From the NCBI RefSeq assembly GCF_009758415.1, contig NZ_WQRF01000001.1, positions 1,116,001 to 1,180,000 of the forward strand: a DNA stretch of 64,000 bases, given 5' to 3'. Position numbers and translations under genes: made by a program. This stretch comes from Devosia marina (GTDB lineage: Bacteria > Pseudomonadota > Alphaproteobacteria > Rhizobiales > Devosiaceae). Below the pieces are notes generated by a model that had not been told where the DNA came from, searched no databases, and saw only the letters and a list, made by a program, of their open reading frames with translations. Shown here piece by piece: positions 1 through 64,000 of the stretch; the stretch's first letter is position 1, and each line of letters opens with the position of its first letter.

Positions 1-573
1 GCTGTCCCAAGGGATTGGGTGTTCATGGTTGAGGGTTCGAATCAGCCGGTACCCATCGCCGAGCCGCTCGGACAACCGTGCGGCGTCGTAGCGGGCGACT
101 GGCAGTCCGCTGCAGGTAGACGGACCGTCCAGCGCGAAGGTTCCGATAATAGCATGACCGCCGGGGACCAGGGCACGATCCATGACCCGCAGATATGACT
201 CCTGATCGGCGGCGTCGGTCAGGAAGTGGAAGGCGGCGCGGTCGTGCCAGATGTCGAAGCGACCGGAGGGCTTCGAGTGCAGCACGTTGCCCACCACCCA
301 TTCGACCGGCACGTCCTTGGGAAGTCGCGCCCGAGCCTTCGCTAAAGCAGTTTCCGAGAGGTCGAGCACGGTGATGCGGCGAAATCCCTGTTCCAGGAGG
401 CAGTCCACCAGACGTGAGGAACCCCCGCCCACATCGACGATGGCGGCGTCCGTCCTCACGCCAGTCTCCGCGATGAGGTCGAGCAACACCTTCGGCCGTG
501 CCTCATGCCAGCTCGTCTCGGCCTCTTCCTTGTTCCGATAGACGTCTTCCCACCGGTTCGGGTCTTCGGACAT
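1..573 (-). CDS. Class I SAM-dependent methyltransferase, C-terminus off the window
   Basis: Reading the minus strand from the ATG at 573 gives 191 codons without a stop up to the window edge. The protein begins [20 protein letters not shown] and has the glycine-rich SAM site of class I methyltransferases, [18 protein letters not shown], at about residues 48-65, followed by DLSET. A second ATG at 579 lies too close to the GGGGGA ribosome site; the 573 start has normal spacing. The first 71 bases overlap the end of the copper ATPase gene, so the two are probably co-transcribed. Small methyltransferases of this kind often sit in metal-resistance gene clusters; the substrate cannot be told from the sequence. 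Confidence 0.8.
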
Positions 574-2950
574 TGTCATTCCCCCACAACTCGATCCGCC
601 GCAGTCGCAGCGCGTTCGTGATGACGGAGACGGATGACAGGCTCATCGCCGCTGCTGCGATCATCGGCGACAGCAACATTCCCGTAAGGGGATAGAGCAG
701 TCCCGCCGCGACCGGCACGCCCAGAGCATTGTAGGCGAAAGCGAAGAACAGGTTCTGCTTGATGTTGTGAAGCGTGGCGCGGGCCAGCTTGCGTGCGCGC
801 ACGATCCCCATCAGGTCACCGCCCAGGAGGGTGATGCCCGCGCTTTCCATGGCCACATCCGCGCCGGTTCCCATGGCGATGCCGACATCGGCTGCAGCCA
901 GAGCAGGCGCGTCGTTCACCCCGTCGCCCGCCATGGCGATCTTGTGCCCATCCCGGCGCAGCTGGTCGATCAGATCCTTCTTGGCCTCGGGCAGCACGCC
1001 GGCGCGGACCTCGTCGATGCCGAGCTTGCTGGCGACCGCCTGCGCCGTGCGTTCGTTGTCGCCGGTCGCCATGATGACCCGCAGCCCTTGCGCGTGCAGT
1101 TCCCGGATCGCCTGCGCGGTGCTGTCCTTGATCGGATCAGCCACCGCCACGATGCCGACGAGCGCGCCGCCCGACGCGATGAACATCGCTGTCTTGCCTT
1201 CGGCGCGGAGGCCGTCGGCCTTCGCTTCGGCCAGACCGGTGTCCAGCCCCATCTCGCGCATCATTGCCGCATTGCCGAGCGCCACTTCACGCCCGCCGAC
1301 CGTGCCGCGCACGCCCTTGCCAGTGACCGCCTCGAAATCCACGGCCTCCTGACGCGGCGCCCCATGGGCCTCAGCTCCCTCGACGATTGCCTCGGCGAGT
1401 GGGTGTTCCGAGCCGCGCTCGAGCGCGGCCGCAAGCGATAGCAGGTTGGCCTCGGCGATATCCCCCAACACCACGGTATCCGTCAGCTTCGGCTTGCCCA
1501 TGGTCAGGGTGCCGGTCTTATCCACGATCAGCGTGTCGACCGCCGCCATGCGCTCCAGCGCCTCGGCATCCTTGATCAGCACGCCCGCCTGCGCGCCGCG
1601 TCCCGCCGCCGTGGTGATGGAAATCGGCGTAGCCAGCCCCAGCGCGCAGGGACAGGCGATGATGAGCACCGACACCGCCGAGGCGATGGCGAACACCATC
1701 GCGGGCTCGGGCCCCACAGTCAGCCAGACGATAAAGGCGACAATGGCGATGACCACCACCGTCGGCACGAATACCGCGGAAACCCTGTCGGCCAGTCCTT
1801 GGATAGGCGCGCGCGACCGGCGGGCGTTCGAGACCATGGCCACGATCTGAGCCAGCACGGTATCGGCGCCGACCTTGCCTGCCTCGATCACGAGGCTGCC
1901 GTTCTTGTTGATCGTGGCCCCGGTCACGGCATCACCAGGGCCTTTTTCCACGGGCATCGACTCGCCGGTCAGCATGCTTTCATCAAGAGACGAGCGCCCC
2001 TCGATCACCGTCCCGTCCACCGGGACCGCATCGCCGGGGCGCACCCGCAGCCGGTCGCCCTCCATGATGTTCTCCAGCGGCGCGTCGTATTCGGTGCCGT
2101 CCGGCAGGATGCGCCGCGCGGTCTTGGGTGCGAGATCAAGCAGCGCGCGGATCGCGTCCCCGGTGCGCTCGCGCGCCCGCAATTCGAGAACCTGGCCGAC
2201 GAAGACCAGAGCCACGATAACGACGGCCGCTTCATAGTATGTCCCGACGCCGTGGCCCATGCGGTACTGGTCTGGAAACACGCCCGGGAGGAACGTGGCC
2301 ACCAGCGAATAGAGATAGGCCGCTCCAACGCCGAGGCTGATTAGCGTCCACATGTTCGGCGATCGGTTCAAGATCGAGTCCCAGCCGCGGCGGAAGAACG
2401 GCAGCGCGGCCCAGAGGATGATTGGCGTCGCCAGCACGAACTCCAGATAGCTCGCCGTCTGATGCCCGACCCAGTCGCGCACCGGCAGGGCGACAAGCTC
2501 GCCCATCGTCAGCACAATGAGCGGCACCGCCGCCGCCGCCGAAATCCACATCCGCCGCGTGAAGTCGGTCAGCTCCTCGCTGGGCTCGTCCGAGGGAACC
2601 ATCGGCTCCAAAGCCATGCCGCATATCGGGCAACTACCCGGTCCATCGCGAACAATCTCGGGGTGCATCGGGCAGGTGTACTGGACGTTAGCCGGGGCCG
2701 CCTTCTTCCGCCCCGCGGCGCGGCCGGAGGCATAGAACCAGGGATCCGCTTGGAACTTCGTCTGGCACTTGCCCGAGCAGAAGTGGAAGTTCTCGCCACC
2801 GTAGCTCTCCGTCCGGGTGTCCGGCTTCAGGCTCACCGTCATGCCACACACCGGGTCGATGGCCGTCGGTTCGGTCGCAGGCACTTCGTGGACCTTCGGC
2901 ATTTCGGCGTCTGAGTGGACGTGGCCGGAGTGAGGATTGACAGTGGACAT
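503..2950 (-). CDS. copA: Cu(+)-exporting P-type ATPase with YHS and heavy-metal-binding N-terminal domains
   Basis: An 815-residue P1B-type ATPase that would pump monovalent copper (or silver) out of the cytoplasm using ATP. Domain order: a YHS domain (about 31-70, DPVCGMTV then HFCSGKC), a Cys/His heavy-metal-binding domain (about 91-116, YTCPMHPE then CPICGM), then the membrane and catalytic core with the CPC transport motif at 433-435, the phosphorylated Asp of DKTGTLT at 477 and the SEHPLA motif near 517. The C-terminal MSLSSVSV helix is typical of the Cu/Ag subgroup. It lacks the usual CxxC HMA domain; the YHS and heavy-metal-binding modules replace it. The start at 2950 follows AGGAGA; an ATG-like start further up at 3055 would read through the operator. 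Confidence 0.95.
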
Positions 2951-3007
2951 GGTGTTCTCCTTTCGCGGTCTGTGCCGCGTGAAGGCCGATGCACGGGCCA
3001 TAAGGAT

Positions 3008-3040
3008 CAATGTGCTCCTTCCCGTCACTGGAAGGTCAAG
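3008..3040 (-). promoter_or_regulatory. CueR/MerR-type operator-promoter of copA
   Basis: On the minus strand the sequence reads TTGACC (-35, 3034-3039), overlapping a perfect inverted repeat CCTTCC - 7 bases - GGAAGG in the + strand at 3017-3022 and 3030-3035. The 6-7-6 geometry and the -35 overlap match promoters activated by copper-sensing MerR-family proteins such as CueR on copA, which have an overlong 19-20 base spacer. A weak -10 (CACATT) lies 19 bases after the -35. The start codon is about 60 bases downstream. Confidence 0.8.
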
Positions 3041-3458
3041 CGCAGATTGAACCAAACGCCGTCATGGCACATCGATGCATTGACCGATGATTGAGGGCGC
3101 CCCGTCGTCTCAAAGAAATCAATAACTTAAGGTGGAGAAGGTTCGACGACAGGCCCATCCCCTCTGCCACTTTGGTAAAAACCGGGAACGCCGATTCCAG
3201 CTGACTTCCCTCCTTTGTTGGCTACCAGCGTCCTCAATAGGGTGTTTTTTGCTGACCTTGATGTAGATTGCGTCGTCCGCGATCTCGGCGTGTTGGGCGA
3301 AGGCGCGGACATGTTCCCGCCGATAGCCGCCCTTTCCAAGCCGGTGGCGAGTGCGAGCTTCGCTTGCCAGTTCTGGCCGCTTTGGCGCGAATCTAAATTC
3401 AAACAGCAAAGCGCCCGATGGGTTGCACCGGGCACTTCTTTCTCAAGTCACCTCGAGC
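3041..3458. other. Intergenic stretch, no supported gene
   Basis: Open frames of about 95-100 codons exist on the minus strand (3119-3435), but they overlap each other in different frames, lack a ribosome site and show no domain I recognise. It may be decayed mobile DNA; the cognate copper regulator is not encoded here. Confidence 0.4.
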
Positions 3459-4178
3459 TTACTTGGTAGCGAGGATTTCGAAATTGTGGACGTTTGCCAC
3501 CACACCGTCGTCCCATCCACCTGAGATCAATTCTGAAGCCTTTTCATTCAGGAGTCCGGCGACTTGTCCGGCAAAGTGCGCTTCGCGGCCAGAGTTGTCG
3601 GCAAAGATGTCGAAGATGGCGAAGTTGGTCTCGTCAATCTGCAGCGCCGCCCAGAACAATGTCTTGGGTTCAGTTTCTGCGACGATGGGGCCGGCGGCGG
3701 TCAGCAAGGCTGCCAATTCGGGGCCTTTACCTGGAGCAGCTTCGAGCTTGATGTAAGTTGCGGTCGTTGCCGTGGAGAGATCAACCGGCGCCTTGACCGA
3801 CAGGACATCGGAGTTGTTGATATTCGCGACAACACCGTCGTCCCATCCGCCGTCGATCAGCGCGTCGGCGTTTTGGTTCAAAGCCGCCGCAACCGCTCCT
3901 GAGAAGTGAGCGTCGCGTGCTTCTTCGTCTGCGAAGATGTCAAAGATTGCGAGCGTGTCATCGGCTTGCAGAGCAAACCAAAGGACGGTGCCCGGCTCTG
4001 TGTCCCGCACGATAGGTGCGGCACCAGCCAGAAACTCCGCGAAAGCTCCGGTCTGGCCTTCGGCGGCGGGCATGGCGATGTAGCTGGCAGTGTGATTTTC
4101 CATTGGGTTGTCCTGTGCAGTTGCAGGGGTTGTGATCAGAGCCAGTGCGGCGACTGTCTGAAGGATTTGCGTTTTCAT
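3459..4178 (-). CDS. Exported protein with two tandem ABM-like (quinol monooxygenase type) domains
   Basis: A 239-residue protein with an N-terminal signal peptide (MKTQILQTVAALALITTPATAQ). The mature part is a duplicated unit of roughly 100 residues: each copy has the pattern TxxYI, a GxxxxFAxxL segment, ETEPxTxxWxALQ, an AIFDIFAD strand, R(E/D)AHFxGxVA and ends GGWDDGVVAN(I/V)xN. This is the dimeric alpha-beta barrel layout of the ABM family (antibiotic-biosynthesis-type and quinol monooxygenases); two fused copies could form one intramolecular barrel. The start follows a short AG-rich stretch; a GTG at 4223 is possible but would precede the signal peptide with 15 polar residues. It faces a LysR regulator, the usual layout for a regulated target. 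Confidence 0.8.
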   Translation of the reverse strand: MKTQILQTVAALALITTPATAQDNPMENHTASYIAMPAAEGQTGAFAEFLAGAAPIVRDTEPGTVLWFALQADDTLAIFDIFADEEARDAHFSGAVAAALNQNADALIDGGWDDGVVANINNSDVLSVKAPVDLSTATTATYIKLEAAPGKGPELAALLTAAGPIVAETEPKTLFWAALQIDETNFAIFDIFADNSGREAHFAGQVAGLLNEKASELISGGWDDGVVANVHNFEILATK

Positions 4179-4338
4179 GGTCGTCCCCTGATTTGAAGTG
4201 CATCGTGTTTGGTTTCGATGCACTTTTGTCCCATGCCGAATGCGCCCGAAGCCAATTCCGAAATTCTATTCTTTGATAGACATTGACTATTGAAGTGGGT
4301 TTGATGGTGTGGCTGAAGATGTAACAGAGGATGCGGCG

Positions 4339-5211
4339 ATGGAAATGAACCAGATCAGGTATTTTCTCGCTGTCTGCGAGCACCGAAACTTCACCCACGC
4401 AGCCAGCGCCTCCAATGTCTCCCAGCCTTCCTTGACGACTGCGATCAAGAAACTTGAAGACGAGCTTGGAGGTGACCTGTTTGTCAGGGACCGTGCGGGA
4501 TGCAGGCTGACGACGCTGGGAAAACTCATGCAGCCAAGATTGCAGAAGGCTCATGATGAGACGAGGCAGGCGAAGGCGGAGGCGGTCCGTCATATGCGCT
4601 TGGAGCGGGTGCCAATCTCTGTCGGTGTCGGAGAAACGATTGGCCACAACAGGATTTCGGCAGCTATGGAGCGTACTCGTACGCGATTGCCGCAAGCCGA
4701 AATAGAATTGATCGTGGCGTCAACCTCCGAGCTTCTTGCCGGGTTACGAGATGGTGAATTTGACGTTGTAGTCACCGCAGAGAAGGTCAGTGAAGACCTC
4801 TATCGTATAGACCATCTCTATGAAGAGGACTACAAGGTCGTGGTGTCAAAGTCGCATCCGTTGTCTGAACTAAGTGCGATCTCTCTTTCGACTCTTGCTA
4901 AAACTGACATGCTTGACCGCCTAAATTGCGAAATGCGGGATGTTTTGCATGGGACCTGCGCGGATCATGGTCACGAACTCTACGCGGCCTATCGGTCAAA
5001 TCGCGTGGATTGGTTAGTTGAACTTGCTCGGCAAGGGTCAGGTGCGGTGATCCTGCCAGCCACCGCTATTCCTTCGGACATGGGCCTGGTGTCGAAACCC
5101 ATCGATGGTCTTGAAATATCAAGAACTGTTTTGGCCCTTCGATATCGGCACCAAACGACGAGACCAGAGACAAATGATCTGATCCGTGAGATGACGCGCA
5201 CGCTGGCGTAG
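4339..5211 (+). CDS. LysR-family transcriptional regulator
   Basis: A 290-residue LysR-type regulator. The N-terminal winged helix-turn-helix is clear (MNQIRYFLAVCEHRNFTHAA, SQPSLTTAIKKLEDELG, LFVRDRAG at about 3-65), followed by a co-inducer-binding region with the usual I..V..ts.eLl..L..g.fDvv pattern. The ATG at 4339 is placed 7 bases after AGAGGA; an in-frame ATG at 4309 lacks a ribosome site and 4345 is a third choice. It is divergently transcribed from the ABM-domain gene across 160 bases, so it most likely controls that gene and itself. The inducer is unknown. Confidence 0.9.
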   Translation: MEMNQIRYFLAVCEHRNFTHAASASNVSQPSLTTAIKKLEDELGGDLFVRDRAGCRLTTLGKLMQPRLQKAHDETRQAKAEAVRHMRLERVPISVGVGETIGHNRISAAMERTRTRLPQAEIELIVASTSELLAGLRDGEFDVVVTAEKVSEDLYRIDHLYEEDYKVVVSKSHPLSELSAISLSTLAKTDMLDRLNCEMRDVLHGTCADHGHELYAAYRSNRVDWLVELARQGSGAVILPATAIPSDMGLVSKPIDGLEISRTVLALRYRHQTTRPETNDLIREMTRTLA

Positions 5212-5802
5212 TGAGGTTGGTAATCGACATTCGTCCATCGTGCAGCATTCGTCACTTTGGGCTCAGACCAGACTTTCGCGGCATCACGCTCGAACGTCCG
5301 TTCTACTTTTCTTCGAGATCTCGCCAGCAATCCGCCACTTAGCGCTCAAGAAATTGCGCCAGATTGCGGTGAAGGTCACAGCGAACCACACCCATTGTGT
5401 GCGGTGATAGTCGTCGGTGACGAGGCCGTACTCTTCAAGAAGCCACCGCGCTGCGTGAGGCGACCTTCGGCGCGGGTAACAGTGGGCGGGTTCTTTTCAA
5501 TCTTGAGGAGCCGCTTGATTTTCCTGATGACCTCTTCAGCAGACGTCCCCGACTTTGCCGTCGGGTGGAAGTGAATGAACGGCAGGTTTCGGGCGCCGAA
5601 CGCGGCGCTCCGAACGGCGACAATGGCGTCGGCACCCGCCGATCGGCAACGCGCCCCCTTTCTGCCGTTCGAGCATGCATTTCGATTTCCCGAAAGCGGT
5701 TGGTCCGCTATGGTCTCGGCAACGTCGAGAACGGGGTGGTTATCGGACTGTCTGCTTTACGTCAGTAGTGGGCGAATGCAGACGTGTAGCTTTGGCACAC
5801 GC
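5212..5802. other. Gene-poor stretch, possibly decayed coding sequence
   Basis: No gene is supported. A minus-strand frame between about 5646 and 5404 stays open for some 80 codons and has protein-like composition (for example HFHPTAKSGTSAEEVIRKIK), but it has no plausible start and no family I recognise. Plus-strand frames through the same bases look like mirrors. Confidence 0.35.
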
Positions 5803-6189
5803 TTAGCGGTCTTGTTCGTCGCTCCAACCTTTAGACCACATAAGTCCGATTATGGCCCCTTTCGAGGAGGGTAGGATTGCCATAGTGCCAACAAGGGTCA
5901 TAGGGACAAGAATGTACAGGTAATAGAGTGGATTTGATGCCCCGCTCAGTTCCATGTGGAGCATTACACCAGCCACCAAGTGGATAACAAACGTCACGAC
6001 CACGAAAGGCAGGAACAAGCCAGCCTTATAATAGGCAAGCGGCTCACCGCAGACGGCACAATTGTCGTGCTGCTCAAGGTAGTGATGAAAGAGCCAGCCT
6101 TTGCCGCAGTTCGGGCATTTGCACTTCGCACCCCGCCAGATTGCAGGCCATGGACGCTTGACAGAGTCTTTTTGGTTTTCCTTGTCCAT
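5803..6189 (-). CDS. DUF983 family membrane protein with zinc ribbon
   Basis: A 128-residue protein of the DUF983 family. It has an N-terminal zinc-ribbon with two Cys pairs (CKCPNCGKGWLF and CAVCGEPL, about 28-58) followed by two hydrophobic helices (FLPFVVVTFVIHLVAGVML and LYYLYILVPMTLVGTMAIL). In alphaproteobacteria these proteins often lie near cytochrome oxidase genes, but none is present here; function is unknown. AGGAGG sits directly before the ATG at 6195 and 6 bases before the in-frame ATG at 6189, which decides the start. The neighbours are IS debris, so it may be a passenger gene. Confidence 0.85.
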   Translation of the reverse strand: MDKENQKDSVKRPWPAIWRGAKCKCPNCGKGWLFHHYLEQHDNCAVCGEPLAYYKAGLFLPFVVVTFVIHLVAGVMLHMELSGASNPLYYLYILVPMTLVGTMAILPSSKGAIIGLMWSKGWSDEQDR

Positions 6190-6347
6190 GGACATCCTCC
6201 TAAAACTTGCGGATGACCCTGAAGCCAGCGGCTAAAGCCTCATGACCTCATGGGCTGTAGGTTACCCAAGGCAACTCACTTCAAACCTAACGCATCCCGA
6301 AGACCAAAAGGTTCAAGCTGGCTTGGACATTCCATTGTTGGGGCACC

Positions 6348-6830
6348 TACATCATCGCCTGGAAGCTGTGCAACACAATGCGGGCCGAGGACGTCACTGA
6401 CACGCTGGACATGGCCCTCGCGGCCTCAGGCTGCGACCAGGTGCATGTGCATCACAAGCCCCGGCTGCTCAGCGATAATGGCCCCTGCTATATCGCCAGT
6501 GAACTGGCCGATTATATCCAGACCAATCGCATGAGCCACGTCCGCGGCGCCCCGATGCATCCCCAGACCCAGGGCAAGATCGAGCGCTGGCACCAAACCA
6601 TGAAGAACCGCATCCTGCTGGAGAACTACTTCCTGCCCGGCGACCTGGAGGCCCAGATCGGCGCCTTCGTCGAACACTACAATCACAGGCGCTATCATGA
6701 GAGCCTCGACAACGTGACCCCGGCAGACGCCTACTTCGGCAGGGCCGCAGCCATCATAAAACAGCGCGAAAGGATCAAACGACAAACCATCCAGCATCGG
6801 CGCTTGCAGCACCGCAAGCTCGCCGCATAA
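6348..6830 (+). pseudogene. 5'-truncated IS3-family transposase (OrfB, DDE integrase)
   Basis: The frame from TYIIAWKLCNTM through to the stop at 6828-6830 is the C-terminal part of an IS3-family OrfB. The second catalytic Asp (LSDNGPCY) and the Glu (HPQTQGKIERWHQT) are present, as is the typical NHRRYHESL segment. The N-terminal part with the first Asp is missing: sequence before about 6340 no longer matches in any frame. It is therefore inactive. The right end of the element (ending GACGACGGACA near 6904) is still attached. Confidence 0.85.
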
Positions 6831-6903
6831 CATCAACCCAAAGACGAGGCCGATACTCCGCTAATCCAAGACCCAAACTGCGCCAAATGATCTGACGACG
6901 GAC
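6831..6903 (+). repeat. Right terminal end of the truncated IS3-family element
   Basis: After the transposase stop the non-coding tail runs to a terminus GACGACGGACA, the ACA-3' end usual for IS3-family inverted repeats. No matching left repeat remains. The exact last base (6903 or 6904) is inferred from where a new reading frame starts. Confidence 0.5.
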
Positions 6904-7065
6904 ACTTACCAGATCGTGACGGGACAGCTTGCGGATGGTCAATGTGTAAAGATCAAGACCAAATCGTTCAAGGGCATTCCCGGCGACGAGTTCGCATTTC
7001 GGCTTGTTCAGGACCGCATCCGGATGTTTTGCGATGGCAAGCAGGTAAAGGCGCTACTGACCTGA
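6904..7065 (+). pseudogene. 3' remnant of an unidentified gene cut by the IS element
   Basis: Immediately after the IS end, a frame of 53 codons ending in TGA at 7063-7065 reads as protein-like sequence (TYQIVTGQLADGQCVKIK, then FRLVQDRIRMFCDGKQ). It has no start and abuts the IS terminus, which fits the 3' part of a gene interrupted by insertion. I do not recognise the family. Confidence 0.45.
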
Positions 7066-7518
7066 GAGCCCTCTCTGTCCGTTCCCCGCCATCGTCTCAT
7101 CGGCGGGACAATGGCGCCGGGAGTCTGTTTTCTACAATCTTCGAATAATAGCGGACAGGGCAGATGACGGCCCCCTTATCGCCAGTTGGCAGCGCGCCCT
7201 CACTTCCAACATTTGGGCCGCCAAGACGCTTTGCTGAAGGCTGCCGGTTCGCTTCGACCACGGTAGCGAAATGGCGGCGAGCTCCGCGCGGCCATACCAT
7301 CTGCCTGGTCCGCCATCGTGCACATAGGTGATGTTTCGATGACTTTGGACCTATATTGCCGTCGCGGTCCCGCCCCCAACAAGGATGCAGACCGCAAGGG
7401 GCAATAACGACAGTTGATCCCTTGGGCGATTCACAAAATTTGTCTCGTAGCGACCAGCCGCACCCCGGCTCGCATCGAACCTTCATTCACCTTTGCATGG
7501 TCGCTCTGTAACGCTATG
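7066..7518. other. Intergenic stretch, no supported gene
   Basis: Overlapping minus-strand frames (7097-7486 and others) have no ribosome site or domain and high Arg/Pro/Gly content typical of chance frames in GC-rich DNA. I see no RNA gene or clear terminator for livF. Confidence 0.4.
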
Positions 7519-8193
7519 CTAAATGGCTTCCACAGTTCCGCCTGATACCATGCCCCGCTCGATGGTAAGAGTTTCATCGGCGACTGATGACAACAGATCG
7601 GGACTGGATTCGGTGATCATATAGGCAATGTCGCGTTTTTCTGCCTTGAGCCGCTTGAGCGCCCTGGCATAGTCAAGCGCCAGCGCTGGAGCGAGTCCCT
7701 GAAACGGCTCGTCGAGCAATAGCACGCGATCAGCGACCATGAGGGCCCGTCCAAGAGCGACCATCTTGCCCTGACCTCCTGAGACGCTGCCCCCCGGCCG
7801 AGCGTCGAGCGTTTCTAGCTGGGGTATGAGCGCGTAGGTCTCGTCGAGACGACGTTTGCGTTCCGCGGGTGCCATATTGAGCGCCAGTGCAGGAAGGAGA
7901 ATGTTTTCACGCACGGAAAACTCTGCGATCAAGCGCCGATCTTCGGGAGCATAGCCAATTCCCAGAGGAGCTCTAGCGAAAGCCGGTTTGTCCAGCAGAG
8001 CATCGCCCGCCAGCGACACAGTGCCCGAAACGACAGGTAGAAGGCCCATAATGGCGCGAAGGGTGGTTGTTTTGCCGGCCCCATTCCTGCCGATCAGGAC
8101 CGTTGTCTTGCCAGATTCGAGGGTGAAGCTGATGCCGCGCAGTACCTGCACGCCTTCGATTTCGACTTCGAGATTATCAACCTTGAGCATCAT
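7519..8193 (-). CDS. livF: Branched-chain amino-acid-type ABC transporter ATPase LivF
   Basis: A 224-residue ATP-binding subunit. It has Walker A (GRNGAGKTT, about 36-44), the Q-loop region (YAPEDRRLI), the signature GGSVSGGQGK and Walker B (RVLLLDEPFQGLAP). The PEDR segment and the FQGLAP ending of Walker B are characteristic of LivF. The ATG at 8193 overlaps the stop of livG (ATGATG/TGA), so the pair is translationally coupled; an upstream in-frame start would lie inside livG. It is the last gene of livKHMGF. The solute is not known; the context suggests an aromatic or heterocyclic compound rather than leucine. Confidence 0.93.
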   Translation of the reverse strand: MMLKVDNLEVEIEGVQVLRGISFTLESGKTTVLIGRNGAGKTTTLRAIMGLLPVVSGTVSLAGDALLDKPAFARAPLGIGYAPEDRRLIAEFSVRENILLPALALNMAPAERKRRLDETYALIPQLETLDARPGGSVSGGQGKMVALGRALMVADRVLLLDEPFQGLAPALALDYARALKRLKAEKRDIAYMITESSPDLLSSVADETLTIERGMVSGGTVEAI

Positions 8194-8936
8194 GCAACCC
8201 CCACAACAGTTTCCACGACGCGGGGGTCCTGAAGAACCTCCGCCGGCTTGCCTTGCGCAAGAATGGACCCGCTGTTCCACACCAACACTCGGTCGGCGTA
8301 GCGCTCCACGATTTCCATGTCGTGTTCGACAAAGAGCGCGGTCAAACCCTTGGTGCGCATAGCGTTCATGAGCGTTTCCATGATGGAGAACCGCTCCAAC
8401 GCGCTCACACCGCTTGTCGGCTCGTCGAGAAGCAGCAGGCGTGGCTTGAGTGCGAGCGCCAAAGTGATGTCGGCTAGCTTTCTCAGCCCCTCAGGCAGGG
8501 TGCCGGCGATCGCATCGGCATGAGCCGATAGTCCCAGCAGTTCGAGCAGCTCATCGGCCTCTTCTTGATATCTGCGACGTGCCAATGGCTTTAGGCCATC
8601 CCAAACACCTTGGCGAGAGGCGATGGCCAGCAGCAGGTTGCTCCGTACTGTCTGGTCTGTGAAAAGCTGGGGAATCTGAAACGCGCGTGCAATACCTTGC
8701 CGCGCGATCCTGCGGGGCGCCCAGCCGGTGATCGGCTCACCTTCAAGGTACACCTCGCCCGAGACGGGGCGAATGTAGCCGGTACACAGATTGAGGAAAG
8801 TTGTTTTCCCCGAACCATTGGGTCCGATGATGGCAAGAAACTCGCCTTTTTCGATTTCCAGGCTGACATTGTCCGCCGCTTTGATGCCAGCGAATGCAAT
8901 GGTCAAGCTTTCTGCCTTCAGGAGGGGCTGGCTCAT
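8190..8936 (-). CDS. livG: Branched-chain amino-acid-type ABC transporter ATPase LivG
   Basis: A 248-residue ATPase with Walker A (GPNGSGKTTFLNL), a LivG-type insert (RIARQGIARAFQIPQLF), the signature (LPEGLRKLADIT, a degenerate form of LSGGQ) and Walker B (LLLLDEPTSGVS), then an EHDMEIVERYADRV H-loop. The signature LPEGLRK lacks the usual SGGQ core, which is seen in some LivG subfamilies and shifts the burden of hydrolysis to the partner ATPase. Start and stop overlap the neighbouring genes by 4 bases each, so livM, livG and livF form a tightly coupled operon. Confidence 0.93.
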   Translation of the reverse strand: MSQPLLKAESLTIAFAGIKAADNVSLEIEKGEFLAIIGPNGSGKTTFLNLCTGYIRPVSGEVYLEGEPITGWAPRRIARQGIARAFQIPQLFTDQTVRSNLLLAIASRQGVWDGLKPLARRRYQEEADELLELLGLSAHADAIAGTLPEGLRKLADITLALALKPRLLLLDEPTSGVSALERFSIMETLMNAMRTKGLTALFVEHDMEIVERYADRVLVWNSGSILAQGKPAEVLQDPRVVETVVGVA

Positions 8937-9895
8937 GACTTGTTCTCCCCGAGCTTAGCGCTAGACGTTTTATCCGCTGACTTGGTGACCAGGCCGTATA
9001 GGCCCTGTGGCAGGAAGAAAATGACCAGCAGCAGCGTTGCGCCCATGATTAGGTTCCAGGCGTTATGGGCAACGCCAACTGCGACGGTGTGGACGATCTC
9101 GAGAAAGATCGACCCGATGAACGGTCCAGCAACGCCGCCGATCCCGCCCAGAACAGCGGTCAAGACCAAGTGGCCAGATTCGGTCCAATAGGCGTAATCA
9201 GGTAGGACATGGCCGATCGAGACAGCGGCAATGGCGCCACCAAGGCCGGCCAGCGCTGCTGAAATCGTGTAGGCGATCAAGAGTACAGACCAAGCCGACA
9301 CACCCAGATATTCGAGACGCACTTCGTTGGTATGAATAGCGCCGACTGCGTGTCCGAGAGGGCTTTTCAGGAACTGAACGCCTAGGCCAGCGATGATGGC
9401 CATGAGCGCCAGCGCGACGTAGAACAAAACGATATCGAAACCGGCCTTGGTAAGGGTCATGCCCAACACCGTTGGGACGGGCACGCGCAAGCCATCGGTG
9501 CCGCCCGTTATGCCATAGAGTTTGGAGAGCAGGGCGAAGAACACCATCGAGACAGCGAGATTGAGCATCGCGAAAAAGATCGCGCGATAGCGAACCAAAT
9601 AGGCCCCGACAAGGGCGCCAATAACGGCCGTGACCAAGGTGGATGCGATAAGGAGCACGAACAGGTCCGATATTCCCGACCGCAGGACGATAAAGGCTGC
9701 GGTGTACGCACCGGCCGCATAAAACATGGCGTGTCCAATCGAGATCAGACCAGCACGCAGAAGCAGGGCCACGCCGACTGCCGCAAATCCCTTTGCAATG
9801 GCGATGGTGAGTACGAATTGAAGCCAGGGGGCAGCGAAGGGGACGATGGCCAGGGCGGCAAAAGCCGCGGCGAAAAGCGCATAGAGGATTTTCAT
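8933..9895 (-). CDS. livM: Branched-chain amino-acid-type ABC transporter permease LivM
   Basis: A 320-residue inner-membrane permease with about nine hydrophobic helices. The family marks are visible: GLISIGHAMFYAAGAYTAA near residue 50 and GHVLPDYAYWTESGHLVLTA with GGIGGVAGPFIGS near 250. It follows livH with a one-base overlap (TGATG) and overlaps livG by ATGA. With LivH it forms the membrane channel of the importer. Confidence 0.93.
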   Translation of the reverse strand: MKILYALFAAAFAALAIVPFAAPWLQFVLTIAIAKGFAAVGVALLLRAGLISIGHAMFYAAGAYTAAFIVLRSGISDLFVLLIASTLVTAVIGALVGAYLVRYRAIFFAMLNLAVSMVFFALLSKLYGITGGTDGLRVPVPTVLGMTLTKAGFDIVLFYVALALMAIIAGLGVQFLKSPLGHAVGAIHTNEVRLEYLGVSAWSVLLIAYTISAALAGLGGAIAAVSIGHVLPDYAYWTESGHLVLTAVLGGIGGVAGPFIGSIFLEIVHTVAVGVAHNAWNLIMGATLLLVIFFLPQGLYGLVTKSADKTSSAKLGENKS

Positions 9896-10794
9896 CAGAT
9901 CTTCCTCGTCGTGGCGGTGCCAAATAGCCCGTTAGGGCGAACCAGCAATACGGCGAGCATCACCAGGAAGGGGGCAACGGTGTCGAATGCGGGGGCGTAA
10001 TAAACCGCGAGGACTTTCGCGCCAGCCACAATGATCGACGCCACTGCAGCCCCTTCGATTTGTCCCAATCCGCCGATGGCGGCGACTGCAAATGCCAGCA
10101 CCATGGTTTCGGCACCAAGGCCGGGGGCAACGCCAGTCGTTGGCGTGGCAAGGGCACCACCGAGCGCTGCGAGAAACACCCCAAGCGTAAAGGCAAGCAC
10201 GAAGGCGCGGTCGGTGTTGATACCCATAGCGAGTGAGACTTCACGGTCGGCGACAACGGCGACAAGCAAACGGCCCAGGCGGGTGTGCTTGATGAGAAAC
10301 CGCATGCCGAACAGAACAGCCAGCGCGAGCACGATGAGGAGCAGCTGATAATTGAGATAGAAGATTCCGCCAATCTCAGATACCCCCAGAAGCGCCATGG
10401 GAGTGTCCTGATAGATCGAGCGCACACCAAAAACGAGGCGCTGAAGGTCTTCCAGGATCAGGAATAGACCGAACGTCACCAGGATCTGGATCGCTTCATG
10501 CCTGCCATATGTCCAACGTATCAGCGTGCGTTCGACAAGCGGACCGAGGACCATGGCAACGAGCGCCGCGCTCAGAAGCAGCGCAGGGAAAGAAAGCCAA
10601 GGGTTTAGGCCTGCGCTGATGAGCCAAAGGCCCATGCTGGCGGCAATATAGGCTCCAATTGAGTAGAAGCTGCCATGGGCAACATTGAGGATGCGCTGAA
10701 CGCTGAAGACCAGAGTCAGGCCGACGGCCACGAAAAATATAAGCGCGGCGTTGGCAAGTGCGTCCATGATCAGCGGCAAGGCCATATCAAGCAT
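9895..10794 (-). CDS. livH: Branched-chain amino-acid-type ABC transporter permease LivH
   Basis: A 299-residue inner-membrane permease. NVAHGSFYSIGAYIAAS near residue 40 and the GGLGQIEGAAVASI region near 240 are LivH hallmarks. The start at 10794 (MLDMALPLIMDALANAAL) is chosen because the frame upstream runs into the intercistronic stem-loop; MALPL nine bases later is an alternative. It is separated from the binding-protein gene by 89 bases carrying a stable hairpin. Confidence 0.92.
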   Translation of the reverse strand: MLDMALPLIMDALANAALIFFVAVGLTLVFSVQRILNVAHGSFYSIGAYIAASMGLWLISAGLNPWLSFPALLLSAALVAMVLGPLVERTLIRWTYGRHEAIQILVTFGLFLILEDLQRLVFGVRSIYQDTPMALLGVSEIGGIFYLNYQLLLIVLALAVLFGMRFLIKHTRLGRLLVAVVADREVSLAMGINTDRAFVLAFTLGVFLAALGGALATPTTGVAPGLGAETMVLAFAVAAIGGLGQIEGAAVASIIVAGAKVLAVYYAPAFDTVAPFLVMLAVLLVRPNGLFGTATTRKI

Positions 10795-10836
10795 ATCTTG
10801 TCCATCCGTGAGGTCTGCACCGCTTGGGTGCCGGTG

Positions 10837-10875
10837 GCGCGGAGCCGGTCCCCTCAAAAGGACAAGGCTCCGCGC
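10837..10875 (-). repeat. Stem-loop between the binding-protein gene and the permease genes
   Basis: GCGCGGAGCC at 10837-10846 pairs perfectly with GGCTCCGCGC at 10866-10875 (10 bp stem, 19-base loop). It lies just after the stop of the substrate-binding protein and before livH. Such hairpins protect the upstream message and lower downstream expression, giving excess binding protein. No U-run follows, so it is not a full terminator. Confidence 0.65.
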
Positions 10876-10883
10876 GCACGCCG

Positions 10884-12176
10884 TTACTTATAGGAGCCAG
10901 GCTCGGGAAGCGTCTCGAGGAACTCTGGTGTGAGGGTCTCGATCCACGCAATCGGATCTTCTCCCAAAGGTGCCATCAGGGCTTCGCCGTCGTACCGCAC
11001 CATATTGGTGATGACTGAGAAGTCGTAGGTGTCCGAAGGTCCAGTGACGCCAATCACCTGATCAACGTATCCGTCGTTATCCTCGCGCAGACGCGCAGTG
11101 CCTGTAAACGTCGCAGTTTCGATGCCCCCGAGGGCTGCGGCGATCTCATCGCGTGAAGGCCATTCGCCATCATTGGCCTCGATCGCGGCTTCATAGGCCG
11201 CTTTCATAACCATGAAGCTATTGGCCATTTTCATGGTGGGAAACACCGGATACTCGCCAAAGCGGGTCGCATATTCCTCAGCGAAGGCCACGGTATCCTC
11301 GTTGGCCTGGGCGTCGGGTGTGAGCCAATATCCGTCACCGAGCATGCCGACGATCACACCGTCTGGCAGATCGATACGCTGGAGGATGGTCTCGCCGAGC
11401 GCCAGGACAGTCTGGCTTTGCGTGAGGAGGCCGCGCGGCTGGGCCTGACGGACGAAGTTTTCGAGATCTGCACCCCAGAGGTTGGAAAAGATGGCGTCCG
11501 GGCGAGCGGCCGATAGGCGAGATACTTCGGTCTGGTAGCTCGAAGCGCCAAGGCTCGGGAAGAGCTCAGCGACAATTTCGACATCGGGCTTAAAGGCGCG
11601 GAAGGCCGCCTTAACGATCTCGGCGGCGTCATGGCCAAATGCATAGTCAGGATTGATGATTGCGACTCGTTCGATGTCGGGATTGACCTGAAGCAGGTAA
11701 GCGACATAGGCCACAAATTCGGGAATGGTGTTCCCATTGGGCCGGAACGTGTAGTCGAGCTGTTGGTTCAAAAAGAGCTGGTGCGTATCGCAGTTCCAGC
11801 TGATCGTTGGCATTTGCATTTGCTCGGCAACGGGCGCCAACGCAAGACAGTTGCTCGAAGAAAGTGCTGCGATCATCACCTGATAACTGGTTTCACCAGC
11901 AAGACGGCGATATTCGGCAATGACCCCTTCGGCCCCTTGGGCTTCGTCAACGATCGTCGCTCTGAGGGGCACCCCATCAATGCCGCCGGCGGCGTTGATC
12001 AGGTCGACCATCAGCTCGGCTCCTTGGGCGCCGGGCTGGCCATAGGCTGCTGGAGCACCAGAGGTGAACGTAAAGACCCCCACGTCGATCTGCTCGGGTT
12101 TGTCCTGAGCCATGGCCTGGGTTGCGAGGACGAGAGACGCCATCAGCGTCCCAGCAGTGCGTACGATGTGTTTCAT
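10884..12176 (-). CDS. ABC transporter periplasmic substrate-binding protein (LivK type)
   Basis: A 430-residue type I periplasmic binding protein with a signal peptide (MKHIVRTAGTLMASLVLATQAMAQ). The start at 12176 follows AAGGACAGG; a further-upstream GTG/ATG frame adds 15 polar residues. It carries the family pattern GxxGxxGAELMVDLINAAGG near residue 50 and the hinge region IINPDYAFGHDAAEIVKAAF. It is first in the operon and divergent from a DUF2848 gene, with a palindrome (12232-12245) between the start codons. Ligand unknown; inferred to be the substrate or precursor of the neighbouring monooxygenase pathway. Confidence 0.9.
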   Translation of the reverse strand: MKHIVRTAGTLMASLVLATQAMAQDKPEQIDVGVFTFTSGAPAAYGQPGAQGAELMVDLINAAGGIDGVPLRATIVDEAQGAEGVIAEYRRLAGETSYQVMIAALSSSNCLALAPVAEQMQMPTISWNCDTHQLFLNQQLDYTFRPNGNTIPEFVAYVAYLLQVNPDIERVAIINPDYAFGHDAAEIVKAAFRAFKPDVEIVAELFPSLGASSYQTEVSRLSAARPDAIFSNLWGADLENFVRQAQPRGLLTQSQTVLALGETILQRIDLPDGVIVGMLGDGYWLTPDAQANEDTVAFAEEYATRFGEYPVFPTMKMANSFMVMKAAYEAAIEANDGEWPSRDEIAAALGGIETATFTGTARLREDNDGYVDQVIGVTGPSDTYDFSVITNMVRYDGEALMAPLGEDPIAWIETLTPEFLETLPEPGSYK

Positions 12177-12231
12177 TCCCTGTCCTTCCTTTGCAAGCGG
12201 TCGACCTTTCCCTACGGTCAAATAAAACGCT

Positions 12232-12245
12232 TGTGAAATATCACA
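12232..12245. promoter_or_regulatory. Palindromic operator candidate, copy 1
   Basis: TGTGAAATATCACA: perfect 5-bp arms around AATA. It lies 56 bases upstream of the binding-protein start and 76 bases upstream of the DUF2848 start, so it can serve both divergent units. Twelve of its bases recur with one change at 18085-18096 in front of the marR operon. The 4-base centre excludes a CRP site, which needs 6. Confidence 0.6.
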
Positions 12246-12320
12246 TGATCATTACCATGCATTGCTGTCAAGCATCTTTGGTGATGCTGACCATTCGCTA
12301 CAACCAAAGGAGGAGCCGAA

Positions 12321-13007
12321 ATGGTGGCACTCAATATGACTGTGGACAGCCAAACGGGTGAGCGCGCAGTACGGTTTGATATCGACGCTCTTGTCATAGC
12401 TGGCTGGGCCGGTCGCAATCGCGAGGCAATGGAACATCATATTGCCGAGCTGGAGGCGCTCGGCATCGCGCGGCCCAAAGCAACACCAACGTTCTACAGG
12501 GTTTCGCCCTCCCGATTGAACAGTGATCCTGTCGTCCAGGCGACCGGTGAGAATTCGAGCGGCGAGGCCGAGCTGGTTTTGATTGCTGCTGATGGAGACC
12601 TTTTCGTCGGTCTTGGTTCCGATCATACCGATCGCAAAGTCGAAGCCTATGGAGTGACGGTCTCGAAACAGATGTGCGACAAGCCAGTGGCGGACCGTGT
12701 ATGGCCGTTTAGCGAAGTCGCTGACCACTGGGACTCATTGATATTGCGCAGCTATGTGATCGAGGATGGCGAACGCGTGCTCTATCAGGAGGGGAGTGTG
12801 GACGGGCTTCTTGATCCGCGCGATCTGATCAAACGATATACAGGCACCGACACGCTCGCTGATGGCACAGCAATGTTTTGCGGCACGCTGCCGGCAATTG
12901 GAGGCGTAAGGAGCTTTACAACCTTTGAGGCTGAGGTCGAGGATCCGAAACTGAGCCGGACGATCTCGTTCCGCTACGATACCGCGATCCTCGAAGATGT
13001 AGGGTAG
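12321..13007 (+). CDS. DUF2848 family protein
   Basis: A 228-residue soluble protein of the DUF2848 family, which has no established reaction to my knowledge. The N-terminal segment ALVIAGWAGRNREAMEHHI and the later GSDHTDRKVE and SKQMCDKPVA motifs are typical. The start follows AAAGGAGGAG with good spacing. It sits 29 bases before the GntR regulator on the same strand and diverges from the transporter operon. Its steady company with amidases and flavin monooxygenases suggests an enzyme acting on a ring-cleavage or acid intermediate; this is inference. Confidence 0.88.
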   Translation: MVALNMTVDSQTGERAVRFDIDALVIAGWAGRNREAMEHHIAELEALGIARPKATPTFYRVSPSRLNSDPVVQATGENSSGEAELVLIAADGDLFVGLGSDHTDRKVEAYGVTVSKQMCDKPVADRVWPFSEVADHWDSLILRSYVIEDGERVLYQEGSVDGLLDPRDLIKRYTGTDTLADGTAMFCGTLPAIGGVRSFTTFEAEVEDPKLSRTISFRYDTAILEDVG

Positions 13008-13036
13008 GCCGTATAGATGGGCGCGGAGAACATTTG

Positions 13037-13693
13037 ATGAAAACCGTTGGCAAAAGGGTTTCGCTCCGCGACACCGCTTATGATGAGATACGCAAGCTCA
13101 TAGTGACGTGTGAACTGCGCCCCGGGCAGCCTTTGACAGTCACGGACCTGGCTGAGGCTCTCAACATTGGGAGAACGCCGGTGATTCAGGCGATCGACCG
13201 GTTGGCTGTCGATGGACTCGTCGACGTTATGCCCCGCAAGGGGATCGTGGTCAGTCCCGTCAGTCTCGATGATTTCATGGAGGTTGTCGAGATGCGTATG
13301 GTCAATGAGACGGCCGCCGTCCGTTGGGCGGCCGAAAGGGCAAGTCGCGCCGAGATTGCCATGATGGAGGCCAATCTTGCAGCCATCTGGCAGGCGGCCA
13401 AGGACCGCAATATCGAAGAGTTCATTTCGCTCGACCGCGATTTCCATCGCTTGATCACGCAATCGGCCAGCAACCGTATCCTAGGAGATGTGCTCTCTAG
13501 TCTCCATGACAAGGCGTTGCGGTTCTGGTTCATCTCGCTCAAGGCACCCGATCACAATATTCGGGTTTGCGAGCAACATGCGGCAGTCATTGAAGGCATA
13601 AAGTCGGGCAATCTCGACGTTGCGGAAAAAGCGATGCGCGAACACATCGCTTCTTTCCAGATGAACGCAACGAGCCAGATCATGCGCGCCTGA
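13037..13693 (+). CDS. GntR-family regulator with FCD ligand-binding domain
   Basis: A 218-residue FadR-subfamily regulator. The N-terminal winged helix-turn-helix (LRDTAYDEIRKLIVTCELRPG, TVTDLAEALNIGRTPVIQAIDRL) is followed by an all-helical FCD domain with the metal-binding pattern (LDRDFHRLI near 135, then CEQHAAVIEGI near 180). A TTG directly precedes the ATG at 13037. It is the second gene after DUF2848 and ends 7 bases from the convergent amidase gene. It probably senses a pathway carboxylate and controls the transporter and/or DUF2848 unit. Confidence 0.92.
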   Translation: MKTVGKRVSLRDTAYDEIRKLIVTCELRPGQPLTVTDLAEALNIGRTPVIQAIDRLAVDGLVDVMPRKGIVVSPVSLDDFMEVVEMRMVNETAAVRWAAERASRAEIAMMEANLAAIWQAAKDRNIEEFISLDRDFHRLITQSASNRILGDVLSSLHDKALRFWFISLKAPDHNIRVCEQHAAVIEGIKSGNLDVAEKAMREHIASFQMNATSQIMRA

Positions 13694-13699
13694 TCGAGT

Positions 13700-15040
13700 T
13701 TAGCCCCTCAATATCGCTTCGGCAGAGTGCGCGACACCCAGCAACGATCTGTCGCCGCCGTGGGACCCCATTAGATTCATGCCAACCGGCATGCCGCCAC
13801 CGACCGGAATCGGGATCGAGATAGCGCAGCGATCGAGAAAATTGGCCACTGTCGGATTGCGAAGAGCCAAGAGGTTCGCGCGTCCATAGGCTTGTTCATC
13901 CTCCAGTTCTGTAAGCGTCGGAGCGACGAAAGGCGTCGTGGGGAATATTACGGCGTCATAGGGCGCGGTCGCACTGTTTGCCGCTTTGATCATCTCTTGG
14001 CGAATGTTCAAAAGGCGCTCATATTCGCCCGGTTCCTGTTGCAAGGCTTTCTCGATACGCACGCTGACCCGCGGGTCGTATAGCTCGGCCGACGAGGCGA
14101 GCAGCTCCTGGTGGACCATCAGAGCCTCGTGAGCAACGATGCCGCCGCGCGCGTTGAGTTCGGGCAGTCGGTCAAGGTCCTCGAGCCTGATTTCTTCAAT
14201 CGTCACCCCGGCGTCTGCCAAGCGGTCTATTGCCACCGAGAATGCGTGAGACACTGCCGCTTCAACGTCATCGGTTACGTAATTGACCAGAACTGCCAAT
14301 TTCAGCTTTGACGGCTTGACCTGATCGGGGGCAGCTGGGTGATCGCCGGCCATGATCGCGTCAAGCAGCGCGCAGCATTCCACGCTGGCACCAATCGGGC
14401 CAATGCTGTCGAGGGATTTCGAGAGGGGATAGGCCCCATCCAGGGGGACGCGCGACGCCGTCGGTTTAAAACCAGTCAGGCCACACAAGGCGGCGGGTAT
14501 GCGACAAGAGCCGCCCGTGTCGGTGCCGATGGCGGCGGCAGCCATATTTCGGGCGACCGAGACGGCTGCGCCCGATGACGAGCCGCCGGGGATGCGTGGT
14601 GTCGTGGGATCGGCCGGGTTGGCGGGCGTTCCATAATGGGGATTGATGCCAAGACCGGAATAGGCGAACTCGGTCATGTTGGTGTGCCCGAGGATGATCA
14701 GCCCGGCCGCCCGCAGCCGCTTGACGATTTCTGCGTCTTGTCGGGCCGGTGCGGCACTTTTTAGAACGGTCGAACCGGCTGTCGTCACCAATCCTTCGAC
14801 GTCAAACAATGCCTTTATTGAAATTGGGATGCCGGCGAGAGGTGAAGGGGACTTCCCTTCGGCTCGAAGATCATCGACGCGCTGGGCATCGGCCAGTGCG
14901 CGGTCTCGGTCGAGAGCGAGAAATACTGGCGCATTAGGGTCGTCGGAGTTCTCGATGGTTTCCAGATACTGCGTGACCAGGGAGAGACTCGTTGCCTCTC
15001 CCTTTTCGAGTTTGCGTGCGAGTTCCGAGAGCGTCACCAT
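13700..15040 (-). CDS. Amidase signature family hydrolase
   Basis: A 446-residue amidase with the Ser-cisSer-Lys triad in place: Lys76 (GIPISIKALFD), the GGSSSG loop at 152-157 and the nucleophile Ser178 (GTDTGGSCRIPAAL). It hydrolyses a C-N amide or lactam bond. The ATG at 15040 lies 5 bases after the cupin stop, so it is the last gene of marR - flavin reductase - monooxygenase - cupin - amidase. In this setting it may open a hydroxylated N-heterocycle or deaminate an amide substrate. Which one cannot be told from sequence. Confidence 0.92.
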   Translation of the reverse strand: MVTLSELARKLEKGEATSLSLVTQYLETIENSDDPNAPVFLALDRDRALADAQRVDDLRAEGKSPSPLAGIPISIKALFDVEGLVTTAGSTVLKSAAPARQDAEIVKRLRAAGLIILGHTNMTEFAYSGLGINPHYGTPANPADPTTPRIPGGSSSGAAVSVARNMAAAAIGTDTGGSCRIPAALCGLTGFKPTASRVPLDGAYPLSKSLDSIGPIGASVECCALLDAIMAGDHPAAPDQVKPSKLKLAVLVNYVTDDVEAAVSHAFSVAIDRLADAGVTIEEIRLEDLDRLPELNARGGIVAHEALMVHQELLASSAELYDPRVSVRIEKALQQEPGEYERLLNIRQEMIKAANSATAPYDAVIFPTTPFVAPTLTELEDEQAYGRANLLALRNPTVANFLDRCAISIPIPVGGGMPVGMNLMGSHGGDRSLLGVAHSAEAILRG

Positions 15041-15045
15041 TTTGG

Positions 15046-15429
15046 TTAGTTTTCGTCGTAGTAATGGATTTCGAGCAAGACACACCCTTGCTCCGACTTG
15101 AAGGGGCCGTGATAGGCTCCCGGGGGGCGACACGCATAGGTGTTGGGTGAGAAGCTCTCACCACCTTTCCCGTTCTCGTCGTTCCCCACCGTGAGATCAC
15201 CTGAAACCAAATAGACTTCCTCCCAGTAGTCGTGGACGAATGGTTTGGTGGTGAACACACCGGGTGCAAACCGCAAGAGGCGCGTGCGGTTGCCAGACTT
15301 TGCGTCTTCATCGAGAGCGCCCGCGAGAATTTTCTGTTCGATTCCCTCAGGATAGCCGGCAGGGACGTGCCAACCTTCTGTGCCCATGTCGACGGGGAAA
15401 AATTCAAGATGCTGCTTGTTGATAGCCAT
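15046..15429 (-). CDS. Cupin-domain protein
   Basis: A 127-residue single-domain cupin. The two cupin motifs are recognisable (TTKPFVHDYWEEVYLVSGDLTV at about 68-89 and YACRPPGAYHGPF at about 102-114), with His and Glu residues suitable for binding one metal ion. Similar ChrR-type cupins act as small isomerases, hydrolases or dioxygenases. It is tightly spaced between the monooxygenase (9 bases) and the amidase (5 bases), so it is probably a step of the same pathway. Confidence 0.85.
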   Translation of the reverse strand: MAINKQHLEFFPVDMGTEGWHVPAGYPEGIEQKILAGALDEDAKSGNRTRLLRFAPGVFTTKPFVHDYWEEVYLVSGDLTVGNDENGKGGESFSPNTYACRPPGAYHGPFKSEQGCVLLEIHYYDEN

Positions 15430-15438
15430 TTTGGTTCC

Positions 15439-16926
15439 TTACGCCGCTGATGATTTGGTTGTCTTGAGCTCGTCCTCGAGCGAATAGCTGTCGAGCATGC
15501 GATCGACCAACTGGGTGCAGCTGTCCCAGTCAAACGAGCGGAAGCTGTGCCCCTTGGTAACAAAATTGGCGCCCGCATAAAACATTTCGTACTGGCTATG
15601 ACGGGAAGCAAACTCCGAGCCCACGGCGTCCCATGCAAGCTTGAAGAATTTCACGCGGCCTTCGGACGATGACGTCGGCGATTGCTGGGTTTTGCCAATG
15701 AGCTCGTGCAATTCTGGATTGGCAAAATCCTCGACGGATGAGGGCAACATGATCAGACCGCCGCCCGCCAGTTCGCGCAGAGTCGTGATGACCTGCCCGT
15801 AGAGCTCTTGGGTGAGAACCTGAGCTGAATAGAGCGTGTGCGTGTCGGGGATGAAATAGCCGTTCCGCGATTGTCCCTTGATCTCCATTGCATGAACGAG
15901 AGAATCCACGAGATTGTTCTGGGCGGCCAGCTTTCCCAGCGTCTCCTTGACTGGAGGAAAATTGATGATGCCGTTGGTATCGGCTATTTTGCGGGCGATC
16001 CCGACCAAGAACCGCATTTTGACCATGAGGCGGATCTGGGCCTGGTAGTTTTGGTAGACGTGAGCCGGGGTGGCCATAAATTGTTTCATGCACATCGCCG
16101 TGTCCTGGTTTACAAAGACCCGGTCCCAGGGAACCTTGACGTCATCAAAATATAGGACAGCGTCATTTTCGTCGAACCGGCTGGCGAGCGGGTAGTCATA
16201 GACGCTGGTTGCAGCTTGTTCGTACGAGCGGCGCGAAAGGATCTTTAGACCCTTTGCATTCATGGGAATAGCAAAGGAAACGGCGTACGGCTCTTCGCCC
16301 TCACGCAAGGGCTGAATGCAGGTCACAAAGACCTCATTGGCCATGATTCCGCCCGTCGCGAGCATCTTTGCCCCACGAATGGTCAAACCTTCGGCATCCT
16401 GATCAACTACCCCGGCAGTAAGGAACGGATCCTGCTGCTCATTGGCGGCCTTGGAACGGTCAGCCTGGGGATTAATAATCACGTAGGTGAGGTAGAGCTC
16501 ATTGTCCCGCGCGTAGCGATAATATTCGGCCAGGGCCTTGGCGCGGTTGCTGTCGTAGGATTCGAAGACGTCGATTCCCATATACATGCCCGAAATACAC
16601 GATGCGACGTGGTCCGGGGCTCGACCCAGAAAGCCACCATGAATTTCGGTCCATGCCACCAGCGCTTTTCGGCGCTCGACCAACTCCCCGTATGACCTGG
16701 GCAGCTGCCAAATCCGGTTGGCTCTCAAGTCACTGTTTTCACCGACCTGATAGGTCATCAGGTCCAAATTTTCGGGGCGCGACTGGAAATCATAAAGCTT
16801 GCCCGTCGACTGGACGGTTCTGCGAAAGGCGGGATGGACGCTAACATCGCCCGCATGTTCGCCGTTAATATAGACGGAACGACCGTCATTAAGTGATGCA
16901 ATGTGTTGAGCGCCGGTCTTAACCAT
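15439..16926 (-). CDS. HpaB-family flavin-dependent monooxygenase, large component
   Basis: A 495-residue member of the 4-hydroxyphenylacetate 3-monooxygenase (HpaB) family, which uses free FADH2 from a reductase partner to hydroxylate an aromatic ring. The acyl-CoA-dehydrogenase-like fold is evident (GRAPDHV at 101-107, LTYVIINPQADRSK at 146-159, DDVKVPWDRVF later). In characterised HpaB the substrate phenol is held by Arg and Tyr of GRTPDY and a His of the LTH segment. Here Arg102 is kept, the Tyr is His106 and the His is Tyr148. The substrate is therefore probably not 4-hydroxyphenylacetate. The start follows GGAGG. Next upstream is its likely reductase. Confidence 0.9.
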   Translation of the reverse strand: MVKTGAQHIASLNDGRSVYINGEHAGDVSVHPAFRRTVQSTGKLYDFQSRPENLDLMTYQVGENSDLRANRIWQLPRSYGELVERRKALVAWTEIHGGFLGRAPDHVASCISGMYMGIDVFESYDSNRAKALAEYYRYARDNELYLTYVIINPQADRSKAANEQQDPFLTAGVVDQDAEGLTIRGAKMLATGGIMANEVFVTCIQPLREGEEPYAVSFAIPMNAKGLKILSRRSYEQAATSVYDYPLASRFDENDAVLYFDDVKVPWDRVFVNQDTAMCMKQFMATPAHVYQNYQAQIRLMVKMRFLVGIARKIADTNGIINFPPVKETLGKLAAQNNLVDSLVHAMEIKGQSRNGYFIPDTHTLYSAQVLTQELYGQVITTLRELAGGGLIMLPSSVEDFANPELHELIGKTQQSPTSSSEGRVKFFKLAWDAVGSEFASRHSQYEMFYAGANFVTKGHSFRSFDWDSCTQLVDRMLDSYSLEDELKTTKSSAA

Positions 16927-16946
16927 GGCGACGTCCTCCTTTGGGG

Positions 16947-17480
16947 TCAGTAGTGAATTGCGAGCGGCCAAGGGGCCACGTCTTGGGTTTGTTCTAGCTT
17001 TGCGTAGCGTCCCTTGGAGAAAACCAGGGGGCGTCGGTCGGGGGTTGAGCGCATCTCGATCACTTCCACGATGAAGAGGATGTGATCTCCGCCATCATGG
17101 GTTGCCCACGGACGACACTCAAAGACGGCGGCGACGCCGGCCAGAACGGGGGCCTCGGCAAACCCTCTGTGAAAATGGGTGCCCTCCCATTTGTTAGAGC
17201 CGGCACGGGCAAATCGGTTGGAAATTGCCTGTTGGTTGTCGGAAAGGATGTTGATCGCAAATCCCTTGGCCTGCTCCCAATGGGGGAGGCTTAAGGCGCG
17301 TTTATCCACGCTGAACAAGACAAGCGGGGGGTCGAGCGAGAGGGAATTGAACGAACTCATCGTCATCCCGCAATCTTCGCCGTCACCGCGGCAAGTTACG
17401 ACACAGACGCCCGTTGGGAATTGGCCCAGCGCCTGACGCATTTCGCGGGGATCAATGCTTGTGGATGCCGAAGCGCTCAT
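16947..17480 (-). CDS. Flavin reductase, HpaC-like small component
   Basis: A 177-residue flavin reductase domain protein. QFPTGVCVVTCRG at about 19-31, MSSFNSLSLDPPLVLFSVDK at about 41-60 and FECRPWATHDGGDHILFIVEV near 120-140 are the family pattern, with the GDH motif. It reduces FAD or FMN with NAD(P)H and hands it to the HpaB-like component 20 bases downstream. Its ATG overlaps the marR stop (ATGA), so it is translationally coupled to the regulator. Confidence 0.93.
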   Translation of the reverse strand: MSASASTSIDPREMRQALGQFPTGVCVVTCRGDGEDCGMTMSSFNSLSLDPPLVLFSVDKRALSLPHWEQAKGFAINILSDNQQAISNRFARAGSNKWEGTHFHRGFAEAPVLAGVAAVFECRPWATHDGGDHILFIVEVIEMRSTPDRRPLVFSKGRYAKLEQTQDVAPWPLAIHY

Positions 17481-18019
17481 TGATCGCTCCTTTCCGTGCC
17501 CACAAGGTAGTCCGAGAGCAGGACTGCCTTTTCCGCGCTCGCCCGCAGAGAGGCTGCCAGTTGCCGCACGAGGGCGTAGTTGGCGGCATTCACCGGTTCA
17601 AACAGCAGGTCGTTGACTTCCTGCTGTACGGGCGCCAGCTGAGACAGAAGAGCAGTGCCTTTGTCCGAGACACGCATATGAACACGGCGCTGGTCGTCGG
17701 GATTGGGAGTCTTGGTCACAAGTCCCAATTTTACGAGCTTGGTCGTTTCACTGGTTACGAATGGCGGGGAAAACGCGAGGTGATCGGCGAGAGCTCGCAC
17801 GCCAACCCCGCGTTCCGACTGTAGCTGCCTGATGCTGATGAGCAGAGTGTACTGGACCCCCGAAAGGCCGACAAACGCTCCAAATCGGGAGCGGATTTGC
17901 TCGAGCCGGGCCGAAAAGGCCAGCAGGTTGTGCACCATCTCGCGGAACGCATCATCCTTGCCAGCAATCAAAAGGTCCTCCCGTCCCACCGTGGGTTCGA
18001 ATTGAATGTCCTGTTCCAT
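17477..18019 (-). CDS. MarR-family transcriptional regulator
   Basis: A 180-residue MarR-type regulator with the winged helix-turn-helix at about 55-120 (GVRALADHLAFSPPFVTSETTKL, then the wing TPNPDDQRRVHMRVS). The start at 18019 follows GGGAGGCG; a longer frame upstream would run through the promoter. It heads the monooxygenase operon. A strong promoter and a palindrome lie within 80 bases upstream, so autoregulation with relief by an aromatic ligand is likely. Confidence 0.92.
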   Translation of the reverse strand: MEQDIQFEPTVGREDLLIAGKDDAFREMVHNLLAFSARLEQIRSRFGAFVGLSGVQYTLLISIRQLQSERGVGVRALADHLAFSPPFVTSETTKLVKLGLVTKTPNPDDQRRVHMRVSDKGTALLSQLAPVQQEVNDLLFEPVNAANYALVRQLAASLRASAEKAVLLSDYLVGTERSDQ

Positions 18020-18047
18020 CTTCGCCTCCCATGGGTAGTGTGGGAAC

Positions 18048-18076
18048 ATAATTAAGTTAGTGAAGTATTTTGTCAA
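18048..18076 (-). promoter_or_regulatory. Sigma-70-type promoter of the marR-monooxygenase operon
   Basis: On the minus strand TTGACA (complement of 18071-18076), 17 bases, then AATTAT (complement of 18048-18053). The spacing is ideal and the -35 is perfect. The start codon at 18019 leaves a leader of about 20-25 bases containing the ribosome site. Confidence 0.7.
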
Positions 18077-18080
18077 GAAT

Positions 18081-18098
18081 GCGTGTGAAATTTCACGC
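18081..18098. promoter_or_regulatory. Palindromic operator candidate, copy 2
   Basis: GCGTGTGAAATTTCACGC, with the perfect 12-base palindrome GTGAAATTTCAC at 18085-18096, immediately upstream of the -35 of the marR promoter. It differs from copy 1 (12232-12245) by one base in the 12-base core. The position fits an activator, or a repressor that blocks polymerase. Confidence 0.65.
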
Positions 18099-18536
18099 AA
18101 ATGACGAAATGGGCGGCTCAATGGCCGCCCCAAACACGTTCGGGTATGTCGCCTATTCCGTGCCGAAGGCTTGGCACTAGGCTTGCTCGATGCAGTCATG
18201 CACTGATCTTGTATCCGGATGCGCCGAGCACCATCCCACTGCCCGGCACATTGTACAGATTGCCTAGTCTGACGGCATTGCGGAATTTCTGGCCGCGCAC
18301 TCAGCGAATGCGAGGCCGTCGTTCGCGGCTATGGCGAGGGGCCCTAGGTGTTCCCCAAGCCGTGACGACTCACGTCCATCATTATTTCAGGATTGGGGCG
18401 CCGGATACCATCAAAGACGACTCGCGCGGGGTCGGATCCTGAATGGCCGCTTGTCCAGCATTCTCGCTAGCACCGGACTGTCAGCATTCGGCCCCGAAGT
18501 TGCCACAGAGCCTGATCGCGCTGGGACAAGACGGCC
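18099..18536. other. Intergenic stretch between catabolic island and mobilisation module
   Basis: Contains a hairpin GGGCGGC-TCAATG-GCCGCCC at 18111-18130 without a U-run. No supported gene: short frames lack ribosome sites. This may contain an old junction between the two accessory blocks, but I found no repeat that would prove it. Confidence 0.4.
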
Positions 18537-21536
18537 TTAATCAGGAGAGGTGTCGAGGCCGCTTCTTTCGTCATTGTTGTGCCAACTGCTGTCACCAGCC
18601 TCTCCACTGCCCACTGAAATTTCGCCCCCGTTGACAAACTCCGACTTGTGATGAGGAGTGATTGTCTCCCGGCGGCCCAAGCCGAAGCCTCCATTCGTAA
18701 ATGGGTTTTTCCAGAACTTCGAAATCGCCAACCGCAAGGCGTTCAGAACCCCGTTCGACCGCACATATCGGGTAATTTGCTCAAAACCGCTGGGCGCAAC
18801 TTCGCCAAGAATAGCAAGCATATCGCTTTTGGCGGCAGTGTAGTGAGTATCAGCCGCACCCTGTGGCGCCGGCTTGGCCTCAACGAGCAAATCGAGCGCG
18901 TTCCTTTTCGCAGTTGGGCGCCGACATTCCTGGTAGAACCGCTTCTTCTTCTCCTCCAGAAGCTCAATTGCACGCGCGTCCTTCTCCAATCTGCCACCAC
19001 CAAATTTGGCGATCGGGGACGATGGTACGCCCCTGACCCGCACATTTATCCGGTCCACATCCACGAACAGTCGAGCAGAATGACGGTGGCGCGTCATAGC
19101 AACGTAGATGTGCTCGGCCGACATCGCATGGGTTGCCGCCACATAGGCGCGGTCCAATGTCAGGCCCTGGCCAAAATATGTTGTGCCCGCATAGGCGAGC
19201 GCGATGGCCGGCACCTGCGGGGCCCCCTCCTCCCGAAAACCCACCAGCTCATCAACGCGTGTGCGAACCCTGGATCCATCCGGCTCAAATCGCAGGACCA
19301 GAGAGGGCGATGGTCCTCCGACGACCTGCTCAACGATGGCCGTGTCCGCATTCTGGATCAACCGTTGAGGGTGATCGATCTTCTCTTTGAAGACGATGCG
19401 GTCCCCGAGGCCCAGTGCCAAAGGTCGCAACATCTGTTTGTTTTCACCTCGATTTCGCTTGCCCGACGTTTCGCTCAATACCTCAAGAACGAGTGCATCT
19501 GCGCCAACAAGACCAGCGGCCTGAAGGCGATTGCGGATCAGCTCGTTGAGCCTGTGCACGACGGCATTGCGACCGGCGAAGGCTTGGCAGGTGGGCAAGT
19601 GCCCTGCCCCAGCTTTGGCAACATCGACCAGACGATCCTTGATGAACTGATCAGCCAGGGCCACGAGGGTTGCATCCGCGCCGGCCATCCAGCTGATCCT
19701 GCCACCAACATCGTAAGCGCGGAGCGCCAGATGCGCACGACCGCGGGCAAAGCCCATTGACGCGGCGCGGTTCCACCCAGTCTTTTGTCGACGAATTTGC
19801 TCAATACGGCATGTGCCGATTGTTCGAGTGAGCAAGGACAATGGACTACCGGGCCCGACGGGCGTCAATTGCCTCGTGTCGCCAGACAGGACAAGTTTGC
19901 AGCGGCCCTGTGCAGCGGCCTCCATGAGTCGATGCATTTGAGGTGTATCGACCATACCGGCCTCGTCGCACAGCAACACCGTATCGGCCGTAAGGACGAC
20001 TTTACCGCGTTCAAAATCGTTCAAGAAACCAGTGAGGGCCCGGACCCGTGTTTGGGGCGCGTTGGTGTCTTCACCCAGTACGTGCGCGGCGCGCCACGAA
20101 GGCCCCAACGCCCAAACGTCGAGGCCGGCGTTGCGCGAGGCTTCAGCAACAGCACCCAAGGTAAAGGATTTGCCAGACCCGGCGGTGCCTTCGACGATTG
20201 AGACCTGATCCAGGTTGAGCGCGTGTCGAGCGGCGTCGATCTGCTCTTGCGACATCGTTGACCGTTTCCCGATAACCGCCTCGATGACTTCTCTGGGTAC
20301 AAATTCGCGGCAGCCAACCCCCGCTTTGGCGAGAGAAACGATAGCGCGTTCAGCATCGATCATTTGGGGCGTTGAATAATAGGTTTCCTCCGGCAGGCTC
20401 GCATCCGTGAGTTTGACAAGGACTTTTTCTTGGACGAGACGATCAGCAATGTGCTCGATCTCAGAGGCGCTGGCGAAGCACTGCAATGCCATCCCGACGA
20501 TCTTAAAAACGGACGCTCGAGACAGCGTCGCATCATGTTCCACCGCGGCCTGGATAGCCATCTTAGCCAACGACCAGGTGTCGGGCGCTACCGGAGGGTC
20601 TTTTGACTCCGTTTGCGCGACCAGATCGCCAGCATTTATCCCCATCTCAACCAGCTGCTCTTGCCAAACCCGGCCCAGCTCAGCGAGCGGCAGGCCGCTT
20701 TTGGCCTTTCGCGTTTTGAGCGCAGCGACCTGGGCAGCTGCACGGTTTTGACCCGTCGTGAATCCCTTGTCACCAACGTATTCTTCAATGGCATTACGCC
20801 GCTTGCTAAAGTTGCGCAGGACTTCGGTCGGGACGCCCGTTATTTCGAAGGCGTGTTCAGTTGGTTCCAGGTCGTAGCCCAGCGCTCGCAAATTGGAAGA
20901 CAGTTCGGCCGTGTAGATGGCGCCAATGGCAAGCTGCCACTGGTACAGCGTTTTCGTATCGAATGTACCGACAGACCCGTCCTTGCGTAGGACGGTGTTC
21001 GGCACCACGACATGTGTATGCAGTTGCGGGTCGTCATCGCGGCTGGAAAAATGGGTAAATAGCGCACACACGAAGCCCAGCACGGCCTCGCGTAACGTGC
21101 CTGCCTTTCCTCGCCTCGACTGGATTAGCCCTGTGTCGCTCACGAATTCAAGCGTTCGCGTCGTGGCCTTCAAATGCGCGTCCAACACTTTCAGCTTTGT
21201 CGCCAAATCGGCAAAGGCGAACAGCAACGAAACGGATTTTGGGGGTGCAAACTGCAGATCGTAGCCCACCTTGCGGGCCCGAAAGCTGTCCTGAACGCTG
21301 CCAGCACTACCAAGGTGCCCGTTCGCCAAGGCCGTCAACAGTTCGGGATCAACCGTTGCATTTGCCGAGACTGGCGCAAAGACGCTTCGGCCTTCGTCGG
21401 ACAATTTATAGGGGAGCCACCAGGTTGCTGGGATTTCGTCAGCAGACGTCGTGCCGCCGAAATAGTAGCCCAACCGGTCGCTCTCGTCGCCATTAATGTA
21501 GTAGTCGATCGCGCTGATCGGTTGCAGTGTGAACAA
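18537..21536 (-). CDS. MobF-family relaxase-helicase (TrwC/TraI type)
   Basis: A 999-residue conjugative relaxase. The N-terminal TrwC domain has adjacent tyrosines near the start (Tyr12, Tyr13) and the metal-binding His triad at 162, 173 and 175 (FTHFSSRD, QLHTHVVVPN); this 11-plus-2 spacing equals that of TrwC. The C-terminal RecD-like helicase shows Walker A at about 450-458 (GTAGSGKSF) and Walker B (LLCDEAGMVD). It would nick oriT, stay linked to the 5' end and unwind the transferred strand. The start is best placed at TTG 21536, preceded by GAGGG and 4 bases after the RHH stop; MobF proteins begin just before the catalytic Tyr, as here. Upstream ATG-started frames read through the RHH gene. 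Confidence 0.93.
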   Translation of the reverse strand: MFTLQPISAIDYYINGDESDRLGYYFGGTTSADEIPATWWLPYKLSDEGRSVFAPVSANATVDPELLTALANGHLGSAGSVQDSFRARKVGYDLQFAPPKSVSLLFAFADLATKLKVLDAHLKATTRTLEFVSDTGLIQSRRGKAGTLREAVLGFVCALFTHFSSRDDDPQLHTHVVVPNTVLRKDGSVGTFDTKTLYQWQLAIGAIYTAELSSNLRALGYDLEPTEHAFEITGVPTEVLRNFSKRRNAIEEYVGDKGFTTGQNRAAAQVAALKTRKAKSGLPLAELGRVWQEQLVEMGINAGDLVAQTESKDPPVAPDTWSLAKMAIQAAVEHDATLSRASVFKIVGMALQCFASASEIEHIADRLVQEKVLVKLTDASLPEETYYSTPQMIDAERAIVSLAKAGVGCREFVPREVIEAVIGKRSTMSQEQIDAARHALNLDQVSIVEGTAGSGKSFTLGAVAEASRNAGLDVWALGPSWRAAHVLGEDTNAPQTRVRALTGFLNDFERGKVVLTADTVLLCDEAGMVDTPQMHRLMEAAAQGRCKLVLSGDTRQLTPVGPGSPLSLLTRTIGTCRIEQIRRQKTGWNRAASMGFARGRAHLALRAYDVGGRISWMAGADATLVALADQFIKDRLVDVAKAGAGHLPTCQAFAGRNAVVHRLNELIRNRLQAAGLVGADALVLEVLSETSGKRNRGENKQMLRPLALGLGDRIVFKEKIDHPQRLIQNADTAIVEQVVGGPSPSLVLRFEPDGSRVRTRVDELVGFREEGAPQVPAIALAYAGTTYFGQGLTLDRAYVAATHAMSAEHIYVAMTRHRHSARLFVDVDRINVRVRGVPSSPIAKFGGGRLEKDARAIELLEEKKKRFYQECRRPTAKRNALDLLVEAKPAPQGAADTHYTAAKSDMLAILGEVAPSGFEQITRYVRSNGVLNALRLAISKFWKNPFTNGGFGLGRRETITPHHKSEFVNGGEISVGSGEAGDSSWHNNDERSGLDTSPD

Positions 21537-21540
21537 TCGT

Positions 21541-21810
21541 CTAGCCCTCGTCGATAGACGCGAGCTGCTGGTCGAGCAGCAATACGATGGTTGACCCGAT
21601 GGCATCGATTTTACCGGAAATTTCGGCCAGCCCCTTGGCGCTGGATGCTGCAATATCGCGAAGGGCGCTGTTCGACTCGTCGCTGAACGCGAGATGTCGA
21701 ACTGCGCGATCAACGATTACGCTGCGGCTCTCACCACTGACCCTGGACATTGCATCTACGAGGTCAAGAAGGTCCGGATCGAGCTGAATGCGCGGTGTTG
21801 TCTTAGCCAT
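21541..21810 (-). CDS. Ribbon-helix-helix DNA-binding protein of the relaxosome (TrwA-like)
   Basis: An 89-residue protein with an N-terminal ribbon-helix-helix (MAKTTPRIQLDPDLLDLVDA, then SGESRSVIVDRAVRHLAF) and a C-terminal helical tail for oligomerisation. The ATG at 21810 follows CAGGAGG. It lies directly between the predicted oriT and the relaxase gene, the same place as trwA in plasmid R388, and probably binds oriT, helps nicking and represses its own operon. Confidence 0.85.
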   Translation of the reverse strand: MAKTTPRIQLDPDLLDLVDAMSRVSGESRSVIVDRAVRHLAFSDESNSALRDIAASSAKGLAEISGKIDAIGSTIVLLLDQQLASIDEG

Positions 21811-21860
21811 GACAACCTCCTGCTGGCGGAAAATACACAAGGTTTACGAGAGAGTTAGGG

Positions 21861-21910
21861 GCGGCCATGGCCGCGCCGGAGGCACCAAAGGTGCGTGATG
21901 TGTGAAAGAA
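21861..21910 (+). other. Predicted origin of transfer (oriT) with R388-like nic site
   Basis: On the plus strand a hairpin GCACC-AAA-GGTGC (21882-21894) is followed by GTGATGTGT and then GAAAG. In plasmid R388 the TrwC site is GCACC-GAAA-GGTGC followed by GTATTGTCT and the nick before ATAG. Stem sequence, loop type and the 9-base distance to the nick agree, giving a predicted nick between 21903 and 21904. A 14-base palindrome GCGGCCATGGCCGC (21861-21874) precedes it. The site lies between divergent genes, next to the RHH and relaxase genes. Confidence 0.8.
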
Positions 21911-22087
21911 CAAAGCTGATACGTTCAGCGATATGGCCAGCGTACAAACAGAGGATGTTCTGGATACGGTTTGTTGACCACCCTGCCCCGCGTCTACGCC
22001 AAAAACCTTGCCCGAGGCCGGGGGCATCAGCGACATTGCGAGTGGGCACCAATGATGCTGGCCCAGCCAGAATTCGAACGCGGCCCA

Positions 22088-22504
22088 ATGAGGAAGCAGG
22101 CGGTCAAGACGATGGTGAAGCGACAGTCCAGTGAACAGCAGAAGCGCATCGCCGCGACCCTGCGGAAGATGCAGCGCAGCGAACCTGCGGCCGACCTGAG
22201 CCTCTTCAAGACGGTTGAGGAGCATTTCGCTGACATTGAGAAGATGCGCAAGCGCGGCCACAAATGGGCCGGCATTGCCGCCGGGCTCCGCGCGATCGGA
22301 ACAGACATCAGCGACACTACCCTTCGCATCTACTTCCGACGCGTTGCAAATTCGCAGTCGAACGGAAGCGCCAATGTTCCGCGCGAACCCATTGCCCAGG
22401 CTCGTGCGGCTCAGGCTGTGGATGCGGTGCCTAAGCCGCCGGTTGCGGGTCGCCCGGCAGGACCAAGCTGGTTGACAAGTGAACCCGACGAAGACGACCT
22501 GTAA
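22088..22504 (+). CDS. Small DNA-binding mobilisation protein (TraK/StbA-like)
   Basis: A 138-residue basic protein divergent from the RHH-relaxase genes across the oriT. The central part (HKWAGIAAGLRAIGTDISDTTLRIYFRR, about 66-93) is a helix-turn-helix of the kind seen in TraK-family and similar oriT-binding proteins; the C-terminal third is Pro/Ala-rich and disordered, ending in the acidic EPDEDDL. Start uncertain: ATG 22088, 22112 or 21971 are in frame and none has a strong ribosome site. Likely relaxosome accessory or plasmid-segregation-type protein. Confidence 0.6.
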   Translation: MRKQAVKTMVKRQSSEQQKRIAATLRKMQRSEPAADLSLFKTVEEHFADIEKMRKRGHKWAGIAAGLRAIGTDISDTTLRIYFRRVANSQSNGSANVPREPIAQARAAQAVDAVPKPPVAGRPAGPSWLTSEPDEDDL

Positions 22505-22509
22505 AAACA

Positions 22510-23277
22510 TTACTTGCGACCTCGCCAGATCACCCACCCGAAAGTCAGCCCGGCTCCGGCCAGCCCGCCAATGAGGGTGAAGAACGGGTAGGTTAGCCCG
22601 CCCAAAATCACTGATGGAGAGGTGAGAAGCTGATGCAATACCGGCGTTTCAGCGCGAACCGCGGGCGTCTCAATCCATTGCCAATATTGGCAACCGATGC
22701 CGCCATCCCTGGCCCGCTGCAACTCAGGCACAGTTCGGCAACTGCTCAGACTCTCAGGCGCTCGCGGGTTCTGCGCAATGTACTCTGACCAGACGAGCTG
22801 GCGCTCAGCGCCCAAGTCGTTCCAAAAGAGGTCGGCAGTGACGCTGCGCAGCTGCCCCTGCGACCAACCCAGGCTGAACACCATGATGCACAGCAGCATG
22901 ATGACGGTGATGACACCGACCCACATCCTGCGCGAGCGCCGGCGCTCCAGGCGATCAAGCTTGGCGTCCACCAGCTTGCTGAGTTGTTGCGCGGCTTTCC
23001 CGGTTTCAACCGACATCTTCTGCGCTGTGGCAAGCGAGACTTTTTCGGCGACGACATTGGCTGCCTGGTGAATGTCCTTGGGCTGCTTGCGCAAGACGTC
23101 ACGATGCAGCGCAGCCACATGAGAGATTGCGCCGACGACCGCGACATGAATTTGCGCGGGGTCGTCAGGACTGAGGCCGATTGCGCTACACACTCGGCGA
23201 AGATGCTGACGGTGCGGATCCGGCAGATCCAGCGCTTCGCACGTGCGATCGAGCAAGGATTCGGTGGGCCGGCGCAT
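22510..23277 (-). CDS. Two-TM mobilisation-region membrane protein
   Basis: A 255-residue protein with a soluble N-terminal half, a first membrane helix (VGVITVIMLLCIMVFSLGW, about 145-163), a loop with two Cys and a second helix near the C-terminus (FFTLIGGLAGAGLTFGWVIW). Size and layout resemble relaxase-linked membrane proteins annotated as DUF6118 in alphaproteobacteria, but I cannot confirm the family. The ATG lies one base after the stop of the ParA-like gene, so the two are co-translated. Confidence 0.7.
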   Translation of the reverse strand: MRRPTESLLDRTCEALDLPDPHRQHLRRVCSAIGLSPDDPAQIHVAVVGAISHVAALHRDVLRKQPKDIHQAANVVAEKVSLATAQKMSVETGKAAQQLSKLVDAKLDRLERRRSRRMWVGVITVIMLLCIMVFSLGWSQGQLRSVTADLFWNDLGAERQLVWSEYIAQNPRAPESLSSCRTVPELQRARDGGIGCQYWQWIETPAVRAETPVLHQLLTSPSVILGGLTYPFFTLIGGLAGAGLTFGWVIWRGRK

Positions 23278-23278
23278 C

Positions 23279-24058
23279 CTAGTAGATCCAGTCTTCAATA
23301 AGCTTAAGCTGTTCTGCAAGTTCGCGCGTGAAGCGCAAAAGATGACCACTTTCGTCGATCGTCAGGCCGCCTTCCAGAAACCCGGCGGTGATCGGCAAAT
23401 GCAGCGCATCGAGCTTGTCACGCACCTGGGGCTTCAGTGCCGGCAGGAAGATCTCCTTACCGCCGATATCTTGGAGCCTCTTGCGGGTCCTGCTGCCCTC
23501 CCAGCTCGCAAAACCGCCACCTTTGTCCTGAAATGCGCGATTCAGCACTGCAATGTGCCGGGCAGAGCTGCCAAACGCATCGAGATACTGCGCAACGCTG
23601 TGGGTAGTGGAGATCTCTTCGGTCAACAGGTGCAGCAGAGTCAGGCTGTATCCACACATGTCCATCACACGCAAGAGATTGGAGAAGTCAGAGAGACCCT
23701 CATCCTGAACCTTGAGAAGGTCATATGCGGAACCGCCCGGCAGATCATGAAAGATCGAAGGTGCCTTGGTCGCCATCGTGTTGACGAGCTCCTGGCGCTG
23801 AAGGTCATGGCGCAAGCTGTACCTGCCCGCGCCCACCAGCGGATCCTGCACATCAAGGAGGCGCCCGTTTTCGCGCGTACCCAGCGCGCGGTAGGTCGTC
23901 CCTACCCCGCTGTCTCCGTCATAGGCGGCAATCGGCCACCCCTCATGCCGCCCCCACTGAACGAAGCTGCGGACGACAAAGGACTTGCCGCAGCCGCCTT
24001 TCTGGCTGAGCGCAAAGATCATTTTACCGGCGATCCGCTCTTGGACTTTCTTACTCAT
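23279..24058 (-). CDS. ParA/MinD-like ATPase of the mobilisation region (TraL/StbB type)
   Basis: A 259-residue P-loop ATPase with the deviant Walker A KGGCGKSF at residues 20-27 and an AAYDGDSGVGTT switch region. Such ATPases accompany relaxase genes in IncP (TraL), IncW (StbB) and pTF-FC2 (MobD) and help position or stabilise the element. The ATG at 24058 overlaps the end of the small upstream gene by 8 bases and the stop is one base from the membrane-protein gene, giving a three-gene operon. Confidence 0.82.
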   Translation of the reverse strand: MSKKVQERIAGKMIFALSQKGGCGKSFVVRSFVQWGRHEGWPIAAYDGDSGVGTTYRALGTRENGRLLDVQDPLVGAGRYSLRHDLQRQELVNTMATKAPSIFHDLPGGSAYDLLKVQDEGLSDFSNLLRVMDMCGYSLTLLHLLTEEISTTHSVAQYLDAFGSSARHIAVLNRAFQDKGGGFASWEGSRTRKRLQDIGGKEIFLPALKPQVRDKLDALHLPITAGFLEGGLTIDESGHLLRFTRELAEQLKLIEDWIY

Positions 24059-24284
24059 TCTCGAACTCACTTCCTTGCTTGGTGCCGAAGAGGTCGGGAT
24101 TGAGCAGTTCGCGCAGAAGTTCGTCTTCCGCCCTCGCTGCCTCCAGCTCTGCCTTGAGCCTGGCAACCAGCGGCAGCAGTCGACGAGCATCTGCCTCGCT
24201 CCCTTTCCGCATGGCTGCGGCCAGGCGTGCGAGATAGATCTCACACTGTTTGGCTGTTCTGATTCTGGCTGTGGGCGGGAGCAT
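24051..24284 (-). CDS. Small helical protein, first gene of the ParA-like operon
   Basis: A 77-residue protein, mostly helical and charged (AKQCEIYLARLAAAMRKGSE, then VARLKAELEAARAEDELLREL), probably a coiled coil. It precedes and overlaps the ParA-like gene as small partner proteins do in other mobilisation operons (for example TraM or MobC/MobE of comparable size). AAGG lies 8 bases before the ATG. No family is recognised. Confidence 0.65.
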   Translation of the reverse strand: MLPPTARIRTAKQCEIYLARLAAAMRKGSEADARRLLPLVARLKAELEAARAEDELLRELLNPDLFGTKQGSEFENE

Positions 24285-24421
24285 TACCGGGCCTTCGACA
24301 ATTGATGGATCGAAAGCTTGAGGCAGCGCAACGAGGCAAACTAGCCCCCCAGGGGGGGGGCGTATTCGGTAACATTTTAAGGGTATCATTTAATCAGACA
24401 GAACAAGATGAAAAACTGAAA

Positions 24422-24973
24422 ATGACAGTATTCCTACCAATATTCGCATATGTTCCAGCAATGCAGACGGGGCGAAAATGGGCGCAGTTTGAGTCGAAAC
24501 GAGACAAATCGAATATTGAAAAGATCGTTCATGCCGTCAAAAGACTCGAAAAATCTTCCCTAAGTATAATACCTTTTTGTGGACCTGAATATCAGGACTA
24601 CACCTCTGTGATTGGTATATATGATGGAATTAACATGATACTGGAGCACGATACCGGCTCAAAAGATGCACTTGTTGAATTGTTAGACCACTTGAAAGGC
24701 AGGAAATTCTGCATCCTTGTTCCAGATCGACGTTCATTTTTCGATGACATCACAAACCCCTCGCTACGAGTTGGTTGGGATTGGAGAGTAAAAGGAATAC
24801 AAGGGCAAGTACTGAGCATCGAATGTGATAATTTCCCACTGTCGAAGGTGGGCAGGATGTCAGGAAAACCGCTGTATGACCACCTAACCAGCAACATCAT
24901 GGAAAGTGCTACATATTTAAGGCATTGGTCTAATGGATCGAAAAGTCGAAATTCAAGCAAGAAAAATGAATAA
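24422..24973 (+). CDS. AT-rich orphan gene of unknown function
   Basis: A 183-residue soluble protein (MTVFLPIFAYVPAMQTGRKW at the start; C-terminus Ser/Lys/Asn-rich). I recognise no domain. Its DNA is far more AT-rich than its surroundings: two 60-base rows counted by hand are 43% and 35% G+C. It stands alone between the ParA-like operon and the integrase, the usual place for cargo of a mobilisable element. The start at 24422 is the first ATG after the base composition changes; an in-frame ATG at 24302 would begin in GC-rich DNA and read through a poly-G run. Entry exclusion, defence or addiction functions are possible but unproven. Confidence 0.6.
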   Translation: MTVFLPIFAYVPAMQTGRKWAQFESKRDKSNIEKIVHAVKRLEKSSLSIIPFCGPEYQDYTSVIGIYDGINMILEHDTGSKDALVELLDHLKGRKFCILVPDRRSFFDDITNPSLRVGWDWRVKGIQGQVLSIECDNFPLSKVGRMSGKPLYDHLTSNIMESATYLRHWSNGSKSRNSSKKNE

Positions 24974-25085
24974 TTAGTCTACACTGTTTCTTGCGACCGC
25001 ACCAAGTAATAAGTCTTCCAACATTCCGGAGTGCGAGCCTCTACGCTCTCGGCGCTGTGCCAGACGCAGTTGTGACCCTAGTACA

Positions 25086-25104
25086 CCATGTGACGATCAC
25101 ATGG
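25086..25104. repeat. Perfect hairpin downstream of the integrase
   Basis: CCATGTGA-CGA-TCACATGG: 8-base perfect arms, 3-base loop, 32 bases after the integrase stop. It could end integrase transcription, though no U-run follows on the minus strand, or bind a protein. Confidence 0.45.
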
Positions 25105-25135
25105 CTTAGACTGGCCGACCTCGCTGGCAGGAAGG

Positions 25136-26518
25136 TCAAATAATCCCTTCATCGAAAGCGAGCGCCATGTTGGCGAGGAGGCCGCGCTGCCAGGCGAGGC
25201 CTCCACCCGATCCATATTTGGGGCGAGAGACTGTGTGGCCGAAGATATCCATGCGCACCTCGTAATCGATTTTTGCAACCTTCATGCGGTCTTCAAAACT
25301 GTGACGCAATCCGTAGAGCGTGTGCTCTTGGGTCGGCAGAAGCCCATTCTCCCCCAGGAAGGAATTTATCGTTTGCGAAGCCGTACCAGTTTTGTCCATG
25401 TAGCGCGGAAAACCGGCGGGAAACGCCTTGAACACCTGGAGCGAGATGCCGACAAGAGGAACGGCCCGGATCGAGGCCGTACTTTTGACCTCGTGCGGCC
25501 CGTATTGCTTAACGTCGGAGTTTTTTCGGTCGCCAGCGCGTCGTGGACGAACAGCGATATGGGGCACCTCATGATCGAGGACAATAGCGCTTGGCGTGAG
25601 ATTGCATATCTCGGAAGGGCGGCAACCCGTCTCTATCATCGCAAGCAACACACCTCTGGCCTCTGGATTGAGACCAGATAGCTTGCCGGCGCGCAAGAAC
25701 CGGCTTTCGATCCAGTCTACCGGGAAAGAGGGACGGCGAACGTTGCCGTCTTCCGCAAAGCTGAGCCCTAGAAATGGGTTTAACCTTTCATTGTCGTTGT
25801 GCTCGAAGCTGAAGTACTCTCGGTACAGCTTTCGCAATTCACCGATTTCCCTGTTCCCACCGCTTGGATTCAAGGGCTCTGCATCGTCCTCGGGCACGAT
25901 GCGTGCGAGCCAATAGCGATAGAACCGCACCGCATCGTCGCGCGTAATATCAGCAAGCGGCTTGTCGCCAACGACCTCTGCAAACCTTCGGATAGCGCGC
26001 GTCGGAATGTTCTTCCAAATGCGCAATTGGTTTGGGCTCTTGTTTGCTAAGCTCATTTTCCCCGGACCTTCCATGAAGATCCTAAGTGCATCGTCAAATC
26101 GGTGCGTCGGCTTTGAGACTGCCCCTAAGAGCGCCTGTTCGATCTCTCGCGGCGTCGACACCGGTAAAATCGCCTCAAAGCGGCTGGAAATATCATCCCA
26201 GCTAGCGGTGCGGCTCAGTTCCTCTACCGGCACATACCCAAATCCCATAGCTTTTACACGTTTCAGGGCGGCAGCGTACCGGCCACGTGACCGCTCAACA
26301 TTCTCCCCTAGCATCATCGAGGCCCAAAGATCGTCATCGGCACTTGCAAGTAAGTCGCGCGCTTTTCTGGCCACGACTAGATCGCGAGTGCCCAATGCCT
26401 GTTCGATGACCGGAAATCGGCTATCTAGCCGTGCTAGTCTGGTAGGTACGCGCCGATAGTAAAGCCAGCTGTAGCCGCGGCGCTTTAGGTACCGGTCGAG
26501 CTCTTTCGGCTTAGGCAT
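25136..26518 (-). CDS. Tyrosine-type site-specific integrase
   Basis: A 460-residue phage/ICE-type tyrosine recombinase. The N-terminal part (LKRRGYSWLYYRRVPTRL) is the DUF6538-like start common in alphaproteobacterial integrases. The catalytic set is present: Arg of ETGCRPSEICNL, the HTLYGLRHSF box (H-x-x-R), a second His of FGHT and the nucleophile Tyr of RPKYGS. The start at 26518 follows GGAAG; an ATG at 26599 would make the 12-base tandem repeats coding. The gene begins 145 bases from the 3' end of tRNA-Gly and points away from it, so tRNA-Gly is the likely attachment site. Confidence 0.92.
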   Translation of the reverse strand: MPKPKELDRYLKRRGYSWLYYRRVPTRLARLDSRFPVIEQALGTRDLVVARKARDLLASADDDLWASMMLGENVERSRGRYAAALKRVKAMGFGYVPVEELSRTASWDDISSRFEAILPVSTPREIEQALLGAVSKPTHRFDDALRIFMEGPGKMSLANKSPNQLRIWKNIPTRAIRRFAEVVGDKPLADITRDDAVRFYRYWLARIVPEDDAEPLNPSGGNREIGELRKLYREYFSFEHNDNERLNPFLGLSFAEDGNVRRPSFPVDWIESRFLRAGKLSGLNPEARGVLLAMIETGCRPSEICNLTPSAIVLDHEVPHIAVRPRRAGDRKNSDVKQYGPHEVKSTASIRAVPLVGISLQVFKAFPAGFPRYMDKTGTASQTINSFLGENGLLPTQEHTLYGLRHSFEDRMKVAKIDYEVRMDIFGHTVSRPKYGSGGGLAWQRGLLANMALAFDEGII

Positions 26519-26540
26519 TCGCGCTTCCGATTCACACCGC

Positions 26541-26576
26541 TGTAGGGCACATTGTAGGGCAATTTGTAGGGCACTT
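26541..26576. repeat. Three 12-base direct repeats between integrase and tRNA-Gly
   Basis: TGTAGGGCACAT, TGTAGGGCAATT and TGTAGGGCACTT in perfect 12-base register, sharing TGTAGGGCA. They lie in the integrase leader and could be arm-type integrase or regulator binding sites. Confidence 0.7.
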
Positions 26577-26662
26577 TTCTGCCGATTGCGCACGATCATA
26601 CCAAGGTCGCCGCAAAAATACCAGCAGAACCAGATGCGTAGTCGATTTGAATGTTGAGAAGA

Positions 26663-26736
26663 TGGAGCGGGTAGCGGGAATCGAACCCGCGTATTCAGCT
26701 TGGAAGGCTGCTGCTCTACCATTGAGCTATACCCGC
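26663..26736 (-). tRNA. tRNA-Gly (anticodon TCC)
   Basis: A 74-base gene with encoded CCA. Acceptor GCGGGTA pairs with TACCCGC, the T-arm reads GGGTTCGATTCCC and the anticodon loop CTTCCAA carries TCC. Its 3' end faces the integrase and serves as presumed insertion site. Confidence 0.97.
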
Positions 26737-26935
26737 CCGAGGGCTATGCCACCGGCACCGATTAGCGCGAACCGGGGCTGGCTGGCAAGTCCATCACCGC
26801 CCCGCCATCCACAATTTACCTGCGGAGCCAAATTCTTGCGCATCTAGCACGCTAGGGTGTTGACACTAATGCGACAGCCAACCATAAACCGCCCCGACGA
26901 CACGCAAGTGCTCGTCGCTTCCTACCCGGAAATGT

Positions 26936-27020
26936 GGAGGGGTGGGAGAGTGGTTAAATCCATCAGACTGTAAATCTGACGCCTCAGGCTACACTGGTTC
27001 GAATCCAGTCCCCTCCACCA
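26936..27020 (+). tRNA. tRNA-Tyr (anticodon GTA)
   Basis: An 85-base class II tRNA with encoded CCA. Acceptor GGAGGGG pairs with CCCCTCC, the anticodon loop CTGTAAA carries GTA, a variable arm is present and the T-arm reads GGTTCGAATCC. It is divergent from tRNA-Gly. Confidence 0.97.
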
Positions 27021-27077
27021 ACACCCCCCGCCAGATAGAGTAAAGCCCCGGTTTTCCGGGAAACGCGCCAATCGAGT

Positions 27078-27101
27078 GTTGCACAGTTTGTTGTACAGTT
27101 T
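27078..27101. repeat. Two 12-base direct repeats downstream of tRNA-Tyr
   Basis: GTTGCACAGTTT followed directly by GTTGTACAGTTT. The same 12-base period as the repeats at 26541-26576, and a comparable distance (57 bases) from a tRNA 3' end. Possibly the residue of another integration. Confidence 0.5.
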
Positions 27102-27303
27102 CGGCCCATCGGCCGGGACGGTGGCAGCTTGAGCGCTTTGAGTTCGCGGCGGGTCAGGCTATCACCCTCGTTTTCGGCAGGCCGGTATGCTGGAAATGCT
27201 ATGATCCGCCGCGCCATGGACCATTGCCGCTGCACGACCTGCGCGCGCGTTTCCTTTCATAATCCTGTCCGTGTCGATACGGGCTTCTGGAAAAGCCGCT
27301 TGC

Positions 27304-27490
27304 GTAATCCGGATCAATGAGGTCCTCGACGATCAGCAGGCTCTCCACATTCATGGTGCCTAGTCCTCCCTGGGAAGCTGCACCGCAATACTGGTCCCAA
27401 CCGCGCCGGAGATGGCGAACGATCCGCGATACGCCAGCGTGCGCGACCGCATAATCCCCAGGCCATCGCCGGGAGGACCGGTGCGCTGAC
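27304..27490 (-). pseudogene. Remnant of a two-component system: sensor kinase 3' end and response-regulator 5' end
   Basis: On the minus strand a frame reads GDGLGIMRSRTLAYRGSF and VGTSIAVQLPRED before a stop at 27360-27362: the G2 box and C-terminus of a NarX/DesK-type histidine kinase. Five bases later ATG 27354 begins MNVESLLIVEDL, the first strand of a response-regulator receiver, after which homology is lost. Both genes are truncated. The region from 27490 to 27853 has only broken frames. Confidence 0.6.
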
Positions 27491-27853
27491 GGGCGGGAAA
27501 TCACTGTCAGGGCGATGCTTCGAGACCTGCCCACCGGTTTGCCAATTGAGCACCGATGACGACGAGATCGCAGAAGATGCCATCATGGTCGGTATCGGAG
27601 GGACCAGCGCGAACATGCTCGGTGTCGGCCTCTCCTATGACCAGCCAATGGCACCATCTACCGGACCGCCAGAGTGACCGAGAAAGGCGTTTTCGATGCT
27701 GGTGGAGAAACCGGTTGGTCGACCGTAAGGACGCTCTTGCGCATGCGCACGACCTCCAGCAACGAATGGGCTATGAGCGTGTTGTCATGACGATGGCAGA
27801 AGTTGGCATCTGGCGCCCCGAATGGGGAAGCTGTTCAAGCGGGAGGGTTTCTG

Positions 27854-28528
27854 ATGTGCGGACGCTTCACCAATGAGCTGACCTGGTCGCAGATTCACGC
27901 GCTCTACAACATCCATCAACGGCCCGCGACGAACCTACCCCCTCGCTTCAACATCGCGCCAACCCAGGACGTTGACTTCGTCCACCTGGACAAGGCCGGC
28001 AACATGCAGATGGACCAAGGCCGCTGGTGGCTGGTGCCGTTCTTCGCCAAAGAGCTGCCCAAGGCCGCGATGTTCAATGCCAGGATCGAGACCGTCGACA
28101 CGTCTGGCGCCTTCCGGGAGGGCTTCAAATCCCGCCGCTGCCTGATTCCGGCAGACGGGTATTTCGAATGGACCAAGGCAGAGGACGGCGGCAAGGATCC
28201 TTGGCTTTTGCAGTTGCCCGATGGCGCCCCGTTCAGCTTCGCGGGCATTTGGGCGCACAATGACAACCTTGGGGTTTCAAGCTGCACGATCATCACTGCA
28301 CCGGCCGTGCCGGAGATTTCAGCGATCCATGACCGGATGCCGATCATTCTTGCGCGCGATGCATATCGCACCTGGCTCAACACGGATATTCAGGGCAAAG
28401 AGGCAAAAGCTCTCCTGCTCGACGCCCAGATCGACAGCCAGCTCGAATTCTATCGCGTGAATCGCGCGGTCAATTCTAGCCGCTATGACGGCACTGATAC
28501 CAAGAAACCCCTGATCAACTCGCTGTAG
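27854..28528 (+). CDS. SRAP-domain protein (YedK/HMCES family), abasic-site protein
   Basis: A 224-residue SOS-response-associated peptidase family protein that forms a covalent DNA-protein cross-link with abasic sites in single-stranded DNA. Catalytic Cys2 (MCGRF, exposed after Met removal), Glu105 (DGYFEW) and His159 (AIHDRMP) are all present. GGGAGGG precedes the ATG. It stands alone between decayed signalling genes. Confidence 0.95.
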   Translation: MCGRFTNELTWSQIHALYNIHQRPATNLPPRFNIAPTQDVDFVHLDKAGNMQMDQGRWWLVPFFAKELPKAAMFNARIETVDTSGAFREGFKSRRCLIPADGYFEWTKAEDGGKDPWLLQLPDGAPFSFAGIWAHNDNLGVSSCTIITAPAVPEISAIHDRMPIILARDAYRTWLNTDIQGKEAKALLLDAQIDSQLEFYRVNRAVNSSRYDGTDTKKPLINSL

Positions 28529-28615
28529 CCCCACCCCGCCACGCCCTGCCTACGCTATGCGATGTCTTAACCCAGTAGCGCTATGAAGGTGCATCTCTGA
28601 GGGTATCGCGACACC

Positions 28616-29071
28616 ATGAAGCTGATCAAACACCCGCTTGTCGAACGCAAAATCCAGGACTCGAAGCTTGATCTTTCAGTTCAGGCTTTGACGCTTTCGG
28701 ATGTTCGGACCCCAGATGCCCCTCTGGTTTACGTGAACCGCGGCTTCGAGAAAATGACGGGTTACCAGCGCGATGAGGTCATCGGACGAAACTGCCGCTT
28801 CCTGCAGGGCACTGACACCAGCCCCGCAGCCGTAGAGCAAATGCGCGCAGCCATCGCAAAAGGCGAATCCTTGCTCATCGACGTGCTCAATTACCATAGG
28901 AACGGCACCCCGTTCTGGAACCGACTTTCTCTTGAGCCGGTCGTAAACCCGGAAGGTGAAGTATCGCACTATATTGGCATCCAAAGCGACATCAGTCGGA
29001 TGCGTTCATTGCAGGATCGCCTTCATGCGATCGCAATCGACCTGACGAAAGACGAAACACACCTGATCTAG
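28616..29071 (+). CDS. Short LOV-domain blue-light photoreceptor
   Basis: A 151-residue protein consisting of one LOV domain with short flanking helices and no output domain. The flavin-binding motif GRNCRFLQG contains the photoactive Cys60, and the following Asn/Gln positions (NYHRNGTPFWN, YIGIQSDIS) are typical of FMN-binding LOV domains. Stand-alone LOV proteins signal through their J-alpha helix to partner proteins. No partner kinase survives here, although sensor-kinase fragments flank the gene on both sides. Confidence 0.9.
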   Translation: MKLIKHPLVERKIQDSKLDLSVQALTLSDVRTPDAPLVYVNRGFEKMTGYQRDEVIGRNCRFLQGTDTSPAAVEQMRAAIAKGESLLIDVLNYHRNGTPFWNRLSLEPVVNPEGEVSHYIGIQSDISRMRSLQDRLHAIAIDLTKDETHLI

Positions 29072-29195
29072 TGAGCGGCAACCCTGAAGCGTCAGGCTCA
29101 GTGAAGTCCAGACCCCTCGCCCAATCGAAAGCCGAAATCGCAGAATCCGGCGCTAAGTCAGACCCAGGCGAGTCGCGTGCAGGGCTGCTTCGGCG

Positions 29196-29722
29196 CGTGA
29201 GGATACCCGCCCCACCGACCCCAAGCTGGAGCCAGAATTCAAAGGGGAGCGACCAGCCAGGCCTGGCCCCCAGCGCGGCAAGTTTAACCTCAGCTTTGCT
29301 GCCGTCTGCCAAGGTCACACCAAGAACGACCTCGCCAGCGCTGAGCACGCGATTCAGTGCAGACTGGCGCGCGCGGAAGGCATGCGGAAGGCATTGAGTT
29401 CGGTATAGGTATCAAGCGTGTCCGGCTCTTCGATCACATCGAGCGCCCCAAGGTCGAGCGGGTCTCCCAGGCCAGCGGCCGCCAGGGTATGGAGGCGAAC
29501 ACCAGATTGGAGCACCGTCGGCAGGTCATCCCGCTGGACGTTCCTCACCACAACTAGCCCATCATCCCCGGCGGACAGTGCAAGACCCATCTAGGCTTGG
29601 TTGGTAGCAAGCCATATCGCGCCCGAAGCAACAATCAGAAACACCGCAGCGACCACGATCAGCCGCGCCTGCGGCGACAGGCGCAACACAGCTGCCCCCT
29701 CACCGGACTGCCCCATGCCCAT
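29196..29722 (-). pseudogene. N-terminal fragment of a membrane sensor kinase, with stop and frameshift
   Basis: From ATG 29722 a short frame encodes a membrane helix (IVVAAVFLIVASGAIWLATNQA) and stops with TAG at 29591-29593. The same frame continues at ATG 29590 with MGLALSAGDDGLVVVRNVQR up to a stop at 29354, and the following sequence (VLSAGEVVLGVTLADGSKAE, then LPFEFWLQLGVGGAGILT) needs a frameshift. This is the periplasmic/PDZ-like front of sensor kinases whose back end resembles the remnant at 27.4 kb. It is cut off near 29196. Confidence 0.5.
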
Positions 29723-29799
29723 GCGCTCGCCCCCATATCCTTTGAACCGGGGATGCCACAAAATTGCACACTTGTATAGTTTTAGCTGCAATTTGTATC

Positions 29800-30297
29800 A
29801 TGAACAGGAAATTGATCGTGTCGAATACTGGCTGGAGACGTCGCCGTGGGAGTTTCTCTCTCCTCACCCTGCTTGCGATAGTGCTGATCGCTGCTCTGAC
29901 GACTGTGCTTTTCTTGCCCCGCATCGAGGCGACCGAATTTCCGCGCGAGAGCATCGCCGACATCCCCAATGGCGTGCCCGAACCATTTGCCGGGCTCTGG
30001 AGTGTCGGCTTTCCCGAGGGCGAAGGCATGATCAATGGAGCACCCATAGCCACCTGCGCGGCTCCCGTAGCCCTGAACAGCAGCGACAACGGAACGTTGA
30101 CCTATCGCTCGCCGATAGGAGACGAAGTTGGGTTCGAGCTCTCGGCGTTCTCGGGCCGAACGACCTGGCTTCCGGCCATGGGGGAAAGTCTTGTCGCCGT
30201 ATGGATCAGCACGGACGAGTTCTATCTCTACTCAGTCGACCTGACGACCGGGCGTGCCCGCTGGGACAACCCGCATGCCTATCGGCGTTGTGTTTGA
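29800..30297 (+). CDS. Membrane-anchored protein of unknown function
   Basis: A 165-residue protein with an N-terminal signal anchor (FSLLTLLAIVLIAALTTVLFL, about 19-39) after a basic stretch, and a periplasmic domain with two Cys (IATCAAPV and YRRCV at the very end) that may form a disulfide. Start chosen at ATG 29800; ribosome site weak. No family recognised. Confidence 0.6.
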   Translation: MNRKLIVSNTGWRRRRGSFSLLTLLAIVLIAALTTVLFLPRIEATEFPRESIADIPNGVPEPFAGLWSVGFPEGEGMINGAPIATCAAPVALNSSDNGTLTYRSPIGDEVGFELSAFSGRTTWLPAMGESLVAVWISTDEFYLYSVDLTTGRARWDNPHAYRRCV

Positions 30298-30372
30298 AGG
30301 CGCAATAACAGGCAGTGCAATCGGTGCGCGGATTCCTTGCGGAAACCCGGTAAACCAGCTACCGCTCCAGGC

Positions 30373-31128
30373 ATGAGCCGCAACAAATTTCCGCCTAAAC
30401 CAAAATATGATCCCGATGCCGGTCCGGTCTATCTGTATGGACTGCACACGGTCCGTGCCGCGCTGGATAATCCCGGCCGTGTCAAGAAGGCCTTGCTGGC
30501 GACGCCAAACGCCCTCAATCGCCTGAAGGAGACCGGGGACATCGGCAAAGTCCCGATTTCCGAAACCACGCCCAAGGAGCTCGATCGCCTGTTGGGCGGC
30601 GAAGCCGTGCATCAGGGCGTCGCGCTGGAGGTCGACCCGGTCAGCCGCTTCGGCCTCAAGGATATTGCCGATCTCAAGCTGGTCGTCGTGCTCGATCAAC
30701 TGACTGATCCACACAATGTCGGTGCTATCCTGCGCACCGCCTGCGCCTTTGGGGCAGATGCGGTCATCACCACGGCCCGTCACTCCCCCAGGGAGACCGG
30801 CGTCATGGCCAAGGCGGCCTCCGGGGCGCTCGATCTCGTGCCGATGATCGAAGTTCGAAACCTGGCCGACACGCTGGAAAATCTCAAGCAACGCGGCATG
30901 TTAGTGCTGGGCTTTGATTCTGAAGCGGAAGCGCCGATACGCCCGCGCACAGACGCCGTTCCGCTGGCCGTGGTCATGGGGGCCGAAGGCAAGGGGCTGC
31001 GCCAGCGCACAAGAGAGCTCTGCGACGAAATGGTTCGGCTCGACATGCCCGGCCCGATCAAGTCGCTCAACGTCTCCAATGCCGCAGCCATTGCGCTCTT
31101 TGCAGCCACCGCAGGCAGAACCGCATGA
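30373..31128 (+). CDS. rlmB: 23S rRNA (guanosine-2'-O-)-methyltransferase RlmB, SpoU/TrmH family
   Basis: A 251-residue SPOUT methyltransferase. The N-terminal substrate-binding domain (VYLYGLHTVRAALDNP) leads to the knot domain with the three family motifs: DQLTDPHNVGAILRTACAFG, VMGAEGKGLRQRT and MPGPIKSLNVSNAAAIALF. It would methylate G2251 of 23S rRNA. The start is ATG 30373 (MSRNKFPPKPKY); ATG 30337 is an alternative. Its last codons overlap the next gene by ATGA. Confidence 0.93.
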   Translation: MSRNKFPPKPKYDPDAGPVYLYGLHTVRAALDNPGRVKKALLATPNALNRLKETGDIGKVPISETTPKELDRLLGGEAVHQGVALEVDPVSRFGLKDIADLKLVVVLDQLTDPHNVGAILRTACAFGADAVITTARHSPRETGVMAKAASGALDLVPMIEVRNLADTLENLKQRGMLVLGFDSEAEAPIRPRTDAVPLAVVMGAEGKGLRQRTRELCDEMVRLDMPGPIKSLNVSNAAAIALFAATAGRTA

Positions 31129-31517
31129 GCCAGTTCCAACCCTTCGCCATTGCCCTGAGATTGTCTGGCGTCACTCTGCAGCAGCAGGAACTCGATACCG
31201 CACTCAAGCAATTGACGTCTCGTTTCGAGCCAGAAGACGCGGAAGACAGCTTTTACGCACAAGTGGACGTGCCCACGGACAACCCGGTGCGTGCAATTCT
31301 CGAGCTGGCGGAACGCTCTGGGACGACCATTGCCGCCATGCTGGATGACCGCCGCATCGGCAAGGCCGTGCTGGATATCGCCTTCGACTATCCCGCCGAG
31401 GGCGAATCCATGTCCGCCCGCCTGCCCGCCCATGCTGCGGCAGCAATCGCCGGGCATGGCATCGACATAGAAATTTCCGTCTATCTGACCGACGTAGAGG
31501 ACGACGAAGACGCATGA
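31125..31517 (+). CDS. Hypothetical protein co-transcribed with rlmB
   Basis: A 130-residue acidic protein without membrane segments or signal peptide (MSQFQPFAIALRLSGVTLQQ; C-terminus VYLTDVEDDEDA). Overlaps rlmB and the following oxidase gene by four bases on each side, so all three are translated as one operon. No family recognised. Confidence 0.75.
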   Translation: MSQFQPFAIALRLSGVTLQQQELDTALKQLTSRFEPEDAEDSFYAQVDVPTDNPVRAILELAERSGTTIAAMLDDRRIGKAVLDIAFDYPAEGESMSARLPAHAAAAIAGHGIDIEISVYLTDVEDDEDA

Positions 31518-32764
31518 ACGCTGGGCCGCGCAACTGGGCAGGTAATATCGCATTCGCCGCGCGCACTGTCGTTCGGCCCCGCACATTCGCTGAGCTCCAG
31601 GACATCGTGCGCAGATCGGACAAGGTGCGCGTCCTGGGCTCCGGGCATTCGTTCAACACCATAGCCGATACCGACGACACACTGGTCATTCTGTCAGACC
31701 TTGAGCGCAGGATAAAAGTAAACCCTGCCGCCCGGACAGTGAGCGTCGATGGTGGCGCCACCTATGCCGATCTGGCGCCGGTTCTGTATGCAGCCGGTTT
31801 CGCCCTGCCCAATGTCGCGTCCTTGCCCAACATCACGATTGCCGGTGCAGTCGTGACGGCCACTCACGGCTCGGGCGACGCCAACAGGAACCTCGCCGCC
31901 GCCGTTTCGGGGATCAAGCTGGTCACCGCCAATGGCGAGATCCTCAGCCTGAGCCGCGGAGACACCGATTTCGATGGCGCCGTCGTCAGCCTGGGTGCGC
32001 TCGGGGTCCTTTGCGAACTGACGCTTGATATCGTGCCCAGTTTCCATGTCCGGCAGAATGTCTATCTGGATTTGCCGATTGCCACCGTCGTCGAGAACTT
32101 TGATGCATTGATGTCGCGTGCCTATAGCGTAAGCCTCTTTACACGCTGGCAGGGGGCGACCATTGACCAGATCTGGGTCAAGGCGCTGGGCAGCGCCGGG
32201 GAACCGCCGGTTGACGTGCTCGGAGCCAGGGCCGCAACAAGGGCCTGCCACCCGATTCCCGATATGGATGGAACCAATTGCACCGCGCAGTTCGGTGTGG
32301 CCGGTCCTTGGCACGAGCGGCTGTTTCACTTCGCCATCGGCAACACTGCCTCAGCGGGGGCGGAGTTGCAGTCGGAGTTCTTTGTAAGGCGCGCCGATGC
32401 GCCGGCCGCCATCGCCGCCCTGCACGCCGCCCAGGAACAGTTCTCCGGCGCCCTGTTCATTTCCGAAATGCGATCGGTGGCCGCCGACACGCTTTGGCTA
32501 AGTTCCGCCTATGAACAAGACACGATTGGGTTCCACTTCACCTGGCGCCCGGACTGGGAGCCGGCCATCGCGGCCGTAAAGGCGGTGGAAGCGGCCTTGG
32601 CCCCGTTTGATCCACGTCCGCACTGGGCCAAGCTCTTCACCCTGCCCCCTGCGGTCGTGGAAACGCGGTTCCAGCGTATATCCGACTTCCGCAACCTGGC
32701 GCAGCGCCTTGATCCGGCAGGAAAATTCCGCAACCGTTTCGTTACCGACCTGCTCTTCAGCTAG
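31514..32764 (+). CDS. FAD-linked alditol/sugar oxidase (AldO-like)
   Basis: A 416-residue vanillyl-alcohol-oxidase superfamily protein. The N-terminal FAD-binding domain contains GSGHSFN with His45, the position that binds FAD covalently in alditol and gulonolactone oxidases, then NITIAGAVVTATHGSG. The C-terminal D-arabinono-lactone oxidase domain ends HPHWAKLF-like (DPRPHWAKLF). It likely oxidises a polyol or aldonolactone with oxygen. Third gene of the rlmB operon. Confidence 0.88.
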   Translation: MNAGPRNWAGNIAFAARTVVRPRTFAELQDIVRRSDKVRVLGSGHSFNTIADTDDTLVILSDLERRIKVNPAARTVSVDGGATYADLAPVLYAAGFALPNVASLPNITIAGAVVTATHGSGDANRNLAAAVSGIKLVTANGEILSLSRGDTDFDGAVVSLGALGVLCELTLDIVPSFHVRQNVYLDLPIATVVENFDALMSRAYSVSLFTRWQGATIDQIWVKALGSAGEPPVDVLGARAATRACHPIPDMDGTNCTAQFGVAGPWHERLFHFAIGNTASAGAELQSEFFVRRADAPAAIAALHAAQEQFSGALFISEMRSVAADTLWLSSAYEQDTIGFHFTWRPDWEPAIAAVKAVEAALAPFDPRPHWAKLFTLPPAVVETRFQRISDFRNLAQRLDPAGKFRNRFVTDLLFS

Positions 32765-32774
32765 GGCTTTTTGC

Positions 32775-33656
32775 TCAAAGGCTGCTGGTGTCCGCCGTGA
32801 TCAAGCTGCGGCCGAACACGCCCTCCGCCTTGGGTGCCAAACGGACCACCGAATAGCCGCGTGCTTCAAGTTCCGCAAGGAAACCGGGGAGCAGGTCGAC
32901 GGTACGCTGGTGGATGTCGTGGAACAGAATGATGCCACTGCCGCGCGCTTCCAGCCGATCCAGCGTTCGGTTGGCTACGGTCTGCGCGCTTTGCTTGTAG
33001 TAGTCCTTGCTGTCGATATCGACGTCCAGCACCACCATGTCTCCATGCAGAAGACTGGTACGAAGAAAGCCGGTTTGTGCCAGATAAGGAAATCGGAAGA
33101 ACGGTGCCAGCCGCCCTGCTCCTCCTAGAGCCTCGGCGACCGCTGCTTCCCCGCGCGCAATTTCCGCAAGCGCCGCTTGACGAGACAGATCGGCCAGATT
33201 GCTATGATCGAAGGTATGGCTGCCCACGCTATGGCCACGCCGGGCCACTTCCTGGGCCAGCGCCGGATTGGACTTGGCTGCTGAACCGAGCATGAGGAAA
33301 GTCCCCTTCACCCCAAACTGGTCGAGCGCATCGAGGATTTTTGGGGTCTTGCCCGGCCGTGGACCATCATCGAATGTCAGGATGACTTCACCCGGACGCA
33401 AGATGATATCGGTGGTTGAAGCGACTTCGAGGGTTCGACCGGCAAGGTGGCTAGTGCCAGGTATTCGGCGCGGCATCGCCTGCTCCAGCCTCGCCGACGC
33501 GCTTCGCGCCACACTCCCGGTCATCACGCTGTCATCGACCATCGAATGCGAGTGGGTAACAGAATTCTGACTGATTGGTTTGGCGCAACCAGCCAAGTTC
33601 AAAGCAAGCAGGCTCGAACACAAAAGCGCAGAAAACAACCGCAAGACTGAGCCCAC
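32775..33656 (-). CDS. Polysaccharide deacetylase family lipoprotein
   Basis: A 293-residue protein with a lipoprotein signal (ALNLAGC, Cys near 23) and a NodB-homology domain with all motifs: TFDDGP (metal and base Asp), HSVGSHTFDHSNL (metal His), FFRFPY, LDVDIDSKDY and IILFHDIHQRT. It removes N-acetyl or O-acetyl groups from a periplasmic polysaccharide or peptidoglycan. Start is GTG 33656; a TTG just downstream is possible. It converges with the oxidase gene. Confidence 0.9.
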   Translation of the reverse strand: MGSVLRLFSALLCSSLLALNLAGCAKPISQNSVTHSHSMVDDSVMTGSVARSASARLEQAMPRRIPGTSHLAGRTLEVASTTDIILRPGEVILTFDDGPRPGKTPKILDALDQFGVKGTFLMLGSAAKSNPALAQEVARRGHSVGSHTFDHSNLADLSRQAALAEIARGEAAVAEALGGAGRLAPFFRFPYLAQTGFLRTSLLHGDMVVLDVDIDSKDYYKQSAQTVANRTLDRLEARGSGIILFHDIHQRTVDLLPGFLAELEARGYSVVRLAPKAEGVFGRSLITADTSSL

Positions 33657-33724
33657 CCGTCCAAATCAAGTGGGCTTACTTTTCTCGATTTATGGTTAAC
33701 AATCCCCTCGCAAGATCTTAAGAT

Positions 33725-34189
33725 TTACTTACCCGTCAGAGTCATGGCCCTGCGCCCCAAAGTATCGAGGGCACTTAGAAATGCGGACCGATCAGCCGGA
33801 CGGAAGCTGGCATTGTGACCGGATATCTCACCGGTCTCGCGCAGATGCTGCTTGAGATCGCGCATAGCCAGCGCCATGCCGATAGAGGCTGGTGTAAAGG
33901 GCTTTCCGGTAAATCCTAGCACGTGGCAGCCCTTGTCGATGGCCCGGCTTGCTAGCGGAATATCGGCCGTCAGCACGATATCATTGGCCTTGGCGTGTTC
34001 AACGATCCAATCATCCGCCGCATCGGCCCCTGCCGGAACGACCACAACCTGAACCATCGGGTCGCGCGATGGCCTGATCCCGCCATTGCTGACAATGGTA
34101 ATCACCAGCCCGAGCCGTTCGGCGACCTTCTTGGCCTCGTCCTTGACCGGGCAGGCGTCGGCATCAACGAAGATGGTCGGATCAGGCAT
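33725..34189 (-). CDS. YaiI/YqxD family protein (UPF0178)
   Basis: A 154-residue protein of the YaiI/YqxD family, predicted to have a PIN/NYN-like nuclease fold. FVDADACPVKDE near the N-terminus, GADAADDWIVEHA near 65 and DIVLTADIPLASRAIDKG are the conserved acidic segments. Start MPDPTIF at 34189; seven residues upstream are possible but unusual. Function unproven. Confidence 0.92.
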   Translation of the reverse strand: MPDPTIFVDADACPVKDEAKKVAERLGLVITIVSNGGIRPSRDPMVQVVVVPAGADAADDWIVEHAKANDIVLTADIPLASRAIDKGCHVLGFTGKPFTPASIGMALAMRDLKQHLRETGEISGHNASFRPADRSAFLSALDTLGRRAMTLTGK

Positions 34190-34364
34190 GCGCGATTTCG
34201 TCCAGCACAAAGGTCAATCTGTCTTCCACCAACCATTCTCCGCACCGCGTGCACCAGTCAGCACGACCAGGCTCTTACCAGCATGTGTCATGCTGCTGCC
34301 CCGTCAACAATGTTGGGGGAAGCGGCGCTGTCGCCACCCCTCCAAACCATGCGAGGCGTTCTGA

Positions 34365-35492
34365 TCAGTAAACCACCACTGACCGGATGCTTTCGCCCGA
34401 ATGCATCATGTCAAAGCCTTTGTTGATGTCTTCGAGCCGAAGCGTATGCGTGATCATGGGATCGATCTCGATCTTGCCATCGAGATACCAGTCGACAATT
34501 TTCGGAACGTCGGTCCGCCCCTTGGCGCCACCAAAAGCCGTGCCCATCCAGGTCCGACCAGTCACAAGCTGGAACGGCCGCGTCGAAATCTCCTGCCCGG
34601 CCCCGGCCACGCCGATCACCACCGACTTGCCCCAGCCGCGATGCGCGCATTCGAGCGCCTGACGCATAACCTTGGTGTTACCAGTGCAATCGAAGGTGTA
34701 ATCGGCACCACCGATCAGATCGCCACGGCGCTTGGTCAGGTTGACCAGATAGGGCACCACATCCTCGCCGATTTCGGTGGGATTGACGAAATGGGTCATA
34801 CCGAAGCGCTCGCCCCACTCCTTCTTCCCATTGTTGATATCGACACCGATGATCATGTCGGCGCCGGCGAGCCGCAGGCCCTGAATGACATTGAGCCCGA
34901 TCCCGCCCAGCCCGAACACCACCGCAGTCGCACCAATCTCGACCTTCGCAGTGTTGATCACCGCGCCGATGCCGGTCGTCACGCCGCAACCGACATAGCA
35001 AACCTTGTCGAACGCTGCGGCCGGATCGATCTTGGCGACCGCAATTTCCGGCATGACGGTGTAGTTCGAAAAGGTCGAGCAACCCATATAGTGATAGATC
35101 GGCTTGCCCTCGAGAGAGAAGCGCGAGGTCCCATCGGGCATTAGCCCCTGCCCCTGGGTGGCGCGGATTGCGGTGCACAGATTGGTCTTGCCCGATCGGC
35201 ATGAATAGCATTCGCGGCACTCAGGTGTGTAGAGCGGGATGACATGGTCGCCCTTCTTCAGGCTGGCGACGCCGGCGCCGACATCCACTACGACGCCAGC
35301 CCCTTCATGCCCGAGTATGGACGGAAACAACCCCTCCGGATCGGCGCCCGAGAGCGTGAAATCGTCAGTGTGACAAAGCCCCGTGGCCTTGATTTCGATC
35401 AGGACCTCCCCGGCCTTGGGGCCCTCCAGATCCACTTCGACAATCTCAAGCGGCTTTCCGGCAGCAAGGGCAACGGCGGCGCGGGTTTTCAT
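34365..35492 (-). CDS. frmA: S-(hydroxymethyl)glutathione dehydrogenase / class III alcohol dehydrogenase
   Basis: A 375-residue zinc-dependent dehydrogenase that oxidises the glutathione-formaldehyde adduct with NAD and also reduces S-nitrosoglutathione. Catalytic zinc ligands CHTDD (Cys near 40) and GHEGAG, the four-Cys structural zinc loop ([15 protein letters not shown]), and the [18 protein letters not shown] nucleotide fold are intact. Start MKTRAAV matches the family. No S-formylglutathione hydrolase gene is adjacent. A GFA-family gene lies 25 kb away. Confidence 0.95.
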
Positions 35493-35586
35493 GCGGAATC
35501 TCCTACCAAACTTGGCGAAAACTCGCACGATCAGGTGCGCCTCGGCAACTCCCGGCGCCACACAAGCCGCCGGTCTCCCGACGAAG

Positions 35587-36369
35587 TCAGTCCGCTATCG
35601 CGCCCGGCCCCGGCTGAGCGCCTGCTGGTACCTTGCCCATGATGATCATGCCCAGCACTTCATCCTTGGTGACATCGGAGGTTTTTGCCTGCCCCACGAC
35701 CTGCCCGTTCTTCATCACCACCACCCGATCAGCCAGATCAAACACATCGTGAATATCGTGGCTGATAAGAAAGATGCCGATCCCCTCGGACTTGAGCTGC
35801 TTTATCAGCTCACCCACCTGCGCCGTTTCCTGCGGCCCCAAAGCCGCCGTCGGCTCGTCCATGATCAGAATGCGCGCATTGAACAGGATCGCCCTGGCAA
35901 TCGCCACGGACTGCCGCTGCCCTCCGGAGAGGGCCTTCACGGGCTCCTTGAAGCGGCGGAAATTGGGGTTGAGCCGCCCCATGACTTCCCGCGCCTTGGA
36001 CTCCATTGCGGCGTCGTCCAGGGTGCCGAGCGAGGTGACCATCTCGCGGCCGAGAAACAGGTTGGCCGCGGCATCGACATTGTCGGCAACAGCGAGCTGC
36101 TGATAAATCGTTTCGATGCCATAGGCCTTCGCGTCGCGCGGATTATTGATCGTCGCAGGCTCGCCATTGATGCGGATTTCCCCCTCATCGCGCTTATAGG
36201 CACCTGAGAGAATCTTGATCAGCGTCGACTTGCCTGCACCATTGTGGCCGAGCAGCCCCACCACTTCCCCGCTATGCAGGTCGATAGAAGCGCGGTCCAC
36301 GGCGTGAATGCCGCCGAAGGAGATCGAGATATCGGTCATTTCGACCAGAGGCTTGCCGGTATCCAGCAT
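35587..36369 (-). CDS. Sugar ABC transporter ATP-binding protein (XylG/FrcA type)
   Basis: A 260-residue single-cassette ATPase: Walker [15 protein letters not shown], signature [13 protein letters not shown], Walker [13 protein letters not shown] and H-loop FLISHD. E. coli XylG is a double cassette of about 510 residues; this short form is like FrcA of rhizobia. Ten bases after the permease gene. It drives import by the XylH-like channel. Confidence 0.92.
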
Positions 36370-36379
36370 AACGCAACTC

Positions 36380-37699
36380 CTAATGCTTGTTCCGGCGGTA
36401 GAGCGTGTCGAGCCACACCGCAAAGACGAGAACCATGCCAACCACGATGGATTGCAGTGGGCTGTCGATACCCATCAGCACCATGCCCGACTGCAGCGAC
36501 TGCATCACCAGTGCCCCCAGCAGCGCCCCGGCGATCGAGCCCACGCCACCGGCCAGGGACGTGCCCCCAATCACCGCTGCGGCGATTACATAAAGCTCGT
36601 CGAGCGTCCCCAGAGCGTTGGTCGCCGCGTTGAGCCGGGCCGTCGAGATGGCGGCCGCGATAGCGCAGAGCGCACCCATCAGCATGAAAATCTTGACGGT
36701 CACCCAGCGCGTATTGATGCCGGCCAGTTCGGCCGCCTCGGGATTGCCGCCCATGGCATAGACATAGCGGCCAAAGCGCGTGCGGGTGGCCAGGAATGTC
36801 ATGACCACGCCGACGCCGACCGCGATCAACACCGGAATGGCGATGCCGTGCGAGATGAACAGACCGCCTTCTGGGACCGCGATGCCATTGGCCTCTGCGA
36901 ACCGCTCGGCAATGCGCACCGGCCAGGGATAGGCATTGGCGACCCAGACCGCTGCAATCGTCGCACCGCAGCCGATTACGGCCAGGGAAATTTCAGCCCA
37001 GACCGGTCGCTGCGGGAAGTTGAACCGCTGACGCTGGCGCCGTCCAAAATACAGCCCGATGACGATCGCAGCACAGGCCACTCCCGCGATCACCCAACTC
37101 CACAGGGCGCCGATCGACCCATCGGGCCCACCGCCCATGAGCTGGAAAGTCGAGTCCATGGGTGCCACAGTTCGACCGGCCGTGACCCACCAGGCCGCAC
37201 CGCGCCAAACCAGATATCCACCCAACGTCACGATGAAGGCCGGCACCCGCAGATAGGCAATGATCGCCCCCTGCAGCCCGCCAATACCCACACCGACGGC
37301 CAGACCCGTGGCGAGAGACAACACCCAGATCAACGGATGACCCAACCCCAACCCGAACTGCGACGGCAGTATCTGGGTCTGCATCACGCCCATCACCATG
37401 CCTACCACGCCCAGTATCGAGCCCACGGACAGGTCGATATTGCGGGTTACGATGACCAGCACCATGCCGGTAACCATCACCGCCACCGACGCGGTCTGCA
37501 CCGACAGGTTCCAAAGATTGCGCGGGGTCAGAAACAGACCACCCGAGAAGAAGTTGAAGCCAATCCAGATGATGGCCAGCGCACCGATCATGCCCAACAG
37601 GCGCGTGTCGATCTCGGTCGCGATCAGGAACCGCTGAAGCGGATTCTGCACCGTCTGGCTCGAATGCGTAGTGCTTGTCATGGCGCGCGGTTCGGCCAT
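36380..37699 (-). CDS. xylH: Sugar ABC transporter permease (XylH type)
   Basis: A 439-residue inner-membrane permease of the ribose/xylose branch. [16 protein letters not shown] near 105, [17 protein letters not shown] near 145 and the [26 protein letters not shown] block near 360 are typical. The extra length and the large periplasmic loop with GFAEANG-type sequence match XylH rather than RbsC. GGGGGA precedes the ATG. Between xylF and this gene lies a long hairpin. Confidence 0.93.
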
Positions 37700-37751
37700 C
37701 TATTTCCCCCATGGAAGAAGCGCTCCGGCGAACCGGGGCGCGGTCTGATCA

Positions 37752-37788
37752 AGCAAGTGCCGCAGCGCGTCACGCCGCGGCACTTGCT
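37752..37788 (-). repeat. Stem-loop between xylF and xylH
   Basis: AGCAAGTGCCGC (37752-37763) pairs perfectly with GCGGCACTTGCT (37777-37788): a 12-bp stem and a 13-base loop. It lies between the binding-protein gene and the permease gene and should stabilise the xylF message and reduce read-through, as at 10837-10875. Confidence 0.75.
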
Positions 37789-37811
37789 GGTCAGTCTAGT
37801 ACAAGATGACC

Positions 37812-38846
37812 TCAGTCACACGCGGCGACTGAGCCAGCCGCAACGCCCTGGCACACCACGTCCTTGGAAACCCAGCCGGCGTCGATCACGACGTTAAGGT
37901 TATCCTGGGTCACCGGCACGGGTGGCAAGAGCACAGCATTCATCTCGACGCCATTGGGGCCATCGGAGAATGTGGTTGCACCAGTGACTTCGTTCAGGGC
38001 GGCACCACCGGCCAGTTCGACCGCAATTTCAGCGGCCTTCTTGCCCAGTTCGCGCGCATCCTTCCACACCGACACCGTCTGGGTACCCAGGGCAATGCGG
38101 TTGAGGGCAGCATGATCGCCATCCTGTCCGGAGACGGGCACAGAACCGGCAAGTCCCTGAGCACTTAGGGCCGCAATAGCACCGCCGGCGGTACCGTCAT
38201 TAGAAGCGACCACGGCGTCGACTTCGTTGTTATTGGCGGTAAGGAACTGTTCCATATTGCCTTGGGCGACTTCAGGATTCCAGTTGTCGGTATAAGCCTC
38301 GCCAACATTGACGATGGCGCCGGAATCGATCGCGTCTTGGAGCACTTCCATCTGGCCGGCAAACAGGAAATCGGCGTTCGGATCGGCCGAGTTGCCCTTG
38401 ATGAAGACGTAATTACCCTCAGGCTGCACCTCGAACACACCGCGGGCCTGCATGCGGCCCACTTCCTTGTTGTCGAAAGTCAGGTAGAAGGCGTCCGGGT
38501 TCTCGATCAGACGGTCATAGCCGACCACTGGGATACCTTCTGCCACAGCGGCAGCCACCGCGGGACCGATGGCATCGCTATCCTGCGCCAGAACGATCAG
38601 CGCATCTGCACCCTGGCTGATCAGGCTCTCGATATCGGTCAACTGCTTGGACGCGGACGACTGGGCGTCAGCCGAGATATATTCGGCGCCGGCAGCATCG
38701 AGCGCGGCCCTGATAGCGGCTTCATCAGTTTTCCAGCGTTCTTCCTGGAAATTGTTCCAGGACACGCCGACGACAATCTGGTCCTGCGCGGCAGCCGAAC
38801 CGATAAGCACGGTCGACGCCAGCAGAACTGCTGCAAATTTCTTCAT
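37812..38846 (-). CDS. xylF: D-xylose-type periplasmic binding protein XylF
   Basis: A 344-residue periplasmic sugar-binding protein with a signal peptide ([21 protein letters not shown]). The start of the mature chain ([20 protein letters not shown]), the VVGYDRLI segment near 125 and the [25 protein letters not shown] region near 255 are XylF hallmarks. GGGAGGA precedes the ATG at 38846. First gene of xylFHG, divergent from a ROK regulator. No xylose isomerase or kinase gene is in the window. Confidence 0.92.
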
Positions 38847-39075
38847 ATCTGTCCTCCCATGGGCAGAATTGCTGCCCGCAATGCAAGTTGGCGGCTTGAC
38901 CCCAACAGGGCGCCGCCTCCCTGCGCCCTGAGCATTAATTTTACTGCTCGAAAAAAGGTCTCGCATGCGCTGCCGCGACATGTCAACTTCATTTTCGGAC
39001 ATCGAAGAAATTCGGAAGTTGCGATATGGCGTGCACAATGCTGATTTGGATATTGGGGTTGGGGGAGAAGACCGC

Positions 39076-40308
39076 TTGACGCGAAACGTCAGCGATAGTG
39101 ATAGCGTCCGTCGGCAAAATCGCGGACTTATCCTGGGTGCCCTGCGCTCAGGCGGCCCTCAGTCGCGCACTGCTTTGGCAGGTATTACGGGCCTTAGCCA
39201 CGCCAGCGTTACAGCTATCATGCAGGACCTGCTCGCGCAGCGGATCGTTGAAGAGCTCACCAGTCACGAACGCACCGATGGGCGCATGCGTGGAAGGCCG
39301 GCCACCCTGGTAGGCTTCCGGCGCGCGGCCGCCTATGTGGCCCTCTTCGAGATCGACGTGAATCGCCTGCGCGCTTCGCTTGTCGATTATTCGGGCGTAC
39401 TGGTGGACCGGATCGAAACGGCCATATCACCATCGACTTTTGCCGAAACGCCACCCGGCGGCTTTTTCGCCGCGCATCTGGATAGCCTTCGCGGCCGCAC
39501 GCCACAGGCCGTCCGGACACTCCGCCGCATCGCCATCAGTGTTCAAGGCATTCTCAACCCGGACAATAGTGGCCTCAAATGGTCGCCCATTGCCAGTCTG
39601 GCCGGGTCATCCTTCGCGCATGACCTTGCCCGAGACTCAGGTTTGCCGGTCGCTCTCTACAAGCGTGGCCGTCTGCTGGCCGAAGGCACGCGCTGGCTCG
39701 ACCCCGGCCTGCTTCAATCCAGCGTGGCCACGGTCTTTGTCGGCTCGACGGTCGCCATGGGCCTTAGCCTCCACGGCCATATCACCGGTCGCAGCGAGGG
39801 CGGCGCCACCGAGTTCGGCCATATGAACCACATGCCCAACGGCGCCCTTTGCCGTTGCGGCATGCGCGGCTGCATCGAGGCCTATGCGGCCGACTATGGC
39901 ATCTTGCGCACCAGCTATTCGGTGCCCGAAACCACCCCCCCTGCCCCTTCCGTTCCTGCGCAGCAGTTCGACGCACTGATCCAGCGCGCCGAAGCCGGTG
40001 ACAGAGACGCGACTCATGGCTTCAATCTGGCCGGTCGTGCCATCGGCTATGGGCTGAGCCGCATGATGGCCATGTTCGATCCCAGTCACATCCTTATTGT
40101 CGGACCCGGTGCGCGCGCCCTGGACTTGTTTAGGCCCGAAGTCGAGGCCGCACTGTCCTCCTCCCTGGTCTGCAAGATCAACGGCCTGCCCAAGATTCTC
40201 GCTCACCCCGACGAGCGAGAGCCCATCTTCAGGGGCCTGATGATGAAGACCCTGTCGACACTCGACCAGACCGATTTCGCAGCCCTCGAAACAGGCAGCC
40301 GGGTCTAG
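39076..40308 (+). CDS. ROK-family transcriptional regulator (XylR/NagC type)
   Basis: A 410-residue regulator: N-terminal MarR-like helix-turn-helix ([25 protein letters not shown]), then a sugar-kinase-like domain with the zinc-binding ROK motif [13 protein letters not shown]. The start is placed at TTG 39076, preceded by GGGGGAGAAG and matching the usual beginning of these proteins; ATG 38965 would cover the xylF promoter region. It most likely represses xylFHG and responds to xylose. Confidence 0.88.
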
Positions 40309-40500
40309 CGCGTTCACGCTATCTGCGATCCAATGATTATTCTGGAGTTGACACATTGCGCCGCAGTAAAGTCTGATCCTGATCATGCCACCGTCAAACA
40401 TCAACTGATACGAGCCAGCGCTTTTGAAATTTTAATACTGCCATTACAAATATGACGTGCAGTATTCATCCGACAACGCCTGGACGATCGGAGCACCACC

Positions 40501-41925
40501 ATGGCCAAGAAGGTAATTCCTGTCATTCTGGCCGGTGGCCAGGGCACGCGGCTCTGGCCGATGTCGCGCGTAGCGCGCCCCAAGCAGTTCTTGCCCCTCA
40601 CGGGCCCCCTCAGCCTTTTCCAGAAGACGCTGCAGCGTGTGAATAGCTCCTTGTATTCCGCCCCGCCCGTCGTCGTCACCAATGCGGAATACCGCTTCCT
40701 TGTTGCCGAGCAGGCTGCCGAGATCGAAATAGCGCCCTCAAGCATTCTGCTGGAGCCTGTAGGCAGAAACACAGCCCTTGCCATGGCAGCCGCCGCGGCC
40801 CACGTCCTGCAATGTTACGGCGACGCCATCCTACATGTCGTTCCTTCAGACCATGCGGTTGAAATCACTGATGGCTATTGGCTGGCAGTTACCGAGGCCA
40901 TAGTGGCCGCCGAGGCAGGCAAGCTGGTCACCTTTGGACAGGTGCCGACCCATCCCGAAACAGCATTTGGCTACATCCAGGCGGATGCCAAGGTTGGCGC
41001 GGGCGCTTGTCCCGTGCAACGGTTCGTCGAGAAACCCAACATGCAAGGGGCCATTGAGATGCTCTCCGCTAGGGGACATTTCTGGAACTCGGGCATGTTC
41101 GTCCTTGACTCCGTCGACTTTCTCAGTGAGTGCCGGACGCTGGCGCCGCAGACCTTCGAGGCAGCACAAGCCGCTGTGGCTGGAGCCAGTGCCGATCTCG
41201 ACTTCATACGGCTCGACGCCCCCTCATGTACGGGAGCGCCGGATATTTCGGTCGACTATGCAATCTTCGAGAAGACGGACAAGGCCGCGGTTGTTGCCGT
41301 CGACTTTCCCTGGTCGGACCTGGGCAGCTGGGACGCTGTGTGGAAATCGGCTCAGCGCGATCCGTCCGGCAATGTCACGCAGGGTGCCGTGACCCTGGAT
41401 GGCGTATCCGATTCTTTGGTTGTGACCGATCACGCCCATGTGGCGGTCAACGGCGTCGAGGATATCGCCGTAATCGCTACCAACGATGCGGTCTATGTCG
41501 GCCGGCTCTCGGACGCGCAAAAGGTTGGCGATATGGTTCAGCGCATGCGCGCCGACGCCGAAACAACCGGCCTGACCGAAGTGCATCGCACCGCCTATCG
41601 GCCATGGGGTGGCTATTCATCCGTGCTCAGTGGCGACCGCTTCCAGGTCAAGCGGCTGTTCGTCAAGCCCGGCAGAAAGCTCAGCCTGCAAAAGCACCAC
41701 CACCGCGCTGAACATTGGGTGGTCGTGCGTGGCACGGCGGAAGTAACCATTGACGGCACCGTAAGCGTGGTGACCGAAAACGAGTCCATCTACCTGCCGC
41801 CCGGTTGCGTGCATCGCCTCGCCAATCCCGGCAAGATCGACCTGGAACTGATCGAGGTGCAGACCGGCTCCTACCTGGGCGAAGATGACATCATCCGCAT
41901 CGAAGATGAATTCGGCCGGGTCTGA
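40501..41925 (+). CDS. manC: Mannose-1-phosphate guanylyltransferase / mannose-6-phosphate isomerase (type II)
   Basis: A 474-residue bifunctional enzyme making GDP-mannose. The N-terminal nucleotidyltransferase (PVILAGGQGTRLWPMSR, FVEKP, WNSGMFV) is followed by a C-terminal cupin isomerase domain (RPWGGYSSVLSG, KPGRKLSLQKHHHRAEHWVV). It supplies GDP-mannose for surface polysaccharide. It stands alone; phosphomannomutase is 12 kb downstream. It converges with cysNC. Confidence 0.95.
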   Translation: MAKKVIPVILAGGQGTRLWPMSRVARPKQFLPLTGPLSLFQKTLQRVNSSLYSAPPVVVTNAEYRFLVAEQAAEIEIAPSSILLEPVGRNTALAMAAAAAHVLQCYGDAILHVVPSDHAVEITDGYWLAVTEAIVAAEAGKLVTFGQVPTHPETAFGYIQADAKVGAGACPVQRFVEKPNMQGAIEMLSARGHFWNSGMFVLDSVDFLSECRTLAPQTFEAAQAAVAGASADLDFIRLDAPSCTGAPDISVDYAIFEKTDKAAVVAVDFPWSDLGSWDAVWKSAQRDPSGNVTQGAVTLDGVSDSLVVTDHAHVAVNGVEDIAVIATNDAVYVGRLSDAQKVGDMVQRMRADAETTGLTEVHRTAYRPWGGYSSVLSGDRFQVKRLFVKPGRKLSLQKHHHRAEHWVVVRGTAEVTIDGTVSVVTENESIYLPPGCVHRLANPGKIDLELIEVQTGSYLGEDDIIRIEDEFGRV

Positions 41926-41979
41926 CCCAGCACGCCAAGCTGACTGGTACCATTGGCAACGGCCAATCCCGGCGCCGTT

Positions 41980-43866
41980 TCAGAGCTTGAGGAAGGCGTG
42001 GAGCTGATCTGCCAGGACCTCCGGGCCCGCTTCGGCGCCATGCAAAACCAGCTCGGCATCTTCCGGCGGTTCGAAGGGTGAATCGATGCCGGTGAAATTC
42101 TTGATCTCCCCAGCGCGCGCCCGCTTGTAGAGCCCCTTGGGATCGCGCGCCTCGCAGACCTCTAGCGGAGTATCCACATAGACCTCGGTGAAATCGGTAT
42201 CCCCGGCAATCTCGCGCGCCAGCCGGCGCTCTTTTTCAAAGGGTGAGATGAACGACACCAGCACGATCAAGCCGGCATCGGCCATCAGCCGTGCCACCTC
42301 GGCAACGCGGCGAATATTTTCGATCCGCGCGGCCTCGGTAAACCCCAGGTCCTTGTTCAGTCCATGCCGGACGTTGTCACCGTCCAGAATATAGGCGTGC
42401 CGCCCTTCGGCAGTCAGCCGCTTCTCAAGTAGGTTGGCAACCGAGGACTTGCCTGAGCCCGAAAGACCCGTGAACCAGATGATGCGAGGCGATTGCCCCT
42501 TCATCTGTGCGCGCACTTCACGATTCACGTCAAAGGATTGGTAGGTCAGGTTCTGGGCACGCCGCAGGCCGAATTCGATGGTCCCTGCTCCCAGCGTGGC
42601 GTTGGATATCCGGTCAACCAGGATGAAACCGCCAGTGCGCCCATTGCTGGCATAGGGATCGAAAGCAATCGGCTTGTCGGTGTTGAGCGTGACCGTGGCG
42701 ACCTCATTCAGATCGATCTTGGTTGCCGCCGTCTGCTCCAGCGTGTTCACATTGGTCCGGAACTTGAGATCGGTAATGGTCGCCGGCACCGTCTGCGTGC
42801 CGATCTTGAGCAGATAAGAGCGCCCCGGATAGGCCGGCTCCTCGTTCATCCAGACCACCCTGGCCTGGAACTGATTGGAATAATCCAGTGTCTCCCCCGG
42901 CCGCGAAAGCACGTCGCCACGCGAGATATCCACCTCGCGATCAAGCACCAGCGTCACCGCCTGCCCGGCAATGGCATGGTCCAGATCACCATCCATGGTG
43001 ACAATGCGGCTGACGACGGCCGGTTTGCGCGATGCAGCAATCAGCACCTCGTCGCCCACCGCTATCGTCCCGGATGCAACCGTTCCGGAGAACCCGCGGA
43101 AGTCAAGGTTGGGCCGGTTAACCCACTGCACCGGAAAGCGAAATTTCTCGGTCGTGCGATCCTCGGAAACGTCGATGGTTTCGAGATAGGGCACCAGTGC
43201 CTCGCCCTCATACCACGGCGTATTCTCGCTGGGGCGCAGGATATTATCGCCTCGCAGCGCCGAGACAGGCACGGCTGCCAGTGACTTGAAACCCAGCGGT
43301 TCTGCGAAGGCGCGATACTCAGCCACGATGCGGTCAAACGCTTCCTGATCGTAGTCCACCAGGTCAATCTTGTTGACTACCAGCACCACATGCTTCACCC
43401 CGATCAGCGAGAGGATGAAGCTGTGCCGCCGGGTCTGGGTCAGCACACCCTTGCGTGCATCGATCAACACCAGCGCCAGCTCCGCATTGGAGGCACCTGT
43501 CGCCATGTTGCGGGTGTACTGCTCATGGCCCGGCGTATCGGCCACGATGAACTTGCGCTTGTCGGTCGAGAAGAACCGGTAGGCCACGTCAATCGTGATG
43601 CCCTGCTCCCGCTCGGCCACAAGGCCATCTACCAGTAGGGAAAAATCGATCCCCTCGTCGCCCACCGTGCGGTTGTGGCTTTCTTTCTTGAGACTAGCCA
43701 ACTGGTCATCGAGGATGAGCTGGCTATCGTAGAGCAGCCGTCCAATCAGCGTTGATTTGCCGTCATCGACGCTTCCGCAGGTAAGAAAGCGCAAGAGCGA
43801 TTTTTCAGTCTGCTGGGCGAGCCAGAGATCAAGGCTGTTATCGGCAGTAGCAGGAATTGCGGACAT
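41980..43866 (-). CDS. cysNC: Bifunctional sulfate adenylyltransferase subunit 1 / adenylyl-sulfate kinase (NodQ-like)
   Basis: A 628-residue fusion. The N-terminal CysN GTPase has G1 GSVDDGKSTLIGRLL (about 32), G3 DTPGHEQYTRNM and NKID; the C-terminal CysC kinase begins near 457 with P-loop GLSGSGKS at 467-474 and DGDNVRHGLN. With CysD it makes APS and then PAPS. The fusion, as in rhizobial NodQ/CysNC, channels sulfate to PAPS for cysteine synthesis or sulfation. Two bases separate it from cysD. Confidence 0.96.
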   Translation of the reverse strand: MSAIPATADNSLDLWLAQQTEKSLLRFLTCGSVDDGKSTLIGRLLYDSQLILDDQLASLKKESHNRTVGDEGIDFSLLVDGLVAEREQGITIDVAYRFFSTDKRKFIVADTPGHEQYTRNMATGASNAELALVLIDARKGVLTQTRRHSFILSLIGVKHVVLVVNKIDLVDYDQEAFDRIVAEYRAFAEPLGFKSLAAVPVSALRGDNILRPSENTPWYEGEALVPYLETIDVSEDRTTEKFRFPVQWVNRPNLDFRGFSGTVASGTIAVGDEVLIAASRKPAVVSRIVTMDGDLDHAIAGQAVTLVLDREVDISRGDVLSRPGETLDYSNQFQARVVWMNEEPAYPGRSYLLKIGTQTVPATITDLKFRTNVNTLEQTAATKIDLNEVATVTLNTDKPIAFDPYASNGRTGGFILVDRISNATLGAGTIEFGLRRAQNLTYQSFDVNREVRAQMKGQSPRIIWFTGLSGSGKSSVANLLEKRLTAEGRHAYILDGDNVRHGLNKDLGFTEAARIENIRRVAEVARLMADAGLIVLVSFISPFEKERRLAREIAGDTDFTEVYVDTPLEVCEARDPKGLYKRARAGEIKNFTGIDSPFEPPEDAELVLHGAEAGPEVLADQLHAFLKL

Positions 43867-43868
43867 GA

Positions 43869-44780
43869 CTAGAAATACCCTTCCTGCTTCTTCTTTTCCA
43901 TCGAACCAACGCTATCGCTGTCGATCAGGCGCCCCTCGCGTTCCGAAGTGCGGCTGGCCTGCATTTCCATGATAATGGAGGGCAGATCGGCGGCATCGGA
44001 CCGGATCGCGCCAGTTAGCGGATAACACCCCAGCGTGCGGAACCGCACCACTTCCTCTTTGGGCGTTTCGCCCGGATTGAGCGGCAGGCGTTCGTCGTCG
44101 ACCATGATCAGCGTGCCCGAGCGCTCGACCACCGGCCGAGGCCGCGCAAAATAGAGCGGAACAATGGGAATCTGTTCAGAATAGATATAGGTCCACACAT
44201 CGAGCTCGGTCCAATTCGAGATCGGAAACACCCGCATGCTCTCGCCCGGATTGAGCCGCGTGTTGAAGGTCCGCCACAACTCGGGCCGCTGGTTCTTGGG
44301 ATCCCAGGCATGGCTGGCATTGCGATGCGAGAACACGCGCTCCTTCGCGCGTGACTTTTCCTCGTCACGCCGCGCCCCGCCAATGGCGGCATCATAGCGC
44401 CCCGCGGTCAGGGCCTGGCGCAGCGCTGCCGTCTTCATGATGTCGGTGTACCGCGAAGACCCGTGGTCAAACGGGTTGATGCCGTCGCGGACGCCATCCT
44501 GATTGGTGTGGGTAATCAGATCGAACCCGTATTCCTCCGCCGTTCTGTCGCGGAAAGCGATCATCTCGCGGAATTTGAACGTCGTATCGACATGCAAAAG
44601 CGGGAACGGAATCTTGCTCGGAAAGAACGCCTTGCGCGCTAGATGCAACAAGACGCTCGAATCCTTGCCGATCGAGTACATCATCACTGGCCGCTCAAAA
44701 CTCGCGGCAACCTCACGCAGGATCTCGATGCTTTCGGCCTCAAGGGTCTGCAAATGCGTCAGTCGATTCTGGTCCAACAC
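43869..44780 (-). CDS. cysD: Sulfate adenylyltransferase subunit 2
   Basis: A 303-residue ATP pyrophosphatase-type subunit ([20 protein letters not shown] is the PP-loop, about 34-53; later [20 protein letters not shown] and [10 protein letters not shown]). It adenylates sulfate to APS with CysN. Start codon is GTG 44780 (no upstream ATG in frame), weakly preceded by GGATAAGA. First gene of cysD-cysNC. Confidence 0.95.
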
Positions 44781-45087
44781 TCTTATCCGGAACTGGGGCC
44801 TGGCGGCGGAGATTTGACAAGGTTTCGTACCCTCCAGCGGCCTCGATCTTCAACCCGAAAACTGCCTGAAACGCTGGCACTACAGGGTCTTGAGGCAAAT
44901 TTGTGCACCGACGGGGCAGCGCGTGTGAAAGCCCACCCTAAGCGCCCGGACAGCCGCACCGCGCAATGCGCGCGTCCCCCGATTGGCGGAAAAAAAGTTC
45001 ACCGGCGTCCGACCGACGCAAAGCTCAGAGATATGCGCTTTTATCTGTTGTGCGATCGCCCCTCTCGATGATAAACGGCACCGCAAT

Positions 45088-45163
<76 letters not shown>

Positions 45164-45476
45164 CAATTCCCCTTCAAAACAAAATTAATGACGGGAAGCG
45201 CGGGCGCCCAAACTTTCGCCCCGCATCCACCTTGGGTCCAAACGTGCGAGATTCCAGGGTGGAGGGTTCATCATGGTGAACCGCATGGGGACTGTCGGAG
45301 GCTCTAACGCCCAATTAGGATAGAGCCTAATGAGCAAGACAACGACCATGTTTCTCCCTGAGGTGCGGACCCAAGCTGAGCGGATGTGATAGAGGATTGC
45401 GAGGATATCCGCCTCGCTGAGCCGCCGTGATTTCGCTTTCCCAGAAGATCGGCTGCTTGGCCCTCACCCCGGACGA
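45164..45476. other. Intergenic stretch after tRNA-Thr
   Basis: No gene supported. Overlapping minus-strand frames (45327-45803) mirror the transposase remnant. No direct repeat of the tRNA-Thr 3' end was found. Confidence 0.35.
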
Positions 45477-45880
45477 TTGGATAAAGAAGACCGAAGTCGA
45501 TGGCGCTCGAGTTGCCGGCGCGCCCAAAACGATGAAGACCTCAAGCACGAGGCCATAAGGGCCCTTGCCGAGAATTTCTCGGTCTATTGGATCCGCAAGG
45601 TTTGGCGCCAGCCGCAGCGGGAAGGGTTCGATGTTGCGCGATGCACGGCGCAAACGCTGATGCGGCAGCGCGGCTTGCAGGGTGTCACTTGCGGCAAACC
45701 GGTGCGCACCACGATTATCGACAAAGCCCTCCTTGCCCGCTCGACCAAACGTACCGTCAGTTCCAAGCACCGGTGCCCGACCGATTCTGCCCTCAGACTT
45801 CACCTATGTCGCCACATGAGCTGACTTCGTTTACCTGGCCTTCGTCATCGACGCGGCCCCTGACGCAGCGATGACGCGGT
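45477..45880 (+). pseudogene. Degenerate IS3-family transposase (OrfB N-terminal and catalytic start)
   Basis: One frame reads ALAENFSVYWIRKVWRQPQR and QTLMRQRGLQGVTCGKPVRT, the helix-turn-helix part of an IS3 OrfB; the continuation SDFTYVATWADFVYLAFVID, with the first catalytic Asp, is in another frame. At least one frameshift is present and the rest of the gene is absent. It is not functional. It is a different lineage from the copy at 6.3 kb. Confidence 0.7.
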
Positions 45881-46159
45881 CGAGTTCATCACTGTTGAAT
45901 GCGCGCAACAAATTGCGCCCACCTGAGCGCAATGGATAAAATTTTATTCAATTTGCCGGGGTTACGGCCCCAACCGTATGCGGTCATAAAGCGCGCAAAA
46001 CCAACACGGGCTTCAAATACGCTCGGCAATTTGTGTCGAACTGATCCAAAGTCTTATTCAAATGCCGCAGGACGCCGGGAGGGCACCTACGCCAGGCTGG
46101 TGAGGTGCCACCGCCCATGATAGGCAAGCGTCCAATAGCAACCAGGAAGGAATCGCGGC

Positions 46160-46921
46160 ATGACCAGAATCTGCGTCGTGACCAGCCAGACCCCTGCAGC
46201 ACAGGATGCTGCCGCGAGGTTGCGCGATCGCTACGGATTTGCCGAGCTGGACAATGCCGATTTCGTCTTGGCATTGGGAGGAGACGGGTTGATGCTCGAA
46301 ACGCTCCATCGCGTCATCGGCACGGACAAACCTGTTTACGGAATGAACTTCGGGTCAGTTGGCTTTCTCATGAACGCGTTCAGCGAGGAGGACCTAGAAG
46401 AACGTCTTTTCGCTAGCCAACGCACGCGCATTTATCCGCTGTCGATGCATGTAACCGACACTTCAGGCCAGGAACGCGCTGCCTTGGCAATCAATGAAGT
46501 ATCCTTGTTCCGCTCAAGCTATCAGGCAGCCAAGTTGCAGATCATCGTTGATGGTGAGACCAGGCTCGAGGAGTTGATATGCGACGGCGCCTTGGTGGCA
46601 ACTCCGGCAGGGTCTACTGCTTACAATCTCTCAGCCCACGGCCCCATTCTTCCGATAGAGGCCCCTCTTCTCGCTTTAACCCCGATTTCCCCTTTTCGAC
46701 CGCGTAGATGGCGCGGCGCAATTTTGTCGAACAGGGCAGTCGTCAAATTCACTACACTCGAGGCAGCCAAACGGCCGGTAAGTGCAGTGGCCGACAACAT
46801 CGAATTTCAAAACGTGCTTGAAGTCACCGTCCGGGAGGATCGCTCCCACGGAGTAACTCTGTTATTCGATCCCGGCACCAGCCTTGAGGAAAGAGTTCTA
46901 AGCGAGCAGTTCCGCTATTAG
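46160..46921 (+). CDS. nadK: NAD kinase
   Basis: A 253-residue enzyme phosphorylating NAD to NADP. The GGDG motif (LALGGDGLMLETLH, near 40), NEVSLFR near 113 and the glycine-rich TPAGSTAYNLSAHGPI near 150 are all present. Start follows AAGGAATCG. Ends convergent with DUF2336. Confidence 0.95.
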   Translation: MTRICVVTSQTPAAQDAAARLRDRYGFAELDNADFVLALGGDGLMLETLHRVIGTDKPVYGMNFGSVGFLMNAFSEEDLEERLFASQRTRIYPLSMHVTDTSGQERAALAINEVSLFRSSYQAAKLQIIVDGETRLEELICDGALVATPAGSTAYNLSAHGPILPIEAPLLALTPISPFRPRRWRGAILSNRAVVKFTTLEAAKRPVSAVADNIEFQNVLEVTVREDRSHGVTLLFDPGTSLEERVLSEQFRY

Positions 46922-46967
46922 GCGTGCACAGGATTCCACGTCATTGGGCCATCCTTCGTCGTCCCGA

Positions 46968-48173
46968 TTAGGCGGCCGGAAGGTGCAATCGCTCTTTGCT
47001 CGAGAGGGTCGACAGATCCATCGGTCTTTGCGTCGCGCGGGCGAACGCAGACATGACGCCGCGTGCAGCCCGCCGGGCAAGTATGATGTTCTGCTCACTA
47101 AGATAGCTAAAGGCCTCCTCAATATCCTGAGGAATGTCGCCAGCGAACTCGGCGATCATCTCTTCTGTCAGAGTGGTAATCACGTAGTGACGCGCCGCAT
47201 CATCGTCCGCTAGATCGGCCGTGCGGGCTAAACTGACCAGGCGAAGCAGAAGTTGGCGGGAAGCGACGGACAGTCCGCACCGTGCGAAAAGGGCATCGAG
47301 CGCAGCGCGGCTTCCGTTCTGCAAGAGCGTGAAGACTTTCGCGCTGTTCGTGTCGGCCAAGGCACCAATACATGCTGCAAAAAATAATGCATGACCGCTG
47401 ATCACCGCATGAATTAGAAGGCGGGTATTGATTTGGTTTGTGTGCAAGAGCGTACCGACATATGACGCTCGACCAATCTCGCTCTGGGCCTCGCCAATAG
47501 CGGCAAGCGCCGTGTCGGTGCCATTGCGAAAAGTTCTATCCAGCCTGTCCTTAAAAAGAGCACCCTTTACCAGACGACAGGCCTTGAGACTTTCCGCTGA
47601 CTCGTGAACCAGAAGGAGGCGAGCGGCAGGAGGCAGGTCCTTTCGGGCAAGCAGCACGCCCCGGAAAACAGCATCGCCACCCCACTTCTTGGCCAGATCG
47701 TTAAGAGCCTGGGCATCCATCGGCACGTCTTGGCGCCGCAGCAGTCGAAGGGCGACATCGCGATCACCGCGAGCCAGCACTGCGGTTGCCAGCCTTGGGC
47801 TAATAGACTGTCGGTGACATATAGCGACAAGCACATTCTGATCGCCCCGCGCGGCCAGGGGCAGCAGATCGGCGTCTAAGAGGATGGGAGAATACTGCAA
47901 AACCGCCCTGGAAATAACGGCCGCATCCTGCAGGAGCGCAAGTATCACCGGACGCGGGGACTGGGCTGAATGCAGCAGCCCATAGGCCAAAGCGGCCCGC
48001 ACCTTGACCGAAGTATCGTCGAGGAATGCTATTAGTGCAGCGTAGAGGGCAGCATGCTCGTCCGCCGGGCCATTATGGTGGAGATACGCAAGAGCTGCCA
48101 GATGGGCCGCCTGCCCTCTCTTCTCACAGTCATGCGACTGCGACAGTTCGGCAAAAGCCTCGTATTCGATCAT
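46968..48173 (-). CDS. DUF2336 domain protein
   Basis: A 401-residue soluble, mostly helical protein of the DUF2336 family, found almost only in alphaproteobacteria. The N-terminal half is repeat-like (HEAT-type helices: VKVRAALAYGLLHSAQSPRP, AVISRAVLQYSPILLDADLL). Function is unknown; it is single-gene, convergent with nadK. Confidence 0.85.
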   Translation of the reverse strand: MIEYEAFAELSQSHDCEKRGQAAHLAALAYLHHNGPADEHAALYAALIAFLDDTSVKVRAALAYGLLHSAQSPRPVILALLQDAAVISRAVLQYSPILLDADLLPLAARGDQNVLVAICHRQSISPRLATAVLARGDRDVALRLLRRQDVPMDAQALNDLAKKWGGDAVFRGVLLARKDLPPAARLLLVHESAESLKACRLVKGALFKDRLDRTFRNGTDTALAAIGEAQSEIGRASYVGTLLHTNQINTRLLIHAVISGHALFFAACIGALADTNSAKVFTLLQNGSRAALDALFARCGLSVASRQLLLRLVSLARTADLADDDAARHYVITTLTEEMIAEFAGDIPQDIEEAFSYLSEQNIILARRAARGVMSAFARATQRPMDLSTLSSKERLHLPAA

Positions 48174-48286
48174 GACTAACTCCGCACCAATGGGGCAAAG
48201 CTAGTCGGCAATATTTAAGGAACGGTTCACCATACTGCCATGTGCCGCAGTTGTCGCATGCTGGTGGCCTGACGCCCATTGGCCGA

Positions 48287-48484
48287 TCAGGCAGATGCAA
48301 TAAATGCGAAACCAGCCGTAATGAGACTCCCGGCTCCCACGCACAGAGCCCAACTCAACATTGCCAGCGAGACGATGACGACGCCTCGGGGTGGCTGCCG
48401 CGCTATGCGAGACCGGATATGCCCGATATATGCCAAGTCAGAATCTCCCCAGAGGCCATTCCGCGTGAACTTGCAGATACACAA
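48287..48484 (-). CDS. Possible small single-TM protein
   Basis: A 65-residue frame whose C-terminal part is one clear membrane helix (VVIVSLAMLSWALCVGAGSL) after a basic stretch (RSRIARQPPRG). Start and ribosome site unconvincing; coding status uncertain. Confidence 0.35.
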   Translation of the reverse strand: MCICKFTRNGLWGDSDLAYIGHIRSRIARQPPRGVVIVSLAMLSWALCVGAGSLITAGFAFIASA

Positions 48485-48539
48485 GCCTCCAAAATGTTAA
48501 CGCGCACTGAAGCCATCCGCTGCAATTCCGGCAATCAGC

Positions 48540-49349
48540 CTACCTATTGTAGAGTTGGGTAAAAAAAGTGGTGCCGGATAAGTCCACGTCGCTATTAGCC
48601 TCAGAAGGAGGAGCGTTCTGGAACAGCCCCGAAAAGGATACGTTGTTCTCGGAAAAGCGAGAAGGAACAGGTTCTGGGACAGCAATTGGTGGACCATTTT
48701 CTCCCGTCATCTGCTGTACGGCAAATTCAGAACCGGCAGAAAAGTCATGCTTGGCAACCAGGACCTTATACACTTCTCTGATCGTACGCGCTTCGCCATC
48801 AGCATTGAAGAAAATCGCTCGGTTGGCTGCAGCCTGGCGAGGAAAGAGCGAGATGGCCAACTGGTCCGGATTTTCCAGGCCGGCCCTGAACATTTTCTCG
48901 GCTCCCTGCGCGCCTAGAAAATGCGCGATGTAGAGTTCACCAGCGCTTGGCATGCGCCCAAATTCTTTGCGCAGATGGTCTCCATTGGAACGAGTGAAGG
49001 CCGCAGCCAAATCGGCGGCAATCTGGGGATTCTCCCGTAATTTTAGGATCTGCGCCCGCGTCGATGAATCCGCGACGACGTAGTCGCCCTCACTCGTCCG
49101 GGAAATCGCGCTCGCAAAGGACTGGTAGCCCAAGCGAGGGCCTTCCTCTTTCATCACCTGCAGCCAAGTGCCTTCGAGAAACTGAAACAATCCAACTGCC
49201 GACGACGTACTAGCGCGCGCTTGTGGGTCAAGACTGCTCTCCCGTATGGCAGTTTGCAGCAGGTAATCAAAGTCCACACCATTGCGGTTTCCTGCTGCGT
49301 TCAGAGCATTGGCAAGGCCCTGCGGAATGGAAATGGACTGGACACCCAT
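48540..49349 (-). CDS. Lytic transglycosylase-like protein
   Basis: A 269-residue protein with a transglycosylase SLT-like domain: YLLQTAIRESSLDPQARASTS includes the catalytic Glu near 37, followed by AVGLFQFLEGTWLQVM and later YIAHFLGAQGAEKMF. It cleaves peptidoglycan glycan strands. There is no obvious signal peptide from the chosen ATG 49349; export may use another route, or the start may lie upstream. Related proteins occur near flagellar or cell-cycle genes; none here. Confidence 0.85.
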   Translation of the reverse strand: MGVQSISIPQGLANALNAAGNRNGVDFDYLLQTAIRESSLDPQARASTSSAVGLFQFLEGTWLQVMKEEGPRLGYQSFASAISRTSEGDYVVADSSTRAQILKLRENPQIAADLAAAFTRSNGDHLRKEFGRMPSAGELYIAHFLGAQGAEKMFRAGLENPDQLAISLFPRQAAANRAIFFNADGEARTIREVYKVLVAKHDFSAGSEFAVQQMTGENGPPIAVPEPVPSRFSENNVSFSGLFQNAPPSEANSDVDLSGTTFFTQLYNR

Positions 49350-49594
49350 GCAGTCGGCCTTCACCCTTAGAATCAAGTGGCACACCATACCACGACACCT
49401 CGTTAACACCTTGTTAACTGCACAAACCCGCACCGGACCGAGATGAGATGGACGACCATAGCAGCGCAATAACCCCTTGATCGCCTGCGTAGCGGTTTAT
49501 TATCGCGACCGACTATGACACAGCTTTTCCCCAATCAGGGGCTAGGCCAATTCTAGATTCGGCTCTTACAAGGACGGCGCAAGCTGGAGACCAC

Positions 49595-50566
49595 ATGCGT
49601 TCGGCAAGACTTTTGGCAATCCTGATCGGCCTGGCCACGGCATTTTCTCCAATGCCGGCCACGAAAATCGTCCTTGCGCAGGAGGCCACCGACATCCCCC
49701 CATTGCCGCGCCCTCGTCCAGATCGCACCGCCCTACCCGCCCAGAGTGGCGAGCCAATCATCGAAGAAAGTAGTGCAACCGAGGCGATCGCTGCGATTTC
49801 CAGCGTCCCCCAGCCGGTCATTCTGATGGCGCGCATTACGGCCGAAGGTATGCCAATACCCGATGGCCTGGTTTGGCGTGTCTTCGAGAGTACCCCGACC
49901 GACGACGGCGAAATGGCACTTGTAGCCAAAGCGAATACGGGGAGTGCGCAGCTCGAATTGCCCGTTGGCGACTATGTGGTGCATGTGTCGTATGGACGGG
50001 CGCAGATCAGTGAACCGTTGATAGTGGTCCCCGGTACCAACACGCATGAAGTGGTCCTTGAAGCCGGCGCTCTGAGGCTGAACTCAGCGGTCACCGGCGA
50101 TGTTCCGATATCACCAGCACTGTTGAAGTTCGATATCTTCACTGCGGGTGGAGAAACCGGCCGGGCCTTGGTGGCAGACGACTTACCTCCCAACGAAATT
50201 GTGACGCTCAACGCCGGCACGTACGAAATCGTCTCTCGTTTCGGCTCAATCAATGCCGTAGTTCGTGCCGATCTCAGGGTGGAACCGGGCCAGCTTACCG
50301 ACGCTACACTTTATCACCATGCTGCCGAAATTTCGTTCAAGCTGGTCTCCGAAGAGGCCGGCGAAGCAATTGCCGACGTCGACTGGACAGTCAAAACCGC
50401 AGACGGCGTTACTATATTCAACGAGCGCGGTGCATTCCCAGCCGCCGTTCTGACAGAAGGCGAATATCTGGTTCTCGCTAAGCTTGGCGATCAGGTCTAC
50501 AATCGCGAAATTCAGATCCAACCCGGCGGCCCGCGCGAGATCGAGGTTCTAACCAGCGTCTACTAG
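49595..50566 (+). CDS. Exported protein of unknown function, beta-rich repeats
   Basis: A 323-residue secreted protein with a signal peptide (MRSARLLAILIGLATAFSPM, cleavage probably after VLAQ) and a Pro-rich linker (IPPLPRPRPDRTALP). The rest is about three repeats of a carboxypeptidase-regulatory-like beta unit (for example LPVGDYVVHVSYG, LNAGTYEIVSRFG, LTEGEYLVLAKLG). Probably periplasmic or surface. I know no assigned function. Confidence 0.85.
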   Translation: MRSARLLAILIGLATAFSPMPATKIVLAQEATDIPPLPRPRPDRTALPAQSGEPIIEESSATEAIAAISSVPQPVILMARITAEGMPIPDGLVWRVFESTPTDDGEMALVAKANTGSAQLELPVGDYVVHVSYGRAQISEPLIVVPGTNTHEVVLEAGALRLNSAVTGDVPISPALLKFDIFTAGGETGRALVADDLPPNEIVTLNAGTYEIVSRFGSINAVVRADLRVEPGQLTDATLYHHAAEISFKLVSEEAGEAIADVDWTVKTADGVTIFNERGAFPAAVLTEGEYLVLAKLGDQVYNREIQIQPGGPREIEVLTSVY

Positions 50567-50873
50567 TGATCAACGTCCAAGGCCGATCGCTGGAATTACT
50601 GAGCTCGCGGACGAATTGCCTGACTGAGGCATAGAATTCTCAGCCCATTCTGGCCCTACAACGGGTCTTTGATTTTGCCGTGGCCACTTTGGGGCTAAGC
50701 AGTGTGTGCTCTCGCTGCGGCAAACAGCCGTGCGACCAGCAATTCGCGCCTTCAAGTTTGCTTCTCTTGCACACAAGCATGCCAGCCCGGCTGAACGGTG
50801 ACAGATGCTAGCCCAGGGGTATCTGCAATCTTGTCGGTGAACTGCATGTTGCCGAAAGGCCGTGTCGGCGCCA
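50567..50873. other. Intergenic stretch, nothing recognised
   Basis: Short minus-strand frames only, without start signals. May contain decayed 3' parts of the spike-fibre gene next to it. Confidence 0.3.
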
Positions 50874-51347
50874 TTAGAGGTCAAAGGCGGATCGAACCGC
50901 GAAGTTACGAGTGACCGTTGCACTCCTCGCGCCGGTCACGGATTTTTTGGCCAGTATGAGGCACCGTAGGTCGTAGGGCCCAAAAATGCACTCGACCAGT
51001 TCGTGATCGTGATTGTCCCAAGCCGTTCGCAGACAGGGCGATGAGGTAACGCCCGTTAGCGCGGTCGCCCCGTCGCCGACATTGTCGGCAACGAGATTGG
51101 TGCAGCCTGTATCGATCCACAATCCCAAATCGGTCATCGCAGGAACGTTTGCTGGAAAGCGGTGCCAGCGCCCCGTGCTGTCTTGCGCAAGCCGAGGTGT
51201 GCTGCGGGAAAAGGACATAAGTTCGCCAAAGGGCCGGAACTGTCCATCGCGCATTCCTGTTCCTGTCGTCAGGTCAAGCGCATAACTGGCATTGCCCGGC
51301 CACCAATGGCCAGATGGGGGGGCTGACATGGAAATGTGCAACATCAA
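50874..51347 (-). CDS. GTA/phage head-spike fibre protein (GhsB-like), short form
   Basis: A 157-residue protein with the head-spike-fibre pattern: a compositional opening (LDLTTGTGMRDGQF), then FSRSTPRLAQDSTGRWHRFP and LGLWIDTGCTNLVAD. In gene transfer agents and related phages this domain forms the fibre carried by the spike base. It is short, which suggests that the outer part is lost or absent. Overlaps the spike-base gene by four bases. Confidence 0.65.
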   Translation of the reverse strand: MMLHISMSAPPSGHWWPGNASYALDLTTGTGMRDGQFRPFGELMSFSRSTPRLAQDSTGRWHRFPANVPAMTDLGLWIDTGCTNLVADNVGDGATALTGVTSSPCLRTAWDNHDHELVECIFGPYDLRCLILAKKSVTGARSATVTRNFAVRSAFDL

Positions 51348-51607
51348 GCCAGCCCAACCAAGCTGGTCGCAGTCGTGCCTGTCAGCTTAACCCGGCGGGC
51401 GCGGATCGGCAGCACCGTCCCCCCGGCAACTCCGACAAAGTCGATCTCTGCGCCGGACGAAACGACCATGCTGACCGTACCGCTACCGCCAATAAAAATG
51501 GCCCTGGTCACTTCGGGTAGATCGAGCGTGTCGCTTGGAACGATAGAAAATCCGTGACTGGCAGGCGCGGTCAGCCCAGATGTGTGATCACTGAAACGGT
51601 CTGGCAT
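51344..51607 (-). CDS. GTA head-spike base protein (RCAP_rcc01079 family, GhsA-like)
   Basis: An 87-residue protein that matches the spike-base family from memory: MPDRFSDHTSGLTAPASHGF start, SGTVSMVVSSGAEIDFVG strands, TVLPIRARRV and TTATSLVGL end. In Rhodobacter the homologue sits on the gene-transfer-agent head and helps attachment to recipient capsule. The gene pair is isolated here, away from any capsid or tail genes in the window. Confidence 0.75.
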   Translation of the reverse strand: MPDRFSDHTSGLTAPASHGFSIVPSDTLDLPEVTRAIFIGGSGTVSMVVSSGAEIDFVGVAGGTVLPIRARRVKLTGTTATSLVGLA

Positions 51608-52079
51608 GGCTGTTCCTCAAAAGTGGCTCATCGACAAAAGTCTAGAGCCGTTTGATCGGACGGGGATTGTTTTTTGCGGACCGTATGCGCGCCGGCAACC
51701 GAGCCTGGCGGCGGACTGCCTGTTCGTCTTGCAGATGCTTGATTCTATTCGCGGTAAGTTCGCTGGACCCTCGGGGCCCGATATGAAGACAGAGCAGTTC
51801 GCAGAAGAGCATCGCCAAGACGGCATCGCCATTCCTTGGAGCTCTTTTGGAGTTTACGCGGCCACGCTGATTTGGCCTCGATAGGCGCAACCGCCAAGCA
51901 TAGGGCTTTCTCCCTATGCAGCGTCACCGTCAGTGGAGACGAAGTAGACAAGCGTCTGCACTGAGAAGATCGCCCTGTTCTATGGCTTGACGCCAACTTG
52001 ACCCTGCGCTTCTTCTAGATCGGGCGCTTGAATTGCCCCCAATCCTGCACCAGCTGATAGGTTTGAACGGGAGAGAACG
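51608..52079. other. Intergenic stretch with a perfect hairpin
   Basis: Contains GCATAGGG-CTTTCT-CCCTATGC at about 51898-51919 (8-base arms). A plus-strand frame at 51606-51884 is open but overlaps the spike gene start and has no ribosome site. No gene supported. Confidence 0.4.
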
Positions 52080-53867
52080 ATGCGATTACAATCATATGGA
52101 GGGCCAGTAGCGGCGCTCACGGCGGCCTGCTTGCTCAGCGTCGCCCTGCCTGCAAGTACTGGCTTGGCTAAAGAAAAGGTCAAGGTCTCAGATCCCGCTC
52201 CCGTCGCGCTGGAGATGGACTATTCTGTCTCAATTCCAACCATTGAGGCCGTCGGGTCCAATCTCGATGACGCCCTGTTGGCGGAAATTCTCAGCGGCAA
52301 AATCGCGGAGAATGCAGAGGCGCTTTCAGGCCTTGATGCAACCAGCATTTCCGTGCCCGAGATCACGCTAAGCATCACCTCGCAATCCGACGATGAAGCC
52401 CAAGATGCAACGATCACCTTTTCCGATCTTGTGCTCGAGGATGTGATGGACGGCAAGGCCGGCAGCATCAGCCTCTCTGGCATCAACCTGTCGGCCGATG
52501 ACGCGGATTTCACCTTTGGCGCCATGTCAGCAAGTAACTTCGATATTGCCGGCGTCCTCGGGATTTATGGCCTTGTAGACGCGGCCGGTCAGACTGACCT
52601 CGAAACCATTTACACAGATCTGGTGTCCGTGGGCGGCACGCTGACATCGGAGGAAGTCACCTGCAATATTGGTGGTGTCACCGGCGCCGAGTTCAAGGCC
52701 CGCCCCCTCAAGACCTCCTTTGTCGACATGATCGCGATTGGCCAAACCATGGAGGATGGGGACGAAGATGTCGACCCGGCCACGATGGGCCAATTCCTCA
52801 AGATGTACGCCGACATCCTGACCGCGTTCGAAACATCACAAGTGAGCTTTGAGGGCTTTGACTGCAATGGCGTTGACCAGGATGGTCGGCCCATGACGTT
52901 CGTTGTGGCTGGTATGACGATGGGCGGGATGACGCCCGGTATCTATCCCTCAATCGCCATGGACGGCTTTCGCGTCGTGGTGGAAGGCGACGGTGTCTTC
53001 ACCATGGACAGTCTTGTCATCAAGCCCATGGACCTGACCTCGACCATTGCGGCGCTCGACACCGCACCCGTCGAGGTCACCGAGACCTGGTTCGAAGAAA
53101 ACGCCCGCGCCCTCATCCCTGCTATGCAGGGCTTGTCGCTGGCGGGCCTAGAGATCGATATTCCGGATCCCGACAATGAAGGCGCCCGCATTCAGGCAAA
53201 AGTGGGTGCTTTCGACATCTCGCTTGCCAGCTATCTCAACGGCATTCCGACAGACATTGACGTCTCAGCTTCGGGAATTGAAGCAGCGATCCCTCAAGGT
53301 ACCGGCGATGAAACCTTTGAGCAGCTGATCAGCCTCGGCATCACCGATATTAATGCCGGGTTCCGCCTTGCCGCGGCCTGGGATGCTCAAAGTCAAACCG
53401 TCGCCATCGAGGAAGCCTCGGTAACAGGCGTAGACCTCGCCACGGTGTTGCTGGCCGGGACCATCGCCAATGCAACTGAGGACCTGTTCGCTCTTGATGT
53501 GGACGCCTCCGTCGCCGCCAGCATGTCAGTGGCCATGCAGAACCTTGATCTGACCGTGACCGATGCAGGCCTGTCCGACATCATCCTGACAGTTGTCGCT
53601 GCCGAACAGGGGGCCGATCCGGCCACTCTACGGCCGGTATTTGCAGGACTCGCCCAGGGCAGCGTCATCGGCATGATGGCTGGTGCAGCCGATGCCGCCA
53701 AATTGGGTGAAGCCATCAACAGTTTCGTTGCTGGCAAGGCCAAAACGCTGATGATCGGTATCGAAGCCAAGGCCGAGCCCGGACTGGGCATGATCGACTT
53801 TATGCAGGCCGAAGAAGATCCCACATCACTGATCGGCAAGGTCAATATCAGCGCCCAAGCCAAGTAG
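52080..53867 (+). CDS. Large exported protein of unknown function
   Basis: A 595-residue acidic protein with a signal peptide (MRLQSYGGPVAALTAACLLS, cleavage near GLAK). It consists of long alternating beta and helix segments rich in Asp, Ala and Ser, with two Cys that may pair (EVTCNIGG, EGFDCNG). Periplasmic or outer-membrane-associated. The start follows GAGAGAACG. Followed by a strong terminator. I do not know a function. Confidence 0.85.
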   Translation: MRLQSYGGPVAALTAACLLSVALPASTGLAKEKVKVSDPAPVALEMDYSVSIPTIEAVGSNLDDALLAEILSGKIAENAEALSGLDATSISVPEITLSITSQSDDEAQDATITFSDLVLEDVMDGKAGSISLSGINLSADDADFTFGAMSASNFDIAGVLGIYGLVDAAGQTDLETIYTDLVSVGGTLTSEEVTCNIGGVTGAEFKARPLKTSFVDMIAIGQTMEDGDEDVDPATMGQFLKMYADILTAFETSQVSFEGFDCNGVDQDGRPMTFVVAGMTMGGMTPGIYPSIAMDGFRVVVEGDGVFTMDSLVIKPMDLTSTIAALDTAPVEVTETWFEENARALIPAMQGLSLAGLEIDIPDPDNEGARIQAKVGAFDISLASYLNGIPTDIDVSASGIEAAIPQGTGDETFEQLISLGITDINAGFRLAAAWDAQSQTVAIEEASVTGVDLATVLLAGTIANATEDLFALDVDASVAASMSVAMQNLDLTVTDAGLSDIILTVVAAEQGADPATLRPVFAGLAQGSVIGMMAGAADAAKLGEAINSFVAGKAKTLMIGIEAKAEPGLGMIDFMQAEEDPTSLIGKVNISAQAK

Positions 53868-53870
53868 TCC

Positions 53871-53896
53871 AAAAGGCCACCTTCGGGTGGCCTTTT
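53871..53896. terminator. Bidirectional rho-independent terminator
   Basis: AAAAGGCCACC-TTCG-GGTGGCCTTTT: 11-bp stem with a stable TTCG tetraloop and T-runs on both strands, between the convergent exported-protein and phosphomannomutase genes. Confidence 0.95.
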
Positions 53897-53897
53897 C

Positions 53898-55304
53898 TTA
53901 TTTTGAAGTTTCCCGGGCCGCCATTTGCATACCCCAATCCAGCAGGTCCCGAGCCGCTTCGGGCGACCCCGCCTCCACGTAGCAACGCAGTTCCGGCGCA
54001 TTGCCCGAGGCGCGGAAATGCACCATGTCCCCGGCTCCGGTCCAAAATTGTAGCCCATCGATTTCGGCGCGCCGCGAAATCCCTACCGACGCGAATAATC
54101 GTTCTGCTTCGGCCTCGTCTCGTAGACGCATGAGGAAGCGATCACTGCGTTCGTTGGCGACGTTCTGCAACCGATCCGCCAGCGCGTGCTTGAGCGGCAC
54201 AGACGCGACGATCTCGGACAATTGCATGTTGTGTCGCACACATTCGCCCAGGGCGCAGAGGATGGGCAATACAGCATCGCGGGTGACCAGTGGCCCAAGC
54301 GCCTGGCCATTGGCCACAACGTTCTGCCCTACAAAGGTGCCCCCATTGGCCTCAAAGCCAATGACAGAACCTGGAGCTCCATTGATGGCCTCAACCACGA
54401 AAGGCGAGCCGACACGCGTGCGCAGCACCAGTTCGAAAAGCCCCAGGGCCTCAATAGCCGAATTGGAAGTCACCGGGGTCACCACGCTTTGGGCCTGCAA
54501 ATGGCGAGCCGCGAGCAAGCCCAGAACATCGCCGCGAATGAACTGGCCCGCCTCGTCAACCATCAATGGTCGGTCGCCATCGCCATCAGCGGAAACGACC
54601 GCGTCGAGCCCGTACTCTCGGATCCAGCCAGCGATCGGCGAAAATACTGCGTCGCCGAATGCCTCCGTGTCGACGGGAACAAAGCCATCAATACGCCCCA
54701 TGCTGACCGTTTCGGCCCCGAAATGGCGCAGAACTCGACCCAGGAAATCACGCGCTACAGTGGAGTGTTCGAACACGCCAATGCGTCTTCCGGTCAGCGC
54801 ATTCTCCGTCAGGAAACTGGCAAAGCGTTCGAAGTATCTCTCGCTCGCCTGGTCAGCTTCATTTATCGGGAGCACTTCATGCCCGGGAATATTCTCGCGA
54901 TCCAAGCAATCAACGATACGCTTTTCGTCCGCCTTACCTATCTCGCCATTGGGTGAATAGAACTTTAGACCATTACGGTCGGCCGGAATATGGCTACCGG
55001 TGATCATTATGGCCGCCCCGCCTTTGGCAAGTGCGTGCAAGGCCAGCGCTGGCGTCGGAAGCGCCCCGCAGTCGACCGCATCAAGTCCGGCATGTTTAAT
55101 AGCGACAGCGCAGTCTTTGAGGATTGCCCGGCTGGAAGGTCGGAAGTCGTGCCCCAGAAACACCCGCTTGGTACCACCCTTCTCAGTCAGATCCAGATGT
55201 CGGAGGAAGGCTGTAGTGTACTGGCGCGCGGCCTGCCCTTCGAGCTCTACCGCCAAACCTCTTAGTCCACTTGTACCAAACTTCAGGCTGCTGTCCGCTA
55301 TCAA
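53898..55304 (-). CDS. manB: Phosphomannomutase
   Basis: A 468-residue alpha-D-phosphohexomutase converting mannose-6-phosphate to mannose-1-phosphate. Motifs: KFGTSGLRG at the start, the phosphoserine loop TGSHIPADRNG near 101, the metal loop SADGDGDRP near 239, sugar loop GFEANGGTF and phosphate loop RASGNAPELR. Supplies ManC. First member of the polysaccharide-precursor block; 3 bases from the epimerase gene. Confidence 0.92.
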   Translation of the reverse strand: MIADSSLKFGTSGLRGLAVELEGQAARQYTTAFLRHLDLTEKGGTKRVFLGHDFRPSSRAILKDCAVAIKHAGLDAVDCGALPTPALALHALAKGGAAIMITGSHIPADRNGLKFYSPNGEIGKADEKRIVDCLDRENIPGHEVLPINEADQASERYFERFASFLTENALTGRRIGVFEHSTVARDFLGRVLRHFGAETVSMGRIDGFVPVDTEAFGDAVFSPIAGWIREYGLDAVVSADGDGDRPLMVDEAGQFIRGDVLGLLAARHLQAQSVVTPVTSNSAIEALGLFELVLRTRVGSPFVVEAINGAPGSVIGFEANGGTFVGQNVVANGQALGPLVTRDAVLPILCALGECVRHNMQLSEIVASVPLKHALADRLQNVANERSDRFLMRLRDEAEAERLFASVGISRRAEIDGLQFWTGAGDMVHFRASGNAPELRCYVEAGSPEAARDLLDWGMQMAARETSK

Positions 55305-55307
55305 CTA

Positions 55308-56312
55308 TTACGTCCCATAATATTCACGAAACCAGGCGACAAATCGACCGATCCCAACGTCCAAAGGTGTTGTAGGCAGCTCCCCGATCAGCGCCTTGAG
55401 CAACGCCGTATCGGCCTGGGTTGCGACCACATCGCCAGGTTGCATAGGCAACACATTGAGCCGTGCGTTCGCGCCCATTGCCCGCTCGATGGACGCAATG
55501 AACTCCATCAATGCCACAGGACGACCGCCGCCAAGATTTAGAAGACGGAAGGGAGCAACCGCAGAGAGGCTGTCCCCGGCCACCGGGCGCCCCATCACAG
55601 GCGCTTTTTCCATAATCGCCACCATCGCCGCTACCAGGTCCGAGACATACGTGAAATCGCGCTGCATGCGCCCATGGCCATAAACATCAATTGGCTCGCC
55701 CGCAGCAAGGGCATGGGCGAACTTCAGAATGGCCATATCCGGCCGGCCATACGGCCCATAGACGGTGAAGAACCGCACACAGGTCGAAGGGATCGACCAT
55801 AAGTGCGAGTAGGAATGCACCAGCGCCTCGCCCGATTTTTTGGTCGCAGCATAGAGCGAAAGCGGTGAGTCCGCCCGATCAGTCTCTGCGTAGGGCATCG
55901 TCGTATTGCCACCATAGACCGAACTGGTGGACGCAAAGATCAGATGCTTTGGCAGATGCTGGCGCAGCGCCTCGAGAAGATTGGCCGTACCAACCACGTT
56001 TGATTGAATGTAGCTCTGCGGATTTTCAATGCTGTAGCGGACGCCGGGCTGAGCAGCCAGGTGGAACACGACCTCGGCTTCAGCTTCGGCGACAAAGACC
56101 CCTAGCGCCGCCGCATCGGTCAGATCGATTTGGCCAAAATCAAAGCCATTCTGTCGCTGCAGCAGATCCAGCCGCGTCCGCTTCAGCGCCGGATCATAAT
56201 AGCTTGTGAGCGCATCCAGACCATAGACAGTGTGTCCGTCCGCCAGCAGGCTCTGACTGAGATGATAACCGATGAAACCGGCCGCACCGGTGACGAGAAT
56301 CCGCAACCCCAT
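55308..56312 (-). CDS. UDP-glucuronate 4-epimerase-like NAD-dependent epimerase
   Basis: A 334-residue extended SDR: GxxGxxG as VTGAAGFIGYHLS, catalytic Tyr-Lys in YAATKKSGE, ASTSSVYGG, and PGVRYSIENPQSYIQSNV, which is typical of UDP-glucuronate 4-epimerases. It would give UDP-galacturonate. Fourteen bases after the UDP-glucose dehydrogenase gene, whose product is its substrate. Confidence 0.9.
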   Translation of the reverse strand: MGLRILVTGAAGFIGYHLSQSLLADGHTVYGLDALTSYYDPALKRTRLDLLQRQNGFDFGQIDLTDAAALGVFVAEAEAEVVFHLAAQPGVRYSIENPQSYIQSNVVGTANLLEALRQHLPKHLIFASTSSVYGGNTTMPYAETDRADSPLSLYAATKKSGEALVHSYSHLWSIPSTCVRFFTVYGPYGRPDMAILKFAHALAAGEPIDVYGHGRMQRDFTYVSDLVAAMVAIMEKAPVMGRPVAGDSLSAVAPFRLLNLGGGRPVALMEFIASIERAMGANARLNVLPMQPGDVVATQADTALLKALIGELPTTPLDVGIGRFVAWFREYYGT

Positions 56313-56326
56313 GCCCTTCTATAGCA

Positions 56327-57673
56327 TCATTCGGCCGCGTCAGTGAGGGCGGAACCCTTCAGATCCTGCTCTGGTCGCCCGATACTGACATAGCTGAAAC
56401 CATGGCGGCGCAACTCGTGCGGCCTGTAGACATTGCGCAGATCCACGAAGATTGGCATGTGCATTGCTGATTTGAGGCGATCCAGGTCCAGTGAACGAAA
56501 CTCGTTCCATTCGGTGATCAGCACTATGGCGTCGGCACCATCAGCGACGTCATAGGCACTGTCGGCAAACTGGACATTTTCCGTCAACCCGCGCGCCGCA
56601 TCCATCCCCTGAGGATCGAACGCGACGATCTTCGCGCCTCTGTCTTGCAGACCGCGAATGACATCAAGCGAAGGCGCCTCGCGCATGTCGTCTGTGTTTG
56701 GCTTGAAGGTCAGACCCAATACGCCAATTGTCCGCCCACGCACATCGCCGCCACAGGCCGCAACAATCTTTCGCGCCATGCTCCGCTTGCGCTGATCATT
56801 GATCGAGACCGTGGTCTCCACCAACCGCATCGGACTCCCGAAATCCTGTCCGATCTTGACCATCGCCGCAGTGTCCTTGGGAAAGCAAGACCCCCCATAG
56901 CCAGGACCTGCGTGCAGAAATTTCGCCCCAATGCGGTTGTCCAGCCCGATGCCACGGGCCACATCCTGTACATTGGCGCCGGTGGCTTCGCACAGATCGG
57001 CCACCTCATTAATGAAGGTGATTTTCATCGCCAGAAACGCGTTCGCTGCATATTTGGTCAGCTCGGCCGTCCGGCGATCAGTAAACAACAATGGCGCCTG
57101 GTTGAGATAGAGCGGCCGATAGACCTCCGTCATCACCTCGCGCGCACGCTCATCATCAAGACCGATGACAATCCGGTCCGGTCGCTTGAAATCCTCAATA
57201 GCCGCGCCTTCACGCAGGAATTCAGGATTTGAGACCACCGCAACATCAGCCTGTGGGTTCTCGGCCTTGATGAGATGGGCAACCTCATCGCCCGTTCCGA
57301 CCGGAACTGTGGACTTGGTCACTACCACGGTAAAGCCCGATAGGGCCTTGGCGATTTCGCGTGTCGCGGCATAGACGTAACTCAGATCGGCGTGACCATC
57401 GCCCCGCCTGCTGGGCGTGCCAACAGCTATGAAGACGACATCTGCCCGGCTGACGGCGCCGCTCAGATGGATTGAAAAGGCGAGACGCTCCGACACGATA
57501 TTCGCATTGACCAGTTCCGAAAGTCCGGGCTCGTAAATTGGTATTCCGCCCTTTTCGAGGGACGCGATCCTAGCCTGATCCTTGTCGATACAGACGACTT
57601 CATGACCAAAATCGGCTAGGCAAGCGCCCGTAACGAGACCTACATAGCCCGATCCCACGACTGCGATTTTCAC
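56327..57673 (-). CDS. UDP-glucose 6-dehydrogenase
   Basis: A 448-residue enzyme oxidising UDP-glucose to UDP-glucuronate with two NAD. The N-terminal fold starts MKIAVVGSGYVGLVTGACLA; the catalytic Cys lies in GYGGSCFPKDTAAM near 260; Lys/Asp of the active site in TFKPNTDDMREAPS. Operon with the epimerase and phosphomannomutase: surface polysaccharide precursors. Confidence 0.95.
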   Translation of the reverse strand: MKIAVVGSGYVGLVTGACLADFGHEVVCIDKDQARIASLEKGGIPIYEPGLSELVNANIVSERLAFSIHLSGAVSRADVVFIAVGTPSRRGDGHADLSYVYAATREIAKALSGFTVVVTKSTVPVGTGDEVAHLIKAENPQADVAVVSNPEFLREGAAIEDFKRPDRIVIGLDDERAREVMTEVYRPLYLNQAPLLFTDRRTAELTKYAANAFLAMKITFINEVADLCEATGANVQDVARGIGLDNRIGAKFLHAGPGYGGSCFPKDTAAMVKIGQDFGSPMRLVETTVSINDQRKRSMARKIVAACGGDVRGRTIGVLGLTFKPNTDDMREAPSLDVIRGLQDRGAKIVAFDPQGMDAARGLTENVQFADSAYDVADGADAIVLITEWNEFRSLDLDRLKSAMHMPIFVDLRNVYRPHELRRHGFSYVSIGRPEQDLKGSALTDAAE

Positions 57674-57818
57674 CGGATCTCGCTCCGTTCATGCTTGTCG
57701 GGACGCACGGACTGAATGTCCACTTCGACTCGAAGCCGCCTGCGGCCAGCAAAGTACCACTTTCCAATCAGTTCTATGACGTAAAACGCGGTTCATAGCG
57801 CAACGACATCATTCGGCA

Positions 57819-58250
57819 CTAATCTGAGTCACCCGGGCGAGAACGCATACGCTTGACGACGCTCCGATTGGTCTTCTTGTCCAATCGACGTTTCTTTGAT
57901 GCCAGCGTCGGACGCGTGGCAATCCGCGGCTTGGGCACAAAAACGCCCGCGCGCAGCAACGCCACCAGGCGTTCGAGAGCATCGGCCCGGTTGAGTGGCT
58001 GATCCCGATGGCTGTTCGCCGTAATGACGATGACGCCATCCTTGGTGAGACGGCTCCCGGCCAAGCTCGCGACACGCCGCTTTACCGGCTCTGGCAGGCT
58101 GGTGTTGGCCGCAAGATTGAAGCGCAACTGCACCGCACTCGCGACCTTGTTGATGTTCTGCCCGCCCGGCCCCGAGGCACGAACGAAACTCTCCTCGATC
58201 TCTGACGGATCGATACTGAGGGAACGGGTGATGTGAATTGGCTCAGCCAT
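57819..58250 (-). CDS. arfB: Alternative ribosome-rescue factor ArfB (YaeJ)
   Basis: A 143-residue peptidyl-tRNA hydrolase with the GGQ motif (ASGPGGQNINK) and a basic C-terminal tail (KKRRLDKKTNRSVVKRMRSR) that enters the mRNA channel of stalled ribosomes. Length and layout are typical. Confidence 0.95.
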   Translation of the reverse strand: MAEPIHITRSLSIDPSEIEESFVRASGPGGQNINKVASAVQLRFNLAANTSLPEPVKRRVASLAGSRLTKDGVIVITANSHRDQPLNRADALERLVALLRAGVFVPKPRIATRPTLASKKRRLDKKTNRSVVKRMRSRPGDSD

Positions 58251-58273
58251 GCCTCACCCAATCCTTGTTGTGT

Positions 58274-58498
58274 TCAGCGCTTCGAGCGGCCCGCGAACCA
58301 GACTTCCTCGTCATGGATGACGCGACCCTTTTCGGTGGTACGGAACTTGCCCGGCTCCACTTCTTCGACCCATTTCTTTTGCAGCATCACGGCGAACACT
58401 TTCTCGCCAATATCCTTGAAGTCATCCGGGCCAAGGACATTGGCCTCGCCCAGATGATAGAGCGCCTTCATCTCGCGGTTGGACGGACGCTGCGGCAT
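58274..58498 (-). CDS. Small hypothetical protein coupled to thrS
   Basis: A 74-residue basic protein (MPQRPSNREMKALYHLGEAN; then FAVMLQKKWVEEVEPGKFRT), possibly a winged-helix-like fold. Its ATG overlaps the thrS stop (TGATG), so it is translated from the same message. No family recognised. Confidence 0.8.
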   Translation of the reverse strand: MPQRPSNREMKALYHLGEANVLGPDDFKDIGEKVFAVMLQKKWVEEVEPGKFRTTEKGRVIHDEEVWFAGRSKR

Positions 58499-60489
58499 CA
58501 GGCAGTCTTTTCCGCCGCGTCCTTGAGATCGGGCGGGGTTGCTTCGGCCATCAGGGCCACCAGCGCGTCCATGAACGGCTCGACCTTTTGGCCTTCGGTG
58601 CCAAGGCGACGCACCGAAACGGTCCCCTCCTCGGCCTCGCGCCGTCCTACCACGAACATAAGCGGCACTTTCTGCACTGAATGCTCGCGCACCTTGTAGT
58701 TGATCTTCTCGTTGCGGGTGTCGATTTCTGCCCGGATGCCGGCGTCGCGAAGCTGGCGCACCAGCTTTTCGGCGTACCCATCCGCTTCCGAGACGATTGT
58801 GGCCACCACCACCTGGGTCGGGGCCAACCACATCGGCATCTTGCCCGCATAGTTCTCGATCAGGATACCGATGAACCGCTCCAGCGAACCAAGGATCGCT
58901 CGGTGCAGCATGACCGCGTATTGGCGCGAACCATCTTCGGCCACATAGGTGGCATCGAGCCGCTCGGGCAGAACATAGTCGAGCTGCAGCGTACCCACCT
59001 GCCAGGACCGGCCGATGGCATCTTTGAGATGGAATTCCAGCTTGGGGGCATAGAACGCTCCCTCGCCTTCGGCGATCTCGAAGTCATAGCCGGTGGCGCG
59101 CAGGGCATCGCCAAGCGCTTTCTCGGCCGCATCCCAGCGCTCGATGGTGCCACCGAACTTCTCGGGACGCGTTGCAAGCTTGATCACGACATTGTCGAAG
59201 CCCATGTGGCCATAGACCGAATAGAGCAGATGCACGAAGTGCTCGGTCTCGGACTGGATCTGATCCTCACGGCAGAAGATATGCGCGTCGTCCTGCGTCA
59301 TCTGCCGCACGCGCATCAGCCCATGCAGGGCGCCATGCGCTTCATTGCGATGGCAACAGCCAAATTCCGCCATCCGAAGAGGCAGATCGCGGTATGACTT
59401 GATACCCTGGTTGAAGATCTGCACGTGGGCAGGGCAGTTCATCGGCTTGAGGGCTAGATAGTCGACATCGCCTGAAACGACCGGACCGTCTTCCTCGGTA
59501 TTTGGGATTTCGTCCGGCACGACGAACATGTTCTCGCGGTACTTGCCCCAGTGCCCCGACTGCTCCCAGAACTTGGCATGCATCAGTTGAGGCGTCTTGA
59601 CCTCCTGGTAACCCGATTTGTCCAGGCGCCGACGAATATAGGCTTCCATCTGGTTGTAGATCACGAAGCCGCGCGGGTGCCAGAACACCGAGCCCTGCGC
59701 TTCCTCCTGCAGATGGAACAGGTCGAGGTCGCGGCCGATCTTGCGATGGTCGCGCTTTTCGGCCTCCTCCATCATCGTGAGATAGGCTTCGAGCTCGTCC
59801 CTGGTCGCAAAGGCAGTGCCATAGATGCGGCTGAGCACTTCGCGATTGCTGTCACCGCGCCAATAGGCCCCAGCCACCTTGGTCAGCTTGAAGGCCTGAC
59901 CGACATCCTTGACCGTACGCATATGCGGCCCACGGCAAAGGTCCTTCCACTGCCCCTGGGCATACATCTTGATCGACTGGTCCGCCGGGATGGCGTCGAC
60001 CAGTTCCACCTTGAAAGCTTCGCCCCTGGTCTCGAACCAGTCCTTGGCCTGGTCGCGGCTCCACACTTCCTTGGTGAAGGCAGCGCCACGCTCGATGATC
60101 TCGCCCATCTTCTTTTCGATGACGCGCAGCTCGTCCTCCGTGAAGGGACCAGCGGGACGGTAGAAGTCGTAATAAAAGCCGTTCTCGATCACCGGCCCGA
60201 TCGTCACCTGCGTTTCGGGCCAGAGCTCCTGAACGGCCTCGGCCAACACGTGCGCCGCATCGTGCCGGATCAACTCCAGCACATCCAGCGAGCCGCTATC
60301 GCGCGTGACAAATTCGATCTTGCCGTCGCTTTCCAACGCATCGGAAAGGTCCGACAGCACGCCATTCCAGCGCATCGCGACCGTCTTCTTGGCCAGCGAC
60401 TTGGAGATCCCCTCCACGATCTCGGTGCCGGTAGTGCCGCGCGAATAGTCGCGAGCAGCACCATCGGGAAAAGTCACCTTGATCGACAT
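58498..60489 (-). CDS. thrS: Threonyl-tRNA synthetase
   Basis: A 663-residue class II synthetase with N-terminal TGS domain (VTFPDGAARDYSRGTTG), SAD editing domain (HDAAHVLAEAVQELWP, YDFYRPAGPF), catalytic domain (VFWHPRGFVIYNQME, MNCPAHVQIF with zinc Cys, HRNEAHGALHGLMRVRQMTQDDAH) and anticodon-binding domain (PTQVVVATI). Start at 60489 (MSIKVTF); further upstream ATG lacks a ribosome site. Confidence 0.97.
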   Translation of the reverse strand: MSIKVTFPDGAARDYSRGTTGTEIVEGISKSLAKKTVAMRWNGVLSDLSDALESDGKIEFVTRDSGSLDVLELIRHDAAHVLAEAVQELWPETQVTIGPVIENGFYYDFYRPAGPFTEDELRVIEKKMGEIIERGAAFTKEVWSRDQAKDWFETRGEAFKVELVDAIPADQSIKMYAQGQWKDLCRGPHMRTVKDVGQAFKLTKVAGAYWRGDSNREVLSRIYGTAFATRDELEAYLTMMEEAEKRDHRKIGRDLDLFHLQEEAQGSVFWHPRGFVIYNQMEAYIRRRLDKSGYQEVKTPQLMHAKFWEQSGHWGKYRENMFVVPDEIPNTEEDGPVVSGDVDYLALKPMNCPAHVQIFNQGIKSYRDLPLRMAEFGCCHRNEAHGALHGLMRVRQMTQDDAHIFCREDQIQSETEHFVHLLYSVYGHMGFDNVVIKLATRPEKFGGTIERWDAAEKALGDALRATGYDFEIAEGEGAFYAPKLEFHLKDAIGRSWQVGTLQLDYVLPERLDATYVAEDGSRQYAVMLHRAILGSLERFIGILIENYAGKMPMWLAPTQVVVATIVSEADGYAEKLVRQLRDAGIRAEIDTRNEKINYKVREHSVQKVPLMFVVGRREAEEGTVSVRRLGTEGQKVEPFMDALVALMAEATPPDLKDAAEKTA

Positions 60490-60554
60490 TTTGGATCTCC
60501 ATGAAATTGGGTTGTCACGCATTCCACAATGCGCGCGGTCGCTGCCTTAGCATG

Positions 60555-60586
60555 AAAAGAGCCGAATGCCAGCCTCAAGCTGGCGT
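60555..60586 (-). terminator. Rho-independent terminator after the GFA gene
   Basis: ATGCCAGC-CTCAA-GCTGGCGT (60566-60586) forms an 8-bp stem right at the GFA stop; on the minus strand it is followed by CTCTTTTC. Separates the yidD operon from thrS. Confidence 0.7.
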
Positions 60587-60988
60587 TCAACCCGGCAAAC
60601 CCTCGAACTGCGGCAGGCTGTCGGTGATCTCGTGCCAGGGCGCCTTTGAGCCGACAAACATGTGAAACGATGGTCGCACCTTGGGGTCATCGACCAGCGT
60701 GCCCATGGCGACATGCGTGTTTCCGTTTTCCGCGATCACCGAATAGAGAAACGAGCCACACTGCCCGCAATGCACATCATGTGTGTCCGCAGGGTCGCCA
60801 AAGATAAGAACGTTTGCCTCGCCCTGCACCAGCCGCAGCCTGCCAGTCTTAATCGAAGCCATGGGCTTGAACGCCGACCCCGTCGCGCGCCGGCATCGGG
60901 AGCAGTGGCAATAAAAGGCCGCCTCGAACGCGTCCTCGACCTCATAAGTTACCGCCCCACACAGGCAGCTACCCTTTAACATGGTCAT
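60587..60988 (-). CDS. GFA family protein (glutathione-dependent formaldehyde-activating-like)
   Basis: A 133-residue CENP-V/GFA zinc protein: Cys ligands in SCLCGAVTY, CHCSRCRRATG and CGQCGSFLY. Members are proposed to help glutathione capture formaldehyde, but most have no proven role. The start follows GGGGAG. It overlaps the yidD 3' end by 20 bases. Confidence 0.9.
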   Translation of the reverse strand: MTMLKGSCLCGAVTYEVEDAFEAAFYCHCSRCRRATGSAFKPMASIKTGRLRLVQGEANVLIFGDPADTHDVHCGQCGSFLYSVIAENGNTHVAMGTLVDDPKVRPSFHMFVGSKAPWHEITDSLPQFEGLPG

Positions 60989-61307
60989 GCTTGTCTCCCC
61001 GCCAACGCCCATAGCGCCAGGGCAAATACCATCGCCCCTCTGCCGGCAGCGCCTCCGGCACAGGATCATATCCATGCGTCCCGCCCGGGCGGCAACGCCA
61101 GAACCGCGCCAGCCCCATCCAGCCGCCGGGCCAGAAGCCAAATGTCCAGATGGCAGTGCTCGTGAACTCCGAGCACGTCGGCAGGTGTCGGCACGTGCGC
61201 CCGATAAAGGCCGAAAGCGTGTAGCGGTAGAGCGTAATCAGAAAAACGGCCGCGACCTTGAACGGCAGGTCGATGACTCGCCACATCAAGGCGATGAATC
61301 GATCCAT
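60969..61307 (-). CDS. yidD: Membrane protein insertion efficiency factor YidD
   Basis: A 112-residue YidD family protein with the signature RTCRHLPTCSEFTSTAI and an amphipathic N-terminal helix (KVAAVFLITLYRYTLSAFIG). It assists YidC-mediated insertion. The C-terminal extension after GYDPVP is longer than in E. coli. Starts within the stop of the upstream scaffold gene (TGATG). Confidence 0.95.
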   Translation of the reverse strand: MDRFIALMWRVIDLPFKVAAVFLITLYRYTLSAFIGRTCRHLPTCSEFTSTAIWTFGFWPGGWMGLARFWRCRPGGTHGYDPVPEALPAEGRWYLPWRYGRWRGDKHDHVKG

Positions 61308-61759
61308 CAGCCGGTCACCGCAACCGATTGGTTGGACTCAAGCTTTTCCAGCGCCGTAGCGACGGCATCAAACACCAGAAGGGTTGACATGTGACGGGCT
61401 GGATAGCCCCGCACCGGCTCAAGATATTTGAGATCTTCCCATTTTCCCGAGGGCGGCGCCCCGTCGGCCTTGAGCATGTCGTGCATGGCCTGTCGCACGT
61501 CCAGAAACGCGCCAACTTGTGTTCCGACAATTTCCCGCGCCACCACGGCCGCCGATGTTTGCCCCAGCGCACAGGCCGAAATCTCGTGGCCATAGCCGAC
61601 AATCACCCCGTCGCGCACGACAAGGTCGACCTCGATCACGGAGCCGCAAACGCGGCTGACCTTACGCGCCGATACATCCGCATCGGCCAGACGGCCTGGC
61701 TGAGTGGCGTTCCCTGCAAGGTCGAGGATTTTTTCGGAATAGAGATCGCTCAGCTCCAT
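61307..61759 (-). CDS. Iron-sulfur cluster scaffold-like protein (IscU/NifU N-terminal family)
   Basis: A 150-residue protein with the IscU fold. Two of the three cluster cysteines are visible (RVCGSVIEV and [13 protein letters not shown]). The third, usually near the C-terminal helix, is replaced ([11 protein letters not shown]), a feature I associate with this alphaproteobacterial branch next to folE. So it may not hold a [2Fe-2S] cluster like classic IscU. First gene of the iscU-like - yidD - GFA operon. Confidence 0.85.
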
Positions 61760-61910
61760 AATCGCGACAATTCTGTTTCTTGTTCCGGTCTCGTTCCGCT
61801 TCTATATAGGGGTTCTCCATCCGACTGTCAGGGGATTGTGCTCCTGTCGAAATCCGACGCGTCGTTCGTCGCGTAGTGAGCATCGGTCGCAACGCAAGGA
61901 GCCGGACCTC

Positions 61911-62531
61911 ATGGACGCCCAAGTCAAGCCGCTCAAGCCCGTTACCCCTGACGCGCCGGTGACGCGCCCCAGCCGCGATGAAGCGGAAGCCGCCGTGCGT
62001 ACGCTCATCGCCTGGGCCGGTGACGACCCCGGTCGCGAGGGCCTGCTGGACACGCCGGCACGTGTGGTCAAGGCCTATGGCGAACTGTTTGCCGGCTACG
62101 ACCAGAACCCCGGCGAAGTCCTGTCCAAGACCTTCAAGGAAGTCGGCGGCTATGACGACCTGGTGCTGGTCAAGGGTATCCCCTTCTATGCCCATTGCGA
62201 ACACCACATGGTGCCCTTTTACGGGCAGGCCCACATCGCCTACCTCCCCCATGATGGTGTCGTCGGCCTCTCAAAGCTGGCTCGGCTGGTAGAAGTTTTC
62301 GCCCGTCGCCTGCAGACTCAGGAAACCATGACGGCGCAGATCATCGATGCCATCAATGAAAATCTGGGGCCGCGCGGCGCAGCAGTCCTGCTCGAAGCCG
62401 AGCACATGTGCATGACCATGCGCGGCGTGAAGGCTCATGACGTCAAGACAGTCACGCACCGCTTTACCGGGGTTTTTGCCGAAGACCGTCAGGAACAGGA
62501 TCGCTTCTTTGCCATGGTCGGTCATCGCTAG
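61911..62531 (+). CDS. folE: GTP cyclohydrolase I
   Basis: A 206-residue enzyme, first step of folate synthesis: GTP to dihydroneopterin triphosphate. Zinc ligands lie in [11 protein letters not shown] and [11 protein letters not shown]; the [20 protein letters not shown] helix is typical. AAGGAG precedes ATG 61911. Divergent from the scaffold-protein operon. Confidence 0.97.
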
Positions 62532-62608
62532 GGCCAAAAAGGCAAGCCCGATCAAACGCAGCGTATTTTGATATGGCATAGACTCGCTGTCTCACTGCGA
62601 GGTTACCC

Positions 62609-63442
62609 ATGTCTGCCATTGTTCGAGCCCTCTGGTTTTTGGAAAGTCGATTCCCTGAGGATATCGGCCTGGATGAACTGGCCCGCTCGACAGGCCTGGC
62701 CCCAACTTATTTGTCCCGCATGTTTCCGCTGGCCACCGGCTACACAATCTCCGGCTATCTGCGCGGCCGCCGCTTGACCGAGGCGGCCAAGGCCTTGGCG
62801 GACGGTGCCCCCGACATTCTCTCGGTGGCGCTCGATGCCGGATATGGCTCGCACGAGGCATTCACCCGCGCTTTTCGCGAACAGTTCGGCCTGACACCCG
62901 ACACGGTTCGTAAGAGACGCTCTCTGGATCACCTCAATCTCGTGGAGGCCATCAGAATGGAAGCCGCTATCAATATCCAACTCGACCCGCCGCGCATTGA
63001 AAAAATGCCGGCAATCCGCCTCGCCGCCCTGCCCGGGCGGCACGATCTCAACAATCCCTCCGGCATTCCGGCGCAATGGAACAGCTTTGGCCCGCTGGTG
63101 CCCGGTATCGAAGGCGTCATTCCCGGCGCAGCCTATGGCGTGGTTGGGGATATGAGCGACGGACAGTTCGACTACGCTCCGGGCGTGCAGATCACGCCTG
63201 ATACACTCGTTTCGTCGCCACTTACCGTAATGACGATACCGGCCCGCAAATGGGCGCGGTTCACCCACAAGGGACATGTCTCCAATGTCCGGGCCACCTG
63301 TGCGGCCATATATGGTGACTGGTTGCCCAATTCAAACGCCGAACAGGCCGAAGGACTATCCTTTGTCGAGTATTACGGGCCCGACTTCGACCCGCGCACT
63401 GGACACGGCACAATTGAGATCTGGGTCGGTCTCAAGGACTGA
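62609..63442 (+). CDS. AraC-family regulator with GyrI-like C-terminal domain
   Basis: A 277-residue regulator. Two helix-turn-helix motifs at the N-terminus (GLDELARSTGLAPTYLSRMF; LSVALDAGYGSHEAFTRAFREQFG, about 20-92), followed by a GyrI/SOUL-like small-molecule-binding domain (PPRIEKMPAIRLAALPGRHD to the end), as in Rob and BmrR. It probably controls efflux or detoxification genes elsewhere. Confidence 0.92.
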   Translation: MSAIVRALWFLESRFPEDIGLDELARSTGLAPTYLSRMFPLATGYTISGYLRGRRLTEAAKALADGAPDILSVALDAGYGSHEAFTRAFREQFGLTPDTVRKRRSLDHLNLVEAIRMEAAINIQLDPPRIEKMPAIRLAALPGRHDLNNPSGIPAQWNSFGPLVPGIEGVIPGAAYGVVGDMSDGQFDYAPGVQITPDTLVSSPLTVMTIPARKWARFTHKGHVSNVRATCAAIYGDWLPNSNAEQAEGLSFVEYYGPDFDPRTGHGTIEIWVGLKD

Positions 63443-63507
63443 AACACTGGTAAATGCCTCCGATGCGCGCTAGAGGCTCGGCATCCGCACGAGCAATGGC
63501 GCGCATC

Positions 63508-63960
63508 ATGACCATCTCCTTCGCCGACCCAAAGACCCTTGATCATGCCACGCTGGAAGAAGGCACAACCTTTGCCCCACGCTTTGACGCCCATGGCCTT
63601 TTGACCGTCGTCACACTGGAAGATGGAACCAACCATATTCTGATGGTCGCGCATATGAATGCCGAGACCCTGTCGCTGACCCTGGAAACCGGTATCGCCC
63701 ACTACTGGTCGCGTTCGCGCAAGGCGATCTGGAAGAAGGGTGAGACCTCTGGCGAACTTCAGGAAGTGGTCGAGCTGCGCACCGATTGCGATCAGGACTG
63801 CCTGGTCATGGTGGTGCGCCAGACCGGACGGGGCGCTGCCTGCCACACAGGTCGCAAATCCTGCTTTTATCGGCGCGTAAAGACCGATCAAAGCGAAAGC
63901 CGGCTTGAAGACACCGGCCTGCCTCGCCTGTTCAACCCCAAGGATGTGTACGGGGCTTAG
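63508..63960 (+). CDS. hisI: Phosphoribosyl-AMP cyclohydrolase
   Basis: A 150-residue HisI: third step of histidine synthesis. Metal-binding motifs [13 protein letters not shown] and [12 protein letters not shown], and the [18 protein letters not shown] block are intact. [11 protein letters not shown] at 63508 matches the family start; ATG 63496 is four codons upstream. Its stop overlaps the stop of a convergent gene by two bases. Confidence 0.95.
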
Positions 63961-64000
63961 GTTTTCCGCTCAAACAGCGGCACCATCAGGAAGCCGGCGG
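63957..64000 (-). CDS. 3' end of a convergent gene entering from the right
   Basis: The minus strand reads [13 protein letters not shown] and a TAA at 63957-63959. Only 13 codons are visible, so the family cannot be established. In related genomes a patatin-like phospholipase gene often follows folE-hisI, which would fit. Confidence 0.35.

Follow-up and report, generated by a model that had tools for sequence, protein, structure and literature searches.

Does the short hairpin in a divergent intergenic region of the Devosia marina chromosome mark the place where conjugative DNA transfer would begin, and if so, what would it transfer? An initial annotation had proposed an R388-like origin of transfer (oriT) serving a chromosomal MobF element. 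We examined this proposal in a window of 64,000 nucleotides, the whole stretch of DNA analyzed, and in plasmids and related genomes. Very probably, a DNA-transfer enzyme would cut at this hairpin and from there begin to mobilize a large chromosomal island between bacteria, and we are confident, short of certainty, that positions 21871 to 21912 constitute the nic region of the oriT of an integrated mobilizable element of ~99.7 kb (Table 1). The observations behind this assignment are the sequence, its conservation, its gene context, the att repeats, and the occupied and empty integration sites. The result is an ordinary but well-supported MobF oriT, of a kind already known from many plasmids, and is no surprise.

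Table 1. Features of the predicted oriT and its surroundings (window positions)
Feature	Position	Strand	Remarks
MobF (TrwC-type) relaxase-helicase, 999 aa	18537..21536	-	TTG start, GAGGG before start; NF041492 202.8 bits, cutoff 100
RHH (CopG-type) protein, TrwA/accessory position	21541..21810	-	PF01402; AGGAGG before ATG
Predicted nic region	21871..21912	+	match of plasmid-only covariance model, 29.4 bits, E 4.4e-5
Hairpin of predicted oriT, distal arm GCACC	21882..21886	+	TrwC numbering 3-7
Hairpin loop AAA, 3 nt	21887..21889	+	R388 loop, 4 nt
Proximal arm GGTGC	21890..21894	+	arm recognized by TrwC in R388, positions 12-16
Predicted single-strand recognition stretch GTGATGTGT	21895..21903	+	predicted nick 21903/21904, placed by analogy
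G	21904	+	purine required in R388; GAAAG starts here
StbA-position protein	21971..22504	+	start candidates 21971-22169; weak similarity to R388 StbA
Protein with hydrophobic stretches (probable membrane protein), third stb-like position	22510..23349	-	pNYY1_6 homologue, E 3e-14
ParA/StbB-like P-loop ATPase	23279..24244	-	PF01656 20.1 bits, below cutoff 25.4; start probably extended
Tyrosine recombinase, DUF6538 N terminus	25136..26722	-	PF20172 30.4 bits; PF00589 21.3 bits, below cutoff 27.1
tRNA-Gly(TCC), integration site	26663..26736	-	
att core TGGAGCGGGTAGCGGGAATC, 20 bp, 3' end of tRNA-Gly	26663..26682	+	second copy at G000:C10:1042984, outside the window

On the plus strand, positions 21882 to 21908 read GCACC AAA GGTGC GTGATGTGT GAAAG, which confirms the first description of a hairpin followed, after 9 nucleotides, by a predicted nick (21882 to 21903). 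The hairpin by itself is unremarkable, being common and not unusually stable: GCACC-N3-5-GGTGC was found twice in the window (0.39 expected), and 43 of 200 shuffled sequences folded as well as the hairpin DNA (z = -0.81). Judged by sequence statistics, hairpin and nick sequence combined are beyond chance. In 40 simulated 64-kb windows, no stem of at least 5 bp lay directly against a 9-mer that matched GTNNTGTGT at every one of its seven fixed positions; this consensus was picked after the relatives had been seen, and R388's own site matches it at six of the seven. A covariance model trained on 10 plasmid sites, the window not among them, gave the nic region as its sole significant match in the window, the next match reaching 9.9 bits (the E values of this tool are rough). 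Across the whole genome, GCACCAAAGGTGC occurs once. The inverted repeat ends 9 nucleotides before the predicted nick, as in MobF nic sites, and the window carries G17, T18, T21, T23, G24 (21902), and G26. For the R388 nic, one study describes G17, T18, T21, and T23 as intolerant of change, a purine as required at 26, the loop as free to vary, and C24 as linked to Lys262 of TrwC (PMC4176350).

The R388 site (L037) reads GCACC-GAAA-GGTGC followed by GTATTGTCT/ATAG. The layout proposed from R388 therefore holds for the stem and the 9-nucleotide spacing but not for the loop (3 versus 4 nucleotides) or for the 9-mers, which are identical at six of nine positions. The stem is base for base that of R388, yet R388 has no special claim to it: GCACC/GGTGC stems combined with GTnnTGTGT adjoin MobF genes on Methylobacterium, Methylorubrum, and Acinetobacter plasmids. 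We scanned 18 plasmid loci, namely, the R388 record and 17 others, for GTGCGTnnTGTGT. All 11 fixed bases were present, upstream of mobF on the opposite strand, in nine loci (L038, L039, L040, L041, L042, L062, L063, L064, and L069), which are not independent, near-duplicates being included (L039 and L063). R388 and L070 matched at 10 of 11, and F (L073) and an Aeromonas plasmid (L068) matched at 9 of 11 with an abutting stem. The exact GCACC/GGTGC stem was found in five of the nine full matches (L038, L039, L062, L063, and L069) as well as in R388 and L068; L040 and L064 have a 4-bp version, and L041 and L042 have different stems. A 9/11 match without a stem lies upstream of the RHH gene in L071, and the maximum in L072 was 8. 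The G24-type nick-proximal half is common to the window, F, pXcB, and the Methylobacteriaceae plasmids, whereas R388 has C24. The covariance model gave no match on L148, a Rhizobium MobF plasmid with the same leading genes that is one of four further loci (L148 to L151) outside the 18-locus count.

Three Rhodobacterales plasmids (L065 to L067) showed a 9/11 match only, downstream of the relaxase gene. The short match CTGCGTCAGGTGT (L065:8091, L066:8079, and L067:7673), with a 4-bp stem in L065 and L066, is a possible oriT in an unusual place.

The same pattern was sought in genome contigs as GCACC-N3-4-GGTGCGTnnTGTGT, and 49 stretches carried it exactly. Six of these adjoin a MobF relaxase gene, lying ~390 bp upstream on the opposite strand, and all six are from Methylobacterium or Methylorubrum. 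Three others (Chelativorans and two Mesorhizobium) adjoin a TrwA homologue that is 52 to 68% identical. Because no MobF or TrwA gene was seen within the stretch examined for the remaining 40, the pattern alone is not specific; beside a MobF gene, it is telling. The sites beside the TrwA homologues (L099, L110, and L136) are R388-like and read GCACCG(C/A)AAGGTGCGTATTGTGTATAG. Separately, a Bacteroidetes metagenome-assembled contig holds three copies of GCACCAGCGGTGCGTCATGTGTATAG (L107 at 480; L108 at 7420 and 7731), with no MobF gene seen nearby.

The large gene beside the site encodes a protein with a TrwC relaxase domain (PF08751, 192.7 bits; cutoff 25) and a C-terminal SF1 helicase (AAA_30, E = 4.2e-43, residues 428 to 617); TIGR02686 scored just below its cutoff (142.3 versus 145.5 bits). 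Its best matches among solved structures were TrwC (6.5e-26) and TraI (1.1e-24). An alignment of 13 sequences placed two Tyr pairs (18/19 and 26/27), Asp85, and the metal-binding His residues 150, 161, and 163 in the window relaxase, and the TrwC His spacing noted at the outset (H150, H161, H163) is kept; part of this numbering of TrwC-type catalytic positions is presumed. Lys262 was found in TrwC only among the 13 aligned sequences, F TraI being outside the alignment. The pairing seen in R388 (IncW), in which Lys262 reads C24, is replaced in the window by G at 21902 and an aligned Ala. Of the other base-contact residues of TrwC named in PMC4176350, Pro91 and Gln159 are retained, and eight are changed (Arg81 to Lys, Ser89 to Ala, Asn182 to Thr, Asp183 to Lys, Val186 to Tyr, Arg190 to Leu, Asp216 to His, and Asn218 to Ala). 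Since the base-contact residues are only partly conserved, the mode of recognition need not equal that of TrwC. The neighboring small gene matched PF01402 (22.0 bits, E = 1.5e-4; cutoff 20.5) and is indeed an RHH gene, but no trwB lies between it and the relaxase gene, and when 30 sequences were compared, its product was not significantly similar to the R388 protein encoded at the TrwA position (E = 0.38).

In a relaxase tree, the window protein grouped with those of two same-genus islands (L029 and L030) and four Methylobacteriaceae plasmids (support, 96/95), and R388 and pXcB formed a separate clade (99/98); the tree is midpoint rooted, 4 of its 10 inner forks are drawn open, and its program flagged long branches. 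The R388-like reading is refined by this different clade and by a nick-proximal half of the G24 type, with Ala at the Lys262 position. Stem identity was rejected as a sign of close kinship with R388, the stem being found on other plasmids and the relaxase in another clade.

To define the element, we examined its ends and contents. The att core at the tRNA-Gly gene recurs to the left, 99,679 bp away, with 20 of 20 bases identical; a search for att repeats of 14 nucleotides or longer inside the window returned nothing. Because the recombinase ORF runs into the tRNA gene, its true start lies inside the ORF. The flank beyond the left att copy holds tRNA-Trp, and in a relative of the same genus (G062) the empty site appears as adjacent tRNA-Trp, tRNA-Gly, and tRNA-Tyr genes, the first two 130 bp apart; in G000, ~0.9 kb that separates tRNA-Trp from the left att copy is unaccounted for by this comparison. 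An integrase, flanking att repeats, and an empty site in a relative, the marks of an integrative mobilizable element (IME), are therefore all present. The ~73 kb of the island outside the window (L083 to L086) carries genes for sugar oxidation and transport, thiamine and riboflavin genes, and genes for QueC, transposases, and a type I restriction system. Next to the relaxase gene, window positions 13000 to 18200 hold a GntR-type regulator region, an amidase, an HpaB-type monooxygenase, a flavin reductase, and a MarR gene; among the best matches listed, this DNA is 67 to 70% identical to Paracoccus, Thioclava, and other plasmids. On the other side of the tRNA cluster, ~3.3 kb directly after tRNA-Tyr (27021 to 30312; an SRAP peptidase, a PAS protein, and unknowns) is missing in the relative G079, in which the counterpart of window position 30313 onward begins shortly after tRNA-Tyr; parts of these 3.3 kb match a contig of G024.

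None of nine R388 channel proteins and five coupling proteins matched the window or L083 to L086, where the TrwC control did match. Pfam scans of the island likewise gave no T4SS or T4CP family among the matches listed; they covered 66 chosen ORFs of at least 130 aa in L083 to L086 (25 of 80 families listed), 65 again in three subsets (25 of 29 families listed in one of them), and 17 ORFs in the window's part of the island, and these scans alone covered F-type channel proteins. The VirB4 family (PF03135) had no match in the genome. One TrwB-family match lies on another contig (28 bits; cutoff 20.5), and the same family matches in 7 of 14 control genomes. Within the scope searched, then, a relaxase is present and a mating-pair system is absent, and since the searches of the ~99.7-kb island turned up neither a T4SS nor a coupling protein, it reads as an IME that would need a helper. 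The element first proposed is indeed chromosomal and of the MobF type, but it is far larger than was seen then and apparently mobilizable, not self-transmissible. According to a 2017 review, MobF relaxases were absent from all canonical IMEs known at the time (PMC5704250); because MOBF-carrying IMEs were described in 2021 (PMC8627217), we claim no first for this element.

The same inventory bears on a possible but somewhat doubtful alternative, in which the oriT is real but belongs to a decayed element, whose relaxase module would survive as a relic in a composite, immobile 100-kb island. Transposases, a second integrase, mixed cargo, the lack of any T4SS or T4CP found in the island, and the lack of a PF03135 match in the genome would all fit such decay, whereas the relaxase, RHH, stb-like, and integrase genes are all open frames, ribosome-binding sites precede the start codons of the relaxase and RHH genes, and the two att copies are fully identical.

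We next considered the genes on the side predicted to lead. The ORF in the third stb-like position probably has an extended start and overlaps the next ORF, the ATPase ORF contains KGGCGKS, and one unknown ORF separates the ATPase from the tyrosine recombinase. Next to oriT, the window, the Methylobacteriaceae plasmids, and L029/L030 all have a StbA-position gene together with genes for an ATPase and a third protein; against pNYY1_6, the window proteins gave E values of 4e-48 (ATPase), 3e-14 (third protein), and 1e-6 (StbA position). In the window and L029/L030, the order from oriT is StbA position, third protein, and ATPase, with the last two pointing back; on the Methylobacteriaceae plasmids, it is StbA position, ATPase, and third protein, all pointing away. 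In the 30-sequence comparison, R388 StbA gave E values of 4e-7 with its pNYY1_6 counterpart and 0.002 with that of the window, and R388 StbB had no significant match to the window ATPase, the two being linked weakly through plasmid relatives. A repeat search of the window found no five-copy family of the stbDR type. In position, and weakly in sequence, the leading genes resemble an stb cassette.

The window ATPase matches 48 plasmid records, 35 typed as mobilizable, 13 as nonmobilizable, and none as conjugative, about half of the 48 being weak cyanobacterial matches (E = 1e-7 to 1e-5) and some being near-duplicates. The matches adjoin MobF genes on several plasmids looked at, including pRspN1341a, and, in the case of a Methylocystis plasmid typed as nonmobilizable, a relaxase/mobilization nuclease gene; no relaxase gene lies in the stretches shown of a Sulfitobacter plasmid typed MOBP and of pMRAD06. 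A bolder proposal, which we regard as speculative and unlikely, is that MobF elements lacking a coupling protein form a lineage that includes this island and in which an stb-like cassette beside oriT, made up of genes for an ATPase, a membrane protein, and a DNA-binding protein, would act as a general adaptor for a foreign coupling protein and channel; L029/L030 would have kept the cassette but would use another nic sequence and a Glu where the third metal His stands.

As a mobilizable island, the element would move as follows, with nick position, excision, protein binding, and helper use all being predicted. The integrase would excise the island from the tRNA-Gly gene, after which the RHH protein and the MobF relaxase would bind the nic region, the relaxase gripping the GGTGC arm and the U-turn formed by GTGATGTGT. 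The relaxase would then cut the plus strand between 21903 and 21904 and remain on the 5' end. In conjugative transfer, the strand side that carries the relaxase on its 5' end leads. From this polarity and the strand of the motif, it follows that the integrase side would enter first and the relaxase genes last, as initially predicted: DNA to the right of the nick (stb-like genes and integrase) would lead through the helper's coupling protein and secretion channel, the far cargo would follow across the joined att site, and the RHH and relaxase genes would enter at the end. The regenerated hairpin would serve termination in the recipient.

Might the hairpin instead be a transcription terminator, or an operator of divergent RHH and stb promoters? 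It does lie in a divergent intergenic region, where operators sit, and RHH proteins often autoregulate. No T run follows it, however, the 9-mer 3' of the stem is as conserved as the stem itself in the plasmid sites, which a terminator would not need, and position and strand are as in the R388 and F sites. We consider this explanation very improbable, although a nick site may double as an operator. The plasmid site comparison, the bases critical for TrwC, and the plasmid-only model match leave the oriT reading and its strand standing.

The strict motif GTGCGTnnTGTnT was found in none of 24 other loci with MobF matches from same-family and same-order genomes (L005 to L028, flanks up to 1.5 kb), which include near-duplicates or broken genes; a looser form is present in L028, and L036, which covers L024 with wider flanks, has one ~5 kb from the relaxase gene. 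The same-genus islands L029 and L030 are nearest to the window relaxase by tree path (39 to 40% identical), carry the same gene set, and also lie at a tRNA-Gly gene, with anticodon CCC there versus TCC in the window. The hairpin is absent from their short divergent gaps and from the rest of the stretches read, and searches with relaxed stems, looser 9-mers, and an unfiltered model gave nothing credible there. The third metal position of their relaxases (L029:9865-12828 and L030:9816-12767) is Glu, not His; the relaxase of a Novosphingobium plasmid (L071) has the same Glu. Absence of the hairpin from close relatives had been named beforehand as counting against an oriT, and it was found in part, since L029/L030 lack the motif, but the next nearest relatives, the Methylobacteriaceae plasmids, have it. 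Either L029/L030 have an oriT of different sequence or they have lost it. Since R388 TrwC is described as mobilizing a Burkholderia oriT without a recognizable nic site (PMC4853378), an oriT may be present in such islands even where the motif is missing.

When window positions 21541 to 24300 were searched as DNA against 136 family genomes, the only match apart from the genome itself and three short ones of low score was a G024 contig; it has the integrase end at the same tRNA (96% identical to window positions 24119 to 27032) and stops before the oriT region. Exact peptide seeds yielded 17 stretches in genome contigs, none of which was confirmed as a relative. A chance resemblance, with the true oriT elsewhere, as in L029/L030 if they have one, would fit the missing motif there and the commonness of the hairpin, but it has only a slight probability given an E value of 4.4e-5 from a model blind to the window, at the expected place and on the expected strand.

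With R388 (IncW, subclass MOBF11), the predicted oriT region shares the 5-bp stem letter for letter, the 9-nucleotide spacing, G17, T18, T21, T23, and the purine at 26, an RHH gene and a TrwC-type relaxase gene transcribed away from oriT, and stb-like genes on the leading side. It differs in its 3-nucleotide loop, in G24 with Ala at the Lys262 position, a pairing that predicts poor cutting of the window site by R388 TrwC, in having no trwB and no T4SS found, in a relaxase of another clade, and in being integrated. R388 stbABC, as characterized in PMC3098194, likewise comprises three leading-side genes at oriT, for a DNA-binding protein, a ParA/MinD-type ATPase, and a third protein; in the window, however, similarity to StbA is weak and that to StbB is not significant, and the links via plasmid homologues are weak. 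The IMEs described for Mesorhizobium with a relaxase termed MOBF (PMC8627217) are also integrated in alphaproteobacteria, classed as IMEs, many of them at tRNA genes, and up to 272 kb long, but most are described with a Ti-like traACD locus (TraA) and one with a lone MOBF gene.

The likeness to Methylobacteriaceae plasmids (p2METDI, pNYY1_6, pMPPM02, M. fujisawaense unnamed2, and a Microvirga ossetica plasmid) comprises the nick motif GTGCGTnnTGTGT, a small gene and then mobF with no coupling-protein gene between, a divergent StbA-position gene accompanied by a third gene and one for a P-loop ATPase (those of pNYY1_6 and p2METDI, and the ATPase of Microvirga as well, being shown to be homologous to the window genes), and relaxases in one clade with that of the window. 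These plasmids differ in not being integrated, in relaxases 36 to 39% identical to that of the window, in the reverse order and orientation of the ATPase and third genes relative to the window and L029/L030, and, for Microvirga, in lacking the exact stem. The window offers a concrete predicted oriT for a ~100-kb island whose cargo includes a restriction system, catabolic genes, and genes of sugar and vitamin metabolism, and with it a route by which such islands could move. On plasmids, GTGCGTnnTGTGT behind a hairpin beside a MobF gene could help to annotate oriTs in records currently typed as nonmobilizable, pNYY1_6 and the Microvirga plasmid being examples.
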